A DNA stretch of 64,000 bases from Algoriphagus pacificus (GTDB taxonomy: Bacteria; Bacteroidota; Bacteroidia; Cytophagales; Cyclobacteriaceae), in NCBI RefSeq assembly GCF_017254845.1, contig NZ_JAFKCU010000003.1:748270-812269 (forward strand), read 5' to 3'. The notes under the pieces were generated by a model. That model was given only the letters and a program-made list of their open reading frames with translations, did no database searches and was not told the DNA's origin. Shown here one piece after another: positions 1 to 64,000 of the stretch (its first letter is position 1; every line of letters starts with the position of its first letter). The translations under genes and the position numbers were made by a program.

Positions 1-946
1 CAAAAAGTGGGGTTCCGGCTGGAATTTCCTTATCCTGAATCCAGATGGATTCCTCCAACTTGATTTCCAGTGTTTCACCGGGAAACAAGGCTTGGGTGCG
101 AGGAATAATTGCTGCGATGGTGCTTTTGGCATTTCTCTCAGCAGTAAGATTCCCGTTGTCAGACAAGCCATAAAATCCATTTTGACTTTCATTCAACGTC
201 TCCTCCTCTAAAGAAGCAATCATAGATTCCCCAACTAAGACTGATGGTTCCTTGAGAGCCGGAAAACTGCGTTCATCTACCAAAATCGGGGATTCTTCCT
301 TTCTGATTATTCTCTCTGGATCCTGCAAAAGCAAGAGCTTATCCATGATTTCAGAGAGCTGTTCCAATTGCATGTCAGGTTTCGAAGTCCCTGATTCCAA
401 TTCCCGCATCAATTCTTCCATCTGAATCAGATCTGCCTCAACTGTACTTCCCAGCTCCGGTCTAGAGCTGGGCTCCTCGGTTAATTCTTTGTCCTGTTTC
501 AAAGAAACCCTTGATTCGGCATCAGAAATCAATTGATCCAAGTCAGCCAGTTTTTTATGGATTTGCTTTTCCTGATCGTCTGATTCAAATGGGTCAATAG
601 ACCTATCTCTCTGGAACTTTGCGGGAATCCCCAATTCAATATCCCCATCCCATAAAAGCCGATCTGATTCTTCCCCTATCAAGGGTTTCGGAACCGCTAA
701 AGGCTCTGCCTTTTCTTTCCCTTTCTTTTCCTGAAAAGCATAGGCCGCAGCCTTTGTCTCTTGTTCCAGCGGAATGATGGGAGCAGGAAGCGTATTGTTC
801 AATTGGACCAAGGATTGGCTTTGTTTCGCCTGAACGGGAAAAAACATCCAATTGAGTCCCATTAAAACGGGAATGACCAACAGGGGTAACAAGAGGAAGA
901 AAATCCCCTTCCTTTTCATATGCGTCTGGTTTTCTGAATTTTTCAT
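1..946 (-). CDS. traM: Conjugative transposon protein TraM, 3' end outside window
   Basis: This reading frame starts at the ATG at 944-946 and stays open to the window edge, so the C-terminal half is missing. It begins with about 10 polar residues, then one membrane segment (about residues 11-35), then a long acidic, Glu/Gln-rich linker. The last visible part (about 265-315) has the pattern of the VirB10-like domain of Bacteroidetes TraM proteins (AIIPRTQALFPGETLEI). TraM is the inner-to-outer membrane scaffold of the CTnDOT-type type IV secretion machine. It follows traJ, traK and a traL-like frame, the expected gene order. The identification rests on position, topology and this short domain stretch. 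Confidence 0.8.
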   Translation of the reverse strand, partial: MKNSENQTHMKRKGIFFLLLPLLVIPVLMGLNWMFFPVQAKQSQSLVQLNNTLPAPIIPLEQETKAAAYAFQEKKGKEKAEPLAVPKPLIGEESDRLLWDGDIELGIPAKFQRDRSIDPFESDDQEKQIHKKLADLDQLISDAESRVSLKQDKELTEEPSSRPELGSTVEADLIQMEELMRELESGTSKPDMQLEQLSEIMDKLLLLQDPERIIRKEESPILVDERSFPALKEPSVLVGESMIASLEEETLNESQNGFYGLSDNGNLTAERNAKSTIAAIIPRTQALFPGETLEIKLEESIWIQDKEIPAGTPLF

Positions 947-1316
947 TTGCTTTGTTTTGAAGTGAAATTGATTGAATTAAAGTGTCTGGAGCCATAATCA
1001 AATCGGTTTTTGGCCCCATTACTGGGATTGTCATAGTATTGAAGCTGACCCAATTGCCCGGGATGGAATTACTTCCCAGCAAGGGTTGGATTGCTTTCCA
1101 AGCCAAAGCAGAAAGCAAAAGACCATAGAGAAGAAGCCGTTGGCTCCGGCTTAGCTTTGAATCCAAGCCAGAAGCCTTTTCGCAGCATCGTTTTTCTATT
1201 TTCTGATAGCCTGAGGCCAGTATCATAAAAAGGACTTCCACCAAATTGGCTTTGGGAGCAGATTTTTCTGAAGGCCTGCCCGACCCTATCCATGATGGTA
1301 TCACAAATCTTTTCAT
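636..1316 (-). CDS. traL: TraL-like small membrane protein, with an unexpectedly long overlap into traM
   Basis: The start overlaps the traK stop by 4 bases (ATGA), which suggests translational coupling. The first 110 or so residues look like TraL of Bacteroidetes conjugative elements: a basic Cys-containing stretch (KRCCEKASG) followed by a single membrane segment (LLLYGLLLSALAW). TraL proteins are usually about 100 residues. Here the frame has no stop until 636, so it overlaps traM out of frame by about 310 bases. The tail sequence is low quality and probably not selected as protein. Either the natural stop was lost, for instance by an indel, or the tail is translated. Only the part from about 947 to 1316 is well supported. 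Confidence 0.5.
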   Translation of the reverse strand: MKRFVIPSWIGSGRPSEKSAPKANLVEVLFMILASGYQKIEKRCCEKASGLDSKLSRSQRLLLYGLLLSALAWKAIQPLLGSNSIPGNWVSFNTMTIPVMGPKTDLIMAPDTLIQSISLQNKANEKFRKPDAYEKEGDFLPLVTPVGHSRFNGTQLDVFSRSGETKPILGPIEQYASCSHHSAGTRDKGCGLCFSGKERERKGRAFSGSETLDRGRIRSAFMGWGY

Positions 1317-1942
1317 CGGCTGCTGTGGTTCAGGTCCCTATTTTCCAGGATTTCCCAATTCTCCACCAAGAATCCATGGGGATTATGATGGGAGCGCTGT
1401 ACCTCACGTAGCTTTCCCTGTGTGATCAGAGACCTGGTGATTTTACTGGAAGAGCGGATGATTTCCTGCCTTCCATAAAACAGAAATGGGAAACCCTCTT
1501 TTTCCAAATCCACCCGGATGCTGTCTACTACCAAGCGCTGGCTGATATTTGCAGCCAGTACCTGCTTGTAGTACCCTGATTCCCGAAGGTTATCTACATG
1601 AAATTTGATGCTACCATCTCCTAGATAAAAAGCCTCCTCCAATTGTTCCTGAATCAGTTTTTCATCCGGTGAATAAGTAAAAAGCAGGTCATGTAGCTGC
1701 TTGATATGAGCCCGGGATTCCACAGAAGCCATTTCTCCACGGATGGTCGAAGAAGCTTTCAAGAGCTGGTTTTCGTTTAAGAGGTAGATTTCCTTTCTGC
1801 CTTTCTCCAAGCTTATCATGGAATAGTATAGGGTACCAAAGACAGCTATAAGACAGGCGCATACGATTCCTAAACTCCACCATTTGACCAGCTGAAATGC
1901 AGTGTCCAATTGTGTCAGTTGTTTGATCATTGTTCTTTTCAT
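1313..1942 (-). CDS. traK: Conjugative transposon protein TraK (VirB8-like)
   Basis: A 209-residue protein with a short cytoplasmic N-terminus, one membrane segment at about residues 20-42 (WWSLGIVCACLIAVFGTLYY) and a periplasmic domain. This is the topology and length of TraK, the VirB8-like assembly factor of Bacteroidetes conjugation systems. The N-terminal motif QLDTAFQLVKWWSL matches the family's usual opening. It lies 9 bases downstream of the traJ stop and overlaps the next gene by 4 bases, so it belongs to the same operon. A second Met five codons in (MIKQL) is an equally good start. Confidence 0.85.
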   Translation of the reverse strand: MKRTMIKQLTQLDTAFQLVKWWSLGIVCACLIAVFGTLYYSMISLEKGRKEIYLLNENQLLKASSTIRGEMASVESRAHIKQLHDLLFTYSPDEKLIQEQLEEAFYLGDGSIKFHVDNLRESGYYKQVLAANISQRLVVDSIRVDLEKEGFPFLFYGRQEIIRSSSKITRSLITQGKLREVQRSHHNPHGFLVENWEILENRDLNHSSR

Positions 1943-1951
1943 GCCATGGAA

Positions 1952-3016
1952 TTATTTGAGGTACTTGGTTGCCATTCCAACTCCTCCGCTCATGAGATTA
2001 CTGGATTTGTGGAGCAGCGAATCTTTGCCACCGGCATATATGATGTAATTGGCAACGGAAGGCACGGTCATATAACCGATGATGGCAATGACCATGTAAA
2101 TCAGGTATGCCGTGTCAGTGGAGGAAAAGAAAGTCTTCCCGGAATTTTCAATTTGGGCCAGATCCACTTTCAGCATTTCCTCTTGGATCTTGCCTATAAT
2201 AAACCCGAAGATATTGGCAACGGGAAGCCACAGAAACACATTGATGTAGCGGGCAATCCATTGGGTCAGTGTATGTTGAAAGCCATTGAATATCGATAGG
2301 GCAAAACTGATTGGCCCCATGATGGAAAGAATGACCAAGTAGAATATGCGGATGGTATTGATGGCCAAGGCAGCTGCCTGATACAATACCTGAAGCACTT
2401 CACTGATCCAGGTTTTGATATTCAACTGCATGTGAAAGGAGGCTTTCTCCAAAGCAAACTGGATTCCGTTTCCGATACTTTCCATCCAGCCCTCCTCCCC
2501 GGCATCCGGGTTTCCATACTCATACCAAAGGTCCTTGTCCCCCTGCCCATCCTCTCCCACATACATTTCATAGAAGTCCCCGTTTTCAAGCGCTTTTTGT
2601 TTGGCTTCTAATAGGCGTTCAATCCCCAAATTGGATTTCTCCTGCATCCTTTCAGTGGCCAGTAGAACCGGATTCATCAATCCCCCTATAAATCCTGTTA
2701 CCCAGTTGAAATTCAAAATCAGAATGGTCAGTACAAAGGGTCTGAAGAGCGGATAAAAATCCACTGATTCAGCTTCTGCGATATGTTTCCATACCCTATT
2801 CCCGATAAAAAATACGGTGCCCATGGCTGCAATACCCTTTGCCGCAACCTGCAATTCATAGGTACCCGTCCCCAAAGACTCTCCCACATTTTTCATGGTT
2901 ACATGAAAACCTGAAATACTCTGTGCTGAAAGCCCCAAAGGCAATAAGAGTCCCCAAGTCATTAGGATCCCAGAAAAGATCCAAAACCTCCCAGATTCCT
3001 CCTTCTTAATTCCCAT
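1952..3016 (-). CDS. traJ: Conjugative transposon protein TraJ (VirB6-like)
   Basis: A 354-residue polytopic membrane protein with an N-terminal signal-like segment (about residues 12-32) and further hydrophobic segments around residues 65, 90, 215-240, 265-280 and 310-330. The stretch from about residue 190 on (AAALAINTIRIFYLVILSIM, then GPISFALSIFNGF) is typical of TraJ, the VirB6-like inner-membrane channel of CTnDOT-type elements. Its start overlaps the upstream gene by 11 bases. It sits between the VirB5-like genes and traK, as expected. The length is normal for the family. Confidence 0.88.
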   Translation of the reverse strand: MGIKKEESGRFWIFSGILMTWGLLLPLGLSAQSISGFHVTMKNVGESLGTGTYELQVAAKGIAAMGTVFFIGNRVWKHIAEAESVDFYPLFRPFVLTILILNFNWVTGFIGGLMNPVLLATERMQEKSNLGIERLLEAKQKALENGDFYEMYVGEDGQGDKDLWYEYGNPDAGEEGWMESIGNGIQFALEKASFHMQLNIKTWISEVLQVLYQAAALAINTIRIFYLVILSIMGPISFALSIFNGFQHTLTQWIARYINVFLWLPVANIFGFIIGKIQEEMLKVDLAQIENSGKTFFSSTDTAYLIYMVIAIIGYMTVPSVANYIIYAGGKDSLLHKSSNLMSGGVGMATKYLK

Positions 3017-3671
3017 GATTTGAAAGGATCAATTGAAGCGAAGCGGCTTCATTTTTGAACTGATTTCTGATTCTTACCAGCTGTTGTACCTCAGCTGTAA
3101 TCTTTTGCCCATCCAGTAAGATCCGTTTCATATCCTGATGGATCCTATCCACAGCGCTCAGCCTTTCCGCATCATCCATTTGCAATTGGTTATCAGAAAG
3201 CAGCAGCATAAGCTCCTCCAGATTCCTCAAACCCATTCCATTGAGGCGGGTAAATACATCCTTGAGATAAACCAGATCAGCAAAATCATTCCCTGAATGG
3301 CTCCGAATGCTTTGTCTGGTGTAGGAAACCAGATCGAGCTGCATCTGTATAATTTCTGCTATCCTGTAATATTTCTTAACCTCCGGGCTGACCCGGTACA
3401 AGCGATCCAGAAAAACCTCATGTAAGCGAAAATTTCCTTCTGTGACAGATTTCACCTGCTGGTACCCCTGTTGGATGATCTGGTATTTATCCTTCATCTG
3501 GACGAGCAAGTCTTTTAATTGCTCCAACTTTTGAACATTGAGCAAGAGTTGTTGGATTTCCTGATCCTGTGCCTTCAAGGAGCCTATGGCCCCAAAGAAA
3601 AAGAGATGAATGAGCAATACTGCTCCAATGAATCCCCTCCTTTTTCTGATTGATAATACATTAATCTTCAT
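3006..3671 (-). CDS. Secreted helical protein of the tra operon, VirB5/TrbJ-like
   Basis: A 221-residue protein with a basic N-terminus, a hydrophobic signal segment (about residues 14-34, ending near SLKAQ) and an almost entirely helical, Gln/Leu-rich mature part (QLLLNVQKLEQLKDLLVQMK). This pattern and its position between the VirB4-type ATPase and the VirB6-type TraJ suggest a TrbJ/VirB5-like pilus or transfer-channel component. It is the last of three tandem genes of similar design, each overlapping the next by 4 to 11 bases. The family assignment is an inference from architecture; no single diagnostic motif was seen. Confidence 0.6.
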   Translation of the reverse strand: MKINVLSIRKRRGFIGAVLLIHLFFFGAIGSLKAQDQEIQQLLLNVQKLEQLKDLLVQMKDKYQIIQQGYQQVKSVTEGNFRLHEVFLDRLYRVSPEVKKYYRIAEIIQMQLDLVSYTRQSIRSHSGNDFADLVYLKDVFTRLNGMGLRNLEELMLLLSDNQLQMDDAERLSAVDRIHQDMKRILLDGQKITAEVQQLVRIRNQFKNEAASLQLILSNHGN

Positions 3672-4300
3672 CTTTCCATTCTATTGAGTTCACTGATCTG
3701 TATCATATAGCTTTGTCCTATTACTCCTACTCTTTGCAAATCCATCCGAACCTGTAAGAGCTCCTCTTTCAATTCAAGAATCAAAGCTGCCCGTTTTGCA
3801 TCCTCCATTTCAAGTCCTCCTTCCAGAAGTTGCATTAGGTATTCCTGATGGAATTCAAGTCTTTTATTCATTCCAGAATGGATGCTGTTCATCCATTGCC
3901 AAAGTCTGGGATGATCCCATTCACTCTTTGCCTTCCAATAGTTTTGACTACTGGTCAATGCTTGCTGAAGGGTTTGAGGGGCTATATTCAGGCGTTTGAT
4001 TTCTTGCCAAGCTGCCATTGATAGATTTCCCGGTTGAGTCTTTCGCTCAAAAAACAAGCTATGAGAATCCAATTCCTGCCCCTTTAAACTTCCTATCTGA
4101 TCCAGCCCCCCACCCAAGATCTTTCCTGATTCTTTGAGGGAAGCTTTATAGGATTCAAGCAGTAAAACCTGTTTGAGCAGGTAATCCAATTGAGTCTTCT
4201 TGGGTCTGAACCACTCATCCCAAGTCTGGGCTTTTACAGCAGAGAGTGATAGGCCCCAGGAAATCAATACCAAGCAGAAGAAAAACCGAGAGCCTTTCAT
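3668..4300 (-). CDS. Secreted tra-operon protein with WDEWF motif, VirB5-like candidate
   Basis: A 210-residue protein with a clear signal peptide (about residues 1-24, ending in AVKAQ), then the motif TWDEWFRPKKTQLDYLLKQV. That opening is common in the small exported proteins coded between traG and traJ in Bacteroidetes conjugative elements, which are often annotated only as conjugal transfer protein. The rest is helical with a Gly-rich stretch (GKILGGGLDQIGSLKG, about 61-76). It overlaps both neighbours by 4 bases, so all three genes are probably translationally coupled. It probably acts in the periplasm as part of the transfer apparatus; the exact role is unknown. Confidence 0.6.
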   Translation of the reverse strand: MKGSRFFFCLVLISWGLSLSAVKAQTWDEWFRPKKTQLDYLLKQVLLLESYKASLKESGKILGGGLDQIGSLKGQELDSHSLFFERKTQPGNLSMAAWQEIKRLNIAPQTLQQALTSSQNYWKAKSEWDHPRLWQWMNSIHSGMNKRLEFHQEYLMQLLEGGLEMEDAKRAALILELKEELLQVRMDLQRVGVIGQSYMIQISELNRMER

Positions 4301-5013
4301 TGCAGGATCAACCTGTTTGTCTTCAGCCCTGCCTGTTCCCGGGTTCTTTGTTTTGCCAGCCCTTCCAATTGCAAAGCCATCCGTTTCAGGTTCCTGAAAT
4401 CCTTTTCCATTCGTATATCCAAGCGATGGATTTGATCCAATCGGGAGGCATCTGACTGTTGTGTTCCCATGGATTTAAGAACCCTTGTCAATTCATCAAG
4501 ATTTAGAATGCTTTGATTTAGAATATCCCCCAGACCTGTATGAATCAGGGCCAGTTCCTTTGCCGAAAACTGATTGGATTCCCGTAGGTATTTATAGGTA
4601 CTGCTGTAGAGTTGAATCAACTCCTTTTGGGTTTCCCCAATTTCCCGTACCCGTTGGTATTGGGCCACCAGCCGCTTCACTTTCCATAGGCTCTGGTAAT
4701 ATTCTCCGTACAATTCCTTCTGTTTTTCTGACCAGTTTGCGATTTCCTCCAAGCGGGTTTTTGAGAGTAAGTTCTCCAGCTTTTGCTGAGCCTGCTGCAA
4801 GGCAATGGTCTCATTTTGTAATCGCTGCACCTGTAAATCCACCGCCACAATCACCCGTTTGACAGCCTGTCGAATCACCTCAGCAATCGGGATCGCAGCT
4901 TCTGCATTAACAACCTGAAAGCAGCTTAGCATACAGAACAGAAGTATTCTTTTGGAAACAATCTTTCTTAAAGTAAAACTGTTAAACAAAATGTATAAGT
5001 AGCTATTATTCAT
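4297..5013 (-). CDS. Conjugal transfer protein, TraI-like, secreted and coiled-coil
   Basis: A 238-residue protein whose N-terminal region (to about residue 40, ending near NAEAA) is a signal segment, followed by helical, Gln-rich sequence with likely coiled coil (residues about 60-120). The motif IPIAEVIRQAVKRVIVAVDLQVQRLQNETI is split over this region and resembles the Bacteroidetes TraI conjugal proteins. These are not relaxases despite the name. The start lies 8 bases inside the 3' end of traG. A later Met (MLSCFQ, about residue 28) would give a more usual signal peptide length. Function is inferred from its place in the operon. Confidence 0.6.
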   Translation of the reverse strand: MNNSYLYILFNSFTLRKIVSKRILLFCMLSCFQVVNAEAAIPIAEVIRQAVKRVIVAVDLQVQRLQNETIALQQAQQKLENLLSKTRLEEIANWSEKQKELYGEYYQSLWKVKRLVAQYQRVREIGETQKELIQLYSSTYKYLRESNQFSAKELALIHTGLGDILNQSILNLDELTRVLKSMGTQQSDASRLDQIHRLDIRMEKDFRNLKRMALQLEGLAKQRTREQAGLKTNRLILQ

Positions 5014-7450
5014 TGTTTTGAATTTTATATGATAGTTCAGTTATTGCCCTTTTCCTATCTCCACCAAAGGCTGCACATAGCTTTTCCAACTCCATCTTTT
5101 CCTTCTCTTCTGTGGTATAAGTGAGGTATTCCTCCAGGCTTACCTCCGTTCTGAAAACCTGGCTTTTGCTCCCTAGCCCAATAAATACTTCCTTGTATTT
5201 TCCAGCCGGATCATTGTTCCGGTTAAGCGAAAGCACCAAGGATTTCTCCTTTTCAGTCAGGGCAAGTAATTGCTGAATCTGGGCGAATTTGTTCTGGTAT
5301 TTTCGTTGGTCCAGCAGGATCTTACAATCAGAATTATTCAGGATTGCCTCTTTGACAATCGGGGAATGGATGATGTCTTCCACTTCCTGGGTGACCACAA
5401 TGGCTTCCCCATAGAACTTCCGCACTGTCTTAAAAAGGTATTTGATATACTCAGCCATCCCCTCCTTGGCAATTGCCTTCCAGGCCTCTTCAATCAGGAT
5501 CATTTTCCTTATTCCCTTCAGGGTTCTCAGTTTGGCAATAAAAATCTCCATGATAATAAGGGTGACCACGGGAAAAAGAATGGGATGATCCTTGATCTTA
5601 TCCAACTCAAATACCAGAAAGGGCTGTTGGAGCAAGTCCAGGTTTTCTTGGGCATTCAAGAGGTAATCGAATTCCCCTCCCTTGTAAAAAGGCCTCAGCA
5701 CATAGAGAAAATTCAGCAGGTCAAAATCCTTCACCTGTACCTTTTCCTCCTCGATTATCCTCAAAAACCCCGTTCCCAGAAACTCATAGAAAGAATCAAA
5801 ACCCGGCACCAAGCTTTTATCCAAGGAAAGGTGCTCATAGTAGTACTTCAGGGCATTGGAAATGGCCACATACTCCGATCTTTTAAAAGATTCATCCTCT
5901 TTCTTCCAAAGGGCCAGCAACAAAGTCTTGATGCTTTCCTTCTTTTCAGTCCCAAGTCCTTCAGGTCCCAGGAAAAAGGGATTGAAACAAATCGGTGAAG
6001 TTTCAGAATAGGTAAAATAATAGCCGCCTACCAAGTCACACAGGCCCTGATAAGAATGTCCCACATCCACCAAAACCACATGAGCTCCCTGCTCAAAATA
6101 AGAACGCACCATATGATTGGTAAAAAAGCTCTTTCCCGAACCCGATGGACCCAGTATGAATTTGTTTCGATTGGTTATCCACCCTTTTTGGATGGGTTCA
6201 TCCGAAAGATCAACCCAAACAGGTTGGCCATACCTCCTATCGCCCAATTTGATTCCTTTGGCAGAGGCTCCACTCCTTGGTGAGCTTTCCAGATTATACA
6301 GACAGAGCGCTGCCTCCAGGAACATGGTGCAGGTTTCATTGGAAGGCAAGGCAGTGGCATTTCCGGGAATCCCTGCCCAATAGATCTGCGGTGCCCCCAA
6401 GGATTCTACTTTAGGTAGCAGTCCCATTTGACTAAGGGAAGAAGAAGCCTGTTGGATAGAAGCTGTGAGTTTCTCCTTTGATTCTTCCCAACAGAGAATA
6501 TGTGCATGAAAACGGACCGGAGTTTTCCCATCACGGATCCCTGATTCCAGAAATTCCTGAATGGACAAAGCTGCCAGTTCATTGGATCTGCTGTATTTAG
6601 AGAGTGCCGTCATCCGAAGCTTTTTACTTTCCAAGCTCCCGTACAAGTCCTCTTTTCCAAGCACCTGCATCACTTGTTGATAGCAATGGTTTGCAGAAAA
6701 CAGTTGGCCTACCGGTGAGGCAAAACCCAAATAGAATTTGCTTAGATCTGTGGAATAAGGTTCATAAACCCCACTCACCTCTAATTCTGCTGGAAGTTGA
6801 TCCAAAGAAGAAAGGGATAACATCCCCATGTAATTGTTCCCGATTTTCCAATCAGGCTTGAATTCCTGATCACAAAGCTCAAAGCCAGGACTTCCCGGCA
6901 TCAGGTACTTTTCAATCAAACCCTTTCTCCCTTCCAGCCCCAAGAGTTCCACCTCTGTCATTCTGGAAAAACCAAAATTCCCAGTTCCCAACAAATGCTC
7001 CACCTGCCCCAGAATCCCTGTAAACAGTTCCAATCGAGCTTCACTGACAACAGGAGAATCCAACCAATGCTTTCGGAACAGATTGGAATAGGCACTGGAC
7101 CTTAGTCCCTTTCCAGTAGCTGGAAAAGTGATAAAAAGGTAAGATTGATGATTCAATACAGGTCTACCTTCAAAAAAGCCATCGCTCTTTCTGGATAGAA
7201 ATGAGGATTCCGTGTCCCATTCAATCGACAGCTCCTCCTGTTCAAACCAATCCTGTTTCCAGATCAAGGTACCTTCCGGAAGTAATTTCCAGGCCTTTTC
7301 AAACAAGGCATGCAGGGTCAATCCTTCTTCTCTGGAAAGAGAAAACAGTTCAGGCAATTCCAAGACATAGCAGGCAGTAAGATCCCCTTGTCTGGAAAGC
7401 AAGAGTCCATCCAAGTACTTATAGATGGGGAACATATCATTCAATTCCAT
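5006..7450 (-). CDS. traG: Conjugation ATPase TraG (VirB4 family)
   Basis: An 814-residue protein, close to the usual 800-850 for Bacteroidetes TraG, the VirB4-type ATPase that powers assembly of and transport by the mating channel. Walker A is at about residue 440 (GPSGSGKSFFTNH) and Walker B at about 648 (MILIEEAW). The sequence between them has the family's ISP-type insert, and the tail contains the VTQEVEDI sensor region. No membrane segment is needed; the enzyme works at the inner face of the membrane. It follows traF after 44 bases and overlaps the next gene by 8 bases. Confidence 0.93.
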   Translation of the reverse strand: MELNDMFPIYKYLDGLLLSRQGDLTACYVLELPELFSLSREEGLTLHALFEKAWKLLPEGTLIWKQDWFEQEELSIEWDTESSFLSRKSDGFFEGRPVLNHQSYLFITFPATGKGLRSSAYSNLFRKHWLDSPVVSEARLELFTGILGQVEHLLGTGNFGFSRMTEVELLGLEGRKGLIEKYLMPGSPGFELCDQEFKPDWKIGNNYMGMLSLSSLDQLPAELEVSGVYEPYSTDLSKFYLGFASPVGQLFSANHCYQQVMQVLGKEDLYGSLESKKLRMTALSKYSRSNELAALSIQEFLESGIRDGKTPVRFHAHILCWEESKEKLTASIQQASSSLSQMGLLPKVESLGAPQIYWAGIPGNATALPSNETCTMFLEAALCLYNLESSPRSGASAKGIKLGDRRYGQPVWVDLSDEPIQKGWITNRNKFILGPSGSGKSFFTNHMVRSYFEQGAHVVLVDVGHSYQGLCDLVGGYYFTYSETSPICFNPFFLGPEGLGTEKKESIKTLLLALWKKEDESFKRSEYVAISNALKYYYEHLSLDKSLVPGFDSFYEFLGTGFLRIIEEEKVQVKDFDLLNFLYVLRPFYKGGEFDYLLNAQENLDLLQQPFLVFELDKIKDHPILFPVVTLIIMEIFIAKLRTLKGIRKMILIEEAWKAIAKEGMAEYIKYLFKTVRKFYGEAIVVTQEVEDIIHSPIVKEAILNNSDCKILLDQRKYQNKFAQIQQLLALTEKEKSLVLSLNRNNDPAGKYKEVFIGLGSKSQVFRTEVSLEEYLTYTTEEKEKMELEKLCAAFGGDRKRAITELSYKIQNNE

Positions 7451-7494
7451 TCAGTACAGCAGAAACAGTGAAAAGAAAAGCATCAGCAAATGCA

Positions 7495-7821
7495 TTAAAC
7501 CTGAGCTTTTTTCTGAGATAAGGATTTGACAAAACCCCGGTTACGAATCCTGATAGCAGTAGGCAAACGCTGGTTTACCTGCTTTTTCATCAGGCCATCT
7601 TTTCCCATTTTCTTGTTCATTCCTGCTATCCATTTATTTAAATAAAGAACAGAAGCAACACAGACTATCATAGTGATAATCAATGGGAAACCTAGAGCAT
7701 ACAAAACAGAAAAGGCAAGCAGACTCCCTCCCAGTACCAAACCCATAAAGAGCAGGTACTGGGCTTTAAGTCCTTTGAATTCCATTTCCTGATCCACTCC
7801 TTTGTAGATCCTGAAACCCAT
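7495..7821 (-). CDS. traF: Conjugative transposon protein TraF (DUF4133)
   Basis: The chosen start (MGFRIYKGVDQEMEFKGL) gives a 108-residue protein, which is the normal size and opening of the DUF4133/TraF family. A longer frame upstream exists but would overlap traE entirely. Two membrane segments lie at about residues 24-44 and 48-68, followed by a basic tail with the RGF motif. This fits a VirB3-like inner-membrane partner of the TraG ATPase. The start lies 4 bases after the traE stop. Confidence 0.85.
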   Translation of the reverse strand: MGFRIYKGVDQEMEFKGLKAQYLLFMGLVLGGSLLAFSVLYALGFPLIITMIVCVASVLYLNKWIAGMNKKMGKDGLMKKQVNQRLPTAIRIRNRGFVKSLSQKKAQV

Positions 7822-7825
7822 TCTA

Positions 7826-8158
7826 TTAAGGATTAGGTATATTAAAGAAACTGGACAACACAGCTGCCACAACAACCAAAAAGACACAGGAACCAAACCA
7901 TGCTGCTGCCACCTTTCCGGTATCCGGCTCCCCTGAATTCCACTTATTAAAAACCTTGACAGCCCCAATCAAACCTACTACCGCACCTATGGCATACATT
8001 AATTGGACGCCAGATGCAAAAAATCCTGATACCAAATTGGTAGCTTCTGTAATTCCTTGACCACCTTGTGCAAATAATTTTTGAGTCAAATTACTACCAA
8101 ATAGAAAGAGAGTAAGAGCTAATGACTTCTTTAAATTTTTCATTCGTGTCATCTTCAT
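7826..8158 (-). CDS. traE: Conjugative transposon protein TraE (DUF4134, VirB2-like)
   Basis: A 110-residue protein, or 105 from the second Met at 8143. It has a signal peptide ending near LFAQG, then a conserved small-residue region (GGQGITEATNLVSGFF) and two membrane segments. This is the DUF4134/TraE family, the VirB2-like pilin candidate of Bacteroidetes conjugation systems. It is the first gene of the compact tra run, directly upstream of traF. A shorter hypothetical gene precedes it by 45 bases. Confidence 0.85.
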   Translation of the reverse strand: MKMTRMKNLKKSLALTLFLFGSNLTQKLFAQGGQGITEATNLVSGFFASGVQLMYAIGAVVGLIGAVKVFNKWNSGEPDTGKVAAAWFGSCVFLVVVAAVLSSFFNIPNP

Positions 8159-8203
8159 TGTTGGTTTAGTTTAGAATAATAGTTTCAGTGGCAATTCTGC
8201 CTA

Positions 8204-8497
8204 TCACTTTTTCATCCCATTGGATATGAACTCTTTAAAAGGACTTCTTTGAAGAAGCTCCTTTTCAAACTCATCCAGTTCATTGTATTTATTTTCAAGA
8301 AGTTTTTTTTGGATAGATAAGGAAAAAGCCAATTCATCCCAGGTAATAGATTTTGAGGATGCCTCATTTCTATTTCGGGCAAAGAATTCTTGAATAGGAA
8401 GTCTAAAAAACCTAAAAACCACCCATGTATAATAAGCTATAAGTACCAAGCCAGACAAAAACCAAAAATTCGAATCCAAGAGTTCTTTGATATCCAT
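8204..8497 (-). CDS. Small membrane-anchored protein at head of tra operon
   Basis: A 97-residue protein with one N-terminal membrane segment (about residues 10-31, FWFLSGLVLIAYYTWVVFRF) and a charged, helical cytoplasmic tail rich in Glu and Lys. I do not recognise the family. It lies just upstream of traE on the same strand with a 45-base gap, and downstream of a strong terminator, so it may be the first gene of the tra transcript. A structural or regulatory accessory role in transfer is possible but not shown. Confidence 0.55.
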   Translation of the reverse strand: MDIKELLDSNFWFLSGLVLIAYYTWVVFRFFRLPIQEFFARNRNEASSKSITWDELAFSLSIQKKLLENKYNELDEFEKELLQRSPFKEFISNGMKK

Positions 8498-8580
8498 AAC
8501 CTATTGTTTGATAATTATTTAGGATTCAAAACTTTTAAAAAACTCTAACAATTATTCACAAGGGGAACCACACTGGGGAT

Positions 8581-8613
8581 AAAAAAGCAAAAAACCCCCA
8601 ATAAAATTGGGGG
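8581..8613 (-). terminator. Rho-independent terminator after the WG-repeat gene
   Basis: An 8-bp perfect stem (CCCCCAAT / ATTGGGGG, 8595-8602 with 8606-8613) with a 3-base loop. It is followed on the minus strand by a T-rich run (the A-rich 8581-8594). It lies 25 bases beyond the stop of the gene at 8638 and so separates that gene from the tra operon. Confidence 0.85.
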
Positions 8614-8637
8614 CAGATTACATCCAAACTGGATTGT

Positions 8638-9879
8638 TTAAAACTCACTCCTCTTCACTTTAATCAACCACTCACCTTTAGAGTTAATCAAACCATTTTG
8701 ATCAGTGTAGTTTTTACTTGGATTAAATCGTTCTATAGAAAGCATTTTACCGTCTTTCAGATTATGGATAATAGCATCCTGATGTTCTGATATTAATTCG
8801 CCATCAAGGGTAAATACTCTTGAAATATTCCCGTAAACAAAAACCCCCAACCCTTCATCTATCAGATCTACTAATGTTCTGTAAGGATTATAATCCAGGT
8901 ACTTCTCCCCTAAATAGCCAGATTTTTGAGGTGAATTTTGCCCTCCGGGACTTTGCTCCTCAACTCCCTGATCATTTAATAGTACCCATTTACTATTCAA
9001 ACCATATCGCATGGCAAATGAATATCCCTTGTAAAATAAAGAGGCCTCATCATAAATAGTTGGGATCAATAATTCACCCTGCTTATTTATAAAGCCAATC
9101 TTCAGATTGACAGTTTTGACCTGAGCCAAACCATCTGAAAAACGACCAGGTTTTATACTGTATTTGAAAGGGATTTGTGCATTGCCATTACTATCAATAT
9201 ATCCCCAAAATCCATCTTCGTTCTTAACAGCAGCCAATCCTTCAAAAAAAGGTTCTGCCTCTGAATAAATCATTGGAATTATAGGATTTAGGTTTAAGTC
9301 AAAATACCCCCATCGCTTGGTTTTAGGGTTCTCCAATGCAATCAATCCTTCTGAATAAACCGTATGGATTCCTCCAAAAGCTCCGTAATAATCCTTTTCT
9401 ATTCTATATTTAGCATAATCCAGCCCCATTGAAATACCAATGGAATCCAAACTATGAGAAGCTAAAAGCTTTCCTGAATCCGAAATCCAATAAATCCTAT
9501 ATGCATGCGTTTTACCCGTTTGCTCAAACCCTGCTAGGATTACACCATTTATCCATGATTCAACATAGTCAAATTCATATGGCAATTTGGGTTCCTCTTT
9601 GCCTATCTCCCATAATTGAAATTTTCCTTTTTTATTCTCGATAAAAAACAGTCCTTTCTGGTATTTTAAATTTTCGGGATATCCAGAAAAAATTTCGGCT
9701 TTCTCTCCTGAATCTGAGTTATAAGCAACTGTTTTACCTTGACTTCTGTAAATAAGATTTGTTCCGTCCCAAATCTGCCCAGTAGGTAAATATTGATTAA
9801 ACTCCCCCTCCAATACCACTTGTGCATCCAGGGAAATAGACATAGTTATCCCCCAAACTAAAAACATTAGTTTTTTCAT
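8638..9879 (-). CDS. WG-repeat (KWG) exported protein
   Basis: A 413-residue protein with an N-terminal signal peptide (about residues 1-19, ending SLDAQ) and several WG/KWG repeats. Examples are KRWGYFDLNLNPIIPMIY near residue 190 and FWGYIDSNGNAQIPFKY near 225, then a degenerate IGFINKQGELLIPTIY near 262. Such repeats form beta-propeller or beta-strand arrays in exported Bacteroidetes proteins; their ligands are mostly unknown. It is flanked by rteC upstream and its own terminator downstream, so it is probably a separately transcribed accessory gene of the conjugative element. Confidence 0.75.
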   Translation of the reverse strand: MKKLMFLVWGITMSISLDAQVVLEGEFNQYLPTGQIWDGTNLIYRSQGKTVAYNSDSGEKAEIFSGYPENLKYQKGLFFIENKKGKFQLWEIGKEEPKLPYEFDYVESWINGVILAGFEQTGKTHAYRIYWISDSGKLLASHSLDSIGISMGLDYAKYRIEKDYYGAFGGIHTVYSEGLIALENPKTKRWGYFDLNLNPIIPMIYSEAEPFFEGLAAVKNEDGFWGYIDSNGNAQIPFKYSIKPGRFSDGLAQVKTVNLKIGFINKQGELLIPTIYDEASLFYKGYSFAMRYGLNSKWVLLNDQGVEEQSPGGQNSPQKSGYLGEKYLDYNPYRTLVDLIDEGLGVFVYGNISRVFTLDGELISEHQDAIIHNLKDGKMLSIERFNPSKNYTDQNGLINSKGEWLIKVKRSEF

Positions 9880-9922
9880 GATTTTTAAATTTTAAATGGA
9901 TAGATAAATTGAACTCAGGCCA

Positions 9923-10771
9923 TTACACTAATCCTTCAGACTCCTCCATGTAGGCCTCAATTTTTTCTTTGACAAGGTCCAGAAACACCGTTCTGTTCTT
10001 TTTTCGGATCCTGATCTCCTGAAAAGTGCGATAGTAATCCTTCATCTCCTTTCCGAACAAAATCTCCATGGTCTGGGCAATCTCTTTGATATCTGCCCTA
10101 CCATGATTAAATACTCCACTTGCCTTTAACCCATAGACCAGTTCGACCAATTGGACTTTAGGTGCTGTCCAAGTAAGCTTGAACTTCTTTGTTAACTTTT
10201 CGGAAACAACTTCCCCATCTACTTCCTGAATCTTCTGTTGGATAAATTCAGAAAGTTTGATAGTGGCCATGATCCTGGAAAAAATCATGGTATGTACCGT
10301 ATAATACCGCTGGTCAACCGTATGGAGAAAACTAGTCGGTTTGATCAACGGAGACTCCACATTTCTTAAAAAATAGATGCGGTCAAAATGACTTTTCTGC
10401 ATCAGATGGTAGTTGAATAAGGCCCTGTTTCTGTTCTGGAATCCCTGGATCTGTTCCAGCTCTTTCCTGTAATGAGATTTCATTCCCTTCTTGCTCCCAA
10501 GAGGCACTCCTGATTCAACATTAAAGAGTTCCTCAAAGAAGATTGAATCCTTTAAAAGCTTGGTCATATAAAACTTAAAAAACAGAATCTCCTCTTCCTC
10601 ATCTTTGAATTGGTACTCCTCCAGATATTCCTTGATCAATCCCAGGGTTTTGTTCACCCGGTAAAAGGACGATTCTATTTTCACCAGCCGATTTTCCCCT
10701 TCCAGAGAAATCAGTTCTAAATCTTCTTGCAGATCTTCATAAATCTCATTGGCATAATTAAGGATTCCCAT
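9923..10771 (-). CDS. rteC: RteC-family regulator of a conjugative element
   Basis: A 282-residue protein matching the RteC pattern: an acidic helical opening, the stretch EEEILFFKFYMTKLLKDSIFF (about residues 58-78), a Pro-Gly segment (GVPLGSKKG) and the LFNYHLMQKSHFDRIYFLRN stretch around 120-140. In CTnDOT, RteC is a DNA-binding activator of excision genes that responds to tetracycline signalling. This copy is longer than classical RteC, with an extra C-terminal region (about 210-282). It stands at the outer end of the tra cluster, which supports its role as an element regulator. What signal it answers is not visible. Confidence 0.75.
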   Translation of the reverse strand: MGILNYANEIYEDLQEDLELISLEGENRLVKIESSFYRVNKTLGLIKEYLEEYQFKDEEEEILFFKFYMTKLLKDSIFFEELFNVESGVPLGSKKGMKSHYRKELEQIQGFQNRNRALFNYHLMQKSHFDRIYFLRNVESPLIKPTSFLHTVDQRYYTVHTMIFSRIMATIKLSEFIQQKIQEVDGEVVSEKLTKKFKLTWTAPKVQLVELVYGLKASGVFNHGRADIKEIAQTMEILFGKEMKDYYRTFQEIRIRKKNRTVFLDLVKEKIEAYMEESEGLV

Positions 10772-11172
10772 ACGTAGTCATTTTTAAGTCCAAAAACACA
10801 TTTCATGCAACTGCAAAACCAGTACACACTAGTTGTTGAATCAAAGTCAATAACTGAAAATCCACAGAGTTGAAAGGATTAAAAGAAAGCTATTGGCGCT
10901 ACTCAAAACCTTTAGAACTAAAGAAAAACCAATCAAAGACCTTTATTTAACACCCTGCTAATCTGAATATTAGATAATAGTAATCAAAGTCTTTCTGGAA
11001 AATATGGATTCTTAGGATTCATAGGAAAATGCAGAAAATAGAGACAATCTGGAATAGTTATACTCCAATGAATTTTCTTCCGCCCTTCACCTTCATAGCT
11101 GTGAAAAATAAAGCCGTTCCTCCTGATACTTTGGTAAAAAATTTCTGCAGAATTATTCTGGTGGAAAAAAAA
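10772..11172. other. Divergent intergenic region between rteC and the LanB gene
   Basis: About 400 bases separate two divergently transcribed genes, so promoters for both must lie here. The frame of the LanB gene extends upstream to an ATG at 11029, but that extension is rich in Lys/Asn and lacks family similarity. No convincing precursor-peptide ORF, repeat or terminator was seen. Confidence 0.4.
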
Positions 11173-13719
11173 ATGGACTTTATTTATCGAATTCCCCTGA
11201 TTGATTTTGACCCCTCCAATCCTTCGGAAATTATCAGAAACTGGGTACAAATCACCGATACAATCCACTATTCCTCACCGGAACTATTTCAACAGATCCA
11301 TGGAAAAGACTATGATGCTCTCTCGGAAGAAATCAAACTATCCATTTATAAATACCTGTTGCGCGGAAGGTACCGGGCAACCCCCTTCGGTAAATGGGCT
11401 GCTGTAGGCACAGGTCGATGGGATAACACAAAAAAAACCATTCTGGACCTCGATACTAAACAGATCCTGCCTATTGAAAAAAAACCAACAAATCAGGAGA
11501 ACTATACCCTGGCTCCCGGACTGGAACCCTGCCCTCCCATGATCCGGTACCTTCAATTTGACCAAAAAGAGCAAAAATGGATCTATAGCCTGATCGCAGA
11601 AAATAAGATTCTGAACACCCTGATCAGACATTTCGAAGAGAAACAATTACTGGATTTCAGGGAGTTTTCTACCTGGTTTTCCGGAATCGATAGAGAATCA
11701 AAGCTGGAAATATGGAACAGGGTCCTTGCAACTGGAATAATCCTGAAAGCCACCAGAGAAAAACAACATTCCAATCCCCAAAACATCAACCTGAAAGCCC
11801 TGGAAACAGTCTTCTTGGATCCCTCGATCAGGGAAAAACTGGATATGTTTACTAAGCAATCAGGAAAACTATTCACCCAACAGAAAAAGCCGATTCTTGA
11901 AAAATTCAAGAATTTGTTCCAGGCCAAGTTTGATGATCGTTTTGTCTCCCTCCATCAATTGATGTGCGAAGCTGTCCTTTTACAGGAATCCCTGGCGGCA
12001 GTAGATAGGAACGGCTACGTTTCCTCCAGCAAATTACCCAATCTATTTCCAGGAATTAACCAAATAGATTTAAGCCAGGAAGCCGCCAAGGAACAACTCC
12101 CCGACCAAATCCATGATATCCAATACCTCTTCCGAGTAGACGCGGCAGGGAGAATCCTGATGGATAATATTGTCTGCAACCGCCCATTTGTCTATTCTGG
12201 AAGGTTTTCAGAAGATCAACAGCTATTTCAATTCATCAAGGATATGAATCCTGAGCTTAAAAATCCCATCTCTTTCCGCTATTGCGATATCCAGTTGATG
12301 GAATCCGATACCATCCAATTCCTCTGCCGACATCAAAATTGCTATAGCCATCAATTAGGCCCGATTCAAGATCAAGAGACTGGAACCATTTCCCTAAAAG
12401 AGGTATATCTGGGTATCCATGAGGACCGCATTCTGTTGTATTGGAAGAAAAAAAACATAGTTCTCCTACCTGTTTTCCAACACCCTTTGAACGGCCAGCA
12501 GATCTCCCTAAACCTTTTCCGGTTGCTTTGGGAAATCAGCAATCAGGACTCATTTAAATTCCTCCCCTATACCACTGGCCAAACCTCCCGATATTACCCT
12601 GAATACCGTTGGGGAAACATTATCCTCCAGCCACGAAAATGGATCTATAAAGCTGAGGAATTTTCATCCATACAGGATTTAAAGAATTCCTTGCAGGAAG
12701 ACGCTATTCCCGATCCTGTCCAAGTTGGCACAATGGATCAGGAGTTAGTCCTTTATTGGAAAAACCCATTGGATTTGAAAATCCTTTGGAAAGAACTGAA
12801 CAAACGGGAAAAGCTTCATTTGTTGGAGGCAGTAGGTTATGATGATCCCCTGTTTTATTCCGGAAATGGCAAGCCTGTATTTCCCCAGATTGTCTACCAG
12901 AGCAAGGTACACCCACCGAAAGTAACCATTCCGGGCTTGGTCAACTACCTGGATGAGCAGGACCCTTCCTGTCTTTACTTCAGAATTGGCACAAGTCCCC
13001 AAGGTCTTATCACCCTGTTAAAAAAGACGTTGCCTTCGCTGATCCATGAACTCAAACGAGAACTCCCGACCCTGAATTGGTATTTTCTGATATATGGAAT
13101 GCCTAAACTGGAAGTAAGGATCCGCTTCCTGAGACTCAAAGCGAAACAAAAAGCCATGATCAGAAATGTAGCCTACGGACATTTTCAAAAAGATCCGCAG
13201 CTATCTCTCCGGGAGGCCACCTATTATCCTGAATTTGAAAAATATGGTATTACCGACCAGAACAAATCAAACCAACTGTTTCAATGGGAATCCGAATTGG
13301 TACTACAGGGAAATAAGGAAAACAGTTTGCCTTTGATCTGCTGGGAGGAAGAGGCAAAGGTGGATTTATTCAGTGAAATCTGGTCAGAAGTATTTTTCAA
13401 AAGCAGTCTCCGAGATGTCTATCTAGAAGAATTCAAAATGATTCTGAAAACCCTATCCACCCAGGACATCCGGAAAATCAGAAAAAGCTTTGATCCAACC
13501 CTTTCCTCAAAAGCATGGAAAGGCTCCACACAGACTTATCTTCAGTGTATTCAAAAACATAGGAATTACCAAAATACCACCAGGCAAAAGTCCTTTCTCC
13601 TTAACCATTTCCATATGATGGCCAATCGCTTCTTTTTAATGAATGCCATGGATTATGAGGAAATCTGCCGGTATGTGACCTACCGAAAACTAGGCAGGAA
13701 GATCCATATGGGTTCATGA
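11173..13719 (+). CDS. LanB-type lantibiotic/thiopeptide dehydratase
   Basis: The chosen ATG (MDFIYRIPLIDF) gives a protein of about 848 residues whose start matches the usual opening of LanB proteins. A lantibiotic dehydratase N-terminal domain is indicated by KYLLRGRYRATPFGKWAAVGTG (about residues 55-77). The C-terminal SpaB_C / thiopeptide-type domain is indicated by LNWYFLIYGMPKLEVRIRF and the later YYPEFEKYGI. Such enzymes glutamylate and then eliminate Ser/Thr side chains of ribosomal peptides, using glutamyl-tRNA. It is the only plus-strand gene in its surroundings and has no adjacent LanC, transporter or evident precursor. The product and partner peptide are therefore unknown. Confidence 0.82.
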   Translation: MDFIYRIPLIDFDPSNPSEIIRNWVQITDTIHYSSPELFQQIHGKDYDALSEEIKLSIYKYLLRGRYRATPFGKWAAVGTGRWDNTKKTILDLDTKQILPIEKKPTNQENYTLAPGLEPCPPMIRYLQFDQKEQKWIYSLIAENKILNTLIRHFEEKQLLDFREFSTWFSGIDRESKLEIWNRVLATGIILKATREKQHSNPQNINLKALETVFLDPSIREKLDMFTKQSGKLFTQQKKPILEKFKNLFQAKFDDRFVSLHQLMCEAVLLQESLAAVDRNGYVSSSKLPNLFPGINQIDLSQEAAKEQLPDQIHDIQYLFRVDAAGRILMDNIVCNRPFVYSGRFSEDQQLFQFIKDMNPELKNPISFRYCDIQLMESDTIQFLCRHQNCYSHQLGPIQDQETGTISLKEVYLGIHEDRILLYWKKKNIVLLPVFQHPLNGQQISLNLFRLLWEISNQDSFKFLPYTTGQTSRYYPEYRWGNIILQPRKWIYKAEEFSSIQDLKNSLQEDAIPDPVQVGTMDQELVLYWKNPLDLKILWKELNKREKLHLLEAVGYDDPLFYSGNGKPVFPQIVYQSKVHPPKVTIPGLVNYLDEQDPSCLYFRIGTSPQGLITLLKKTLPSLIHELKRELPTLNWYFLIYGMPKLEVRIRFLRLKAKQKAMIRNVAYGHFQKDPQLSLREATYYPEFEKYGITDQNKSNQLFQWESELVLQGNKENSLPLICWEEEAKVDLFSEIWSEVFFKSSLRDVYLEEFKMILKTLSTQDIRKIRKSFDPTLSSKAWKGSTQTYLQCIQKHRNYQNTTRQKSFLLNHFHMMANRFFLMNAMDYEEICRYVTYRKLGRKIHMGS

Positions 13720-13746
13720 ACCCAATGCCAATCACTGAATGACAGG

Positions 13747-14469
13747 TTAAAAAAGACTCGGCCCAAAAAAATGATCTACTTTCCTGCGATAGACCTTACC
13801 GATAGGAATACTCTTTCCTGTGATCAGGATGATTTCAGAGTATTGGATACGTTTGACCTTGTTGATATTAATGGCAAATGATTTATGGATCTGCAATATA
13901 TTCCGTGGCCCGAATTTTTTGACTGCGTTCCGAAGACTGGAAACCTCAACCTTCTTGGATTTCCCAGAATAGATATTGGTATAATTTCCTGTTTGTTCCA
14001 GGTAATCAATCTCATCAATATGGATAACTTCCCCGGTGACACCCCCTGAGGAATTGATTATTCTAAAAGAATCCATCAAAGAAGGTCTGGAAATCCCGTT
14101 CTTTTCAAGTCGTTCCTTTGCCCTTTTCAAACCAACAGCTACCTCTTTGTAAAAGGCAGGTTTTAATACGAAATAAACCGAGTCTATCTGGTACCCTGAT
14201 ACGGCAAACTTATCATAGGCAGAACATAAAATGATGGGTATTTCCGAATTCTTCAGGCGTTCGGCCAGCTCGAGACCTCCCAAATGCGGCATCATCACAT
14301 CCAAAATCAGAATATCCGCTTCACCTTCCTCCATTTTTTCCAGCCCTTCCAAGGAATCCTTCGTGGCAAAGGCCAATTCGTATTCGGAAAACTGGGACAG
14401 AATTTCCTTTAGGGAATCCAAAGCGGCCTGTTCATCATCAATTAAACCTACTTTCAATTTAGTATCCAT
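13747..14469 (-). CDS. LytTR-family response regulator
   Basis: A 240-residue two-domain regulator. The receiver domain (about residues 5-118) has the acidic pair at 11-12, phosphoacceptor Asp at about 57 (DILILDVMMP) and the conserved Lys in VLKPAF. The LytTR DNA-binding domain (about 135-240) has the typical VIHIDEIDYLEQTGNYTNIY stretch and IHKSFAININKVKRI. It overlaps the sensor gene upstream by 11 bases, so the two are one operon. The stop lies 27 bases from the end of the convergent LanB gene. Its likely targets are the neighbouring genes, but no binding repeat was identified. Confidence 0.9.
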   Translation of the reverse strand: MDTKLKVGLIDDEQAALDSLKEILSQFSEYELAFATKDSLEGLEKMEEGEADILILDVMMPHLGGLELAERLKNSEIPIILCSAYDKFAVSGYQIDSVYFVLKPAFYKEVAVGLKRAKERLEKNGISRPSLMDSFRIINSSGGVTGEVIHIDEIDYLEQTGNYTNIYSGKSKKVEVSSLRNAVKKFGPRNILQIHKSFAININKVKRIQYSEIILITGKSIPIGKVYRRKVDHFFGPSLF

Positions 14470-15556
14470 AATCTATCATTAACATCAATGAAAATTCCCG
14501 ATCCGTCAAAGTATAAAAGAGCTGGTAGTCCTCCTCAAAATAATAATCAAGGACCTTTTTCACTGTTTTGATCCCAAATCCCGACTCCTCTGCCGAATAA
14601 TTTTTACGGTTGAGATTATGGATCGTCAGGGTAAACAGGATGCGTCCATCCTCTCTACTTTCATCAAGCCTAAAGCCAATCTGACAAGGCACTTGTTTGT
14701 TTTGGTAGTCTCCATGTTTGTATACATCGATATACAGGGTAAGCAAGAGCATTTTTGGCAAAGGCAGTTCAGAAGCCAGCTTCTCATTAACCTGAAATCT
14801 GTTGCTAACATTCAAACTGTCTCCAAAACGCTGTTCCTGACAAAAAGCAAAGGCCTGAATAGCAGCTAACTCCTCCATCAGACTGTTTTCTGATTCCAGG
14901 TCTTTGTAACTGTATTTAAGCACCAGTGAAAACTGCTCTATATCCTGAGATAGATCCCCGGAACAATCTTTGGCCTTTACACTGATCCCATTTAACATGT
15001 TCAAAACAAAATGTGGCCCCAATTGCATGGAATTATGCTGTAGTTCCAACTCATCTAACTGGTGTTTTTTCTGCTTGCTGTCTTTTAACAGGATATAGTA
15101 AGCCAATAAGCCCCATAGAAAGAATGTCAGGCCCTGGAACTGGAATAATCTCAGAAACTCCAGCCAGATCATGGAAAAGGAGATACTTGATCCCCTTCCT
15201 GAAAAAATGATCAAAAATTTCAGACCCGTAATAAACAACACCATTCCCACTAGGTATAAAATCCCCTTCCGCCAATTTCTCTGCAAAAGCATATAGGGTA
15301 AAAGGAAATAATAAAGAAGCCATGAAAAAGCAAAACCGAAAAAGAGGTTGGCCAATGCATAGGGCAGATCCATCGGAACATCCAAGATCATGACTGAGAA
15401 AAAATCCAATAAGGCATAACCACCCCAGACCACCACCAAAACCAAATCAGGATATTTAAATATCCTATCCAGCATGCTGTTAAACGAATACATACTGCTG
15501 TTTGTAATGGATTTTTGAATCCGGTCATATAAGCGGATACTTTTCATATAAATCAA
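14459..15556 (-). CDS. LytS/YehU-type sensor histidine kinase
   Basis: A 365-residue membrane sensor with four or five hydrophobic segments in the first 170 residues. The His_kinase motif is at about residue 182 (QLGPHFVLNMLNGI), where the usual PHFLFN appears as PHFVLN. The HATPase region near the C-terminus has a GFGIKTVKKVLDYYF motif, which is compact and lacks a classic N-box that I could identify. It pairs with the LytTR regulator. The start ATG lies upstream of a hairpin-rich intergenic region on the other strand. Confidence 0.85.
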   Translation of the reverse strand: MIYMKSIRLYDRIQKSITNSSMYSFNSMLDRIFKYPDLVLVVVWGGYALLDFFSVMILDVPMDLPYALANLFFGFAFSWLLYYFLLPYMLLQRNWRKGILYLVGMVLFITGLKFLIIFSGRGSSISFSMIWLEFLRLFQFQGLTFFLWGLLAYYILLKDSKQKKHQLDELELQHNSMQLGPHFVLNMLNGISVKAKDCSGDLSQDIEQFSLVLKYSYKDLESENSLMEELAAIQAFAFCQEQRFGDSLNVSNRFQVNEKLASELPLPKMLLLTLYIDVYKHGDYQNKQVPCQIGFRLDESREDGRILFTLTIHNLNRKNYSAEESGFGIKTVKKVLDYYFEEDYQLFYTLTDREFSLMLMIDYGY

Positions 15557-15628
15557 CTAAAAACGAACATGATACAGAAACAAGATCTCCTACAGGCAAA
15601 CTTCAAGACTGAACAGGTACAACAGCGG

Positions 15629-15865
15629 TATTTTCTGGAGAAAAACTCCTCCAGACAAAATAAAACCGCAAGTATTTTCAGGGAGTGTCATACAACCATT
15701 ACCACTGGTTGAGACACCATTTGTTGATGCAGAAGGCATCAATTTGACAGGGCTCCTTTCCCTGTACCGTACGACTTAGTAAAAAAAACAAAGACCGGAT
15801 CGTCATTCCGGTGGGAGGAAAATTCCCAATTTCAAACGGACTTCATCGGAATGAAGTCCGTTTTT
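15629..15865 (+). ncRNA. Hairpin-rich intergenic segment, candidate structured RNA
   Basis: Six successive inverted repeats fill this stretch: 15635-15640/15649-15654, 15693-15698/15706-15711 (with an outer TGTC/GACA pair), 15724-15730/15736-15742, 15747-15752/15760-15765, 15794-15799/15807-15812 and a 13-bp perfect stem 15834-15846/15851-15863. The last stem is followed by a short T run on the plus strand. This resembles a small RNA ending at an intrinsic terminator, but the last hairpin may instead serve the convergent minus-strand gene. No promoter was identified, and no known family was recognised. Confidence 0.35.
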
Positions 15866-16077
15866 CATTTATTCGTTTCCTCCAGAATAGAAGTCTCGAC
15901 TTCCTTGACGGGGATACCGTGGAACTCAGCATACTCCTGGACTGTCACCAGTTGATGCTTTGATTTCCCGTAATACTCCTTCACTTGCTTAATGACACTA
16001 TAAGCATACGACCTGCTCCTTCCGGTAAATACCATGATATCCTGAGCATAAATGATGTGCCTTTTTTTAACATTCAT
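15865..16077 (-). CDS. Small HTH-like protein
   Basis: A 70-residue protein with a predicted helix-turn-helix-like pattern (YAQDIMVFTGRSRSYAYSVIKQVK, about residues 10-33) and a second short helix segment (VTVQEYAEFHGI). Similar small proteins with a KKRHIIYAQDI opening occur in Bacteroidetes, usually without a known role; this is recalled, not checked. It stands alone on the minus strand beside the two-component genes. The 13-bp hairpin at 15834-15863 directly follows its stop and may end its transcript. A DNA-binding role is plausible but unproven. Confidence 0.55.
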   Translation of the reverse strand: MNVKKRHIIYAQDIMVFTGRSRSYAYSVIKQVKEYYGKSKHQLVTVQEYAEFHGIPVKEVETSILEETNK

Positions 16078-16404
16078 TCTATGTTCAGTTTAACAGCTCA
16101 TGCCGCTGATGGGCATCTCCTTTTTACTAAGTGTTTAAGATTGACAACTAGCCTTTTGATCAATCTTGACCTAATTTAATAATTAACCTTGATTATCAAC
16201 ACATTAGAAGTACTTTTTATTTAGTTTATTTGATAAAAATCAAAGACTTAAACGTTCCCCATATTTTCAAAAAAGGCCTTAAACCTCTTTCTTCCTAACC
16301 TGACTTCCTTTCCTCCTATAAATTCAACTGTTCCTCCTTTTTATTTGGATTTAGGTTTCAACCTTTATGAAATTGGTAGGGTAATAAAAAAAGTGAAGTT
16401 GAAG
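16078..16404. other. AT-rich divergent intergenic region
   Basis: About 330 bases between the small HTH-like gene and the divergent MauE/DoxX-type gene. The region is AT-rich with poly-T and poly-A runs and must hold promoters for both. I see no clear operator, repeat or additional ORF. Confidence 0.35.
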
Positions 16405-16836
16405 ATGCGGGCTATTACAACAATCATCACAGGACTACTATTATTTGTATTTACCTACACAGGGCTGGATAAACTCTTCCGGTTCGAGGCTAGTCGGAAG
16501 GCTTTTCATAACCAGACTTTTCCGGAAGAATTGGCCGAGGTACTGAGCTATGCAGTTCCCATCACAGAGTTGCTGATTGCCCTGCTCCTACTCTTTTCAG
16601 TAACCCGATGGTGGGGATACCTCTCAAGTCTCTTACTCCTCACCGTCTTTACAACTTATGTGGGCTTGATCTGGGTGGGAGCTTTTCCAAGGGTTCCCTG
16701 CAACTGTGCAGGGATATTGGAGAGCCTAGATTGGGAAGCACATTTCTGGCTCAACTGCTTTCTAATCGGACTCAGCATCTTAGGACTGAAAACCAAAAAA
16801 AAAGCGGAACCAAAAGGTTCCGCTTTAGAGCGCTAA
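16405..16836 (+). CDS. MauE/DoxX-family redox-associated membrane protein
   Basis: The ATG at 16405 (MRAITTIITGLLLFVF) is preferred because it opens directly into the first membrane segment; the longer frame adds 20 basic residues. The roughly 143-residue product has four membrane segments. The TGLDKLFRFEAS motif after the first segment is typical of MauE/DoxX proteins. A conserved Cys pair in PCNCAG (about residues 96-101) fits the MauE group, which is linked with thiol oxidation and disulfide formation in exported proteins. A Cys-containing exported peptide gene follows on the same strand and a thioredoxin-fold protein lies in the adjoining cluster, which supports a thiol-linked job. Confidence 0.8.
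   Translation: MRAITTIITGLLLFVFTYTGLDKLFRFEASRKAFHNQTFPEELAEVLSYAVPITELLIALLLLFSVTRWWGYLSSLLLLTVFTTYVGLIWVGAFPRVPCNCAGILESLDWEAHFWLNCFLIGLSILGLKTKKKAEPKGSALER
16803..16824. terminator. Hairpin in the last codons of the MauE-like gene, possible terminator
   Basis: A 9-bp perfect stem (AGCGGAACC / GGTTCCGCT) with a 4-base loop lies inside the coding end of the MauE-like gene, 10 bases before its stop. The T run follows it on the minus strand (the A-rich 16795-16802), so it would best stop transcription coming from the right; on the plus strand only CTTTAG follows. Confidence 0.4.
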
Positions 16837-17030
16837 GCAACCAATCAGGCAATCAGAACAAATCCATTACTTTAATTTAACTAATTTCTATTTAAAAAAT
16901 AACAATCAATTATAAAAAATATAGTTTACTAAAACCTTAATAAACAAAATAAATAAAAAACGGGGCAGGCAAAAGGCAACCCACCCCAAAAAATTGTCTT
17001 CAAATACTTCTTAAAATCAAGAAAATAGCA

Positions 17031-17195
17031 GTGTCCATCTTCAATGACCGGGAGTGAAGATGCCGGTCAACACTCGGCGCTGCAGGAGAAAGAACCTACT
17101 CCCAAACCGGGGCAACCCGGAAGGTTCAGCCTCTGAATCAGAGTCCTTGGACGGATTCTTCCTGAAAGATAAAGCCCTCGGAAGGGACTCAAGAT
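17031..17195 (+). promoter_or_regulatory. Structured 5' leader before the exported peptide gene
   Basis: A GC-rich island within AT-rich sequence with several stems: CATCTTCA/TGAAGATG (17036-17043 with 17055-17062), GACCGG/CCGGTC (17046-17051 with 17063-17068), GAACCT/AGGTTC (17092-17097 with 17122-17127) enclosing a CCGGG/CCCGG stem with a GCAA loop, CTCTG/CAGAG (17131-17135 with 17139-17143) and GAGTCC/GGACTC (17141-17146 with 17185-17190). The first two stems interlock and the last two share bases, so alternative folds are possible. No known riboswitch class was recognised. Confidence 0.4.
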
Positions 17196-17255
17196 CAGGG
17201 GAAACAAATTAATTCGATGTTTAACCGGGAGTCAACTCCCACAACCAACAGAATT

Positions 17256-17543
17256 ATGAAATCAATTAAAAACCTGCTCCCTGCGCTGGCTTTAGTGCTT
17301 GGAGCAAGCATGGCAATGGCCATGAATTTCGCCAACAATCCTACCGAGCGATATGCTGAAGATCCAGCTCCGGGGACTGAAGTCTGGTACGATCTGACCG
17401 ACATTACCCCTGGGCCATCCACCTACCAGTGTGATGAAGAGGTCGATCAGACCTGCTCCCATATGGATCCCAATTCTTCTAGCAATGAAGTTGAAGAAGG
17501 AGAATTCATCAAGAATGGATCCCTCCCTTTGGCCACATTGTAA
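17256..17543 (+). CDS. Exported Cys-containing peptide, DUF6520-like
   Basis: The ATG at 17256 (MKSIKNLLPALALVLGASMAMA) starts a clear signal peptide of about 23 residues; the longer frame upstream lacks this. The mature part is acidic, about 70 residues, with two Cys (YQCDEEVDQTCSH) and several Ser/Thr and Pro. Size, signal peptide and the Cys-acidic-Cys pattern resemble Bacteroidetes DUF6520 proteins; I assign this from memory and with caution. It follows a MauE/DoxX gene and a structured leader and ends before a strong terminator. It could be a substrate of the redox protein, or of the LanB enzyme, though a signal peptide is unusual for a lanthipeptide precursor. Confidence 0.6.
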   Translation: MKSIKNLLPALALVLGASMAMAMNFANNPTERYAEDPAPGTEVWYDLTDITPGPSTYQCDEEVDQTCSHMDPNSSSNEVEEGEFIKNGSLPLATL

Positions 17544-17561
17544 GTTGATTGGCTTATTTCA

Positions 17562-17591
17562 GGGGTTCCCGATTATGGGAACCCCTTTTTT
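17562..17591 (+). terminator. Rho-independent terminator after the exported peptide gene
   Basis: A 9-bp stem (GGGGTTCCC / GGGAACCCC) with a 6-base loop, followed on the plus strand by eight T bases. It lies 18 bases after the stop of the exported peptide and also separates it from the convergent SusD gene. Confidence 0.9.
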
Positions 17592-17621
17592 TTATTCCGG
17601 CAAGGATCATTCAACGATTGC

Positions 17622-18986
17622 TCACCGAACATTCTGCTCCATAGGATTCAGATTGATTTCCGCAGGAGGAATCAGAAAAGTGTATCTGGTATCCCCTGGA
17701 GGTAAGGTAGGTTTCTCTTCGTTATATTTCCTTTCCAAGGTCATGGCAAATTCCTCCTCCTGATTCAACCGCTTCAGATCCAGCCATCGGATCCCCCGAA
17801 ATGCCAGTTCTTTCCTTCTCTCCTCTAATATCCTTTCCAGCAGGATCTTTCCTGTCAAATCCTCCTCCCAAATGAAATTGCTATCCATTCTACTTTCCAA
17901 TAAGTATCGTAAGGCATCATTAGCCAAAGCTTCCTTCCCGGTTCGCACTGCTGATTCAGCCAAATTCAACCAAACCTCATCCACTGCCATACCACCGAAG
18001 TGATAAAAATCCCCAGTAAAGTTCCCTCTGAAATTATACAGTCCCTCTTCTTTAGCCGGAAGTAAAAAATACTCCCTTCGAAGATCCGCACTGTCATAAA
18101 GTTCCACCAGATCAGGATTCACAAAACAATCCCCGTTTCCTGTAAACCGACTGCTTAAGTGCTTCTGATAAAAGATCACCTCCGGATTAAACACCTCAAA
18201 GGAATAGGGAAGCTCTGAATCCAATGTTTTGAAATCCATCAATTCATCCCCTATTGCAAGGGCTTTTTCACTGTATTCATATGCCAGATCATATTCCTGC
18301 ATGACCAGATAGATCCTTCCCAGCATAGCCAAGGCTGCCCATTGGGAAGGTCTTGTAGGTATTTCAGATTGAATAGGCAAGAACTCCGTACCAACTTGCA
18401 GGTCAGAGATAATCTGGGCAAAAGATTCCTTCATGGTGGGTCTACCTACTTTCACATTGATATCAGAGGTCAATCGTATGGGAATCCCCAGTTGATCTTC
18501 CCTGTCCGGATCATAAGGCTCACTGAAATGCATCAGCACCTCAAAATGACCCATGGCTCGGAAAAAACGGGCAGAAGCTTCCAACTCGGCCATGCGGGAT
18601 TTTTCCTGTTCGCTCACGGGTTCATAGTCTCTGAGGCCATCCAAAACCACATTGGCATACAATACCTTTTCGTAAGCACCAGCGAAACCCGCATCCCATG
18701 CATCAGGCATATAGGTTTCCTCTTCCCATAAGTAATAGGCCTGCTGACTGAAACTTAGTCTGGAAAGCAGGTTCTCCCCGAAATACACATCATCGGAACT
18801 AATCAGACCCAAGTTCAGGTAATTGTTCATGGTGCTGCCTTCAGCATCCAAGAGCTGTTGAAAATCATCCAATGTGCTCAGGATGACCAGATTTTTATTG
18901 GGTTTGCTGTCCAGGAATTCTGAACAGGACTGTAGCAATAGCAGGACCATTACCCCCAACAGTGTTATATGTTTCTTTTGTATCAT
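17622..18986 (-). CDS. RagB/SusD-family outer-membrane lipoprotein
   Basis: A 454-residue protein with a lipoprotein signal peptide; the lipobox Cys is at about residue 21 (LLLLQSCSEFLDSKP). The family hallmarks follow: DSKPNKNL after the Cys, TPR-like helices with ARFFRAMGHFEVLMHF (about 140-155), and the C-terminal RILEERRKELAFRGIRWLDLKRL (about 397-419). SusD-type proteins form the lid of a SusC channel and bind the substrate at the cell surface. It lies directly downstream of the susC gene on the same strand. The substrate is not shown by the sequence; the TlpA partner and neighbourhood hint at a peptide rather than a glycan. Confidence 0.92.
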   Translation of the reverse strand: MIQKKHITLLGVMVLLLLQSCSEFLDSKPNKNLVILSTLDDFQQLLDAEGSTMNNYLNLGLISSDDVYFGENLLSRLSFSQQAYYLWEEETYMPDAWDAGFAGAYEKVLYANVVLDGLRDYEPVSEQEKSRMAELEASARFFRAMGHFEVLMHFSEPYDPDREDQLGIPIRLTSDINVKVGRPTMKESFAQIISDLQVGTEFLPIQSEIPTRPSQWAALAMLGRIYLVMQEYDLAYEYSEKALAIGDELMDFKTLDSELPYSFEVFNPEVIFYQKHLSSRFTGNGDCFVNPDLVELYDSADLRREYFLLPAKEEGLYNFRGNFTGDFYHFGGMAVDEVWLNLAESAVRTGKEALANDALRYLLESRMDSNFIWEEDLTGKILLERILEERRKELAFRGIRWLDLKRLNQEEEFAMTLERKYNEEKPTLPPGDTRYTFLIPPAEINLNPMEQNVR

Positions 18987-19082
18987 TTTACAAGTGTGTT
19001 TAGGATTAATAACTAGTGGTGAGAAAGGAGATTGAGTTCTTTTACCCCCCCATTTCTAAACTATCCCCTTTCCCGTTCAGGA

Positions 19083-22000
19083 TCAGAATCTGGCCCGGAA
19101 CCCCATTGAGAAAGAAAACAGACTGGGTTGGACCAGAAAATCAGGATCCTTGACTTCCTTGTTTGCTTTCCAGAGAATTCCCAGGTTATTCATATACACA
19201 TAGGTCTCCAAATGACCTGTCCTATTTCCTTTTCCAAAGGCCTTATCCCAGGACTTGGAGACTCTCAGATCCTGGAATCGAATATGATCTCCTTTGGAGA
19301 CAGTCGCTGCACTGCTCAGGTAAAACTGGGAGCGATAGGCATCCACCATTCCGGGATCCGAAGGAATATTGGTGGATTGTTCATCACCCGGTTTTATCCA
19401 TCTGTTCTCATAATCCGAGTGGGTTAGTTCCCCCCTGTTCAGGTCGTCGTAATTCACTGAAGGCCTTCTGAAGTAATAGCCCAGTCTATAGGAGATGTTG
19501 GCCGAAAGATTCCAGCCTTTATAGCTAAAGGTATTTCTTATTGCTCCGAAACGGGTGGGTCTACCGCTGCCATGGTATTGGATTGTTTCTTGGGTAGCCT
19601 CAGAATAGATCGATCCATAATCTCTGCTCGGTTCCCCGTCCACTAATCCCAGAGGAGCTCCATCCGCTGGGTCCAGCCCTGCAAAAGGAAAACTGTAAAT
19701 GGAATACAAGGGCTTACCCACCGAAGGGGTAGGCAGCGCTGGACTGTAATTGATTAATTGGGTGGCAGATGGGTCATTTTGAACCTCGGTCACCTTTTCC
19801 TGAAGCAAACTCAAAAAGAAATTGGTATTCCATAGAAACTCCCCTTTCAGGTTCCTGGAATTGATCACCAAATCCCATCCTTTGGTGCGCGTGGATGCAT
19901 AATTCAAGGTCGCATCCGAAAAGCCCGAGGAAATAAACAGCGGAATTGGAGCCAACAAATCCAAGCCCTGCTTTTGGTAGTAGTCGATCGAACCACCGAT
20001 TCTTCCCTCCCACAGTTCAAAGTCCAATCCTGTATTCAGGATCTTGATCCGTTCCCATTTCAGTTCCGGATTGGGTGGGGTTCTTAGACTCAGGTAAGGC
20101 AATCGGGTCAGTAGATTCTGGGCTCCAGCATAGCTGGTAGCGGTAGTCACTGCGGTGACATTGGAATTGGTATTCCCATTATAGCCATAACTCAAACGAA
20201 GCTTTAAAAAACTGATCAAATCAGACTTTAAAAACGCTTCCTCTGAGGCAATCCAACCCAGTCCAGCAGACCAAAGAGGAACAGATTTCTGATTGGTATT
20301 GACCCCGAACAGATTGGAGGCATCCCTGCGGAGACTTCCGTTGAACAGGTATCTATCCTTGTAGGAATAGCCCAGATTACCAAAAGCAGACACAAAACGG
20401 TTGATCCCTCCCCCGAATTCCTCGGTGAATGGAATGTTCTGAAGTCGCTGGGTTCCAAGATTGACAAAACGAGTCAGGTAATCCACCGGAAGGGAAGTAC
20501 CGTTATCCTCATCATATCCATAGGAAGTGATCCCATAATTCTCAGTCTGAAAATCCTTTAACTCCCCTCCTATAAATGCATCTACCCTATGATCGGCCCA
20601 AGTCCTGTTAAAATTCAATCGGGTTCTGAAGCTATGGCTAAAGCCATTTGAATTCCGTTGATCCAGGATACTTCCCATGGGAACAGGAAAGCTCAGGTCA
20701 CCGTCTTCTCCTACTTGAGTCAGGGAATTGATCAGATTTCGGGCATTGTAAGAAGAAAGAGGATCCAGGGATCTGACTGCCCCTTGGGAATTCCAATACT
20801 GGTAATTTGCAGTCCAGCTCAGGCTTTCCGCAAAGTCATAATTCAGTCCCAGATTCAACCTAAGTTCATTTCGGGTGGATCGGGTATGGCTGAGCCCGAT
20901 CTCATTCAAAGGGACATAGCTCCAGGGCAAGGCAACCAGATCAGCTACCGAATTTTTGAAACGAACGGAGAAATCCCGGTACACCTCCAATGGGTTCCCT
21001 GATTCATCGGCCAGTCCTTCGTAAGGAAAGAGACCTGCCACATTCGGGGTTCCCTCATAGGTATCTGCTTTGATCCCATATATCCCCGTCTGCACCTGTA
21101 ACTTCTCCTTTAAAAACTTCCATTCCTGATTCAGTGAAAAGGTAATCCGGGAAAGATCCGATGCTATTCCGGTATTCAGGTTCTTGTCCCAACCCAGACT
21201 CAATTGATAGGTGTTTCTCTTCGCTCCTCCAGACAATTGTAGTGCATATTGCTGTTGTATGGCAGTCCGTTGGAGGTACTTTTCCCGGTCCAGTCTCAGA
21301 TCGGTCCTTCTATATCGGCTGATTCCTGCATCCAGTTCCTGCTGGCTGATATCCCCCTGATCAAAGGCATAGAGCAGTTCTGCCAAAGGTGCCACAACAG
21401 GGTTTCTCCTATTTCCGATCAGGGAATTGAAATAGCCCTCCTCATACAGCTCCATCTGCTTATCCACCAGCGATGAAATCGCCATGGTGGGATAGTATAA
21501 AGGATCAGGTTTCGGCTGAAAGCTCAGGTTTCCGGTCAAACTCACTTGCATGGGCTGCTCGTAGGATCCACGCTTGGTGGTAATCACGATCACTCCGTTT
21601 CCTGCCCTTGCTCCCCAGATAGAGGCTGCAGCTGCATCCTTCAGTACGGTGATGCTCTCTACATCATTTGGGTTGATTCCGGAAAGCGGACCATCATAGG
21701 CCAGATTATCCACCACAATCAGCGGTTGGCTGTTGGAAAGCAAGGTGGCTGTACCACGAATGGAAATGCTCTCTCCAGGTGCTGTACCCGAAAGATCCCG
21801 GTTAAAAATCAAGCCTGGGGTCACATCTTCCAACCGTTCTATCAGATTGGTGGATACTCTCCGTTCCACCAGCTCCTGATTGATCCCCGAGAAAGAACCG
21901 GTGGTCCTGGACAAGGGAAGTTCACTAAAGCCTGTGGAAACCACAATCACCTCCTGAAGACTCAGATCCTCGGGGGTCAGCATCAGCTCCAGCCGTTTCT

Positions 22001-22295
22001 GTTCGGCAGGGACTTTCAGCTGCAGGGAACTGTAGCCGATATAACTGATTATCAATTCCACTTCCCCTTTGGGAATCTGCAAGGAAAATCTCCCCTCTTC
22101 ATCTGTCACGGTTCCATAAACCGTCCCTTTGACCAGCAGATTCACTCCCGGCAAAGGAGAGGAATCCTGTTGGTCCAAAACTATCCCTTCCAGAATTCTG
22201 GAGGCATTTTGTGCCTGTGCCATCCCTACCATCAAGAGAAAGCAGAACAGCAACACACTAGATTTCTTCAATTTTAGTAAGCTCATGTCTTTCAT
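19083..22295 (-). CDS. SusC/RagA-family TonB-linked outer-membrane protein
   Basis: A 1070-residue protein with a signal peptide ending near MAQAQ. A carboxypeptidase-regulatory-like domain follows (about residues 33-110, ILEGIVLDQQDSSPLPGVNL), then a plug domain (about 130-245, ISIRGTATLLSNSQPLIVVD and VLKDAAAASIWGARAGNGVI) and a long beta-barrel. This is the standard SusC architecture and length. It would import a large nutrient, or a peptide, using TonB energy. It is preceded by the TlpA-like gene 16 bases upstream and followed by susD. No FecR/sigma pair was seen nearby, so the LytTR system may be its regulator. Confidence 0.93.
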   Translation of the reverse strand: MKDMSLLKLKKSSVLLFCFLLMVGMAQAQNASRILEGIVLDQQDSSPLPGVNLLVKGTVYGTVTDEEGRFSLQIPKGEVELIISYIGYSSLQLKVPAEQKRLELMLTPEDLSLQEVIVVSTGFSELPLSRTTGSFSGINQELVERRVSTNLIERLEDVTPGLIFNRDLSGTAPGESISIRGTATLLSNSQPLIVVDNLAYDGPLSGINPNDVESITVLKDAAAASIWGARAGNGVIVITTKRGSYEQPMQVSLTGNLSFQPKPDPLYYPTMAISSLVDKQMELYEEGYFNSLIGNRRNPVVAPLAELLYAFDQGDISQQELDAGISRYRRTDLRLDREKYLQRTAIQQQYALQLSGGAKRNTYQLSLGWDKNLNTGIASDLSRITFSLNQEWKFLKEKLQVQTGIYGIKADTYEGTPNVAGLFPYEGLADESGNPLEVYRDFSVRFKNSVADLVALPWSYVPLNEIGLSHTRSTRNELRLNLGLNYDFAESLSWTANYQYWNSQGAVRSLDPLSSYNARNLINSLTQVGEDGDLSFPVPMGSILDQRNSNGFSHSFRTRLNFNRTWADHRVDAFIGGELKDFQTENYGITSYGYDEDNGTSLPVDYLTRFVNLGTQRLQNIPFTEEFGGGINRFVSAFGNLGYSYKDRYLFNGSLRRDASNLFGVNTNQKSVPLWSAGLGWIASEEAFLKSDLISFLKLRLSYGYNGNTNSNVTAVTTATSYAGAQNLLTRLPYLSLRTPPNPELKWERIKILNTGLDFELWEGRIGGSIDYYQKQGLDLLAPIPLFISSGFSDATLNYASTRTKGWDLVINSRNLKGEFLWNTNFFLSLLQEKVTEVQNDPSATQLINYSPALPTPSVGKPLYSIYSFPFAGLDPADGAPLGLVDGEPSRDYGSIYSEATQETIQYHGSGRPTRFGAIRNTFSYKGWNLSANISYRLGYYFRRPSVNYDDLNRGELTHSDYENRWIKPGDEQSTNIPSDPGMVDAYRSQFYLSSAATVSKGDHIRFQDLRVSKSWDKAFGKGNRTGHLETYVYMNNLGILWKANKEVKDPDFLVQPSLFSFSMGFRARF

Positions 22296-22311
22296 AGTTG
22301 AATGAGTCGGA

Positions 22312-24123
22312 TCAGTCCAACTCGGATTGGAAACGTTTCTTAAATTCTTGGATCAGGCTTTCCTGATCCTCTCCCAGAGTCCGGATATCAAATGACAGGA
22401 TACGGGCATCCCTGTCCAGAAACATGACTTTGGGATAGCCATGGATTTCATAGACTTCCTTCCACCTTCGCTTGGATTCCCCTCTCAGATTGACATTCAA
22501 AAGGGAAGAATCCGAGTAGGTATCAATCCTGCTTTTCCATAACTCGGGATCCTCATCCACCGAAACTGCGATTAGACGAACGCCCTTATCTTTCACTTCC
22601 TGATACAAGGGAAAGAGGTACTCTTTGAAATAAGAAGCACTGTGTGGACAGGAAGAAAAATAGAAATACAGCAAGGTGGGCTTCCCTTGGAGATCCATTT
22701 CGGTCAATTCCTTGCCGGATAAGGTTACCAGATTCACCGGTTCCACCCTTCCACCTGGGACATGGGAGCGTTTCAGGCTTTCGATCCGTTCCCGATAAGG
22801 AGAAGAAGAAACCTCGGCCAGATACTTTTCCAGCACATAAGGCTGGTTGGGTAACTGCGACAAATAATTGGACAGGTATGCTGTTTTCAGCTTTTCAGCC
22901 ATTTCTCCGGAATACAAAGCATCCACCACCTGCAAGAGGGATTTACCTTCAAAGAGGGCCATTAGCATGCATTTTTCCAAGGCATAGTTAAGGTACTCCT
23001 TAGAGACCAATCGGGTCAATTCCCCAATTTCAGCTTCAGGAAAATCCAGGAAGGAATCCAGAATGAAGTCCCGATAGGATGCCCGTTCCGACTCGCTAAA
23101 CCTCCTATCAAACTCGGGATAATGGAACTTCCGGAAAGTGGTCAAGACCGAAAAACGGACGGAAGCATGGATCTCTGCCTTTAGTAGCTCATACTCCATT
23201 TCATCCAGTTTGCTGCGATAGTTTTCCAACACGTCCAGCATTCCCAACAAGTGTGGATTATCCGGTTTCAGACCCAAAAGCAGGTAATCCAGACTTTCCT
23301 TACCTGGGGACATGACCAGTAATTTACTGCCGAACTCCCCCTTAAAATGTTCCCACTTCTCCAGATTCCCGGGAGTACTGAGTATCCTGCTATCCGCTTT
23401 TGCAACCAGTTGTCTAGGACCATCAAAGGCCAATCTTTTCCCCTCTCTGGCAATGGCATACTGGGCTTCATAAAAAGCAGCATTCTCCCCACCGAACAAA
23501 ACATCCAGCTCCCGTAGATCCAGTTCCACTTTTAGACGATCACCCGGCAAGACCAAAAAATCCGAAAGAATGGTCCTGCCTCCCAATAAGATGGAAAAGT
23601 AACCCGGCCGATCTTCCATTTCCAGCCCAGACGTAAACTTTCTAACTAATGGATTCATCACCCCATCAAAGGTTTCCCCAGCAAGAAGAACAGGCTCCAA
23701 CCTTTCCACCATAAAAGAGGACTCCCCATCCAGGTAATAAGGCCGAAACTCAATCAACAAAGGGCTCAACGAATCCGGATTGATAATCTCCCCATAGATC
23801 ATAGCCTCCCCAGTGGCAGGAGAGCCAAGACTCCCCTGCCTTAGAGAAATAGAATCATCAACAAAACTAAATCCCATTTTATTATAGTCAACAGTCTTCA
23901 GTCCACAGTCTACAGTGAATGGTCCCCCATTAATATCCTGAGCTGTAACCGAGTAGAAAGTATCGGAGCGGGCATCCCCGCCCCGATGGGAACCTGTCAA
24001 AGCAGGCAATCCGGGACAATCAACCAAATCAACCCCCGGTGGTGAACAAGCAACTTGTGCTTTAATACTGCTTCCAAAAAGGCATAGCAATGCCAGGAAG
24101 CATGTGAATAGAATTTTTTTCAT
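22312..24123 (-). CDS. TlpA-like thioredoxin-fold exported protein with CPHS active site
   Basis: The ATG at 24123 (MKKILFTCFLALLCLFG) gives a normal signal peptide; the longer frame adds 26 residues upstream. The protein is about 603 residues: an N-terminal region with several Cys, a helical middle, and a C-terminal thioredoxin fold (about 455-600). The active-site position reads SSCPHSASYF (Cys near residue 490) instead of CxxC, so the resolving Cys is a Ser. The cis-Pro appears as GYPKVMF. Such a protein could act as a mixed-disulfide isomerase or one-Cys thiol binder rather than a TlpA reductase. A heptamer DNA repeat lies within its N-terminal coding part. It heads the SusCD operon. Confidence 0.8.
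   Translation of the reverse strand: MKKILFTCFLALLCLFGSSIKAQVACSPPGVDLVDCPGLPALTGSHRGGDARSDTFYSVTAQDINGGPFTVDCGLKTVDYNKMGFSFVDDSISLRQGSLGSPATGEAMIYGEIINPDSLSPLLIEFRPYYLDGESSFMVERLEPVLLAGETFDGVMNPLVRKFTSGLEMEDRPGYFSILLGGRTILSDFLVLPGDRLKVELDLRELDVLFGGENAAFYEAQYAIAREGKRLAFDGPRQLVAKADSRILSTPGNLEKWEHFKGEFGSKLLVMSPGKESLDYLLLGLKPDNPHLLGMLDVLENYRSKLDEMEYELLKAEIHASVRFSVLTTFRKFHYPEFDRRFSESERASYRDFILDSFLDFPEAEIGELTRLVSKEYLNYALEKCMLMALFEGKSLLQVVDALYSGEMAEKLKTAYLSNYLSQLPNQPYVLEKYLAEVSSSPYRERIESLKRSHVPGGRVEPVNLVTLSGKELTEMDLQGKPTLLYFYFSSCPHSASYFKEYLFPLYQEVKDKGVRLIAVSVDEDPELWKSRIDTYSDSSLLNVNLRGESKRRWKEVYEIHGYPKVMFLDRDARILSFDIRTLGEDQESLIQEFKKRFQSELD
23886..23919. repeat. Degenerate heptamer repeat (nnCAGTC) inside tlpA-like gene
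   Basis: Four consecutive 7-base units with the pattern nnCAGTC (AACAGTC, TTCAGTC, CACAGTC, TACAGTG) lie in frame in the 5' part of the TlpA-like gene. A related array occurs about 370 bases upstream. It looks like a dispersed repeat that has entered coding sequence. Confidence 0.6.
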
Positions 24124-24642
24124 GCTTTTGTCTTTTAGATGCTGGTCCCGAAAAGGCAAGACAGATAACCGATGCCCGATAAAAGGACATACTATTCCCA
24201 TCTCGCCATTTTTAGGCTAGCAGCACATGATTAAGAAATAGGTATTGGGATAAGCGAAAACCTCTGCAGCGGATGGCTTACCCATCGTCGACAGTCCACA
24301 GTCGAAGGTCTATAGCCAACAGTTTACTGTTCACTAAAAATATTCATTGCAAAATGTCCACTGGAAAGTCAACCCTGATTCGTTGGATAGTCCCGATTCA
24401 GAAATACTCTCGGGAGCAATCAGGGAGAAAAAATGAATTCAACCTCAAACAGGCTTTTTAGGCTTTAGAGCATACAGTCTGTCATAAATTGATAAACAAT
24501 TCAAATAAAAGCCTGCGTTATTAGAAGGTTTCAAATGGGCAAATGAGCCACCTGCCTTCTTTTGATAGAGAGAAGAAGATAGAAAAAAGGCAAAAATTGT
24601 CTCAGATTGTCTCATTTGAAATGATTCTTACACAATTTTAAC
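24124..24642. other. Intergenic region upstream of the TlpA-SusC-SusD operon
   Basis: About 500 bases that should hold the promoter of the minus-strand operon. Apart from the heptamer repeat at 24286-24333 I see no gene. A short plus-strand frame at 24273-24461 is probably noise. Confidence 0.4.
24286..24333. repeat. Degenerate heptamer repeat (nnCAGTC) upstream of the operon
   Basis: Six to seven 7-base units related to GACAGTC, CACAGTC, GAAGGTC, TATAGCC, AACAGTT and TACTGTT. They are of the same kind as the array inside the TlpA-like gene. The array is intergenic, about 160 bases before the chosen tlpA start. Confidence 0.6.
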
Positions 24643-24747
24643 TAGAGAATTCTCTAAAAAAGAATAAATTAGGTTGTTTAAAGTAGATGAATAGTAGTTT
24701 AAAACTACTATTTTCAAAAAAAAGCATCCAAAAGGCTTAAAAGCCTT
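24643..24747. promoter_or_regulatory. Three inverted repeats upstream of the XRE regulator
   Basis: A perfect 14-bp palindrome TAGAGAATTCTCTA (24643-24656), a 10-bp inverted repeat ATAGTAGTTT / AAACTACTAT (24691-24711) and a 7-bp inverted repeat AAGGCTT / AAGCCTT (24732-24747) precede the regulator gene by 23-128 bases. They are candidate operators for the dimeric HTH protein; autoregulation is inferred. Confidence 0.5.
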
Positions 24748-24770
24748 ATTTTCGTATAAATAATTACAAC

Positions 24771-25169
24771 ATGAGAGAAGGAGAAGAATCAGAATTCACC
24801 GTTTTGGAGAACAAAACGATAGGAAGAAATTTTTATATGTTCAGAAAACTCAGAGATAGAAAAGCTCTTGAAGTAGCTGAATTCCTGGGAATCAAAGAAG
24901 CGACCTACACCAAATACGAACGGGGTGAAAGCAAGATTACAGTTGACTTAATTCAAAAAGTCGCTGAATATCTTAATGTAGATCCTTTACACTTAATTTC
25001 AGCCCAACCTGGACATGTGATTGAACATTTAACGAATTCCCCTGTCTCTATTAATTCCAGTAATAATCACACTATCATTAATGATAAACAAACTGAAGTG
25101 ATGATGAAAATGATGGAGACTATGATGCAGATGAATGAGGCGATAAGAAAGATATTGGAGAAGGAGTGA
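24771..25169 (+). CDS. XRE-family helix-turn-helix regulator next to the CRISPR array
   Basis: A 132-residue protein with an HTH_3 domain at about residues 20-75 (GRNFYMFRKLRDRKALEVAE, then LGIKEATYTKYERGESKI). The C-terminal tail has a Met-rich likely coiled coil (MMKMMETMMQMNEAIRKI), probably for dimerisation. It is transcribed toward the CRISPR array, 80 bases before the first repeat. It is preceded by three inverted repeats. It might control the CRISPR locus, but chance adjacency cannot be excluded. No toxin gene is next to it. Confidence 0.8.
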   Translation: MREGEESEFTVLENKTIGRNFYMFRKLRDRKALEVAEFLGIKEATYTKYERGESKITVDLIQKVAEYLNVDPLHLISAQPGHVIEHLTNSPVSINSSNNHTIINDKQTEVMMKMMETMMQMNEAIRKILEKE

Positions 25170-25218
25170 TTTGGGGTTTAGTCTTTAAACACTGATTTCT
25201 TTCACATACTTTTCATGA

Positions 25219-27797
<2,579 letters not shown>

Positions 27798-27848
27798 ATA
27801 CCTCACTCTAAGTGGCTGGTATGCTGCTGTTTATGCCATAATTTTAAA
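27798..27848. promoter_or_regulatory. Cas2-proximal flank of the array, candidate integration leader
   Basis: About 50 bases between the last repeat and the cas-operon terminator, turning AT-rich after a first spacer-like 30 bases. The identical repeats adjoin it, so new spacers are probably added at this side. Assignment as leader is inference from repeat decay only. Confidence 0.4.
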
Positions 27849-27892
27849 TAAAAAAAACAATTCCTTGAACTGACTGAAATTCAGCAATTGTT
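27849..27892 (-). terminator. Terminator of the cas operon
   Basis: A 7-bp stem AACAATT/AATTGTT (27856-27862 with 27886-27892), containing a smaller CTGAA/TTCAG stem, is followed on the minus strand by a T run (A bases 27849-27855). It lies 15 bases past the cas2 stop and is AT-rich but well placed. Confidence 0.6.
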
Positions 27893-27906
27893 AGGGTTTC
27901 CTAATC

Positions 27907-29140
<1,234 letters not shown>

Positions 29141-29142
29141 TA

Positions 29143-32100
29143 TTATTCCCCAATTTTAGTAATCTCTCCTAAGTGATTTAATCGGACTTTAATTGGATTA
29201 ACTCCAACAAAAGCTCCAACACTTTTAAATCTATAATACCTTTTAGCATCCTTTGCAGTTGAAATACTTTTCAACTCGGAATTTTTTGTTTCTAAATGAT
29301 GCCTAAACCAAAAATCATTGGTTGAAATGCTCCAAACCAAATACAAATGTTTGCTTAATAAAGGTTTATCCTTGTTTTTAAATGCTTCTTCAGCTTCTTC
29401 ATTTGTTAAGCCTAGAATAAACATTTCATTTTGCTGCATACTATACTTCAAAACAAGATTATCGGTAGGTAAATTTTTTAAAAATGACTCTGAAAGATCT
29501 TTTTCAAATAATTGATTCCAAACATCAGATGGATTTTTGATAACAGGTGGAATCAAGTATTTCTTTCTTTCTACTGCATGCCAAAAAGTACAACTGTGCT
29601 GAATAAGTCTTCCCTCTTTATCTTTGTAAATTGCAATGTGATGATTGTTTCCTGTTACTACAAACCCAATTTCCTTACCTTTTTCATCCTTTTTGATAAG
29701 TTGGATATTATCAGCATCTGGACGAGCAAATAAACGTACTGTGTTAATTGGAATTTGCTTTTCTTCATTAAACCAAAGTGTTTCTTTAAACGCTTCCTTT
29801 TCTTTATTATTAAATTGATTTAATCTTTCTTTTACTAATAATTTTACTTTTTCATCTACAATATCATCGGCCTGATTTGCTTTAAGGCTTTGAAGTTTAT
29901 ACTTCAAAACTGTTGCATCGTTATAACAAGATGCTTTTTCAAGAATCTCCTTTTTTTCTTCGTTTAGATAAATTGGATTTTTCTTTAATGTTGATAAAGC
30001 TGTTTTAGAATTGTTTTCATTTTCTAAAAGTCTTGTCTTGACAAGATTTTTAATTTTAGAATTTATAATCTTATCAGGATTTTCAAATAAGTACTTTAAG
30101 GGCTTATCTTTTTCCGTTACTTTTATTTTTCCATATACAGATTGTTCATGTAATGCACCTCTTGGAACAATCACACCTTTTTCTTTATTCTTTCCAGTTG
30201 CTTTAAACTTGGTTATAGTAGCAACTTTTTTTCCAGCTTTGAATGAAATTAAAATCTTATCAGCTTCCTTCATTACTTGCCCTGTGGTAAACGGCTTTTG
30301 TGCCCTTAAATATTTTTCTAAGAGCGAAGTCTTTTCATTAAATTCCACTTTTGCTTCTTCAACTTCTTTATTCATCAAATCTTTGGTTTCACTAGAATTC
30401 CAAGTATTTAAGCGTTGAATAAAGCCTTGTTTTGTACAAGCAACTACCAAAGCATCAATTGCATGATGTCGATGATCATCTCTTTTTGTCCAATTTTCGA
30501 TTTCTTCTTTTTGATGCTTTCTTTTTCCGTGTTCGCTTGTCCATTCTTTGATGACGGTTTGCCCTAATTCTTTATATTTAGGTATTTGCAAATTCATTAA
30601 TACATCATCCCAACCCCAAAGATTACGGAGTCTTGCAGTGACTCCACCTTCCGTTGTAGTCACGTTATTACATACTTTTTGCAAAATTTCTCTTGCCTTT
30701 CGAGAAATATATTGCGTATCTCTCAATTGCCTGTCGATGAAGTTTTCCCATAGTTTTTTATCGGTTTCTGTCTCTTTTCCTGATTTTTTCCTCTCCAGAT
30801 ATTCTACATGCGAAACTTTCAAACGTTGCATTTTACTGTACGAAATAATCCCTCTTTTGAACCAGTCATCAACTCGTTCAGAATATATTTTTACCTGTTC
30901 TTCACCTTTAGATTTGATATAATCGTAAGCAGTTTGATTGGTTTTAGTGGCATTACATTTTCTGTGAACCAAAACTTTGTTGGTTTGAGAATCATCAAAC
31001 AATAAAGCTTTTGGGACAATGTGGTCGACATCGTAAGCCTCACCACTTAAAGCTTCCGTCAAATTAAATGTTTCTCCACAATAGATACATTGATTATTGA
31101 CTTGAGCTTCTTTTAAGTTTTTGCTGAGTGACGGAAAAATGAATTTATATTTTTGGATATATCTCTTAGTTTCAGGCAAACCAATTTCCCTTAACCGTTT
31201 TCCAATTTCCTCATTGAGTTTTTTATTTCTGGAATTTTGTAAATCGGCATCATTTCGTTCGTCTTTACTTTGCTTCAGTTCTCGTGCAAGTTCTACTCTA
31301 ATTTCAGTGGGATTTCCATATTGTTCTAAAATTGCATTAACCACATTAACCATTTGGTTTAGAATTTTCTCAACAATAGGTTGTCTTAAACTATTTTTTG
31401 GAAGAAGCTCCAACTTATCTACAACAACTTGCTGATCTCTTTCATCTTTCGTTAAAGAATTAGAATGATTATAACCTGCCAAGCTACAGGATTGAGAATA
31501 GTCATAACCTTCCATCAAAAAGGGAAGAATCTTTCGCATTGCTTTATTTGATTTATTACCAAAGCCTTGTTTGTTAAAATCAATTCGAGACAACTTTTCA
31601 GCAGTTTCATCATCAAAATCAAACCTTTTGATTAATGCATTTTTGCATTCATCCAAATCCTTTATGGAATAAATGGTATGCCATAATTGATAAAGTGGTT
31701 CTCTCTCTAATGCAGCTTCTAATTCTAAACCTGCTCTTTCCTCCAAAATTTCTCCTGTTTTTTTATCAACTATAATTGATGTATTATTAGTTGGAACAAT
31801 AGATACATCAAATCTTAAAAGTTCATTTTCGCCAAGGATATTATAAATAGAAGAATAAGTTTCATTTCCTTTGATTCCTTTTAGGATTTGCTTATTTACA
31901 TAAACATCACTTTTACTTAATTCTAAAATTTCAAGAAGTTTGGTGAAACTCAAACTATCATTTTTAAATAAATAATCTACTAAAGTCTCTTTCTCTTTTA
32001 AATCAGGGATTTTTTCACCCCATTTATATTTGCTTCCGTCAGGATTTTTTACTTTTAATGAGATATTGTTTACCACTTCCCAGATTCGGCAAAGTTGAAA

Positions 32101-32937
32101 TAATGGAGATGTTTTAGGAGCCACTTTTGGCCCAACAAATACTATTTTTTCCTTATTTTTTACATTATCAAAAACAGCCTTTTCAAACCCTTCAAAATCA
32201 CATACACTTACTGACCCTTTTTGTGATTTAAGTTTTCTTTGAAAATAAATTATTTCATTTCTAAGTTGATGAATAACATCTTCAGTAAGGAAATCATGTT
32301 TTCCTCTTTGGGCGTTAATAATAGTATCAAACTCCTCAATATAAGCTTCTCTTGGATAGACTTCTTCTTTGATTCTGAAATATGAACTGTTATCATTAGC
32401 AACTTTAAGTTCTTTATGAAAAAATTGACCGATGGTTTGATTTATATCTTTTAACTGAGCGTATCTTCCTATAACTGCCTGTACATAATCAGTATCTTTT
32501 TTGTCCGCGTTCTCTTCACTTCTTGCCGATTTGTATCCACGTTTCTGATTAAGCATATACAAAATACGCCCTAGTTGTTCAGCAGAAATATTTTCATTGG
32601 GATTAGCAGAATCACTCCTCAATTTCCATAAATCCAACATGGGGAGATTTAACAATTCTTCCGAAGGAAAAATATTGTACTTCTTTAGGATCTTTTTTAA
32701 ATCACTTTTTCTTAGTTGCTTTCGGTCATATCCTTTTCTTTGAGTCCGACTAGCTGTTCTTCTTTGATTCTTTGTGATAGATAAGCCCCTTTGAAATTCT
32801 TCTTTATCACCAGATGATAAAGGAATAATTCGTGAGCCCATCGCGGTAATTCGAATAGGAACTTTGTTCTCATCCACTTCTATAAATGCCCAACCAATTG
32901 AGTTTGTCCCTAAATCCAATCCTAAAATCTTTTTCAT
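29143..32937 (-). CDS. cas9: Cas9, type II-C RNA-guided DNA endonuclease
   Basis: A 1264-residue Cas9 with all catalytic parts: RuvC-I Asp8 in ILGLDLGTNSIGWAF, an Arg-rich bridge helix near residues 55-80 (RTASRTQRKGYDRKQLRK), RuvC-II Glu in EIRVELAREL, the HNH domain near residues 620-660 (DVDHIVPKALLFDD) flanked by a CIYC Cys pair, and RuvC-III in HHAIDALVVA (about 827). No inactivating change was seen. It is at the shorter side for Bacteroidota II-C enzymes. It is visibly more AT-rich than the tra and SusCD regions. The tracrRNA gene lies divergently 38 bases upstream. Confidence 0.98.
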   Translation of the reverse strand: MKKILGLDLGTNSIGWAFIEVDENKVPIRITAMGSRIIPLSSGDKEEFQRGLSITKNQRRTASRTQRKGYDRKQLRKSDLKKILKKYNIFPSEELLNLPMLDLWKLRSDSANPNENISAEQLGRILYMLNQKRGYKSARSEENADKKDTDYVQAVIGRYAQLKDINQTIGQFFHKELKVANDNSSYFRIKEEVYPREAYIEEFDTIINAQRGKHDFLTEDVIHQLRNEIIYFQRKLKSQKGSVSVCDFEGFEKAVFDNVKNKEKIVFVGPKVAPKTSPLFQLCRIWEVVNNISLKVKNPDGSKYKWGEKIPDLKEKETLVDYLFKNDSLSFTKLLEILELSKSDVYVNKQILKGIKGNETYSSIYNILGENELLRFDVSIVPTNNTSIIVDKKTGEILEERAGLELEAALEREPLYQLWHTIYSIKDLDECKNALIKRFDFDDETAEKLSRIDFNKQGFGNKSNKAMRKILPFLMEGYDYSQSCSLAGYNHSNSLTKDERDQQVVVDKLELLPKNSLRQPIVEKILNQMVNVVNAILEQYGNPTEIRVELARELKQSKDERNDADLQNSRNKKLNEEIGKRLREIGLPETKRYIQKYKFIFPSLSKNLKEAQVNNQCIYCGETFNLTEALSGEAYDVDHIVPKALLFDDSQTNKVLVHRKCNATKTNQTAYDYIKSKGEEQVKIYSERVDDWFKRGIISYSKMQRLKVSHVEYLERKKSGKETETDKKLWENFIDRQLRDTQYISRKAREILQKVCNNVTTTEGGVTARLRNLWGWDDVLMNLQIPKYKELGQTVIKEWTSEHGKRKHQKEEIENWTKRDDHRHHAIDALVVACTKQGFIQRLNTWNSSETKDLMNKEVEEAKVEFNEKTSLLEKYLRAQKPFTTGQVMKEADKILISFKAGKKVATITKFKATGKNKEKGVIVPRGALHEQSVYGKIKVTEKDKPLKYLFENPDKIINSKIKNLVKTRLLENENNSKTALSTLKKNPIYLNEEKKEILEKASCYNDATVLKYKLQSLKANQADDIVDEKVKLLVKERLNQFNNKEKEAFKETLWFNEEKQIPINTVRLFARPDADNIQLIKKDEKGKEIGFVVTGNNHHIAIYKDKEGRLIQHSCTFWHAVERKKYLIPPVIKNPSDVWNQLFEKDLSESFLKNLPTDNLVLKYSMQQNEMFILGLTNEEAEEAFKNKDKPLLSKHLYLVWSISTNDFWFRHHLETKNSELKSISTAKDAKRYYRFKSVGAFVGVNPIKVRLNHLGEITKIGE

Positions 32938-32942
32938 AGTAT

Positions 32943-32973
32943 TTTGAAAGTCTATCGTTTCTATTTACTTTAG
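32943..32973 (+). promoter_or_regulatory. tracrRNA promoter, Bacteroidetes type
   Basis: TTTG at 32943-32946, a 19-base spacer and TACTTTAG at 32966-32973 match the Bacteroidetes consensus TTTG-N19-TAnnTTTG except for one base. Transcription would start near 32979, in the anti-repeat. The -7 element is almost the same as that inside each CRISPR repeat. Confidence 0.65.
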
Positions 32974-32975
32974 AT

Positions 32976-33060
32976 TACTGTTTTGAAAGCAATTCACAAT
33001 AAGGATTATTCCGTTGTGAAAACATGTAGTGCCTCGGCTATCTCCGGGGCTTTCTTTTTT
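32976..33060 (+). ncRNA. tracrRNA
   Basis: The anti-repeat (32976-32999) is the reverse complement of repeat positions 2-25 with A at position 20. It is followed by an AATAAGGATTATTCCG nexus-like segment, similar in layout to known tracrRNAs, and by TTGTGAAAAC. A 7-bp terminator hairpin GCCTCGG/CCGGGGC (33031-33037 with 33044-33050) with a T-rich tail (33051-33060) ends it. Its orientation and pairing fix the crRNA strand as plus. The start is inferred from the promoter, near 32979. Confidence 0.9.
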
Positions 33061-33073
33061 CAGGCACTTTACC

Positions 33074-33196
33074 TTATCCCTCTTCATTCGCCGGTATTTC
33101 TAAGAACTTTTCAAGCTGAATTTTATAGCATGAAATTTCTAGGTGAGCCGATCCAATAGCCAATTCCACTTGAAAACCAAACTTGACGATTTTCAA
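33074..33196 (-). CDS. Tiny 40-codon ORF, copy B of a duplicated sequence
   Basis: Read from a TTG at 33194-33196 this frame codes 40 residues opening LKIVKFGFQVELAIGSAHL and ending FLEIPANEEG. A copy of identical length with 27 of 40 residues the same lies at 35724-35846. There is no ATG in frame. The palindromic terminator at 33221-33240 stands directly upstream, so it would need its own start site. I do not know this sequence; it may be a real small protein, a fragment of a larger gene, or conserved non-coding DNA. Confidence 0.35.
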   Translation of the reverse strand: MKIVKFGFQVELAIGSAHLEISCYKIQLEKFLEIPANEEG

Positions 33197-33220
33197 GATA
33201 CTTGCTTCACTTCAAAAAAA

Positions 33221-33240
33221 AATACCCAGTACTGGGTATT
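33221..33240 (-). terminator. Perfect 20-bp palindromic terminator, copy 1
   Basis: AATACCCAGTACTGGGTATT is a perfect palindrome with an A/T run on each side, so it can end transcripts from either direction. It lies 13 bases past the stop of the 47-aa ORF at 33254. The same 20 bases occur at 38749 and 50766. Confidence 0.75.
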
Positions 33241-33253
33241 TTGGCTTTCCTTT

Positions 33254-33397
33254 TCACTTCCCTGGTTTATGCTTATGCGGTTTTAAGGATGGGGTATTTC
33301 CTGGTGTTTCCTTATTATCCCGTTGACGTCGGTCTGGTTGGCCGGTAGTTTTGGCAATTCTTTTTGGACCTGGCTTAATTCCGTTTGATGTTTTCAT
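33254..33397 (-). CDS. Small basic 47-aa protein
   Basis: An ATG at 33395-33397 opens a 47-residue frame beginning MKTSNGIKPGPKRIAKTTG, very rich in Lys, Pro and Arg, ending HKHKPGK. It has no hydrophobic segment and would be disordered. It is followed at once by the palindromic terminator, which supports it as a transcribed unit. No family is recognised. It lies between the OLD nuclease and the CRISPR locus. Confidence 0.45.
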   Translation of the reverse strand: MKTSNGIKPGPKRIAKTTGQPDRRQRDNKETPGNTPSLKPHKHKPGK

Positions 33398-33906
33398 TGT
33401 GCATGTGGTTAGATTAAACATGTAGTGAATTTAACAAAGGAAATCTGCACATTCTGCTATCTATCAGCATCTTGGACAAATATTGTCTTAATAATTTAAT
33501 TAAAGAGCATAGTAGTTAAATTTTCTTTAATTCTTCTAACTCAGTAACCCAAAAACATCGGTGAGAATTGGGGTGATCCATTAATATTATCAGGATATTT
33601 GTTCAGTTCGTTAAAATTTTATAATATTTTACCTAAAGCTGCAGGAAACAGGAACCATTCATAAAACAAATCAATAATTGGCTGTCCCGACGAAGACCAG
33701 AAAAAATAAGGCATGTATTTTATGATCCCAAGGAATTACTCATGCTACAGAATCAAAGAACAGGCTATTGGACAAGCCACTTTTAAATCAGCTTTTTGGC
33801 TATTTTTATTTCTTAATAACGGTCAAACAATTAAGTCAAAAACTACATAAAAAAACTAGAAAATCACCTTTAGGAAATTCTTGGAATTTAATTTTGGAGG
33901 AAGTTT
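33398..33906. other. AT-rich intergenic region downstream of the OLD gene
   Basis: About 510 AT-rich bases after the stop of the OLD nuclease. It holds no helicase gene such as gajB, and no clear ORF or repeat. A plus-strand frame at 33768-34013 is probably spurious. Confidence 0.4.
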
Positions 33907-35709
33907 TTATTCTAAAATATATCTTCCGTAAATTTCTTTCAATTTATTTCTCCAATTTTCAGGAATACTTTCCCATTCGTTTGTCCAAGTTTGAGTTTGT
34001 TCATACGCTTTAAAAGGCTTTTCAGAATTGGCTTGATATCCAATTTCATCTTCAACACTCTCATTCATTAGCACTATTCTTCCATTACCATTAAGAGCAT
34101 TTTGGATTGGTTCATTAAATTTCGCCGCATGTGGGGTCTGTGAGTCCCTATCGTGAACTACTATCGGCTTTATACCCATAGCAGTGAGATACTTAACAAG
34201 TCCAATTATTGCAGCTTTTCCACGGGCTTTTATCACTTCAAAATTTGAGATTATAGATAAATAATTATTTTTTGGTAATCGGCTTATCGATTCTCTAAGT
34301 AAAATATCTTCAGTATCTCCTTCGACAATAATTACATTATTTGCAAAAAATGCTCTTGCTATGTAATCGTCAATTTTAAGTAACATTTTAACATAGTTTT
34401 TATCATCTCCTTGTAGTTTATTAAAAGTGTCTGTAACTGAAAATGACAAATTATCAACAGTGTTTCCGTTTTCTGTAAGTCTGTTTAATACTTGTCTTGG
34501 TTTTCTTGATATATCAATTATAAAAGGTGAATGTGTAGAGGCAATTATTTGGGATGTTGAATTACTAAGTTCATAAATAGCATCTCTCATTTGATTTGCT
34601 GCACTAGGGTGCAGATATATTTCTGGTTCTTCAAAGCAAATTATTAATGACCTAGCGTGTTCATCTTCTTTTTGAGAAAGCCATTTTTGTCTAAATCTGA
34701 GCATTCCAAAAACAGCAGCACGAACCATTCCTGTCCCTTGATTTTCAACATTCGTTTTAATGTTAGAGGACATTTCTATATCAAATGTTGGCTTTAGAAC
34801 TTTTGATGGGTCACTAAGATTTGTTGTTGCATGCAGTTCAGAGTTTGGAAATATACTAGCAAGGATTGTGTTTAAGTCAACCATCATTTTTCCAAACTCA
34901 GAATCAGAATCTTTCGGGTCTAGCTCTTTTGAAAGTTCATCTAAATATTTTTGAGCTTCTTTAAAGTTTGCTGAAGATTCCCGAACCATTTCAAACAGTT
35001 CATTTAAAGTTTTGCCAAGAACTCCGTTATTATTTCCTTGTATTTCTGATAGATTGGAATCAACAGGAATCAACAAATAACGAGGTAACATTTTTAAGAC
35101 ATTGCCTGGTATCCCACCTGGGTTTTGAAACCAAACGTCATCTTCGGTTAAGTCAAATATTTCATCTAGTTGTTCAAGACTTTCTAATGCCCCTTTACTT
35201 TTTCCAATGTTTTTATCAAGTTCTGGGAAAATAGGTTCTATTATGTTTCTATCCAGTCCAGCTTCGATAAAGTCATTTGGCGACTTACAATCCTTGAATT
35301 CATCCTTTATAGTTCTATTTTTAGATTTAAACTCAATTACAACATCTTTCCCAAGCTCATATGTTTTCCGGTATGTTACTGAAAGTCCTGATTCAGTTTC
35401 AGTATCGTAATTAAAAATTCGTCCTTTAAATCCACGCCAATCACGAGCTTCTATTTGTAAGTTTCTAAACTCTCCTTCAAGTTGCACAATTGTAGTGTCA
35501 GGCTTTGTTTCCTTAGTCTCATCGTCAATGACTGAATGATAATCACCACTAGGAAGAATTTTTTTCGCAGAGAGTAAAGTCTCGATTGCTTTGAGAATCG
35601 TACTTTTTCCACAGTTATTTTTCCCAATTAGAAATGTTGCATCTCCAAATGAAAGTTCGATTTCCTTTAGTCTTCTGAACCCCTGAATCTTTAATCTGTG
35701 TAGTCTCAT
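33907..35709 (-). CDS. OLD-family ATP-dependent nuclease (AAA ATPase plus TOPRIM)
   Basis: A 600-residue protein with an N-terminal SMC-like ATPase: Walker A GKNNCGKST (about residues 29-37), Walker B IICFEEPEIYLHP (about 350) and the ASTHSPFI motif that follows it. A C-terminal TOPRIM domain has VIIVEGDTED (about 455-465) and VHDRDSQT (about 515). OLD nucleases act in phage defence alone or with partners such as the GajB helicase. No helicase or reverse transcriptase adjoins this one. A tiny ORF ends 14 bases upstream and could be a co-transcribed partner. It belongs to the defence island. Confidence 0.9.
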   Translation of the reverse strand: MRLHRLKIQGFRRLKEIELSFGDATFLIGKNNCGKSTILKAIETLLSAKKILPSGDYHSVIDDETKETKPDTTIVQLEGEFRNLQIEARDWRGFKGRIFNYDTETESGLSVTYRKTYELGKDVVIEFKSKNRTIKDEFKDCKSPNDFIEAGLDRNIIEPIFPELDKNIGKSKGALESLEQLDEIFDLTEDDVWFQNPGGIPGNVLKMLPRYLLIPVDSNLSEIQGNNNGVLGKTLNELFEMVRESSANFKEAQKYLDELSKELDPKDSDSEFGKMMVDLNTILASIFPNSELHATTNLSDPSKVLKPTFDIEMSSNIKTNVENQGTGMVRAAVFGMLRFRQKWLSQKEDEHARSLIICFEEPEIYLHPSAANQMRDAIYELSNSTSQIIASTHSPFIIDISRKPRQVLNRLTENGNTVDNLSFSVTDTFNKLQGDDKNYVKMLLKIDDYIARAFFANNVIIVEGDTEDILLRESISRLPKNNYLSIISNFEVIKARGKAAIIGLVKYLTAMGIKPIVVHDRDSQTPHAAKFNEPIQNALNGNGRIVLMNESVEDEIGYQANSEKPFKAYEQTQTWTNEWESIPENWRNKLKEIYGRYILE

Positions 35710-35723
35710 TTTGTTATTTTAAA

Positions 35724-35846
35724 TTACTCCTTATCATTTGCAGGTATTTCTGAGAACTTTTCACACTGAATTTTATTAAAAGAAATTTCCAAGTGAGTCG
35801 TTCCATTAGCCAATTCCACTTCAAAACAATACTTGACGATTTTCAA
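35724..35846 (-). CDS. Tiny 40-codon ORF upstream of OLD, copy A
   Basis: The counterpart of the frame at 33074-33196: 40 residues from a TTG at 35844-35846, opening LKIVKYCFEVELANGTTHL and ending FSEIPANDKE. It ends 14 bases before the OLD ATG and starts just after a terminator hairpin, so it could be the leader cistron of the OLD gene. The two copies flank the OLD cassette as direct repeats of about 150 bases. Whether it is translated is unknown. Confidence 0.4.
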   Translation of the reverse strand: MKIVKYCFEVELANGTTHLEISFNKIQCEKFSEIPANDKE

Positions 35847-35869
35847 GATACTTGCTTCAATTCAAAAAA

Positions 35870-35890
35870 AACTCCCTGTGTAGGGTGTTT
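35870..35890 (-). terminator. Terminator hairpin upstream of the OLD unit
   Basis: A stem of about 7 pairs with one mismatch (ACTCCCT / AGGGTGT) has a T run on the minus strand (A bases 35864-35870) and T bases on the other side. It lies about 50 bases past the stop of the gene at 35940 and ends that transcript. Confidence 0.65.
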
Positions 35891-35939
35891 TTTAAGCTAT
35901 AGCCCCTTAATTCTACCTGTAATTACTATTTCTAAACAT

Positions 35940-36452
35940 CTACTTCTTAGGAAGAAAAGGTTTTTCTTCCATTTTTCTTGGAACTGCCCATAGTGATTCG
36001 GTGACAAACGAACCATGGCCTATGGTAGAGACACCGAAATTGAAATGAAGATTCTTGTCCATCAGCGTTGGATGAATAAGGCTTTTGTAATACCGGTAAA
36101 GTATTTCCCCACTTTTGAGTTCTCGCCCATTCTGACCAAAATGTTCCCGCATCTCAAAACGGGTTCGGACGTTTTCTCCTTTAGAATTTTTGACCAAAAA
36201 AATATCATCAGGGCCATTTAAACTGCCCTGTTGGACCGAGGTGAGAACAATAGATTTGTTACTGAGGTTTTTTATCTCAAGTTCAAGATACATGGATGGT
36301 CCATCTTTGGTTGTCTCCTTAGCCACATAATTGATTTTTACCCAAATCGGCGTATTCGACAGGTTGTATTGAGCTAAGCTATTTTGCCCAATACCCAAAC
36401 TTAGAAGCAAGGTCGCTCCAATGATTCCAATAACCTGAATTGATCTGTTCAT
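35940..36452 (-). CDS. Exported protein of unknown function
   Basis: A 170-residue protein with a signal peptide of about 27 residues (ending NSLAQ) and a likely beta-sandwich mature part (IWVKINYVAKETTKDGPSMY, LELEIKNLSNKSIVL). It has no Cys in the mature part and no membrane anchor after the signal. I do not recognise the family. It stands between the OLD unit and the AbiC-like gene, transcribed alone and ended by the hairpin at 35870. Confidence 0.6.
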   Translation of the reverse strand: MNRSIQVIGIIGATLLLSLGIGQNSLAQYNLSNTPIWVKINYVAKETTKDGPSMYLELEIKNLSNKSIVLTSVQQGSLNGPDDIFLVKNSKGENVRTRFEMREHFGQNGRELKSGEILYRYYKSLIHPTLMDKNLHFNFGVSTIGHGSFVTESLWAVPRKMEEKPFLPKK

Positions 36453-36586
36453 TTCATAGGTGTGTATTTTGATTTTTTATAGTCAAATGGAGTCTTCGAA
36501 TGGCTGAAAATTATCTCTTGGTGTGTAAGTTTGCTCTAGTCTTTATTTGTTTTTTTCTTTACCTGAAATCGTAATAAAGTCTTCTT

Positions 36587-37681
36587 TTAATTTATGTTTT
36601 GTTGAAGAATTCTAGAATTGTTTTTGAAAGTTATACCTGAGAATTTAATTCCATCGATGGTTTGTTCAGCATATAGTACTCTATGATCTATGTTCAAAAG
36701 ATCATTTTCTGATAAGTTTTCAAGAAAATCATATTTCATTATTAATCTTTTCATTTTAGGAAAACAAATTCCATTGTAAAACAAAAGCAATAATTCAGTC
36801 GAAGACATTTGAGCTTGAATCAGATTAATAAACTTCCTATATCTCTTTTTAATATGTTCTCCTTCAGTTGATTTTCCATCAATTTTAATCTTCGCCCCTT
36901 CATAATCTCCTTTGAACGTACTCAATGCTTCACTAACCACTTCCATTTCCTCTTTCTGGTCTATAAAATCGAGTATATGGTAAAGATGTCTAAAGTAATG
37001 TCCCAGCTGGTTATGGTAGTTGTTGAATACTATGTAATATGCCATTCTGGCTCTTTTTTCTTCGGAATCAACATATTCAATTCGGTCAACTTCTTCGGAC
37101 TCCATAAGTTTCTGAATATTTTGAACCACATAAGAATTAGACCTATTTTTTTGTGAAATGATTTTGGTTATTTTTTTATAAACGGACTTTAAATCATTTT
37201 CGAGTGCTTCAAAAAAATCCAATTCCAAAGAATCATAATTAGGTTCTTCAAGATTGCTAAAACTTTGGAGTAAACCATGACGAATATCCTGTTGAACTTT
37301 CAAAAGGTTAAAGAATGTGTTTTCAAATTGTTGAGTTACGAAAACATTCTTTGTTTCCTTTAATTCTTGAATTTGAAGGCTAAGTTCCTTGCTCTGTAAT
37401 CTCAATGCCAGAAAAAATAAAAGTACTCCAGCAAGACTCCAAATTGTACCAACAATACCTCCTATAAAATCTCCAGTTGCTCCAGTTGAACTAATGTCAA
37501 TCGTGGTTCCATTTGAGACTATTTCATATTGGTTCTGAAGTTGTTTGAAGAAGTAGAAGGCAATTGCTAAACCTAACAAAACACTTACAATTGATAAAAA
37601 CAACAAAAGTATTCCCCAGACTCCATACTTGTGGAGAAATTTTGTCCATCTTTTTGAAAATGATACTTCCAAAGGTTTCAT
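36587..37681 (-). CDS. Putative phage abortive infection protein (putAbiC type)
   Basis: A 364-residue protein with two N-terminal membrane segments (about residues 18-42 and 70-95) and a cytoplasmic helical domain. The stretches FVTQQFENTFFNLLKVQQDI (about 113-132), LGHYFRHLYHILDFI (about 225) and AQMSSTELLLLFYNGIC (about 293-309) match the putAbiC family of membrane-bound phage-exclusion proteins. Such proteins are thought to cause cell arrest after infection; the trigger is unknown. It lies in the defence island, with the octapeptide-repeat gene upstream. Confidence 0.82.
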   Translation of the reverse strand: MKPLEVSFSKRWTKFLHKYGVWGILLLFLSIVSVLLGLAIAFYFFKQLQNQYEIVSNGTTIDISSTGATGDFIGGIVGTIWSLAGVLLFFLALRLQSKELSLQIQELKETKNVFVTQQFENTFFNLLKVQQDIRHGLLQSFSNLEEPNYDSLELDFFEALENDLKSVYKKITKIISQKNRSNSYVVQNIQKLMESEEVDRIEYVDSEEKRARMAYYIVFNNYHNQLGHYFRHLYHILDFIDQKEEMEVVSEALSTFKGDYEGAKIKIDGKSTEGEHIKKRYRKFINLIQAQMSSTELLLLFYNGICFPKMKRLIMKYDFLENLSENDLLNIDHRVLYAEQTIDGIKFSGITFKNNSRILQQNIN

Positions 37682-37846
37682 TAATGTTTATTACAGTTTA
37701 AGTATTGCCGAAGGTGAAGAGAAGGAAGAACAAAAGTTAAATCAATGAAAGAATGTTAACTTTGCCCAAATGACCATTCGAATCTGTTCAGCACCGCTTT
37801 TGGCAATTGCATTTTAGTGGCAGTTTATTATTACTGCCAATTTGAT

Positions 37847-38305
37847 TTAGAAATAATTTTCAGGCCATAAAAACTCTGGTAAATGCTCTTTTATAAGATC
37901 TACCTCACGATTATATCTTCTTTTTTGTAGTTCACGGACAAAATGAGGCCAAGGTGGAATGTTACTTCTATAAACATTGGTTAGTGAAGTTGACATCCCT
38001 CCTCCAATCGCAGATGATAAACCTCCTCCAATTGCTGTCGATAACCCACCGTAAAGAGCTGTTGATAGTCCACCATACAAAGCAGTCGATAACCCACCAT
38101 AAAGTGCAGTCGATAGTCCTCCATATAAAGCTGTTGACATTCCTCCATAAAGTGCAGTCGATAGTCCTCCGTATAGAGCAGTTGATGCTCCACCATTAAG
38201 CGCTGTAGACATTCCCCCATTTAAAGCGGTTGAAAGTCCACCACCAAGACTCGTGCTTAAATTTCTAGGCCAGGTTCTTAAATTTTCAATAATTGGTCTG
38301 CTCAT
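37847..38305 (-). CDS. Octapeptide-repeat (GGLSTALY) protein
   Basis: A 152-residue protein built of about 12 tandem octads of the form GGLSTALY (residues about 16-111), coded by 24-base DNA repeats. Outer octads carry N, G or S variants (GGMSTALN, GGLSTAIG). The N-terminal cap reads MSRPIIENLRTWPRNLSTSL. The C-terminal tail, about 40 residues, contains NIPPWPHFVRELQKRRYN and an acidic Trp/Pro end. It has no signal peptide or membrane segment. The regular Gly-Gly and small-residue pattern suggests a beta-solenoid or spiral roll. Function is unknown. Similar GGGLSTGP-type repeats in hypothetical proteins of other bacteria are recalled but not verified. It lies in the defence island. Confidence 0.75.
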   Translation of the reverse strand: MSRPIIENLRTWPRNLSTSLGGGLSTALNGGMSTALNGGASTALYGGLSTALYGGMSTALYGGLSTALYGGLSTALYGGLSTALYGGLSTAIGGGLSSAIGGGMSTSLTNVYRSNIPPWPHFVRELQKRRYNREVDLIKEHLPEFLWPENYF

Positions 38306-38364
38306 ATTTTTCTATTCGATACATTTTTAAAATTCCCGTTATAACTGACTCAACCCCAATCCAC

Positions 38365-38514
38365 TTAGTCTATGGAGTTTATATCTGCAATATCCCCAAT
38401 GTTATTGCTTTCAGCTAAATCTCCATTCGGGGGTAGGAAATCCTTACTCAGGACTGGCTTGAATTTGTAATTCAGCTCCCCCCAGCCTTCATAGCATTCT
38501 CTACTCACCAACAT
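38365..38514 (-). CDS. Possible 49-aa ORF
   Basis: An ATG at 38512-38514 opens a 49-residue frame (MLVSRECYEGWGELNYKFKP at the start) with balanced composition. The open frame continues a few codons upstream (DWASQRQ). It may be the remnant of a longer gene. No family or control signal was identified; the 50-100 bases around it give no further support. Confidence 0.25.
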   Translation of the reverse strand: MLVSRECYEGWGELNYKFKPVLSKDFLPPNGDLAESNNIGDIADINSID

Positions 38515-38748
38515 TTGTCGCTGACTGGCCCAATCCTATCCCAATTCAAATAATTGGTTCTTTTCGGATTATACCTCCTGAAAAAGAAGGAACCTGATCC
38601 TGCTCCAATTGAGAAATCAAGGAAAAGAAGTGAATTGGTTTTCCCGATTTGCATGCCATAGAATCTTCAATTCTTGGAAAAGCCCTCGGAATCTTCGATT
38701 TCAATAACTAAAAGACATCTGAAAGAAAAGGAGTTTTGAATAAAAAAA

Positions 38749-38768
38749 AATACCCAGTACTGGGTATT
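38749..38768 (-). terminator. Perfect 20-bp palindromic terminator, copy 2
   Basis: The same 20 bases as at 33221, here with nine or more A bases on the left (T run for the minus strand). It lies 33 bases past the stop of the 48-aa ORF at 38802. Confidence 0.75.
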
Positions 38769-38801
38769 TTCTCTTTTAAAATGGGTGATTAGTATAGATT
38801 T

Positions 38802-38948
38802 TTACTTACAACCATTCTTTGCGCAGGTAATTCTTTCGTAAGAATTAACCCAATGATCAGATTTTACTGTGGTGTCTACACCACATCCGGTTTTACCTCC
38901 TTTTTGTCCTTGATGAACTTCTCCTGTCGGAATGTGCTTTACAGCCAT
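38802..38948 (-). CDS. Small 48-aa protein with three Cys
   Basis: An ATG at 38946-38948 opens a 48-residue protein starting MAVKHIPTGEVHQGQKGGKT and ending with ITCAKNGCK. The three Cys, the Gly/Lys-rich centre and the following palindromic terminator favour a real small gene. The C-terminal CAKNGC could bind metal or form a disulfide. No family is recognised. Confidence 0.5.
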   Translation of the reverse strand: MAVKHIPTGEVHQGQKGGKTGCGVDTTVKSDHWVNSYERITCAKNGCK

Positions 38949-39197
38949 AATTATTTTGATTTAAGTTGGTAAATAGTAAAGAGCTTGTTGAATCAATACT
39001 CTAGGACTCTCTTTGCTCTACCAAAGCTAAAGAATTAATAATTGTATAGGCTATTACTAAAAAATAATACAGACAGTATATGTCATAGAATCAGTTACTT
39101 AATCAATCCATTAAATATTTTACTTAAGAAAACCATCTGGCACCATTCCAACACCCTTTTGAATGTCTTTAAATTGACAATTATACTTTTTTTTAAA

Positions 39198-39821
39198 TTA
39201 ACTCAACCCCAAAATCTCAAAAAGCTTATACATACCAGAATTTCCTCTATCAGGATTCTCTAGATCAAAACCACCAAACCTTTTAGAATAGGTTATTGCA
39301 GTAGGAAGCCTTTCTATTAACTTCAAATAAATATCATCTCCTTCTTTGGTGAAATATTTCTGTGATTTAGCGTAATCTGACAAATGATTTCTCAAGCGAC
39401 TTTCTGCTCTTGCACAATCATCGAAAGGAGCCTGCGTGAACTCAAAGTGAAGCAAGAGCCAAAATTCTATGCATGGTTGATTGATAATAACCGAGACATT
39501 CGTAATTGAACTCAACTTATCCTTATACTTCAAAAATTCATCAAGAGGTCTAAGCTGACCTTTTTTTACCTCTCTTGTCTCCTTTAAAATCACATCCATA
39601 TCTACGATCCATACCACAGTGTCAAAGTCATCGGAAAGACTAAGAACCTTATTGAATTGATCATGCAAAGACTTTCTTTGTGGGATTTCAGGTTTGATTT
39701 GAAACTTGGCATTGGGTTCATTTCTATTGAGCATAGTCAGATACCAGGCTTCAGTTTCTCCATCTACCACTACAGCGACCTTAGGTTTTCTCTTGAGAGG
39801 AATATTTCTTCTATTTCTCAT
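39198..39821 (-). CDS. rloB: RloB-like protein, partner of RloA
   Basis: A 207-residue protein with the TOPRIM-like features of RloB: VAVVVDGETEAWYLTML (about residues 15-31), the acidic VVWIVDMDVIL (about 69-79) and the CIEFWLLLHFEFTQAPF motif (about 116-132). It overlaps the 3' end of rloA by 11 bases. RloA/RloB pairs are linked with type I restriction loci and resemble AbiL-type abortive-infection systems. RloB may be the nuclease or toxin part; this is inferred from the fold. Confidence 0.85.
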   Translation of the reverse strand: MRNRRNIPLKRKPKVAVVVDGETEAWYLTMLNRNEPNAKFQIKPEIPQRKSLHDQFNKVLSLSDDFDTVVWIVDMDVILKETREVKKGQLRPLDEFLKYKDKLSSITNVSVIINQPCIEFWLLLHFEFTQAPFDDCARAESRLRNHLSDYAKSQKYFTKEGDDIYLKLIERLPTAITYSKRFGGFDLENPDRGNSGMYKLFEILGLS

Positions 39822-41109
39822 CAGTCAGATCAATATAGAAGTCCCCGGTATTTGGCACCCCTCCTAGCTTCCCTATTTTATATGCATTATATACACTGCT
39901 GGTATTTCTGATCACAGAAGAGTCAAAATCAGCCAGTGAATAGAGCTCAGTAGCGCTACCTTCATTTTTATCGGTAAACCAGATTGCGTCGTTTCTATAA
40001 ATATCCCTGTTGTCCAAAATCTCCCGGTTGTGAGTTGTAGCAATCAATTGGGACCTCTTGGAATTCATCAGAAATGAAAGGATAAAATGATTGTATAGAT
40101 CTGGGTGCAAAGAAGTTTCCAGTTCGTCAATCGAGAAAATGACTGACCCCTTGATCATCAAAGCCAAAAGGCCTGCAAATCCAAAATACCGCTGAGTTCC
40201 CTGGGATTCAGATAAAAACGGTAAGAAATATTTAGAGCCATCTACTGTATGCTCAAATTCCAATTTTGAAAAAGATAATTTACCTCTTCTACTCCATTCT
40301 TTGAAATCATCAGGATTTTTATAAACTCTATTTTGCAATAGCTCCATAAATTTCGGACGTTCAAGCTGATCTATTTTAATATCTGAAATATTAAAATCAG
40401 CTTTCCGTAAGATTCTTGAGATATCATTCTTATCTAATTCATCAGAATCAATTTTGTCTAGAATATAATAATCTAACTGCGTATTTGTTGATACCATTTG
40501 ATTGAGATGGTTCTCAAACCAGTCAGCCACATTCCTCAATTCATCAACCTGAATATTTGTCTTCAGATATCCACCGAGCACCGTATTATTCCACAGGGTA
40601 TTTGATTCCAGTGTCTTTTTATAGACTTTATCTACAGAGATCTTACTTCCAAATTTGATTTCTGTAAACTGATTTTCAACATCTGTAGTCCGCCTAAAAA
40701 TATTGGCCTTGTTCGGATTGAAAAAATTCAGCTCTTCGGTTAAAACTGCGTTTTTATCGAATTCTACTGAATAGGCATACTTTATCTCATCGTGGATAAA
40801 TTCAATGGAAAGTATTGAAGGCTTACTAGGAGTAACCTTATCGAATAGAAAAGGGGAAAATTTAAGTTGGGCTGTTTTCTTTTCTTCGGGTTCCAAGACT
40901 AGATCTCTTAGAAAATCAAGAGCCCGAAGGATGGTAGTCTTTCCTGAGGCATTGGCACCATAGATAAGACCAAGCTTTAGAACCCTAATGCCACTTTGGG
41001 TATTAATCACGTACTGATCTTCCAAATGAGTGGAACTATCCGCTTCAAAAGACAGGATTTGTTTTTCCTTAACAGGTCCAAAATTTTGGACACTAAAGTT
41101 GAGTATCAT
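39811..41109 (-). CDS. rloA: RloA-like AAA ATPase
   Basis: A 432-residue ATPase with Walker A in LIYGANASGKTTILRAL (about residues 48-64), Walker B in VIFSIDELETSLHPDL (about 322-337) and the following LIATTHNREIL sensor motif. These features and the RloB gene directly downstream define an RloA/AbiL-type pair. The protein has no nuclease domain of its own. A gap of 185 bases separates it from the hsdR gene, so it may have its own promoter. Confidence 0.87.
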   Translation of the reverse strand: MILNFSVQNFGPVKEKQILSFEADSSTHLEDQYVINTQSGIRVLKLGLIYGANASGKTTILRALDFLRDLVLEPEEKKTAQLKFSPFLFDKVTPSKPSILSIEFIHDEIKYAYSVEFDKNAVLTEELNFFNPNKANIFRRTTDVENQFTEIKFGSKISVDKVYKKTLESNTLWNNTVLGGYLKTNIQVDELRNVADWFENHLNQMVSTNTQLDYYILDKIDSDELDKNDISRILRKADFNISDIKIDQLERPKFMELLQNRVYKNPDDFKEWSRRGKLSFSKLEFEHTVDGSKYFLPFLSESQGTQRYFGFAGLLALMIKGSVIFSIDELETSLHPDLYNHFILSFLMNSKRSQLIATTHNREILDNRDIYRNDAIWFTDKNEGSATELYSLADFDSSVIRNTSSVYNAYKIGKLGGVPNTGDFYIDLTDEK

Positions 41110-41294
41110 CTAGGTGTTATTAAGACTAGCATTATTAATTTACTCGTCAAAGAGATTACAAAAATACAACGAAAAATACTGACTTTGGTTATTTTTTATC
41201 CATAATATGTAATCTGTTTACATATTTATCTTGAAAAATATTAAAAACCACCAGCTGGTAGGATCAAATTATCCTAAGTTAATCCTGAATAATC

Positions 41295-44200
41295 TCACTT
41301 CTGATACCTCTTAAAATTCTCCGCCTGCTCAAAAATCTCCTTATAGACTTCGTCTCTATCCACTGGCGGATAATCATTCTCTGCAAGTAGAATAATCAAA
41401 TCCACTTTCAATTCCGCCTTGATATCATCCCGCTTACTCCAGTCTGTGTATTTGGCCTTATCGTCCACCACATCTTTGACCTCTTGTGCCAAGTGAATTA
41501 ACTTGTCTTCGGGATAGACAAAATCATACTTTTTGGCCAAGGCTTTTAGAATGTCATAGAAAGCCTTCTCTTCGAAATCAATTCCCATCTCAGCAAAGGA
41601 TTCTTTCTCCTTTTGCATCGCATAGTATAGGTCTATAATCTCATTCGTGAAATCTTCCAACACTTCACTTTGCAAGACATCGGATTCCTTCCGCTCATTG
41701 TATTTGTCCACCAGCGTTTGCATCTGCTTGGAGAAATCTATTCCCTTGATCTTATTGACTTTTTTGAATTCGTCAATTGCCTTGGCTAGCAACTTTTGTA
41801 ACAACTTGATTTTTGTATGCGGAAGCTTGATCTTATCGATCTTAGCCAAGTAATCAGCCTCAAAAATATCCACTTCGCTTTGCCCGTCTTCCCCAAGTTT
41901 AAAAATCTCCTCTACCCCTTCGCTCTGAATCGCTTCCTGTATCATTTCCCGAACTTTCGCATTCATCTGATCGGTATCGGGGCTTTCTCCCTTGGTCAAC
42001 TTGAACACAATCGACCGTACCGCAATGAAAAAATGAATCTTGTCTTTGACTTCATTGGTAAAGGCCGCAGATCCTGAGCAAATATCATAAGCAGCTTTCA
42101 TCCGCTTTACCAGATTCATAAAGCGTCGCTCCAATTGCTGGGTCAACTGCACAAATTCAGCAGCTTGATTCAAGGTATGTAATTGCTGTAGTGGTGTGCC
42201 GTCAAAATAGGCACTGTAATCAAACTTGTGGAAGATGGCTTCCAGCAGATCCAACTGGTCTTTGACCACAATAATGGACTGCTCGATGTCTTCAAAGTTT
42301 TGGCTATCCACCGTAGAATACTGCTTCAAGGCCAAATTCATCTGCTTCTTAATCCCAATGTAATCCACCACTAAGCCTTTTGACTTTCCTTCAAACTTCC
42401 TATTCACTCTCGAAATCGTCTGAATCAAACTATGCTGCTGTACCGGTTTGTCTATGTACATGGTATCCAAAAAAGGCACATCAAATCCTGTGAGCCACAT
42501 ATCCACCACTATCGCAATCTTAAAATTACTCTTGACATTCTTAAACTGCCGATCCAGTTCCTTTCGGTAATCCTGATTGCCTAAAAGCTCATAAAGACCC
42601 TTTTTATCATCCTTACTTCTAGTCATCACCATATTGACTCTGGCCATAGGAAGAATCTCCTTCTTGTCTTTTTCACTGAGCTCAACTCCTTCTGCAGCAT
42701 GAAGGATTTCTCCCCAAGCTGGACGCAAAGCCAGGATTTCCTGATAAAGTTGATAGGCAATTTCCCTACTGCTACAAACAAACATTGCCTTGCCAAGCAG
42801 TGTACTGCCTTCTTCTATTCTGTTTTCATAATGCCTGACAAAGTCCTCTGCAATGGCTTCGATTCTTCCGGGATCTCCCAAAATCGTCCCCATCTGTGCC
42901 ATTTGCCGCTTGCTCTCGTCGATCTGGTATTCATTCCCTCCATCATCAGCTACCATTTGATAGTATTTCTCAATCTCCTGAAGCTTTCTGTTTTCCAGCA
43001 AAACTTTCGCCGCTCTGCCTTCATAAACGATCCTAACAGTAATGTCATCCATCACTGATTCGGTCATGGTATAGGTATCCACAATCTCCCCAAACACTTC
43101 CATGGTCGCATCAATCGGCGTTCCCGTGAAACCCACATAGGTGGCATTCGGCAGGGAATCATGGAGGTGCTTCGCAAAGCCAAAACTCTTCTTCACACCC
43201 TGCTCGGTAATCCGAACCTTCTGATCCAGATTGGTTTGGCTGCGGTGTGCCTCATCGGAAATACAAATCACATTGCTTCGATCCGTGAGCAATTCGGTGT
43301 CCTCATTAAACTTATGAATCGTGGTCAAGAACACTCCCCCAGAATTTCTACCCTTCAGCTCATTTCGCAGATCTTCCCGACTGGTCACAGACTTGATTAC
43401 ATTGTCTCCGACAAAGGCCTTGGCATTGGTGAACTGACCGCTCAACTGATCATCCAGATCGGTACGGTCGGTGATCAACACAATGGTAGGACTGGCAAAG
43501 TCCACGCTCTTCATCAGCAAGCGGGTCAAAAAAAGCATGGTAAAGCTCTTACCACAACCTGTCGCTCCAAAGTAAGTTCCTCCCTTTCCATCGCCCTGAG
43601 GATGCTGATGGAGTTTGATATTTTCAAACAGCTTAGTCGCTGCATAGTACTGCGGATAACGGCAGACGATCTTCTCATCTCTCTTGGAGCTATCCGGCAG
43701 GTAAATAAAATTATGGATGATATCCGTAAGTCGGCGCTTATCCAGCATCCCACGGATCAGCGTGTACATGGCGTCGATTCCATGCACCTTGGTGGACTTG
43801 CCTGTGGCCGGATCGATTTCCTGATCTAAGCCTTCGATTTTCCGCCAGGCATAGAAGAACTCATAGGGAGCAAAAAAACTTCCTGCCTTGGTATTCACTC
43901 CATCGGAGATCACGCAAAAGGCATTGTACTTAAATAGATCCGGAATATCCCGCTTGTAGCGATTAGTCAGCTGATCGTAAGCAGAGAACAAAGAGGCGGT
44001 TTCCCGGATAGAGGATTTAAACTCAAAGACTACCAACGGCAAACCATTAATGTAGAGAATCCCATCGGGAATGCGCTTTTCAAAACCCTGAATCTCTAAC
44101 TGATTCACGAACTTAAAGTGGTTCTTTTCCGGCTGCTCATATTCGATCAAAGAGATAAAAATATCCTTCTGGTTTCGGTCTTCCCGCTTCAGCAGAAAGC

Positions 44201-44465
44201 CATCCCGCACCCAGTTCATAATCGTCTTATTCGTCTCATAGAGATCCGAAGCTGGCAACTTCTCCAATTCCCGAATAATGGAAAAGATCTCAACCGGAGT
44301 GATTTTCTCAGCAGCATATCGTTCCAGCAAATAGCCATGCAAATCCTCCCTAATCAGAACTTCTTCCTTGCCCCTACTAATCTCCTCACCCGGCACATAA
44401 GGATAGCCCTGTTCTCCTAAAAGAGTGATAAAGGCTTGTTCTAGTTGGGATTCGGTGAATTTCAT
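41295..44465 (-). CDS. hsdR: Type I restriction enzyme, R subunit
   Basis: A 1056-residue HsdR. The N-terminal nuclease core has LPLVVFEFKSS (about residues 144-154), the PD-(D/E)XK-type motif. Walker A is GATGCGKSFTMLF (about 293-306), the DEAH box ICISDEAHRSQ (about 399-409), and helicase motif III/V/VI stretches VGFTGTPID, DMWLTGFDVPFLDTMYID and QTISRVNR follow. It cuts DNA after ATP-driven translocation with HsdM and HsdS. It starts 3 bases after the small TIR gene, so the TIR/SLOG module is inside the same transcription unit. Length and motifs look intact. Confidence 0.95.
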   Translation of the reverse strand: MKFTESQLEQAFITLLGEQGYPYVPGEEISRGKEEVLIREDLHGYLLERYAAEKITPVEIFSIIRELEKLPASDLYETNKTIMNWVRDGFLLKREDRNQKDIFISLIEYEQPEKNHFKFVNQLEIQGFEKRIPDGILYINGLPLVVFEFKSSIRETASLFSAYDQLTNRYKRDIPDLFKYNAFCVISDGVNTKAGSFFAPYEFFYAWRKIEGLDQEIDPATGKSTKVHGIDAMYTLIRGMLDKRRLTDIIHNFIYLPDSSKRDEKIVCRYPQYYAATKLFENIKLHQHPQGDGKGGTYFGATGCGKSFTMLFLTRLLMKSVDFASPTIVLITDRTDLDDQLSGQFTNAKAFVGDNVIKSVTSREDLRNELKGRNSGGVFLTTIHKFNEDTELLTDRSNVICISDEAHRSQTNLDQKVRITEQGVKKSFGFAKHLHDSLPNATYVGFTGTPIDATMEVFGEIVDTYTMTESVMDDITVRIVYEGRAAKVLLENRKLQEIEKYYQMVADDGGNEYQIDESKRQMAQMGTILGDPGRIEAIAEDFVRHYENRIEEGSTLLGKAMFVCSSREIAYQLYQEILALRPAWGEILHAAEGVELSEKDKKEILPMARVNMVMTRSKDDKKGLYELLGNQDYRKELDRQFKNVKSNFKIAIVVDMWLTGFDVPFLDTMYIDKPVQQHSLIQTISRVNRKFEGKSKGLVVDYIGIKKQMNLALKQYSTVDSQNFEDIEQSIIVVKDQLDLLEAIFHKFDYSAYFDGTPLQQLHTLNQAAEFVQLTQQLERRFMNLVKRMKAAYDICSGSAAFTNEVKDKIHFFIAVRSIVFKLTKGESPDTDQMNAKVREMIQEAIQSEGVEEIFKLGEDGQSEVDIFEADYLAKIDKIKLPHTKIKLLQKLLAKAIDEFKKVNKIKGIDFSKQMQTLVDKYNERKESDVLQSEVLEDFTNEIIDLYYAMQKEKESFAEMGIDFEEKAFYDILKALAKKYDFVYPEDKLIHLAQEVKDVVDDKAKYTDWSKRDDIKAELKVDLIILLAENDYPPVDRDEVYKEIFEQAENFKRYQK

Positions 44466-44468
44466 ATT

Positions 44469-45035
44469 CTACCTTTTAAGCCATTCAACTATAGAAACAA
44501 CTTTATCATTCGGAAAAACCACATAAACACCAGCATTTCTATAAGCCCCCTTAAATAGTTGATAATAGTCTAAGCTGTATAAATAAGGGTAAATTTCTAA
44601 GTATTCACTTCCAGAAAAGTCTTCGTAGTCCTTAACAATAGGCATAATTGCAATGTTTTCAATATACTTTGCAGCATCTCCTAGGCCTAATTCCCAATTA
44701 CACCATTTAGAAGAAATAGCTCCTACCGTTGCCAACAGAATAAACTTATGATTTTCCGTAATTTTTTCTTTAATTCTTCTAGCAGTAGTACCAGATGTGG
44801 TTTTTGGCATACCTTCATCCAACCAATCTACGTAGATTTCTACTCCAAAAGATTTCAATAACGATATAGCTCCTTCTAAATATTCTCTTTCATCGTGCTT
44901 ATGTGAAAGAAATATTTTCGTTTTAGAAACTGTACTTTCTCCTTTAAAACTATTTAAGCTTTCGTTTAAGGTCATATAATAAGATTTTAATGACCTTCTT
45001 TGATTTCTTAGTTCTGATTCGGTAATAAAGCTCAT
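44469..45035 (-). CDS. TIR-domain protein, last gene of the TIR/SLOG module
   Basis: A 188-residue protein with a charged N-terminal helix region (1-37) and a TIR domain (about 38-175). The first strand reads KIFLSHKHDER, the second IYVDWLDEGMP, and the catalytic-type motif is SKWCNWELG with the Glu at residue 115. This is the Glu used by NAD-hydrolysing TIR enzymes. It starts 3 bases after the ThsB-like gene and ends 3 bases before hsdR. An NADase or signal-producing role is inferred. Confidence 0.85.
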   Translation of the reverse strand: MSFITESELRNQRRSLKSYYMTLNESLNSFKGESTVSKTKIFLSHKHDEREYLEGAISLLKSFGVEIYVDWLDEGMPKTTSGTTARRIKEKITENHKFILLATVGAISSKWCNWELGLGDAAKYIENIAIMPIVKDYEDFSGSEYLEIYPYLYSLDYYQLFKGAYRNAGVYVVFPNDKVVSIVEWLKR

Positions 45036-45038
45036 GAA

Positions 45039-45725
45039 TTATTTAATAGTTTTTTCAATCTTAAAATCATCCTTCTTATCTCGTAACTCTATTGCTTTGT
45101 CAATATATTTAGTGGGATTTGTTTTAAAATCAGACCATTTTACAGATTGAATGTAGGAGCTATCGCCAGAGTAAACCCAACTACCATTACAAATCCTTCT
45201 ATTTGGTTCCTTTACATTAAACATATTATCACGTATAATTTGAAATAAAATAGGTGTGTTTAAAGTAATGCAATTACAGTCTCTATCATATGTTATATAA
45301 TATTCGTAACTTCCATTTTCATCTGGAAGTATAACGGCAATAACACCATTAGTACTACTAGACTTGCCTAATCTGGTCTGATTCTTTAAAGAATATGAAA
45401 CTTCCCAAGGTATCCATTGGTCTTTTTCAGAGATAAATGATTCCCTCATTCCTTTAGAAATCAATACAATAGTAACACTACTATCAAAAATCTTGTCTCC
45501 TAATTTTGAACTGATTGAAGAGTCTGCCAATTCCTCCATACTTTCATCATCATTTTCACCTTTATAGATATGGTCATCATCGGTTAAATGCTGTGAAATT
45601 TCATCAACATAATGCCTTGCCGTTGTTGCAATTTTTATTCTACCAAAAATGGAATCTTGATAAATACCTAAATCCTGTACTAAAGAGTCCGAATATTTAT
45701 ATGAAACGAATACTTTCCTAGCCAT
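45039..45725 (-). CDS. ThsB-like TIR protein (MTH538/DUF1863 type)
   Basis: The chosen ATG (MARKVFVSYKYSDSLV) lies 4 bases after the SLOG stop; a longer frame would overlap that gene. The 228-residue product has the longer TIR-like fold of the MTH538/DUF1863 family, which includes ThsB of Thoeris. It has a long insert after the first helix (about 30-70) and the motif DQWIPWEVSYSL, with the candidate catalytic Glu at about residue 108. ThsB proteins sense infection and make a cyclic-ADP-ribose-type signal. Here no ThsA is present; a SLOG protein is coded directly upstream. Confidence 0.82.
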   Translation of the reverse strand: MARKVFVSYKYSDSLVQDLGIYQDSIFGRIKIATTARHYVDEISQHLTDDDHIYKGENDDESMEELADSSISSKLGDKIFDSSVTIVLISKGMRESFISEKDQWIPWEVSYSLKNQTRLGKSSSTNGVIAVILPDENGSYEYYITYDRDCNCITLNTPILFQIIRDNMFNVKEPNRRICNGSWVYSGDSSYIQSVKWSDFKTNPTKYIDKAIELRDKKDDFKIEKTIK

Positions 45726-45729
45726 ATTA

Positions 45730-46389
45730 TTAAATTTTATCAATTAGAAGTTTCTGAAACATAGACACATACCCATAATCTTTTAATAATCGATCATTTA
45801 AGAATTCCTTGGGGAGAAAATTTTCATAAACAATTTTTGAAGCAGCTCCAGTACTTGCTACAGGTAATAGTAATGCATTAGGATGAAACTCACGGAACAT
45901 ATTAAATTCAACTTCAATACCATCCATACCTCCGATAAAAATTGCAGCGGAATAATCATATTCATTAAACATTCTCATTCTCATATGTTGAATACTGGAA
46001 TGTATGTCACCAGTATTCTCTGTGAATTTCACATTTTCAAACTTATTTATATCATCAATGAATTTGTCTTTAAAAAAAAGTGATTGATATAAAACCACAT
46101 GCTCTTGAATATTACTTTTGAGTTTTAATTCAAGTTGAAATTTTTCTTCTTCAGTCAACTTATCCCATTTATCTATTCTTTCTAAATTTGCTTTTAATTT
46201 TTGTTCAATAACATAATTAATGAGTGGAGTTATTGATGGATGTCCTCCCCAAATGATTCTAAAATTAGGAATCATTAAAGTAGATAATGCTATAACGGCA
46301 TCTCTTATAGCTATTACATCTCCAGTTTCGTAATATTTCGGATGCCTCTCTGGCAGTGGAATACTAGCCGATAAAAATACATTTTTCAT
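45730..46389 (-). CDS. SLOG-domain protein in the TIR module
   Basis: A 219-residue protein with Rossmann-like features of SLOG domains that occur with TIR and SIR2 proteins: the opening FLSASIPLPERHP, then IWGGHPSITPLINYV (about residues 45-59) and IFIGGMDGIEVEFNMF (about 151-166). SLOG domains bind or process nucleotide ligands; the one in ThsA binds the TIR signal. This protein is a SLOG domain alone, with no visible effector or membrane segment. It overlaps the upstream TIR gene by 4 bases. Ligand sensing is inferred from the family. Confidence 0.78.
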   Translation of the reverse strand: MKNVFLSASIPLPERHPKYYETGDVIAIRDAVIALSTLMIPNFRIIWGGHPSITPLINYVIEQKLKANLERIDKWDKLTEEEKFQLELKLKSNIQEHVVLYQSLFFKDKFIDDINKFENVKFTENTGDIHSSIQHMRMRMFNEYDYSAAIFIGGMDGIEVEFNMFREFHPNALLLPVASTGAASKIVYENFLPKEFLNDRLLKDYGYVSMFQKLLIDKI

Positions 46390-47567
46390 TTATCATATTG
46401 TTTAGTAACAAACCATCTGTTGAAATTAATCTTTTTGATTGTTTTGATTTCAAGATAATCATTCAACCAGTCCAAATGGTCAAGCCAATAATCTCTGATA
46501 GACAAATCATCATAAATTAATCTAATAGACTTGACTTCTTTTTTCCCAATTTTGTTAAGGAGTTTCTCTGAACTATGACAATTAATTGATTGAGGAATTC
46601 CAACAGTAGGAATGTATACTATTGTTTTACCCGAAGATAGTTCTTGAGAAATATACCTTTGATATTGAAGCTGTACACTGATGGAATTATTTGAAGCTGC
46701 CTGGGTAAAATCTGTAATTATAGAATCTTGTCTTGAAGCTAAGTTTCGGGCTCTTGTTCCTTCAATCATATTTACAATTTTTGGAAGAATATCTTCCTTT
46801 AATCTATTGTTCAAATCACTTGAGTAAAATGGCTTTTCAAAATCGTTTGTCTTTAATTGAATAGATTCAGCCAAATAGGCAAAATCTTCAAAATCACAAC
46901 CTGGCCAGATTAAATGAACAATTCCAATTCGTTTAATATGAGCTTTTTCCAACTCTTTATTACACCATTCACTTTTTAAAAACCCATCAGTATTTAACAT
47001 TAATATCACATCGCAATCGGTCATCCTATGCCATAATTCTTCTTGGAAATCCTCACCTTTATCCACTGAATGAGTATCTAAAAAGACATCAAAGTTATTT
47101 TGTTCAAGTAATTCATAAAGCTGAATAGCAACATTGCTTGATTCACTTCTCTTATAAGAGATGAAAACCTTCCTACTTTTCCTAAGTAATTCAAAACCCT
47201 CTAAAATCAGATTAACAATTTTATTTAGGTTATTATCCCATTCTAGAATATTATATTTTTTTAAAATTTCAGGAATGTCAGCCAAGAGTTTTTTTGCTGA
47301 AATTGGCAATATTATGTTTCCATCATTTATCTGATGCATAATAATATCTAATGTATCAGAATCAGGAATAAAGTCTCCTCCGAAGTACACTACATATGCC
47401 GGCTCTCCACCAGAATATTCATGAATATTGTCTTCTGTGATAAATCTTATAAAATCAATATTCAATTTTAATTCATCAAATTTGTTTTGAAGCTCAATTT
47501 TAAGTTTATTAAAAAAATCAACATTATCTCCAAGTTGGATTAATTGATATTTACAGTTTCCTATCAT
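46386..47567 (-). CDS. Large TIR-domain protein, first gene of the TIR/SLOG module
   Basis: A 393-residue protein in three parts: an N-terminal alpha/beta domain (1-125) of unknown family, a TIR domain (about 132-262) and a C-terminal domain (270-393) rich in charged and aromatic residues. The TIR part has KVFISYKRSESS, VFLDTHSVDKGEDF and SEWCNKELEKAH with the catalytic-type Glu at residue 205. An active NAD-cleaving enzyme is likely. The stop overlaps the SLOG start (ATGA), which suggests translational coupling. It follows hsdS after 30 bases. Confidence 0.82.
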   Translation of the reverse strand: MIGNCKYQLIQLGDNVDFFNKLKIELQNKFDELKLNIDFIRFITEDNIHEYSGGEPAYVVYFGGDFIPDSDTLDIIMHQINDGNIILPISAKKLLADIPEILKKYNILEWDNNLNKIVNLILEGFELLRKSRKVFISYKRSESSNVAIQLYELLEQNNFDVFLDTHSVDKGEDFQEELWHRMTDCDVILMLNTDGFLKSEWCNKELEKAHIKRIGIVHLIWPGCDFEDFAYLAESIQLKTNDFEKPFYSSDLNNRLKEDILPKIVNMIEGTRARNLASRQDSIITDFTQAASNNSISVQLQYQRYISQELSSGKTIVYIPTVGIPQSINCHSSEKLLNKIGKKEVKSIRLIYDDLSIRDYWLDHLDWLNDYLEIKTIKKINFNRWFVTKQYDK

Positions 47568-47597
47568 ATGTTAAGTTATTAAAAGTTACAATTTTGA

Positions 47598-48977
47598 TCA
47601 ATTATAATTTTCATTCACCCTCAACCTTCCACTAATCAGCTCCGGCAATAACCTGTCTCGAAGTTGGGTTAGAGTTTCAACTTCTCTTTTATTGGTTGTT
47701 ATTTTTGATATTGAATCAATTGAGAGCTTATCAAAAACCTTAATTATCTCCTTATTATTTGGAATTATAACTTTCATTCCCTTTAGAATCTGAGTAGTAA
47801 GACTACCTCTAATGCTATGGGAGTCACTAATTCCACGCATTTCTTCATATCTATCCTTTAGATTAAAAAATAACCACTGCTTTATACCTTCAATTCCTCG
47901 CACAATCACTACAGATTGATTAACGTAGGTATTAATGCAATTGTAAGATGTTTGTCCTCGTGTATTACCTTGCCCTGCGGAAGCAATAAGGATGTCACCC
48001 TTTATTGCTAATTTCGTGGAGGAATTATCAATTCCTTTTTGCGTAATAAATTTTTCGGTACTAATTATAAATGAATCTCTTGTTTCACCGGAGGAAAACC
48101 AATTAAACTCTCCATTCCAATATTCGGGATTTTGCGTACTTGGTGTTCCTCCACTAAAAACTTTATCAGAAATATCACCTAAACTCTTCACCTCCCACCC
48201 CTCAGGAATCCATTTCCCCAGCGTCTCATTAAAGACAAAAGAAGAAGGAAACTTAGCAGCTAGATCGGGATTCTTAGACAGTAGTTTCTTGGAATGAGGA
48301 ACGAGCTGGCGCTTCTCTGCCATCGCCTGTAATTCATCGGGGATTTCGTTTCCTGCTGCTAAGGCATTATCTAGCACGGGATCGAAGTCTACAAACCAGC
48401 TTTTAAACAAGGCTTGCGCCATGGCTTCCAGCGTTTGGTTCATCTGACGGTTTAGCTCGATCTTATCATCCAATTTGCCTAAAATATGGGCAATGGCTTT
48501 TTGTTCGGAGAGAGGGGGAAGATTGATTTTGAAAGATTCTATCTGACTTGGACTTAAATTAGGTTGGCCGCTTCCGCTTCCAGCCATAAATAAAGCTTCC
48601 TGATATCTCGGTTGAGTAAGAGTATAATAAAGAAAATTAAGATTTAGATTTTCTTCATTTACATCAAACCTTCCTACTCGTTGATTTAAAAGCCCAAAAG
48701 AATCATCATCACAAATTAGCCTTCCAACTCTACCTACACTGCCCGCACCTGTCATAGCAATTAAGACATCACCATTATATAATTTGAATTTTTCAAGCTT
48801 ATTTAAGGGTAGGTTTTCTGGGTAGCATTGAGAACCTTCTAATGTGGCAATCCTATTTTGGATGTTTTTAATTTTAACAACAGGAATGCCTTCGTCTACA
48901 AAGTCGTTGCTTTTAAAAGCATAACCACCTTGAAGTTTACAGAAAACTCCTAGCTCAATTTCATCCCAATCACTCAT
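47598..48977 (-). CDS. hsdS: Type I restriction system specificity subunit
   Basis: A 459-residue HsdS with two target-recognition domains separated by a conserved helix. The central helix is around residues 163-205 (LGKLDDKIELNRQMNQTLEA, then ALFKSWFVDFDPVL) and the second is at the C-terminus (LTQLRDRLLPELISGRL). Each TRD contacts one half of a bipartite DNA target. The TRD parts are AT-rich and the conserved helices GC-richer, as is common for genes that swap TRDs. Its start overlaps hsdM by 8 bases. The target sequence cannot be read from the protein. Confidence 0.93.
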   Translation of the reverse strand: MSDWDEIELGVFCKLQGGYAFKSNDFVDEGIPVVKIKNIQNRIATLEGSQCYPENLPLNKLEKFKLYNGDVLIAMTGAGSVGRVGRLICDDDSFGLLNQRVGRFDVNEENLNLNFLYYTLTQPRYQEALFMAGSGSGQPNLSPSQIESFKINLPPLSEQKAIAHILGKLDDKIELNRQMNQTLEAMAQALFKSWFVDFDPVLDNALAAGNEIPDELQAMAEKRQLVPHSKKLLSKNPDLAAKFPSSFVFNETLGKWIPEGWEVKSLGDISDKVFSGGTPSTQNPEYWNGEFNWFSSGETRDSFIISTEKFITQKGIDNSSTKLAIKGDILIASAGQGNTRGQTSYNCINTYVNQSVVIVRGIEGIKQWLFFNLKDRYEEMRGISDSHSIRGSLTTQILKGMKVIIPNNKEIIKVFDKLSIDSISKITTNKREVETLTQLRDRLLPELISGRLRVNENYN

Positions 48978-50589
48978 ACCCCAATACCTTTAAATTCTCA
49001 CGAATAGCTTGATCCAATTCCTCGGATTGAGCCATTTGTTTTTTCAGCGTAGCTGTCAGTTCGCTCATTTTATCCTCGAAGTGGATACCATCGTCTTCCT
49101 CTTCTGCTACGCCTACATAGCGACCGGGAGTCAAGACGTAGTCGTTGGCTTGGATTTCGGAGAGGGTGGCGGATTTGCAGTAGCCGGGGATGTCTTGATA
49201 CCCCCCTTCGCCCCCCTCAAGGGGGGAATCGGGTCCCACTTCCCCCTTCAGGGGGATTGAGGGGGTATAATTACGCCAAGAATGATAGGTATCTGCTATT
49301 TTAGCAATATCCTCTTTAGTAAGTTCTTTTTGGGTGCGGTCGATCATGCTGCCGAGTTGGCGGGCATCGATAAAGAGGGTTTCGCCGCTTCGATCCCGAA
49401 ACTCCTTTTCTGGATTTTCTGGATGGGGTCGCTTTTTCTTATTCTTGGTCACAAACCATAAACAAACCGGAATCTGCGTGGTATAGAAGAGTTGACCCGG
49501 TAACGCGATCATGCAGTCCACTAGATCCTTATCCACCAGTTGCTGACGGATCTCGCCTTCACCAGAGGTATTGCTACTCATAGAGCCATTTGCCAAGACA
49601 AAGCCTGCCGTTCCATTTTCGGAGAGTTTGCTCAGCATATGCAGAATCCAGGCATAGTTGGCATTTCCGGCTGGAGGTGTGGTAAAACCCGACCAGCGGG
49701 AATCATCTTCTAGTTCGTTCTTTTCCCGCCACTGACTTTGGTTGAAAGGTGGATTGGCCATGATGTAATCTGCCTTTAGATCAGGATGCTGATCTTTAAA
49801 AAAGGTATCCGCTGGCACATCACCCAGATTGGCAGAAATCCCACGGATGGCAAGGTTCATTTTCGCCAGTTTATAGGTCACGGCAGTATATTCCTGCCCG
49901 TAGATAGAAATGTCTTTGGTATTGCCCTGATGACTTTTCACAAAGTCTATACTTTGCACAAACATCCCACCCGAACCGCATGCCGGATCATAGATCTTTC
50001 CCTTATAGGGTTCGAGCATTTCTGCGATCAGGTTAACAATACACTTCGGCGTATAAAATTCTCCACCGCCTTTTCCCTCGGCAGCAGCGAAGCGACCCAA
50101 GAAGTATTCATAAATCCTGCCCACCACATCTTCCTCAGCATCGCCTACGGTATCGATGTTGTTGATGGTATCAAGCAGGGCAGCAAGTTTGCTGGGATCT
50201 AGATTGAGTCGGGAAAAATAATTGTCAGGAAGTGCGCCTTTCAGCGAAGGATTGTTCTTTTCTATGGTATGCAGGGCAGTATCGACGATCAAGGCGATGT
50301 TATCCTGTTTGGCATTGTCGATGACATAGCCCCAGCGGCTTTCTGGAGCGAGAAAAAAGACATTCTTCATATTGTAGAACTCCTTCATCTCCAGGTATTT
50401 CTCCTTGCCCTCTGCGATCAGTTCTTCACGCCTTTGGGTAAAGGTATCGCTTGCAAACTTTAAAAAGATCAAGCCCAGCACCACGTGTTTGTATTCTGAG
50501 CTTTCTACTGTTCCTCTGAGTTTATTGGCCGAATCCCAGAGGCTTTCTTCCATGGATTTGGTATTCTTTTGGGCTGCTTGTTTAGCCAT
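48970..50589 (-). CDS. hsdM: Type I restriction system methyltransferase subunit
   Basis: A 539-residue HsdM. It has an N-terminal helical domain, the SAM-binding motif IYDPACGSGGMF (about residue 198-210) and the N6-adenine catalytic motif NPPF in MANPPFNQSQW (about 276-286). Near residue 445 the protein carries an odd Pro/Gly-rich insert (IPLKGEVGPDSPLEGGEGG) coded by a C- and G-rich palindromic DNA repeat at 49200-49267. The insert keeps the frame, so the enzyme probably still works. It is the first gene of the operon, preceded by two inverted repeats. Confidence 0.94.
   Translation of the reverse strand: MAKQAAQKNTKSMEESLWDSANKLRGTVESSEYKHVVLGLIFLKFASDTFTQRREELIAEGKEKYLEMKEFYNMKNVFFLAPESRWGYVIDNAKQDNIALIVDTALHTIEKNNPSLKGALPDNYFSRLNLDPSKLAALLDTINNIDTVGDAEEDVVGRIYEYFLGRFAAAEGKGGGEFYTPKCIVNLIAEMLEPYKGKIYDPACGSGGMFVQSIDFVKSHQGNTKDISIYGQEYTAVTYKLAKMNLAIRGISANLGDVPADTFFKDQHPDLKADYIMANPPFNQSQWREKNELEDDSRWSGFTTPPAGNANYAWILHMLSKLSENGTAGFVLANGSMSSNTSGEGEIRQQLVDKDLVDCMIALPGQLFYTTQIPVCLWFVTKNKKKRPHPENPEKEFRDRSGETLFIDARQLGSMIDRTQKELTKEDIAKIADTYHSWRNYTPSIPLKGEVGPDSPLEGGEGGYQDIPGYCKSATLSEIQANDYVLTPGRYVGVAEEEDDGIHFEDKMSELTATLKKQMAQSEELDQAIRENLKVLGYE
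49200..49267. repeat. In-frame palindromic repeat inside hsdM
   Basis: A C/G-rich element with units such as CCCCCCTCAAGGGGGG and TCCCCCTTCAGGGGGA, each a hairpin. It is unlike the surrounding coding sequence and codes the PLKGE...PLEGGEGG insert. It resembles short mobile palindromes found in several Bacteroidota genomes; that is recalled, not checked. Confidence 0.7.
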
Positions 50590-50612
50590 TGGATAATCTT
50601 GATTTTAAATTC

Positions 50613-50657
50613 TAGCTTAAATCTAAGCTTTTGGGTGGAATTTTGGGGCCCAAAATT
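50613..50657. promoter_or_regulatory. Two inverted repeats upstream of hsdM
   Basis: AGCTTA/TAAGCT (50614-50619 with 50624-50629) and a 9-bp inverted repeat AATTTTGGG/CCCAAAATT separated by one base (50639-50657) stand 25-68 bases before the hsdM start. They are candidate operator or early hairpin sites for the whole restriction operon. Confidence 0.45.
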
Positions 50658-50765
50658 GAATAGAGACAATTTTTGTCTGGATTTGACCGCTGGATTAACT
50701 AGTAAAATCTTGTTGATCATTTAATTTCTTATCAAATGCATTTTACAAAAAGTATCTCGGAGGAA

Positions 50766-50785
50766 AATACCCAGTACTGGGTATT
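50766..50785 (-). terminator. Perfect 20-bp palindromic terminator, copy 3
   Basis: The same 20 bases as at 33221 and 38749, with a T run on the plus side and A bases on the left. It lies 25 bases past the stop of the 47-aa frame at 50811 and separates it from the restriction operon. Confidence 0.72.
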
Positions 50786-50810
50786 TTTTAGTTAAGATCA
50801 GCTGTTTATA

Positions 50811-50954
50811 TTATTTAATGATTCGTTTGAACTGGCTTTTATTCCATCTTCTGATTGATTCTATTGCACTTTTACCATTGACTACATACTTATAAGCCCG
50901 TTCGGGAATGTTTCTGAATGGAACTACAATCCTTTTATTTCTGAGCAATTTCAT
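50811..50954 (-). pseudogene. Remnant of a DEAD/DEAH helicase C-terminus
   Basis: A 47-codon frame from an ATG at 50952-50954. Its middle, IPERAYKYVVNGKSAIESIR, strongly resembles the YxYVVNGKSxIEW motif near the C-terminus of large helicase-type restriction proteins. The rest of such a protein (often more than 1000 residues) is absent, so this is most likely a decayed fragment, or a small gene derived from one. It is followed by the palindromic terminator. Confidence 0.5.
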
Positions 50955-51120
50955 TCACCCCTCTTGGAGTACTCCTATTGCTAAGAAATTGGGTAGGATT
51001 TGTAATTATACGCTTATAATCAAACCAATACGTAATTGGTATTCAACCGTTCCGCTCCCTCTAATTAGAATCAGAAATTGGCCTAAAATTCTTTATTAGA
51101 TTTGAAAGGAATATAAAAAA

Positions 51121-52269
51121 TTAAAGAAATTCATCTCTTAGTTTTAATTTGACAAATACACTCATATCCTCTTTCAATAATTCTTTATTTGTATTATAAA
51201 ACTCTTGTAAATTAGATTTTTCAGAAGGGTTAATTCCGTACTTTTCAATAAGGTTTGATAAATAATAGCTTGGCAATTTCAGTACAATTCCTTTTTCATA
51301 ATAAGACCAAGGGAAAAGTTTGAAAAACTCCAAACCATCAAAATCATTTTTAAGATTAGCCCCTGAAAATAAAAGGTTGAATTGTTTATCATAGATAAGT
51401 AAGTAAGATTCATCACCATTTTTTGAAAATGTTGTAACAAAATTTTCGCCTATTGGGAAAAATGAATCCAACATGCCTACAACATTTCCAATATTTTCAT
51501 AAAAGCTACCATCCTCTTTCATTCTTAATCTTTTTTGGGGATCCAAATTATATGTCCCAAAATCAAATGTAATCTCACTATTCAGCCAACCATTTTTATC
51601 AAATTCAAATACGTTGTAAGATAAAGGTAAATCAATATAATACATTCCTGAATTCATACTTTCCATGAATCCATTCAAATGGGTTAATGAGACTCCAGAA
51701 TACCCTTGCTTTAAGGGAACAAAATATTTTTGAATGTTATCATTTTTTACAAGAAAATTATAAGAGGAATCGGAAGGTAGATTATTAAAAAAATATAAAT
51801 CAAAACCGGATGTACTTAAAAAATTTTCTGCAGTGGTGTAATTTCTTCTTTCTGAAAGAAATTTTCCATTTTGATCAAATTCTATAAATTTACCCAATAC
51901 TGCATCCATAATGGTAATTTTTCCATTTTTTACTTGGAAATCCTGAATTTGATCAAACTCCCCTGGGCCACCTCCTGTTGATTCCAAGACTTTAATAAAT
52001 TCTCCTTTTGAAGAAAAAATAAACAGATTATCCATTTGTTGATCTTCAACAAAAATATTTTTGTCCGAGAAAATAATTTTATAAGGTTGTACCAGGGGAT
52101 TTTGATCAGAATCTTTCAATAAAATGTATTCTATTGAATCGAATACATCAGAGTAATTCATACTCTTTATTTTGTCTACCTGAATTGATACTGTTTTTAC
52201 TTCTTCTTTTTCATCACAGGAAAAGATTATACAAATTAGGAAATAAAGAAAGAATTTTGAATTACCCAT
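51121..52269 (-). CDS. 6-bladed beta-propeller lipoprotein
   Basis: A 382-residue protein with a lipoprotein signal (Cys at about residue 18, IFSCDEKEEV). Repeats typical of the Bacteroidota 6-bladed beta-propeller family are visible: YILLKDSDQNPLVQPYKIIF, NIFVEDQQMDNLFIFSSKGE and KVLESTGGGPGEF near residues 50-107. These proteins sit at the cell surface and usually have a small exported peptide gene next to them; here it lies 13 bases upstream. The substrate or partner is unknown. Confidence 0.82.
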   Translation of the reverse strand: MGNSKFFLYFLICIIFSCDEKEEVKTVSIQVDKIKSMNYSDVFDSIEYILLKDSDQNPLVQPYKIIFSDKNIFVEDQQMDNLFIFSSKGEFIKVLESTGGGPGEFDQIQDFQVKNGKITIMDAVLGKFIEFDQNGKFLSERRNYTTAENFLSTSGFDLYFFNNLPSDSSYNFLVKNDNIQKYFVPLKQGYSGVSLTHLNGFMESMNSGMYYIDLPLSYNVFEFDKNGWLNSEITFDFGTYNLDPQKRLRMKEDGSFYENIGNVVGMLDSFFPIGENFVTTFSKNGDESYLLIYDKQFNLLFSGANLKNDFDGLEFFKLFPWSYYEKGIVLKLPSYYLSNLIEKYGINPSEKSNLQEFYNTNKELLKEDMSVFVKLKLRDEFL

Positions 52270-52282
52270 TAGAAAGCAAATT

Positions 52283-52483
52283 CTAGGTTAAAATTATTCT
52301 ACAGCTTGTTTGAGCTGAAGGATCACATTCTGATTCTTGTGAGGGTCTACATCTTTGTTGAAGTGTACCGTCAGCACATCTTTCATCTTTCAATTTATAG
52401 CCTTCTGCAAGGGCTGATGTTTCATTAACTACAAAAAAGGAAAACATATTCGCTAGAATACATCCAAGAAGAAATTTTTTCAT
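52283..52483 (-). CDS. Small exported NVEALA-like peptide
   Basis: A 66-residue protein with a signal peptide and a cleavage region (VVNETSALAEGYKL) that resembles the NVEALA motif. The mature part, about 40 residues, has four Cys (ERCADGTLQQRC and ECDPSAQTSC). NVEALA peptides are commonly coded beside 6-bladed propeller proteins, as here, and both genes lie 13 bases apart on one strand. The role is unknown. The motif match is partial, so the family call is moderate. Confidence 0.6.
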   Translation of the reverse strand: MKKFLLGCILANMFSFFVVNETSALAEGYKLKDERCADGTLQQRCRPSQESECDPSAQTSCRIILT

Positions 52484-52870
52484 AATTAATTAAATTTAAG
52501 TTCCCTTAAATATATAATAGATTGACTAATTTTAAAAATTTATGACTAATTAGTTTATTAAAAAATTTTTTAATACTCTAACATTATTTTCAAATTGATT
52601 TTCTCACTTAATTTTTTCCTGCTTTAAAAAGTTGAATTGCTTCGCTAAGTATTTGATTCTTGCTTTAACTTGAGATAGGTTAAGATTATCTTATTTCAAG
52701 AAGACAAATCAAGAAAGAGGTTGATCTAAACTAATCTTATTTAAGTAGATAGGTGGGGGTAACTTAAGGTTTTAAAAATCCTACTTTAAAGGAATTTTTG
52801 GACTTACTACTCCACCTGCATCCTAATAGAACCCATCTCCAATTGCAAAAATTAATTGATTTTCATTACC
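52484..52870. other. AT-rich intergenic region
   Basis: Nearly 390 bases of AT-rich sequence upstream of the NVEALA-like gene. It should hold the promoter of that pair; I see no gene, long repeat or strong hairpin. Confidence 0.35.
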
Positions 52871-53137
52871 TCACCCCTTCCCTTCATCCTTATTTATTCT
52901 TTTCCTTCTGGGACGCATTACGACATTGCCGTTAACCGCAGGTGAGAAAACATTATCATGGATCAGTCTATGTCTTTGTACTCCGGTGGAATTATGGTAG
53001 ACCACCAGACCACTGTCCTGCACTTGCTTTTTGATATTGCCATTTTCCAAGTGGTAATTCAGTACCGCATAAGCCTGATCCCAGTCATGGCCGTTAAATT
53101 TTGTTATTTCTTCAAAAGTGATAATTGGTTCATCCAT
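52871..53137 (-). CDS. Hypothetical 88-aa protein
   Basis: An 88-residue protein with a mixed helix/strand pattern: EEITKFNGHDWDQAYAVLNY (about residues 10-29) and VYHNSTGVQRHRLIHDNVF (about 46-64), ending in a basic tail (MRPRRKRINKDEGKG). No signal peptide. I do not recognise it. Composition is normal and the start ATG is clear, so it is probably real. It stands alone. Confidence 0.45.
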   Translation of the reverse strand: MDEPIITFEEITKFNGHDWDQAYAVLNYHLENGNIKKQVQDSGLVVYHNSTGVQRHRLIHDNVFSPAVNGNVVMRPRRKRINKDEGKG

Positions 53138-53504
53138 GGTAGAAAATTCTGTGGGTTACTTAACTAATATCTAAATAATTAGAAATAAACCAACAAATAG
53201 TTAATTGAACTGAAGTCTTAAAAGTATAAAAACAAACTAGATTTTTTACTCTTAAACCTATCTTATTGCAAGGTGTTGCTTGGTTCGTAGAACATAGCTA
53301 AGTAAGACGCCTTTAAAAATACAACGGTTCATAGCTATTGAAATTATAGTATTCACCTCTCCTTTCCCCTATTCTAAGCCGATTCACCTGCGATGAATGA
53401 TCGGAAAAGCATCGTAGAAACATCGAAGTAATATCGTAAAAGAACTGAACAGGAAATTTTTATTGCTTCACCTTCATAATCTCTTGCTCCTGGCAATGCA
53501 TAAA
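53138..53504. other. Intergenic region without a visible gene
   Basis: About 370 bases between two hypothetical genes. A short inverted-looking run near 53390-53450 has AT-rich flanks, but I see nothing that supports a gene or RNA. Confidence 0.3.
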
Positions 53505-53861
53505 TTACTCCTCCCGGACATAGTAAATAAAGCCAAGAATACTTTCCTTTTCGATATAGTATATAGTATCACCTTCTTCAACATCCTGCCCTGACCCGAT
53601 GACCTGAATAATCTCTTCATCTTCATTAACCACCGTCAATCGACAAGGGTCTTCTTTACTTCCGAACCTGAACTGTAGTAACGCCCTCTTTGCCAATCCA
53701 AATTCATGCTTTTTTGCCAGTACACCTCTATGAACTTCAGTTTGATGATTCAGATTAAAAAGAATATAAGCCGTCCCAATGCAGCAAAGCATTAGAAAAG
53801 CTATTCCCAACTTTGATAAATTCAGACGTTCCATATACGATAAGATTCGTTCACTTATCAA
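53505..53861 (-). CDS. Hypothetical membrane-anchored 118-aa protein
   Basis: A 118-residue protein with one N-terminal membrane segment (about residues 17-36, LGIAFLMLCCIGTAYILF) and an exported or cytoplasmic beta-rich tail (CRLTVVNEDEEIIQVIGSGQ). No known family is seen. It stands alone on the minus strand. Confidence 0.5.
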   Translation of the reverse strand: MISERILSYMERLNLSKLGIAFLMLCCIGTAYILFNLNHQTEVHRGVLAKKHEFGLAKRALLQFRFGSKEDPCRLTVVNEDEEIIQVIGSGQDVEEGDTIYYIEKESILGFIYYVREE

Positions 53862-54438
53862 AATCCATTAGTGATTTAAAAATAACCAGTATAGCCACTC
53901 AAGTTGTAATCTCCTCACTTTTGGGAATAGGTAGAATTTGTAACTACCCCTCACCACTTTTTCTCCTTTAGGAGAAGGCGATCAATCCTGCTCAGACTAT
54001 TAAATGGCAATATCAGAAAACTAAAGTATTAAAAACTTACCTATTACTAGGTATATTTGGCCTAAGCCCCCGCATTCCCCAAGCGGATAATTCCCGAATC
54101 ACTTCGTTCTCGGGATTAACATCTAGGAATTTAAATCTCCTGAATCATCAAAACATATGAAATAATAGAACAATAAAGTGCACTTTTTTCAACATTTAAC
54201 TCAATTGTTCAACATCGCAAACAAAGAAGTACACCAAAATTCACTTTTTCAAAATGAACAGGTAAAACGGTTAAAAAGTAAACTCTGAAAGATGCTTAAA
54301 TTTGGTCATTTATTCCCCTTCCCTCCTTCTCATTTAGGAAACCATTTGAGTGAAATATCATAAAACAGTAAACCCAAGCTAATTCCTGTCTATTTTTAGA
54401 TCTGATCCTTGCTTTCTAAATTTTAAATAGCTTTTCCA
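53862..54438. other. Divergent intergenic region with one small hairpin
   Basis: About 580 bases between a hypothetical gene and the Crp/Fnr-type regulator. TACCTA/TAGGTA (54038-54043 with 54048-54053) forms a hairpin loosely like the TACCCAGTACTGGGTA palindromes elsewhere. No gene was seen. Confidence 0.35.
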
Positions 54439-55014
54439 ATGTCCAGTGCCCTTCTCGACCATATCCAAAAATTCATTCCTTTAGCACCGGATTCTGCGCT
54501 AAAAGTCCCAGAATATTTCGAGCGATTGGAAGTCGGAAAAAAAGAAATTCTCCTACCCGCTAATCATCTCTGTGATCGTTTGTTTTTTGTCGAAAAAGGT
54601 TGCCTTCATTCTTATTTCATAGATCAGCAGGGGGTTGAAAAATCCGTGCAATTTGCTCTGGAAAATTGGTGGATCAGTGATCACCAGGCTTTTTATAAAA
54701 AGAAGGTTACCGATACAACGATTCAGACAGTGGAAGAATCACTTGTATGGAGCATCTCACGGGAGAAATACACTGCCTTGCTGAAAGACCTTCCTGAAAT
54801 GGAGTCCTACTTCCGCCAAATGTATGAAATTGGTTATGGGGCAGTGATTACCCGGCTAAAATACCTTTTCAATTACTCCAAGGAGGAAATCTATTACAAC
54901 TTCAGTGAGCAGTTCCCTTATTTTGTACAGCGTGTACCCCAGTATATACTCGCCACTTACCTGGGGCTGACACCGGAGTATCTCAGTAAACTTCGTGCAA
55001 AAAGACGATCTTAA
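54439..55014 (+). CDS. Crp/Fnr-family regulator
   Basis: A 191-residue protein with a cyclic-nucleotide-binding-like beta-roll (about residues 30-120, KKEILLPANHLCDRLFFVEK near 34-53) and a C-terminal winged-helix region (about 140-190, QYILATYLGLTPEYLSKLRA). It lacks the Cys residues of an Fe-S Fnr. It belongs to the common Bacteroidota group of Crp-like regulators of small redox or detoxification genes. The next gene, on the same strand 69 bases on, is a carboxymuconolactone decarboxylase-type protein and may be its target. Confidence 0.85.
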   Translation: MSSALLDHIQKFIPLAPDSALKVPEYFERLEVGKKEILLPANHLCDRLFFVEKGCLHSYFIDQQGVEKSVQFALENWWISDHQAFYKKKVTDTTIQTVEESLVWSISREKYTALLKDLPEMESYFRQMYEIGYGAVITRLKYLFNYSKEEIYYNFSEQFPYFVQRVPQYILATYLGLTPEYLSKLRAKRRS

Positions 55015-55083
55015 ACCAGTTCAAGTTTTTTCGGAATTGCGGGGAATACCTTTGGTCTATGTTTCAACAAAAATGATAAAAAC

Positions 55084-55527
55084 ATGGAAACCAGACTGCA
55101 AATTGACAAGGTAGAACCAAAAGGATATCAATCACTTTTCGAAATCGAAAAGTACCTCCAGCAATCCGAACTTACTTCCACTCATAAGGAACTGATCAAG
55201 ATACGGGCTTCCCAGATCAACAAATGTGCTTTCTGTATCGACATGCACACCAAGGATGCTTTAAAACAGGGTGAAAAAATCCAGCGGATTCTTTTACTGA
55301 ATGCCTGGAGGGAAACGGATCTTTTCTCCCCAGAAGAAAAAATCCTTCTCCAGATTACCGAGGAAGTAACTCTGATCAGTGAGAAGGGACTCAGTGAAGA
55401 GTTGTATATACAAGCGGTGAAGACTTTTGGAGAAAACTACCTAGCCCAGGTGATTATGGCAATTATCGCCATCAATGCATGGAACAGGCTATCTGTCAGT
55501 ACAAACAAGCCCATTCCCTCCGAGTAG
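55084..55527 (+). CDS. Carboxymuconolactone decarboxylase / AhpD-like protein
   Basis: A 147-residue all-helical protein with the AhpD-type active site SQINKCAFCIDMHTKDAL: Cys 48 and Cys 51 followed by the conserved His. Such proteins act as alkylhydroperoxidase-type redox enzymes. It follows the Crp/Fnr gene and is probably co-regulated with it. The length fits the single-domain family. Confidence 0.9.
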   Translation: METRLQIDKVEPKGYQSLFEIEKYLQQSELTSTHKELIKIRASQINKCAFCIDMHTKDALKQGEKIQRILLLNAWRETDLFSPEEKILLQITEEVTLISEKGLSEELYIQAVKTFGENYLAQVIMAIIAINAWNRLSVSTNKPIPSE

Positions 55528-55609
55528 CAAAAATGAAATAGGCTGGATTTCCCCTTCTGGAATCCGGCCTTTTCATTTCTGTAGTTCCAAAGATTTAGGA
55601 TTAATTCAA

Positions 55610-56494
55610 TTAATCTTCCTTATGGACAGGCTCGCCCATCAGATGATTTTCAATTGCATAATTGAATTCAGCCCCAAGCAGAATAATAAAAGTGCTGATA
55701 AAAAGCCATAGCATTAGAAATACGACCGCAGATATAGATCCATAGATTTCATTTAAATTCCAGAAATGCCGGATGTAAAATGAAAATGCCGAAGAAGCCA
55801 AAAGCCACAAACAGGTTGCGAAAAATGCCCCTGGTATGACCCACTTAAACCCCGGCTGATTTCTTTTTGGTGCAAAATTATAAATCAGTCCCATACTCCC
55901 TACCAGAACAAGCCCCATCACAAGCCAGCGCAACCAACCAAAAAGACTTACCATTTGCTCATTTAAACCAATTTTTTCAATGATTACTGGGAAAGCAACA
56001 ATCAAGGAGGCACTTAAAATGATCAGGATAATTGCTCCAAACGTAAATAATAAAGTAAGTCCGTTGTTTTTGATGATTCCCCGCTTGTTTTCTGTATCAT
56101 AGGCAATATTTATTCCCCTGAACAAGGATTTTGTCCCTAGGTTCCCAATCCAAACCCCTAGCAGAATACCGAAAAAAGTACCCCAACCAAGAGACTCTCC
56201 TTTGCTTTTAATAAATTGATCCACCCGGTATTGAATGATAGCATGGGTTTGCTCAGGCATCATCGAACTGATTTTGGATATATGTTCCTCAATTTGCTGA
56301 GAATCCATCATAAAGCCATAGATGGAAATAAGCGCCATAATCGCAGGAAAAATGGCCAAAAAACCGAAAAACGCCACTCCGGCTGAAACGATAACTACAT
56401 TGTTTTCTCCAATTCGTTTTTTTACTTCTATCAAAATATGCTTCCAATCTGAAAATGATAAGGTTGAAATGAATTGAACAGGTTTGTGCATCAT
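55610..56494 (-). CDS. YihY/BrkB-family membrane protein
   Basis: A 294-residue protein with about six membrane segments and the family stretches VVIVSAGVAFFGFLAIFPAIMALISIYGF (around residues 33-60) and YGSISAVVFLMLWLFISTFIILLGAEFNYAIE (around 250-280). It is the intact copy; a truncated copy of its first 75 codons and upstream DNA lies at 57784-58119. The family's function is poorly known, though it is often called a virulence factor or RNase BN by error. Confidence 0.9.
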   Translation of the reverse strand: MMHKPVQFISTLSFSDWKHILIEVKKRIGENNVVIVSAGVAFFGFLAIFPAIMALISIYGFMMDSQQIEEHISKISSMMPEQTHAIIQYRVDQFIKSKGESLGWGTFFGILLGVWIGNLGTKSLFRGINIAYDTENKRGIIKNNGLTLLFTFGAIILIILSASLIVAFPVIIEKIGLNEQMVSLFGWLRWLVMGLVLVGSMGLIYNFAPKRNQPGFKWVIPGAFFATCLWLLASSAFSFYIRHFWNLNEIYGSISAVVFLMLWLFISTFIILLGAEFNYAIENHLMGEPVHKED

Positions 56495-56569
56495 TATAGC
56501 TTCCCTTGGATTGTCCCTTAATATACAGGATGCTTTTAATCTCTCTAACTATATCCTACTTTCTTTTTT
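56262..56569. repeat. Direct repeat, copy at the intact yihY 5' end
   Basis: About 308 bases covering the 5' part of the YihY gene and 75 bases upstream. They recur at 57812-58119 with roughly 90% visible identity. The copies lie in the same orientation and flank the zeta-toxin-like cassette. Confidence 0.75.
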
Positions 56570-56997
56570 GAGGTAGAAAAAAAGTACTATTTCATTCATT
56601 GAAAAGCCGGGAATGTTCCCAGTCAGATTATAGTCTTAATTTCCATGGTTTCCTGTATTTGCAATCCCTAACCCTTACCTCAAGAATTTCTAATTCCGAT
56701 AATCTAATACTTTAAAACAGCTTTGGGATATCATGAAATTCTTCTTTGCCGGCTATTTGAAATGTAGGCATCTTCCCGCAATGCTATTCATTTTTAATAG
56801 ATGAATTTGGTGAGAGGAAATTAATTGCTGATCTATTAACTGCTAATAGATTTGCCACTCTTAAGTTTATTGGTTTGTAAAGACACAAACCACGGCAGAA
56901 TGCCCGTCTCGCTGAAGTCTAAATCTCCTAGACTCCTCGTTGTATTCGCCCTAATTTATATGATGTAAATGAAAGCTCAGAAAACCAAAAATGCCAT
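56570..56997. other. Intergenic region downstream of the zeta-like gene
   Basis: About 430 bases between the first direct repeat and the end of the zeta-like gene. It is AT-rich, with no gene, terminator or inverted repeat that I can support. Confidence 0.3.
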
Positions 56998-57603
56998 TTA
57001 ATTGAATGCCTTCCTATATAGCCTCGGAGTGAGATTTTCCAAAAAAACAGGGATTTTGGATTTTTTAACCAACTGTCCATTTTGAAATGTCAAACAATAA
57101 TCCGGAGCCTTTCCATAACTAGAGCTATTGAATAGATGAAGCGTATCAAAAAAACCAAAATATTCATCCAGGTTACTATACCCATCAAAAAAACGTCTCC
57201 TAATTTCAACCTCTGGTACAAAGTGCCCTCCATTTTCAACTCTGATTGCAACTCTTTTTTGGGCTTCTTCAATTGAATCCAAACAAAAATAAATCATGTT
57301 GATCTTATATCCCTTTGCCTTGAAAATAAAAGGCCAGTACAAAGGGTCAGAATTAAAGTTGGTCTCGTAAGCAAACGACTTCCCGGACTCAATAGCTAGA
57401 CCGATTTGCACCTCAAGCTTTTGAAAAGTCATATTATGTGCCATCTGATCTTGGAAATCAGTAGGGATTATCGAAGAATAGATCTCAAGAAAATGCTTAT
57501 CATAATCAAAGACAGGGATTCCTTCTGGAGCCAAAAGACTTGAATAAGAAGATTTACCCGCTCCATTACATCCCGCTATAACCAAGAGCTGGGGGGATTC
57601 CAT
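56998..57603 (-). CDS. Zeta-toxin-like P-loop kinase
   Basis: A 201-residue protein with Walker A GCNGAGKSSYS (about residues 12-22), a conserved Asp in VFDYDKHF, and FAYETNFNSDP around residue 75 in the position of the zeta-toxin core. Zeta toxins phosphorylate UDP-N-acetylglucosamine; related proteins are also found outside toxin systems. A 53-aa gene overlaps its start by one base (TAATG), a typical toxin-antitoxin-like coupling. The cassette is flanked by duplicated yihY sequence. Toxicity is not shown by the sequence. Confidence 0.75.
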   Translation of the reverse strand: MESPQLLVIAGCNGAGKSSYSSLLAPEGIPVFDYDKHFLEIYSSIIPTDFQDQMAHNMTFQKLEVQIGLAIESGKSFAYETNFNSDPLYWPFIFKAKGYKINMIYFCLDSIEEAQKRVAIRVENGGHFVPEVEIRRRFFDGYSNLDEYFGFFDTLHLFNSSSYGKAPDYCLTFQNGQLVKKSKIPVFLENLTPRLYRKAFN

Positions 57604-57764
57604 TAGTTAAACTGTGGAGACACTTTAGGATTCTTAGTCAGTGTACCCATGGCAGCCTTCTGTTCATATATGCGGATCTCTTTTTTAATGCGCGGCATCT
57701 GACTTTTCATTTTTTTTGTCAAATCTTCTATTTGCGCAGTAAGCTTGTCTTGTCTCTTACCCAT
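57603..57764 (-). CDS. Small 53-aa helical protein, candidate partner of zeta-like gene
   Basis: An ATG at 57762-57764 opens a frame starting MGKRQDKLTAQIEDLTKKMK, a likely coiled-coil, and ending SPQFN. The stop TAA shares one base with the ATG of the zeta-like gene. Size and placement suit an antitoxin or accessory protein, but it is much shorter than the classical epsilon antitoxin (about 90 residues). No family is recognised. Confidence 0.55.
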   Translation of the reverse strand: MGKRQDKLTAQIEDLTKKMKSQMPRIKKEIRIYEQKAAMGTLTKNPKVSPQFN

Positions 57765-57783
57765 AACCCAAAGATACAAATTT

Positions 57784-58044
57784 TTAAATTTCTCGAAATC
57801 TAATTGAAATTATCGAACTGATTTCAGATACCTGTTCCTCAATTTGCTGAAGGTCCATCACAAACCAATAGACGGAAATATGAGCCATAATCGCAGGAAA
57901 AATGGCCAAAAAACCGAAAAACGCCACTCCGGCTGAAACGATAACTACATTGTTTTCTCCAATTCGTTTTTTTACTTCTGCCAAAATATTCTTCCAATCT
58001 GAAAAAGATAAGGTAGAAATTAATTGAACAGGTTTGTGCATCAT
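57784..58044 (-). pseudogene. Truncated duplicate of the yihY 5' end
   Basis: The first 75 or so codons (MMHKPVQLISTLSFSDWKNI) match the intact YihY at 55610-56494 with few changes. Then the frame diverges and stops (SIRFREI). The membrane segments beyond the first are missing. It keeps the upstream sequence, including the likely promoter, so it may be transcribed into the zeta cassette. Confidence 0.8.
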
Positions 58045-58119
58045 TATAGCTTCCCTTGGATTGTCCCTATAATATACAGGATGCTTTTAAACTCTCTAAC
58101 TAAATCCTACTTTCTTTTT
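57812..58119. repeat. Direct repeat, truncated yihY copy
   Basis: The second copy of the 308-base direct repeat, from ATCGAACTGATTT to about TTCTTTTT. Together with the copy at 56262-56569 it brackets the zeta-like cassette. Confidence 0.75.
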
Positions 58120-58844
58120 AGTCAAGGAAAAACGTATTCCTCGAAATGGAGCTATTTTAAAAAATGACTTCCCTTAAACCAGGAACTGAATTTTGTATCC
58201 ACCTTCACAACCTTTTTAAAATACATTGGACAGAAACTTTATATCCTTAGAATTTTTATTTTCTCAATTTTAAAACATGAGATAGATTAATTCAAAAGGA
58301 AATGATTTGGTAGCTGATAATTTTATCATGATTTCGGAGTTAATCTCTTGAAGAATTAAACCACCGGAAAGGCACAAAGCTCAAAAAAAAATTTTTTTAA
58401 CTATTAAACTATAAGTTTCAGCAATCAAACTACTGTCTTCAATAAAAAACCATTGCCTTTCAACACAAAATACCAGTACAATAATTGACATCTATTTCAA
58501 CAAATTTCCCTGAATTCAGGGATTACCTTTTTTTATTGTTCTCATTTAATTATAAAAAGTTTTTGAAAGGACGGACATCGAAAACGCAGTATTCATTTTC
58601 CATCCAATCAAAGTTGTGCTTTTTTTATGGAAGTTGAAGGAAAAAGATCATCAATGGAGTCTCACTGGTCTTTAGTACAAAAAAGATTTTTCAGTCCAAA
58701 AATGGAAATTTTTTCCAATTTGAAGTGCAATAGATCTTTCCAATATTAAACCTCATAGGGATGGTTTTAATTTCGTCAATGACTTTAAGAATAATTTTAT
58801 CAGCGCATTAGACTGGTAAACTGCTGCGGTATGTGGGGGAATGA
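58120..58844. other. Long AT-rich intergenic region
   Basis: About 725 bases without a gene that I can support. It has poly-A/T runs (for instance near 58385-58400) and no strong hairpin or repeat. It precedes a gene remnant. Confidence 0.35.
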
Positions 58845-59210
58845 GTTAAACTGCATTGGATTAATATTTTTCAAGGAGAGCTATACCTACAGATCTTTTT
58901 AGGCCTTCTTGAATATGCAGATAGAGAATTTAAAGACTTCCAAAATGTAAATCAAAGTAAACGTTGGATCAATAATTATGATCATACCGTTTCTCTGATT
59001 TTAAAAAAGCCGCATCCTGTAAGTAAAATCAAATGTATCACACTTTCCACCACATTTGGGGGAGGATTTGGGGGAGACAATTGGAACCTTCAACAGATCA
59101 CAGCAAGGGCAAAGGGTTTGGGAGTCAATAAATTACTCTTTAAAAAAGAAGGAAATCCTTTTTTTCGGTTCACTGGAGATAAAAAAAGTATCCAAATCCC
59201 AATAGGATAA
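58845..59210 (+). pseudogene. Gene remnant with GGDNW...RFTGD pattern
   Basis: An open frame of 121 codons with no ATG near its beginning. It opens VKLHWINIFQGELYLQIFLG and ends with FGGGFGGDNWNLQQI, then FFRFTGDKKSIQI before the stop. The final part resembles the C-terminal GGDNW...RFTG region seen in some Bacteroidota exported proteins. A 5' portion is missing, so it is best called a fragment; a short functional gene from an alternative start cannot be excluded. Confidence 0.5.
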
Positions 59211-59294
59211 AACTGAAGAGGATTTTGAAATCATAAAACATTGGGACCCAAGAAGATTGGAAACAAATTCAATTTCCGGGTCCCTTTTTAATCA

Positions 59295-60131
59295 TTAATG
59301 GACGAGTTCTAAACCAATTTTAAGCCTTCTAACGGCACCAATTGCTGCAACTTTTTCTCCTGCTTCCACTTTTCGTATAAGCCTATCTTTCCAGAACATG
59401 GGGATGGTAAACTTTTCCACTCCTTGCATGATCCCCTCCCAATATCCAGGCAAAAGTGCTGTACCTCCTCCGATTGCTATTACTTCAGGATTCAGAAAAT
59501 TTACCAGACTTGCCAATCCCATTCCCAAATAATAGCCTCCTTCGTGGATTTGTTTTAGAACTTCTTTATTTCCCTCCATTGCCTGGATGAACATCTCAAG
59601 GGAAGTTAATCCCATTTTTTCAGCTAGAAAATGTCCTCCTGACAATTCATCCAACCTCTTTACTCCCGAATCAACTGGAAAAGGAAAATAGCCAAATTCA
59701 CCAGCCCAGCCGTTGATTCCATTAATTTCTTTTCCATTTGAAATAAAGGCAGCTCCAATAGCTGTTCCCACCATGACTATTCCTCCTGAGAAGTCTGCAG
59801 ATAAATTGGAAAACTCTCCGAAAAGAGCCGCTTTTATATCATTAAATACTCCTATTTCAGCAGAAATCCCCTTCCACTCTTCTTTTGGAGACCAACCTGT
59901 AAAATGGGGTAACACATCACAAAGAACCACTTGGTTATTTTCGACCAACCCAGGTGCAGCAATTCCAATCAATTCAGGATTTATTTGATGGTATTGAATA
60001 AACTCCAAAAAAAGATTCTTCAGCATTTCAGGGGTAAAGTCCCTTCCAGTTTTAGCCCTTAACTGGGTTTTTCCTGCTATAAACAATACTTTGGTACCTC
60101 CTAAATCAATTCCAATTTCAGTTACATTCAT
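59295..60131 (-). CDS. ROK-family sugar kinase
   Basis: A 278-residue ROK protein with the ATP-binding motif EIGIDLGGTKVLFIAG (about residues 5-20). The second phosphate motif is VMVGTAIGAAFISNGKEI (about 120-137), and a GEFGYFPFP stretch stands where the family's substrate and zinc region lies. The metal motif CxCGxxGC is absent, so it may be a shorter or unusual sugar kinase or regulator without an HTH domain. It stands alone. The substrate is unknown. Confidence 0.85.
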   Translation of the reverse strand: MNVTEIGIDLGGTKVLFIAGKTQLRAKTGRDFTPEMLKNLFLEFIQYHQINPELIGIAAPGLVENNQVVLCDVLPHFTGWSPKEEWKGISAEIGVFNDIKAALFGEFSNLSADFSGGIVMVGTAIGAAFISNGKEINGINGWAGEFGYFPFPVDSGVKRLDELSGGHFLAEKMGLTSLEMFIQAMEGNKEVLKQIHEGGYYLGMGLASLVNFLNPEVIAIGGGTALLPGYWEGIMQGVEKFTIPMFWKDRLIRKVEAGEKVAAIGAVRRLKIGLELVH

Positions 60132-60519
60132 TAATTTCTTTTCATTAATAATTAATTTAACATCATAAATTACTAACAGATTTTACCAAGAAAAGATATC
60201 AAAACTGTTGCAATATTTTTTGACTTTATTGTTCTTAATAGAAAGATACCCTGATTCTTTTTTAAAGATGACCTTTCAAAACCATTTCAGGTAATTTTAA
60301 GCAAAAGATATTCTACTACCTTAGTTACCGTAAATGCTTTCTGCAAAAGTAAAAATAGAATTCTCAATAAAAGGAATTACGAGATAAGACGTATTCTTTT
60401 TTAAAATTCATTCAACTTAAACGTATGCTTTTGGGTATAGTCAAAAGTCATTAAGATTCGATAGCTCCTACTCGCCATTCTCATATCCATTGGGAAAATC
60501 TTAGAAAGAAAAAATATCC
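60132..60519. other. Intergenic region between ROK kinase and alkB
   Basis: About 390 AT-rich bases, upstream of the ROK gene and downstream of the alkB gene. It must hold the ROK promoter; no clear gene or hairpin is seen. Confidence 0.35.
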
Positions 60520-61125
60520 CTATTGATCAATTGTTCTGAAAGTTAAATTGACCCTTGATTCAGTTACTTTTTTTGTAGGAGGCAACCTGTGTAACCAATG
60601 GCTTTGTGTGGATCCTTTCATTACCATTAAACTCCCGTGTGGCAAGAAAATTTCTACTTTCTCATTGGATGTTTTGTGTTTGAATGAAAATTTTCTTTCC
60701 GCACCAAAACTCAATGAACCAATAGCTCCACCTTTTTTCAAATCAGTTTCCCCATCGCTGTGCCAGGCCATTCCTTCACTTCCATCATGATAGAGATTGA
60801 GCAGACATGAATTGAAAGTCTCAGAGGAAAAATTTTCTACGAGCTGTTTTAATTCCAAGAGTTCGGTTGTCCAAGGCAAAGCAAATTTCGAGTGGTTTGA
60901 ATAAGAATATTCGAAAGGTTTGTCAGCATGCCAAGCTACCTTGCGTTTGGTGATAATTTCTTTACCGAAAATTATGGCTTTGTCATTCTTCCATGCGATC
61001 GTCTCCAATAATTTTTGGAGATAATAATCTGCTCGGGCCTGTTCCAAAATTGGCCCATAATAATTGACTATCCCGTCATAAGGCAGGAGATTTTTACTAT
61101 CCAAACTCTGATTAAATAAATCCAT
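60520..61125 (-). CDS. alkB: AlkB-like 2OG-Fe(II) DNA repair dioxygenase
   Basis: The chosen start (MDLFNQSLDSKNLL) overlaps the preceding gene by 14 bases; the longer frame adds 23 residues. The 201-residue product has the iron triad HxD in MAWHSDGETD (about residue 112) with the second His in WLHRLP, and the family end RVNLTFRTI. AlkB oxidises methylated bases such as 1-methyladenine and 3-methylcytosine. It is the last gene of a putative Ada-type operon. Confidence 0.9.
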   Translation of the reverse strand: MDLFNQSLDSKNLLPYDGIVNYYGPILEQARADYYLQKLLETIAWKNDKAIIFGKEIITKRKVAWHADKPFEYSYSNHSKFALPWTTELLELKQLVENFSSETFNSCLLNLYHDGSEGMAWHSDGETDLKKGGAIGSLSFGAERKFSFKHKTSNEKVEIFLPHGSLMVMKGSTQSHWLHRLPPTKKVTESRVNLTFRTIDQ

Positions 61126-61357
61126 CCTTCCAATTAGTATATTCCTTATACATACAATGTCCACATGGTCTATAACCATTTTCAAGAGCTTCATTTTCAG
61201 AAGAAAAGAAAACCCTGTTTTCCCTTTTCATCCGTTTTCCTGATTTACAGGTTAGGAGTCCATAGATACCAAGTTTCTTATTACCTCCAAACAAGATTTT
61301 TTGAGCTTTGATTTTTTTCCATAAATCGGTATTCGATAATTCAGTATGCAATATCAT
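61112..61357 (-). CDS. Detached Ada-type zinc-binding domain
   Basis: An 81-residue protein with the pattern of the N-terminal domain of Ada: GLLTCKSGKRMKRENRVFFS, then ALENGYRPCGHCMY. Ada uses four Cys for zinc; here one of them is replaced (CKSG where CxxC is expected), leaving three in place. Methyl-phosphotriester repair may be lost or altered. It is coded between the two oxygenase genes and near the Ada C-terminal protein, so the domains of Ada are split over separate genes. Confidence 0.75.
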   Translation of the reverse strand: MILHTELSNTDLWKKIKAQKILFGGNKKLGIYGLLTCKSGKRMKRENRVFFSSENEALENGYRPCGHCMYKEYTNWKDGFI

Positions 61358-61359
61358 AG

Positions 61360-62073
61360 TTAATTCAAAGCATCGTGAAATATGATCCCCAGTGTATGTC
61401 TCATTCCAGATTTCACCTCACTTACCCCATGTTTCATTTTTACCCGGTAATATCCTTTAGCACCTTTTTCAGGTTTGAAATTGGTCGTAAAAATCAACAT
61501 CTCTCCTTTTTTGGGCTTTAAGACAATTGCTTTGGATTGTGCCCTGGGAACTTGTTGGGTCAAAACAAATTCACCACCAGTATAATCAATGTCGGGCTCG
61601 TCAAGGAACAGGACAACCTGAATGGGAAAGTAAATATCCCCATAAAGATCCTGATGCAAGGTGTTAAATCCACCTTTGGAGTATTTCAAAATCAGAACAG
61701 TTGCTTTTTGTTGTCCCTGACTATGACAAACTTCCAGAAATTCTCTGTGCGTTACAGGGAATTCCGTGTCCATCTTCAGAACCTTAAACCAGGAATTGGC
61801 AATAGGGGCTATTTTCGGGTAAATATGAGTCCGAAGAGTTTGTATGATATCCGGCAAGGGATAATTAAAATATTTATATTCTCCCAAACCAAAGCGATGC
61901 CGTGCCATGACCACAGTTTTACGGTATAGTTTTGATTGATAATAATCTGTTTTCAGCTGATCACATTGTTCCTCGGAGAGCAGTTTTGGAGTGATGGCAT
62001 ACCCTTTCTGATGAATGGACTCAGTGATATCATGCCATTCCAAACATTCTATATTCTCAATAATGGTCTTCAT
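61360..62073 (-). CDS. 2OG-Fe(II) oxygenase linked with DNA alkylation repair
   Basis: A 237-residue protein with an HxD motif in NTLHQDLYGDIYFP (about residue 137) and a distal His in KMKHGVSEV, followed by GMRHTLGIIFHDA. The family, often placed as oxygenase acting on damaged DNA (Pfam Oxygenase-NA), is commonly found beside ada and alkB. The stop lies 2 bases before the next gene. The exact substrate is not certain. Confidence 0.82.
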   Translation of the reverse strand: MKTIIENIECLEWHDITESIHQKGYAITPKLLSEEQCDQLKTDYYQSKLYRKTVVMARHRFGLGEYKYFNYPLPDIIQTLRTHIYPKIAPIANSWFKVLKMDTEFPVTHREFLEVCHSQGQQKATVLILKYSKGGFNTLHQDLYGDIYFPIQVVLFLDEPDIDYTGGEFVLTQQVPRAQSKAIVLKPKKGEMLIFTTNFKPEKGAKGYYRVKMKHGVSEVKSGMRHTLGIIFHDALN

Positions 62074-62083
62074 CTGTCAGGAA

Positions 62084-62932
62084 TTAAAGCAAAGAATTGG
62101 TTTTCGCACTTTCCCAACCGATGATGGCAGTTTTCCGGGTGTTTCCCCACTTGTAACCTCCAATTTGACCAGAGGATTGAATAACCCGGTGGCAAGGGAT
62201 CAGAAAAGCAACAGGGTTATTTCCAATGGCAGTTCCAACAGCTCTGTAAGCATTGGGATTACCTATTTTCTCAGCCAACATTCCATACGTTGACAGTTTG
62301 CCAATAGGAATTTTGAGCAGACTTTCCCATACCTTCAATTGAAAATCCGTTCCTTTTAGGTGAAGTTTTATTTCACTGAGTTTACTCCAATCGTTTTGAA
62401 AAATGAACAGCGCATTTTGTTGAACCAAATCCAATTTGCGATGAAAGGAAGCATTGGGGAATTTTGCAATTAGATTTTGGATTGCAGTTTCTTCATGGTC
62501 TTCAAATGACATCGAACAAATGCCCTTCTGGGTTGAAGCAACCAAGATATTTCCAAAAGGGCTTTCCGCAAAACTGTAATTAATCTCCAAATTTCTTCCT
62601 CCGTTTTTATACTCTGCCGGTGTCATTCCCTCAATGTTGACAAATAGGTCATGTAAACGGCTAGTACTGGAAAGACCAGTTTCAAAGGCAGTGTCAAACA
62701 AGGAAGCCTTTTCTTCTTTCAGAATTTTTTTGGCATGTTCCACACTGATAAACTGAAGAAACTTTTTCGGGCTAGTTCCGGCCCACTCAGTAAATAATTT
62801 TTGAAAATGAGCCGGGCTGACATGGACTTTTTCGGCAACCTCATCCAGGTTAGGCTGGGATTTGAAGTTGGATTGAATGTATTCAATCGCTTCGGCAATC
62901 CTGTTGTAATTGATTTGATTTTGTGATTCCAT
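62084..62932 (-). CDS. AraC-HTH plus methylated-DNA methyltransferase (Ada C-terminal part)
   Basis: A 282-residue two-domain protein: an AraC-type HTH (about residues 5-105, NLDEVAEKVHVSPAHFQKLF) and the O6-methylguanine-DNA methyltransferase domain (about 115-275). The latter has active site IPCHRV (about 243-248) and the FLIPCHRVIQSSGQIGGYKW context. It corresponds to Ada without its N-terminal zinc domain, which is coded separately at 61112. It is the first gene of the repair operon and could regulate it. Confidence 0.92.
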   Translation of the reverse strand: MESQNQINYNRIAEAIEYIQSNFKSQPNLDEVAEKVHVSPAHFQKLFTEWAGTSPKKFLQFISVEHAKKILKEEKASLFDTAFETGLSSTSRLHDLFVNIEGMTPAEYKNGGRNLEINYSFAESPFGNILVASTQKGICSMSFEDHEETAIQNLIAKFPNASFHRKLDLVQQNALFIFQNDWSKLSEIKLHLKGTDFQLKVWESLLKIPIGKLSTYGMLAEKIGNPNAYRAVGTAIGNNPVAFLIPCHRVIQSSGQIGGYKWGNTRKTAIIGWESAKTNSLL

Positions 62933-63172
62933 TTCTTTGAATTTTCCTGGTCAAAGATCAGAATGAATTTGGCTCTGAAAAATCCGAAACTTGCGATGAT
63001 TTATTAGTGGAATGGATATCAAAATAGGGCAATTTGACCTGCAGCTCTGGATTTATTTAATCCATGTTTAGTAATCAAATATTACCCTTAAAAAGAATAA
63101 CTCTTCTTAATTTTCCTACTCTTATTATTATCAATCAAATGTCCTTTTAATTCAGGTCAGGGTATTTTTCTC

Positions 63173-64000
63173 CTATTCACTCTTCAATACTTTGGCAGGA
63201 TTAGTCTGGGAAGCTTTAATTGTCTGAGAACCGATCATTAAAAATGCAATCAAAATAACGGCAATCAAACCCGCAAACAGCTCAAACAATCTCACAGGTT
63301 CGTGGTAAGGAAAATTTGTAAGAATATACCTTTCGAAAAACAAATAAGTCAACGGAAGAGCAACAAATGCCGATACTGATAAAAGCCAAATAAAATCCTT
63401 TGCCAACAAAAAGATAAGGTTCAGGGAGCTGGCTCCCATCACTTTCCGGATACCCACTTCCTTGACCTTGGTTTCGGTAGTGTAAACCACCATCCCAAAT
63501 AAACCCATGGAAGCAATTGATATGGCCAGAATGGACAGAAATCCAATAATCTTTATCATCACTGACAATTCGCTATAAGCTTGTTCAATAGCATCCTTGT
63601 AAAAACTTGCTTGGAAGGGATGGCTTGGATCCACCTTGTTCCAAGCCTCTTTGATTCTGCCCAATGTGCCCTGTATGTCCCCAGGCAATATTTTGGCATT
63701 TATCATCAAAGGATTTTCCGGTGTCCAAAACATAAATGCAACCGGTTCGATCTGATTATCTATTTTTCCGTAATGAAAATCCCTGATCACACCTACAATG
63801 GTCATTTCTCTGTCTTGCCAGGCATGATTGCTAAAAGTAACCACCTCTCCGATTGCCTGTTCGGGATTATTTCCAGCTATTTGGAATCTCCTGAGCAATT
63901 CCTGGTTCACAATGATTTCTCTGACTGATCCGGGATCAACCGGATACATTTTAAAATTTCCTCCAGCCAATAACTCATATTGATGAAGGTTCAAATAATT
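63173..64000 (-). CDS. FtsX-type ABC transporter permease, 5' end outside window
   Basis: The frame is open to the window edge, so only the last 275 or so residues are seen. They hold a periplasmic MacB-type domain (VREIIVNQELLRRFQIAGNN near the start) and the FtsX membrane domain with three segments. The typical motifs ELSVMIKIIGFLSILAISIA, KVKEVGIRKVMGAS and the C-terminal NPAKVLKSE are present. It belongs to the large permease group of Bacteroidota that acts with an ABC ATPase in peptide or lipid-related export. The partner ATPase is not in the window. Confidence 0.9.
   Translation of the reverse strand, partial: NYLNLHQYELLAGGNFKMYPVDPGSVREIIVNQELLRRFQIAGNNPEQAIGEVVTFSNHAWQDREMTIVGVIRDFHYGKIDNQIEPVAFMFWTPENPLMINAKILPGDIQGTLGRIKEAWNKVDPSHPFQASFYKDAIEQAYSELSVMIKIIGFLSILAISIASMGLFGMVVYTTETKVKEVGIRKVMGASSLNLIFLLAKDFIWLLSVSAFVALPLTYLFFERYILTNFPYHEPVRLFELFAGLIAVILIAFLMIGSQTIKASQTNPAKVLKSE

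Follow-up and report, generated by a model that had tools for sequence, protein, structure and literature searches.

The window analysed here, a stretch of 64,000 nucleotides from Algoriphagus pacificus, holds a type I restriction operon with four further genes nested in it. All four reading frames are open on the minus strand, from 47567 down to 44469, and the order along that strand is hsdS, TIR-1 (ThcB4), SLOG (ThcA), TIR-2 (Tb), TIR-3 (Tc) and hsdR (Table 1). The spacing is tight throughout: 30 bases separate hsdS from TIR-1, TIR-1 and the SLOG gene overlap by 4 bases, and gaps of 3 bases lie between TIR-2 and TIR-3 and between TIR-3 and hsdR. The gap from the SLOG gene to TIR-2 is 4 bases with the ATG at 45725 as start; the frame as listed begins at an upstream TTG at 45743, overlapping the SLOG gene, and the methionine at 45725 is kept in 88% of 126 relatives. 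The close packing of four genes between hsdS and hsdR is as the first-pass annotation described it, and the spacing suggests that they and the restriction genes lie on a single transcript.

Table 1. Genes of the nested module and of the surrounding restriction operon, in window coordinates.
Feature	Coordinates	Strand	Matches
ThcB4 (TIR-1)	46386..47567	-	NCBIfam NF058526, Pfam TIR_2, PADLOC PDLC00434
ThcA (SLOG)	45730..46389	-	NCBIfam NF058525, PF18180
Tb (TIR-2)	45039..45725	-	PADLOC PDLC00428, Pfam ThsB_TIR
Tc (TIR-3)	44469..45035	-	PADLOC PDLC00423, Pfam TIR_2
hsdS, type I specificity subunit (context)	47598..48977	-	Methylase_S 139.5 bits
hsdM, methyltransferase subunit (context)	48970..50589	-	N6_Mtase 372.6 bits, HsdM_N 87.1 bits
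hsdR, restriction subunit (context)	41295..44465	-	HSDR_N 126.9, T1RH-like_C 327.9, PADLOC REase_I 1281 bits

ThcB4 is a protein of 393 amino acids with a central TIR domain (approximately residues 134-224) and additional N- and C-terminal parts. Its residues 7-383 align with positions 1-374 of the 375 in the NCBIfam equivalog NF058526 (450.3 bits, cut-off 220), Pfam TIR_2 matches with 57.5 bits (cut-off 28), and the catalytic-type Glu205 is kept in 91 of 91 aligned ThcB4 sequences. PADLOC files ThcB4 as ThsB, the signal maker (PDLC00434, 386 bits), an assignment that speaks against an executioner role. ThcA (219 amino acids) consists of a single SLOG domain of cluster 3, which scores 232.6 bits against the equivalog NF058525 (cut-off 110) and 178.5 bits against PF18180 (cut-off 25). 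The two remaining proteins are smaller. Tb, with 228 amino acids counted from the conserved ATG, is ThsB-type by PADLOC (265 bits) and barely exceeds the cut-off of Pfam ThsB_TIR (22.5 against 21.2 bits), and Tc, with 188, matches a PADLOC ThsB model at 200 bits and Pfam TIR_2 at 32.1 bits. The catalytic glutamate is conserved in 125 of 126 relatives of Tb and, as Glu115, in 64 of 64 relatives of Tc, so that the motifs singled out in the first-pass annotation as marking three catalytic-type TIR proteins (SEWCNKE, DQWIPWE and SKWCNWE) are present, with their glutamate conserved in all three families.

That annotation had proposed an unnamed new system, and on this point it must be corrected. 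In the June 2026 version of NCBIfam, ThcB4 and ThcA both score about twice the curated cut-offs of models named for type III Thoeris, as do, above the cut-offs, the ThcB4/ThcA pairs of four other loci (L015, L020, L087, L089). A new four-gene system is hence ruled out by these names, and the outcome that the annotation had itself set against novelty, a Thoeris variant already known and with its effector described, is what was found as far as the name goes; our literature search for SLOG cluster 3, type III Thoeris and the Thc names retrieved no description of the system. Judged by its profile matches, the four-gene set is a copy of type III Thoeris, to which we add this copy and its restriction setting. 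Tb gives no NCBIfam match, neither it nor Tc is matched by an NCBIfam model for ThcB1 to ThcB3, a set implied by the name ThcB4, and the adjoining model numbers NF058524 and NF058527 denote unrelated families.

The distribution of the genes was analyzed in 94 loci drawn from 102 records (L001-L101 and the window region), leaving out six repeats (L001, L002, L007-L010) and two loci (L005 and L094) in which ThcA was missed by the ORF picker; all four genes are present in the stretch of L005, taken again as L110. ThcB4 is identical within two pairs of the retained loci (L004/L075 and L085/L086). The genome scan used the best 80 of at least 306 relatives, and the sample is therefore weighted towards close relatives and Bacteroidota; 8 of the 29 matching plasmid records were fetched. 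ThcB4 lies immediately upstream of ThcA in 92 of the 94 loci, and one to five additional TIR genes occur within 4.5 kb in 91. Whether the query was the SLOG protein or TIR-1, searches of 72,556 plasmid records led to the same 29 records, TIR-1 adding one more record with a 22% match. Such co-occurrence, in loci and plasmids alike, is more than chance would give. The exceptions are few. The ThcB4 of L092 sits at the end of a separate contig in apparently the same genome (G068); L091 has ThcA, no ThcB4 that we could find and, at a contig end, just the first 16 positions of Tb; the small TIR of L012 was missed by the 4.5-kb count and is found by profile and in the annotation; and L087 carries a TIR-hexapeptide frame in place of a small TIR within that distance. 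No match was found in the phage collection, a viral scan returned 0 of 23 candidate stretches with a single protein and 3 of 35 with an alignment, and PHROGs matches were to unnamed families only.

The constant part is thus the pair of ThcB4 and ThcA, and the other TIRs form a variable set. A search for the same gene order elsewhere, as the first-pass annotation had advised, recovers the pair and not a fixed company of TIRs, and four obligate genes can be ruled out. Sequence distances, computed with multi-copy loci dropped, are correlated between ThcB4 and ThcA with r 0.86 (91 loci), as against 0.42 between ThcB4 and Tb (56 loci) and 0.62 between ThcB4 and Tc (47 loci), and among the 25 hsdM-bearing loci the value for ThcB4 and ThcA (0.75) is little above that for ThcA and hsdM (0.69). 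Tb has been exchanged as a block between genus mates: it shares only 26% identity with the corresponding protein of a genus mate, whereas ThcB4 and ThcA are 89% and 91% identical. A swap of this kind, with the pair held constant, fits a recognition part.

On these grounds we regard as fairly probable a reading in which the module is a type III Thoeris system against phages, carried as cargo of the hsd operon, the small TIRs sensing and signalling, ThcA acting as receptor and ThcB4 as an NAD-destroying executioner. Tb and Tc would detect a product of the phage and make an ADP-ribose-type signal from NAD; ThcA would bind this signal and, once loaded, activate its partner ThcB4, whose TIR domain would destroy NAD and halt the infected cell. 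The chemistry, the signal and the order of action of sensor, receptor and executioner are all inferred from sequence. We propose that Tb and Tc would be sensors and signal makers, Tb being exchangeable, and that ThcB4 would be an executioner with a TIR where ThsA has a SIR2 NADase. The overall plan would be that of a split ThsA, a likeness of plan only, because the ThcB4 profile shows no likeness to ThsA (0.2%).

Arg137, Gly153-Gly154 and Glu161 of ThcA are invariant in 94 of 94 loci. LOG enzymes possess a catalytic Arg and Glu, and the spacing of these residues in ThcA presumably resembles that of the LOG pair; the invariant Arg and Glu would also suit a LOG-like enzyme, an observation that speaks against a role as receptor only. 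ThcA might then be a LOG-type enzyme that cleaves or converts a nucleotide made by ThcB4, together with the small TIRs, with signal making then falling to ThcB4 and conversion or execution to ThcA. The PADLOC assignment of ThcB4 would agree with this, as would the enzyme roles described, beside sensor roles, for SLOG domains in the accessible part of PMC9503650. We nonetheless consider it unlikely. The ThcA profile matches the SLOG of ThsA with 95.2% probability (a control TIR profile gives 0.1%), and its conserved Arg and Glu align with the pocket pair of ThsA, the Arg being the majority residue and not invariant among the five ThsA copies aligned. These two residues coordinate the signal in ThsA, according to the portions available of PMC7272460 and PMC10022894, and the best matches of the ThcA profile among solved structures are ThsA proteins, weak as they are (E 0.013 to 0.96). 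A receptor role for ThcA, which the first-pass annotation had advanced as candidate signal binding, is plausible.

Another conceivable arrangement is one in which ThcA restrains ThcB4 in the manner of an inhibitor or antitoxin and releases it upon infection, the small TIRs being co-sensors and not signal makers. The near-invariance of the pair would be expected of such partners, and over-active ThsA SLOG pocket mutants in plants, as presented in the sections available of PMC10022894, indicate that a SLOG can restrain an executioner. Restraint is quite unlikely in our estimation: the small TIRs keep the catalytic glutamate almost without exception, which would be needless in a mere co-sensor.

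The restriction setting was the basis for the earlier suggestion of a backup for failed restriction. PrrC, which lies between hsdS and hsdR and fires when a phage blocks restriction, provides the model for a guard of this type, and the module could be imagined to fire likewise, given that in 21 of the 94 loci it falls wholly inside the gap that separates hsdM-hsdS from hsdR, immediately downstream of hsdS, and that the spacing suggests a single transcript. We find this very unlikely. In 65 of the 94 loci there is no hsd gene within 7 kb, with the gene set the same, which rules out an obligate restriction link and argues against backup as a general role; along the ThcB4 tree the hsd label switches 13 times or more, and well-supported branches force 11 of these switches; and the hsdS-hsdR gap is occupied by other genes in other loci. 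The module is more probably cargo in that gap, and its link to restriction is optional. Least credible of all, and in our opinion extremely improbable, is that the signal of the small TIRs is meant for a ThsA encoded at another place in the genome, with ThcB4 and ThcA as bystanders: ThsA lies within 7 kb in 5 of the 94 loci, yet the other 89 have no ThsA of that family at this distance, and the genome of the window gives no STALD match, a weak argument given that the control genomes are equally silent.

Returning to the signalling cascade with ThcA as receptor, the occurrence of ThsA in these five loci and of a SLOG-lipase fusion in 4 of the 94 (domains checked by Pfam in one copy each, the remaining copies assigned by clustering) fits a SLOG receptor joined to varied executioners. 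More generally, and only tentatively, we suggest a relay from TIR to TIR, in which small exchangeable TIRs might make the signal, a free SLOG read it and a second TIR act as the killing NADase, SLOG domains serving as plug-in receptors for the various executioners of these loci: a SIR2 in the case of STALD, a lipase for cluster 2 and an adjacent TIR for cluster 3. The nested copies might share a transcript with restriction, both systems having recognition parts (the hsdS target regions and Tb) swapped in blocks between close relatives. The claim of a new system gives way to a proposed division of labour between a constant receptor and executioner pair and a variable sensor set. Two close relatives that differ by an exchange of Tb, yet share ThcB4 and ThcA at about 90% identity, offer a natural experiment on recognition by small TIRs, and repeated nesting in restriction operons points to one route by which such systems travel.

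Among known systems the module is closest to type III Thoeris, whose pair of ThcB4 and ThcA is likewise found with more TIR genes in enterobacteria (L015); that locus has three or four additional TIRs and a SLOG-lipase, whereas the window copy lies within a type I restriction operon and has two small TIRs. Type I Thoeris (ThsA with SIR2 and SLOG, plus ThsB) shares with it the ThsB-type small TIRs and a SLOG with matching Arg and Glu, and differs from it in that the SLOG is here separate, of cluster 3 and not STALD, without SIR2, the proposed NADase being a TIR; Pfam detects no ThsA with SIR2 and STALD in the operon. The earlier description of a Thoeris-like TIR and SLOG set lacking a SIR2-SLOG or membrane ThsA agrees with the Pfam results. 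In Thoeris of type II (with a TM-macro ThsA) and of type IV (with a caspase-like protein), a partner protein is driven by ADP-ribose signals that TIR proteins make, as outlined in the available extract of PMC12847820, and the signal proposed here would do the same; Pfam finds no macro domain in the four genes or six flanking genes, no membrane domain in the four, and no caspase or other peptidase domain among the ten proteins scanned. With PrrC and other hsd cargo the module has in common its position in the hsdS-hsdR gap, and it departs from PrrC in that its four genes show no anticodon nuclease domain match (Pfam) and in its optional restriction context. Cat1, the CARF-TIR protein of type III CRISPR, has a CARF receptor fused to its TIR, unlike the separate SLOG of the window. 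It is nonetheless, from what the accessible text of PMC12162218 relates, an executioner of the TIR type that is triggered when a signal binds, and may be taken as a precedent for the arrangement proposed here, in which a TIR would destroy NAD beneath a nucleotide receptor.

The ORF map of the window bears out the layout described in the first-pass annotation, which had placed four genes between hsdS and hsdR; all four lie on the minus strand, 30 bases separate hsdS from the first of them, and overlaps or gaps of 3-4 bases join the four ORFs to one another. For the third gene, Tb, an ATG at 45725 is a more likely start than an upstream TTG, because the methionine encoded there is kept in 88% of 126 relatives. 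In Pfam, the first (ThcB4) and fourth (Tc) genes match TIR_2, the second (ThcA) matches SLOG cluster 3 (PF18180) and Tb matches ThsB_TIR barely above the cut-off. PADLOC models of ThsB match all three TIR proteins (386 bits for ThcB4, 265 for Tb and 200 for Tc), while no PADLOC model matched ThcA. The catalytic-type glutamate pointed out earlier in the TIR proteins is conserved in 91/91 ThcB4, 125/126 Tb and 64/64 Tc sequences. The proposal that these genes form a new Thoeris-like system does not hold up, as the first two are already named type III Thoeris by NCBIfam 20.0, which was used for family naming and in which both models concerned are equivalogs: Thoeris_type3_ThcB4 (450.3 bits against a cut-off of 220) and Thoeris_type3_ThcA (232.6 against 110). 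Each of the four further loci submitted (L015, L020, L087 and L089) has a pair that likewise passes both cut-offs. Tb and Tc carry no type III Thoeris name in this release, no NCBIfam model was found for ThcB1-ThcB3, and the models numbered next to ThcA and ThcB4 are unrelated families. Since ThcB4 and ThcA carry equivalog names, we class the locus as a type III Thoeris system nested in an operon for type I restriction.

Coordinates of features in the window and at two related loci (L087 and L109)
Feature	Position	Strand	Description
ThcB4	46386-47567	-	TIR protein, 393 aa
ThcA	45730-46389	-	SLOG protein, 219 aa
Tb	45039-45725	-	TIR protein, 228 aa
Tc	44469-45035	-	TIR protein, 188 aa
Repeat array	25249-27798		Period of about 76 bases, conserved ~46 (GTTGTGAATTGCTTTCAAATCAGTACTTTACTAGTAGGATCACAGC) plus variable ~30; looks like a CRISPR array
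putAbiC gene	36587-37681		Adjoins the repeat ORF
Repeat ORF	37847-38305	-	152 aa; repeated GG-[LM]-STAL-[YN] units, 24-base DNA repeat
AAA_21 ATPase and RloB gene pair	39198-41109	-	Directly after hsdR; PADLOC AbiLi and AbiLii models match
L087 ORF	6355-8355	+	667 aa, directly upstream of ThcB4; N-terminal TIR and hexapeptide-repeat (acyltransferase-like) domains
L109 ThcB4 cousin and neighbouring genes	9369-15240		ThcB4 cousin, plus a TIR gene with an unfused SLOG cluster 2 protein directly behind it and a ThsB-type TIR next
L109 ORF	18749-19900	-	Single ORF with both SIR2_2 and TIR_2 matches

To find relatives, a 15-row alignment of ThcA was run against a single genome from each species, and the best 80 of at least 306 were pooled with plasmid, viral and whole-genome matches into the 94 loci compared here. 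Looked for in this set, the four-gene order recurs as far as the ThcB4-ThcA pair is concerned, with the remaining TIR set being variable. In 92 of the 94 loci, the gene immediately upstream of ThcA is a co-oriented ThcB4; the two exceptions are L092, most plausibly explained by a contig break, and L091, where no ThcB4 was found. Among 72,556 plasmid records, a ThcA query retrieved 29 and a ThcB4 query the same 29, plus one with a 22% match. Two partly shared draws of 395 genomes yielded seven with a strong ThcB4 match, all of which also encode ThcA (one on a separate contig). An eighth genome, G090, holds a weaker ThcB4 relative (123 bits, below the NCBIfam cut-off), and its locus, L109, follows the same plan as the ThcB4-ThcA loci but with a different SLOG family (cluster 2). 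Of 5,426 E. coli genomes, 4 contain DNA at least 99% identical to the pair from a Citrobacter plasmid, which represents the enterobacterial version, in a search blind to more distant versions. Sequence distances of ThcB4 and of ThcA correlate at 0.86 (91 loci), against 0.42 for ThcB4-Tb (56 loci) and 0.62 for ThcB4-Tc (47 loci); within the 25 loci with hsdM, the value for the pair (0.75) is little above that for ThcA-hsdM (0.69).

Of the 94 loci, 91 carry between one and five further TIR genes, drawn from three families, no more than 4.5 kb from ThcA, and two of the other three do hold a TIR missed by clustering. The nearest relative of the window among the loci compared is that of a genus mate (L019), with protein identities of 89% for ThcB4, 91% for ThcA, 73% for Tc and only 26% for Tb. 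At the DNA level, an 89% match breaks off at 45721, where Tb starts, and restarts at 44942, inside Tc; in hsdS, the match is limited to the middle (48519-48191, 88%) and to short pieces at the ends, as would be expected if the target regions had been exchanged too. In this comparison, the hsdS target regions and Tb both look exchanged, whereas the DNA of hsdR, ThcB4 and ThcA matches at 87-89%. Both kinds of Tb occur in tandem in another genome.

Arg137 and Glu161 of ThcA are invariant (94/94), and the ThcA profile matches the SLOG domain of ThsA with 95.2% probability (compared with 0.1% for a TIR profile and 0.2% for ThcB4 against ThsA). The aligned ThsA residues, in the L030 copy, are Arg376 and Glu408, which we equate, on the ground of their common spacing of 32, with Arg371 and Glu403 of Bacillus cereus ThsA; the latter are ligand-pocket residues and reportedly coordinate 3'cADPR (PMC7272460, PMC10022894). 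The aligned arginine is not invariant among five ThsA copies. The occurrence of ThsA in five of the 94 loci and of a SLOG cluster 2-lipase fusion in four suggests that SLOG domains are receptors coupled to different executioners. In staphylococcal Thoeris, two ThsB proteins are described as meeting on the phage capsid protein, with one making the signal (PMC12578639), and Tb and Tc might be modelled on this pair. ThcB4, as the constant partner of ThcA, would by elimination be the executioner, a role that we infer against its classification as ThsB by PADLOC; ThcA could instead be an enzyme itself.

A protein of about 540 aa adjoins the pair in L014, L015, L018 and L100, and also in L123 (E. 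coli AW1.7). It is annotated as a CBASS phospholipase in L014 and L015, neither of which has an annotated CBASS cyclase next to it, and the L100 copy combines an N-terminal SLOG cluster 2 match with a patatin domain; the protein is perhaps a SLOG-gated lipase effector. Genes of nucleotide-modification type lie near a small TIR gene in ten loci (L026, L030, L032, L039, L041, L063, L078, L085, L086 and L096), with Nmad2 in 10, HMUDK_hel in 9, MazG_C in 6 and thymidylate synthase in 3. Seven loci (L022, L029, L063, L076, L079, L081 and L097) hold a small protein, putatively membrane-bound as read from its sequence, alongside a ThsB-type TIR of 250-290 aa; the two are perhaps another TIR module, and the L063 copy of the small protein is the PADLOC candidate PDC-M50A.

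Strict nesting, with hsdM-hsdS on one side and hsdR on the other, is seen in 21 of the 94 loci, all starting M-S-ThcB4-ThcA-Tb; in eight others, an hsd gene of some kind lies no further than 7 kb away, and the other 65 have none in that range. Mapped onto a tree built from 91 ThcB4 proteins, the hsd label requires a minimum of 13 changes, and well-supported branches force 11 of these. Shuffled labels need a mean of about 24 (0/500 shuffles as low as observed), and the label is hence clustered yet repeatedly gained or lost. A guard role for the restriction enzyme might exist at most in the nested copies. As a general role, the backup for failed restriction put forward in the first-pass annotation is unlikely, because the hsd context is optional and repeatedly gained or lost, and the hsdS-hsdR gap is filled by other genes too.

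The literature searched contained no description of type III Thoeris, the Thc names or SLOG cluster 3. One paper credits a phage protein, TadIII, with protection against 'Thoeris type III', a label that may not mean the ThcA/ThcB4 system, in a statement backed there by two works, one of them Costa et al. 2025 (PMC12390725). Type numbers are used inconsistently, PADLOC having its own 'Thoeris type II' (PMC8565338), and a 'type VI' label is also in use (PMC13232231). By its NCBIfam names, the locus is a further example of an already named system, in which the ThcB4-ThcA pair is constant and the set of other TIR genes varies, and which recurs in restriction operons without depending on that setting.
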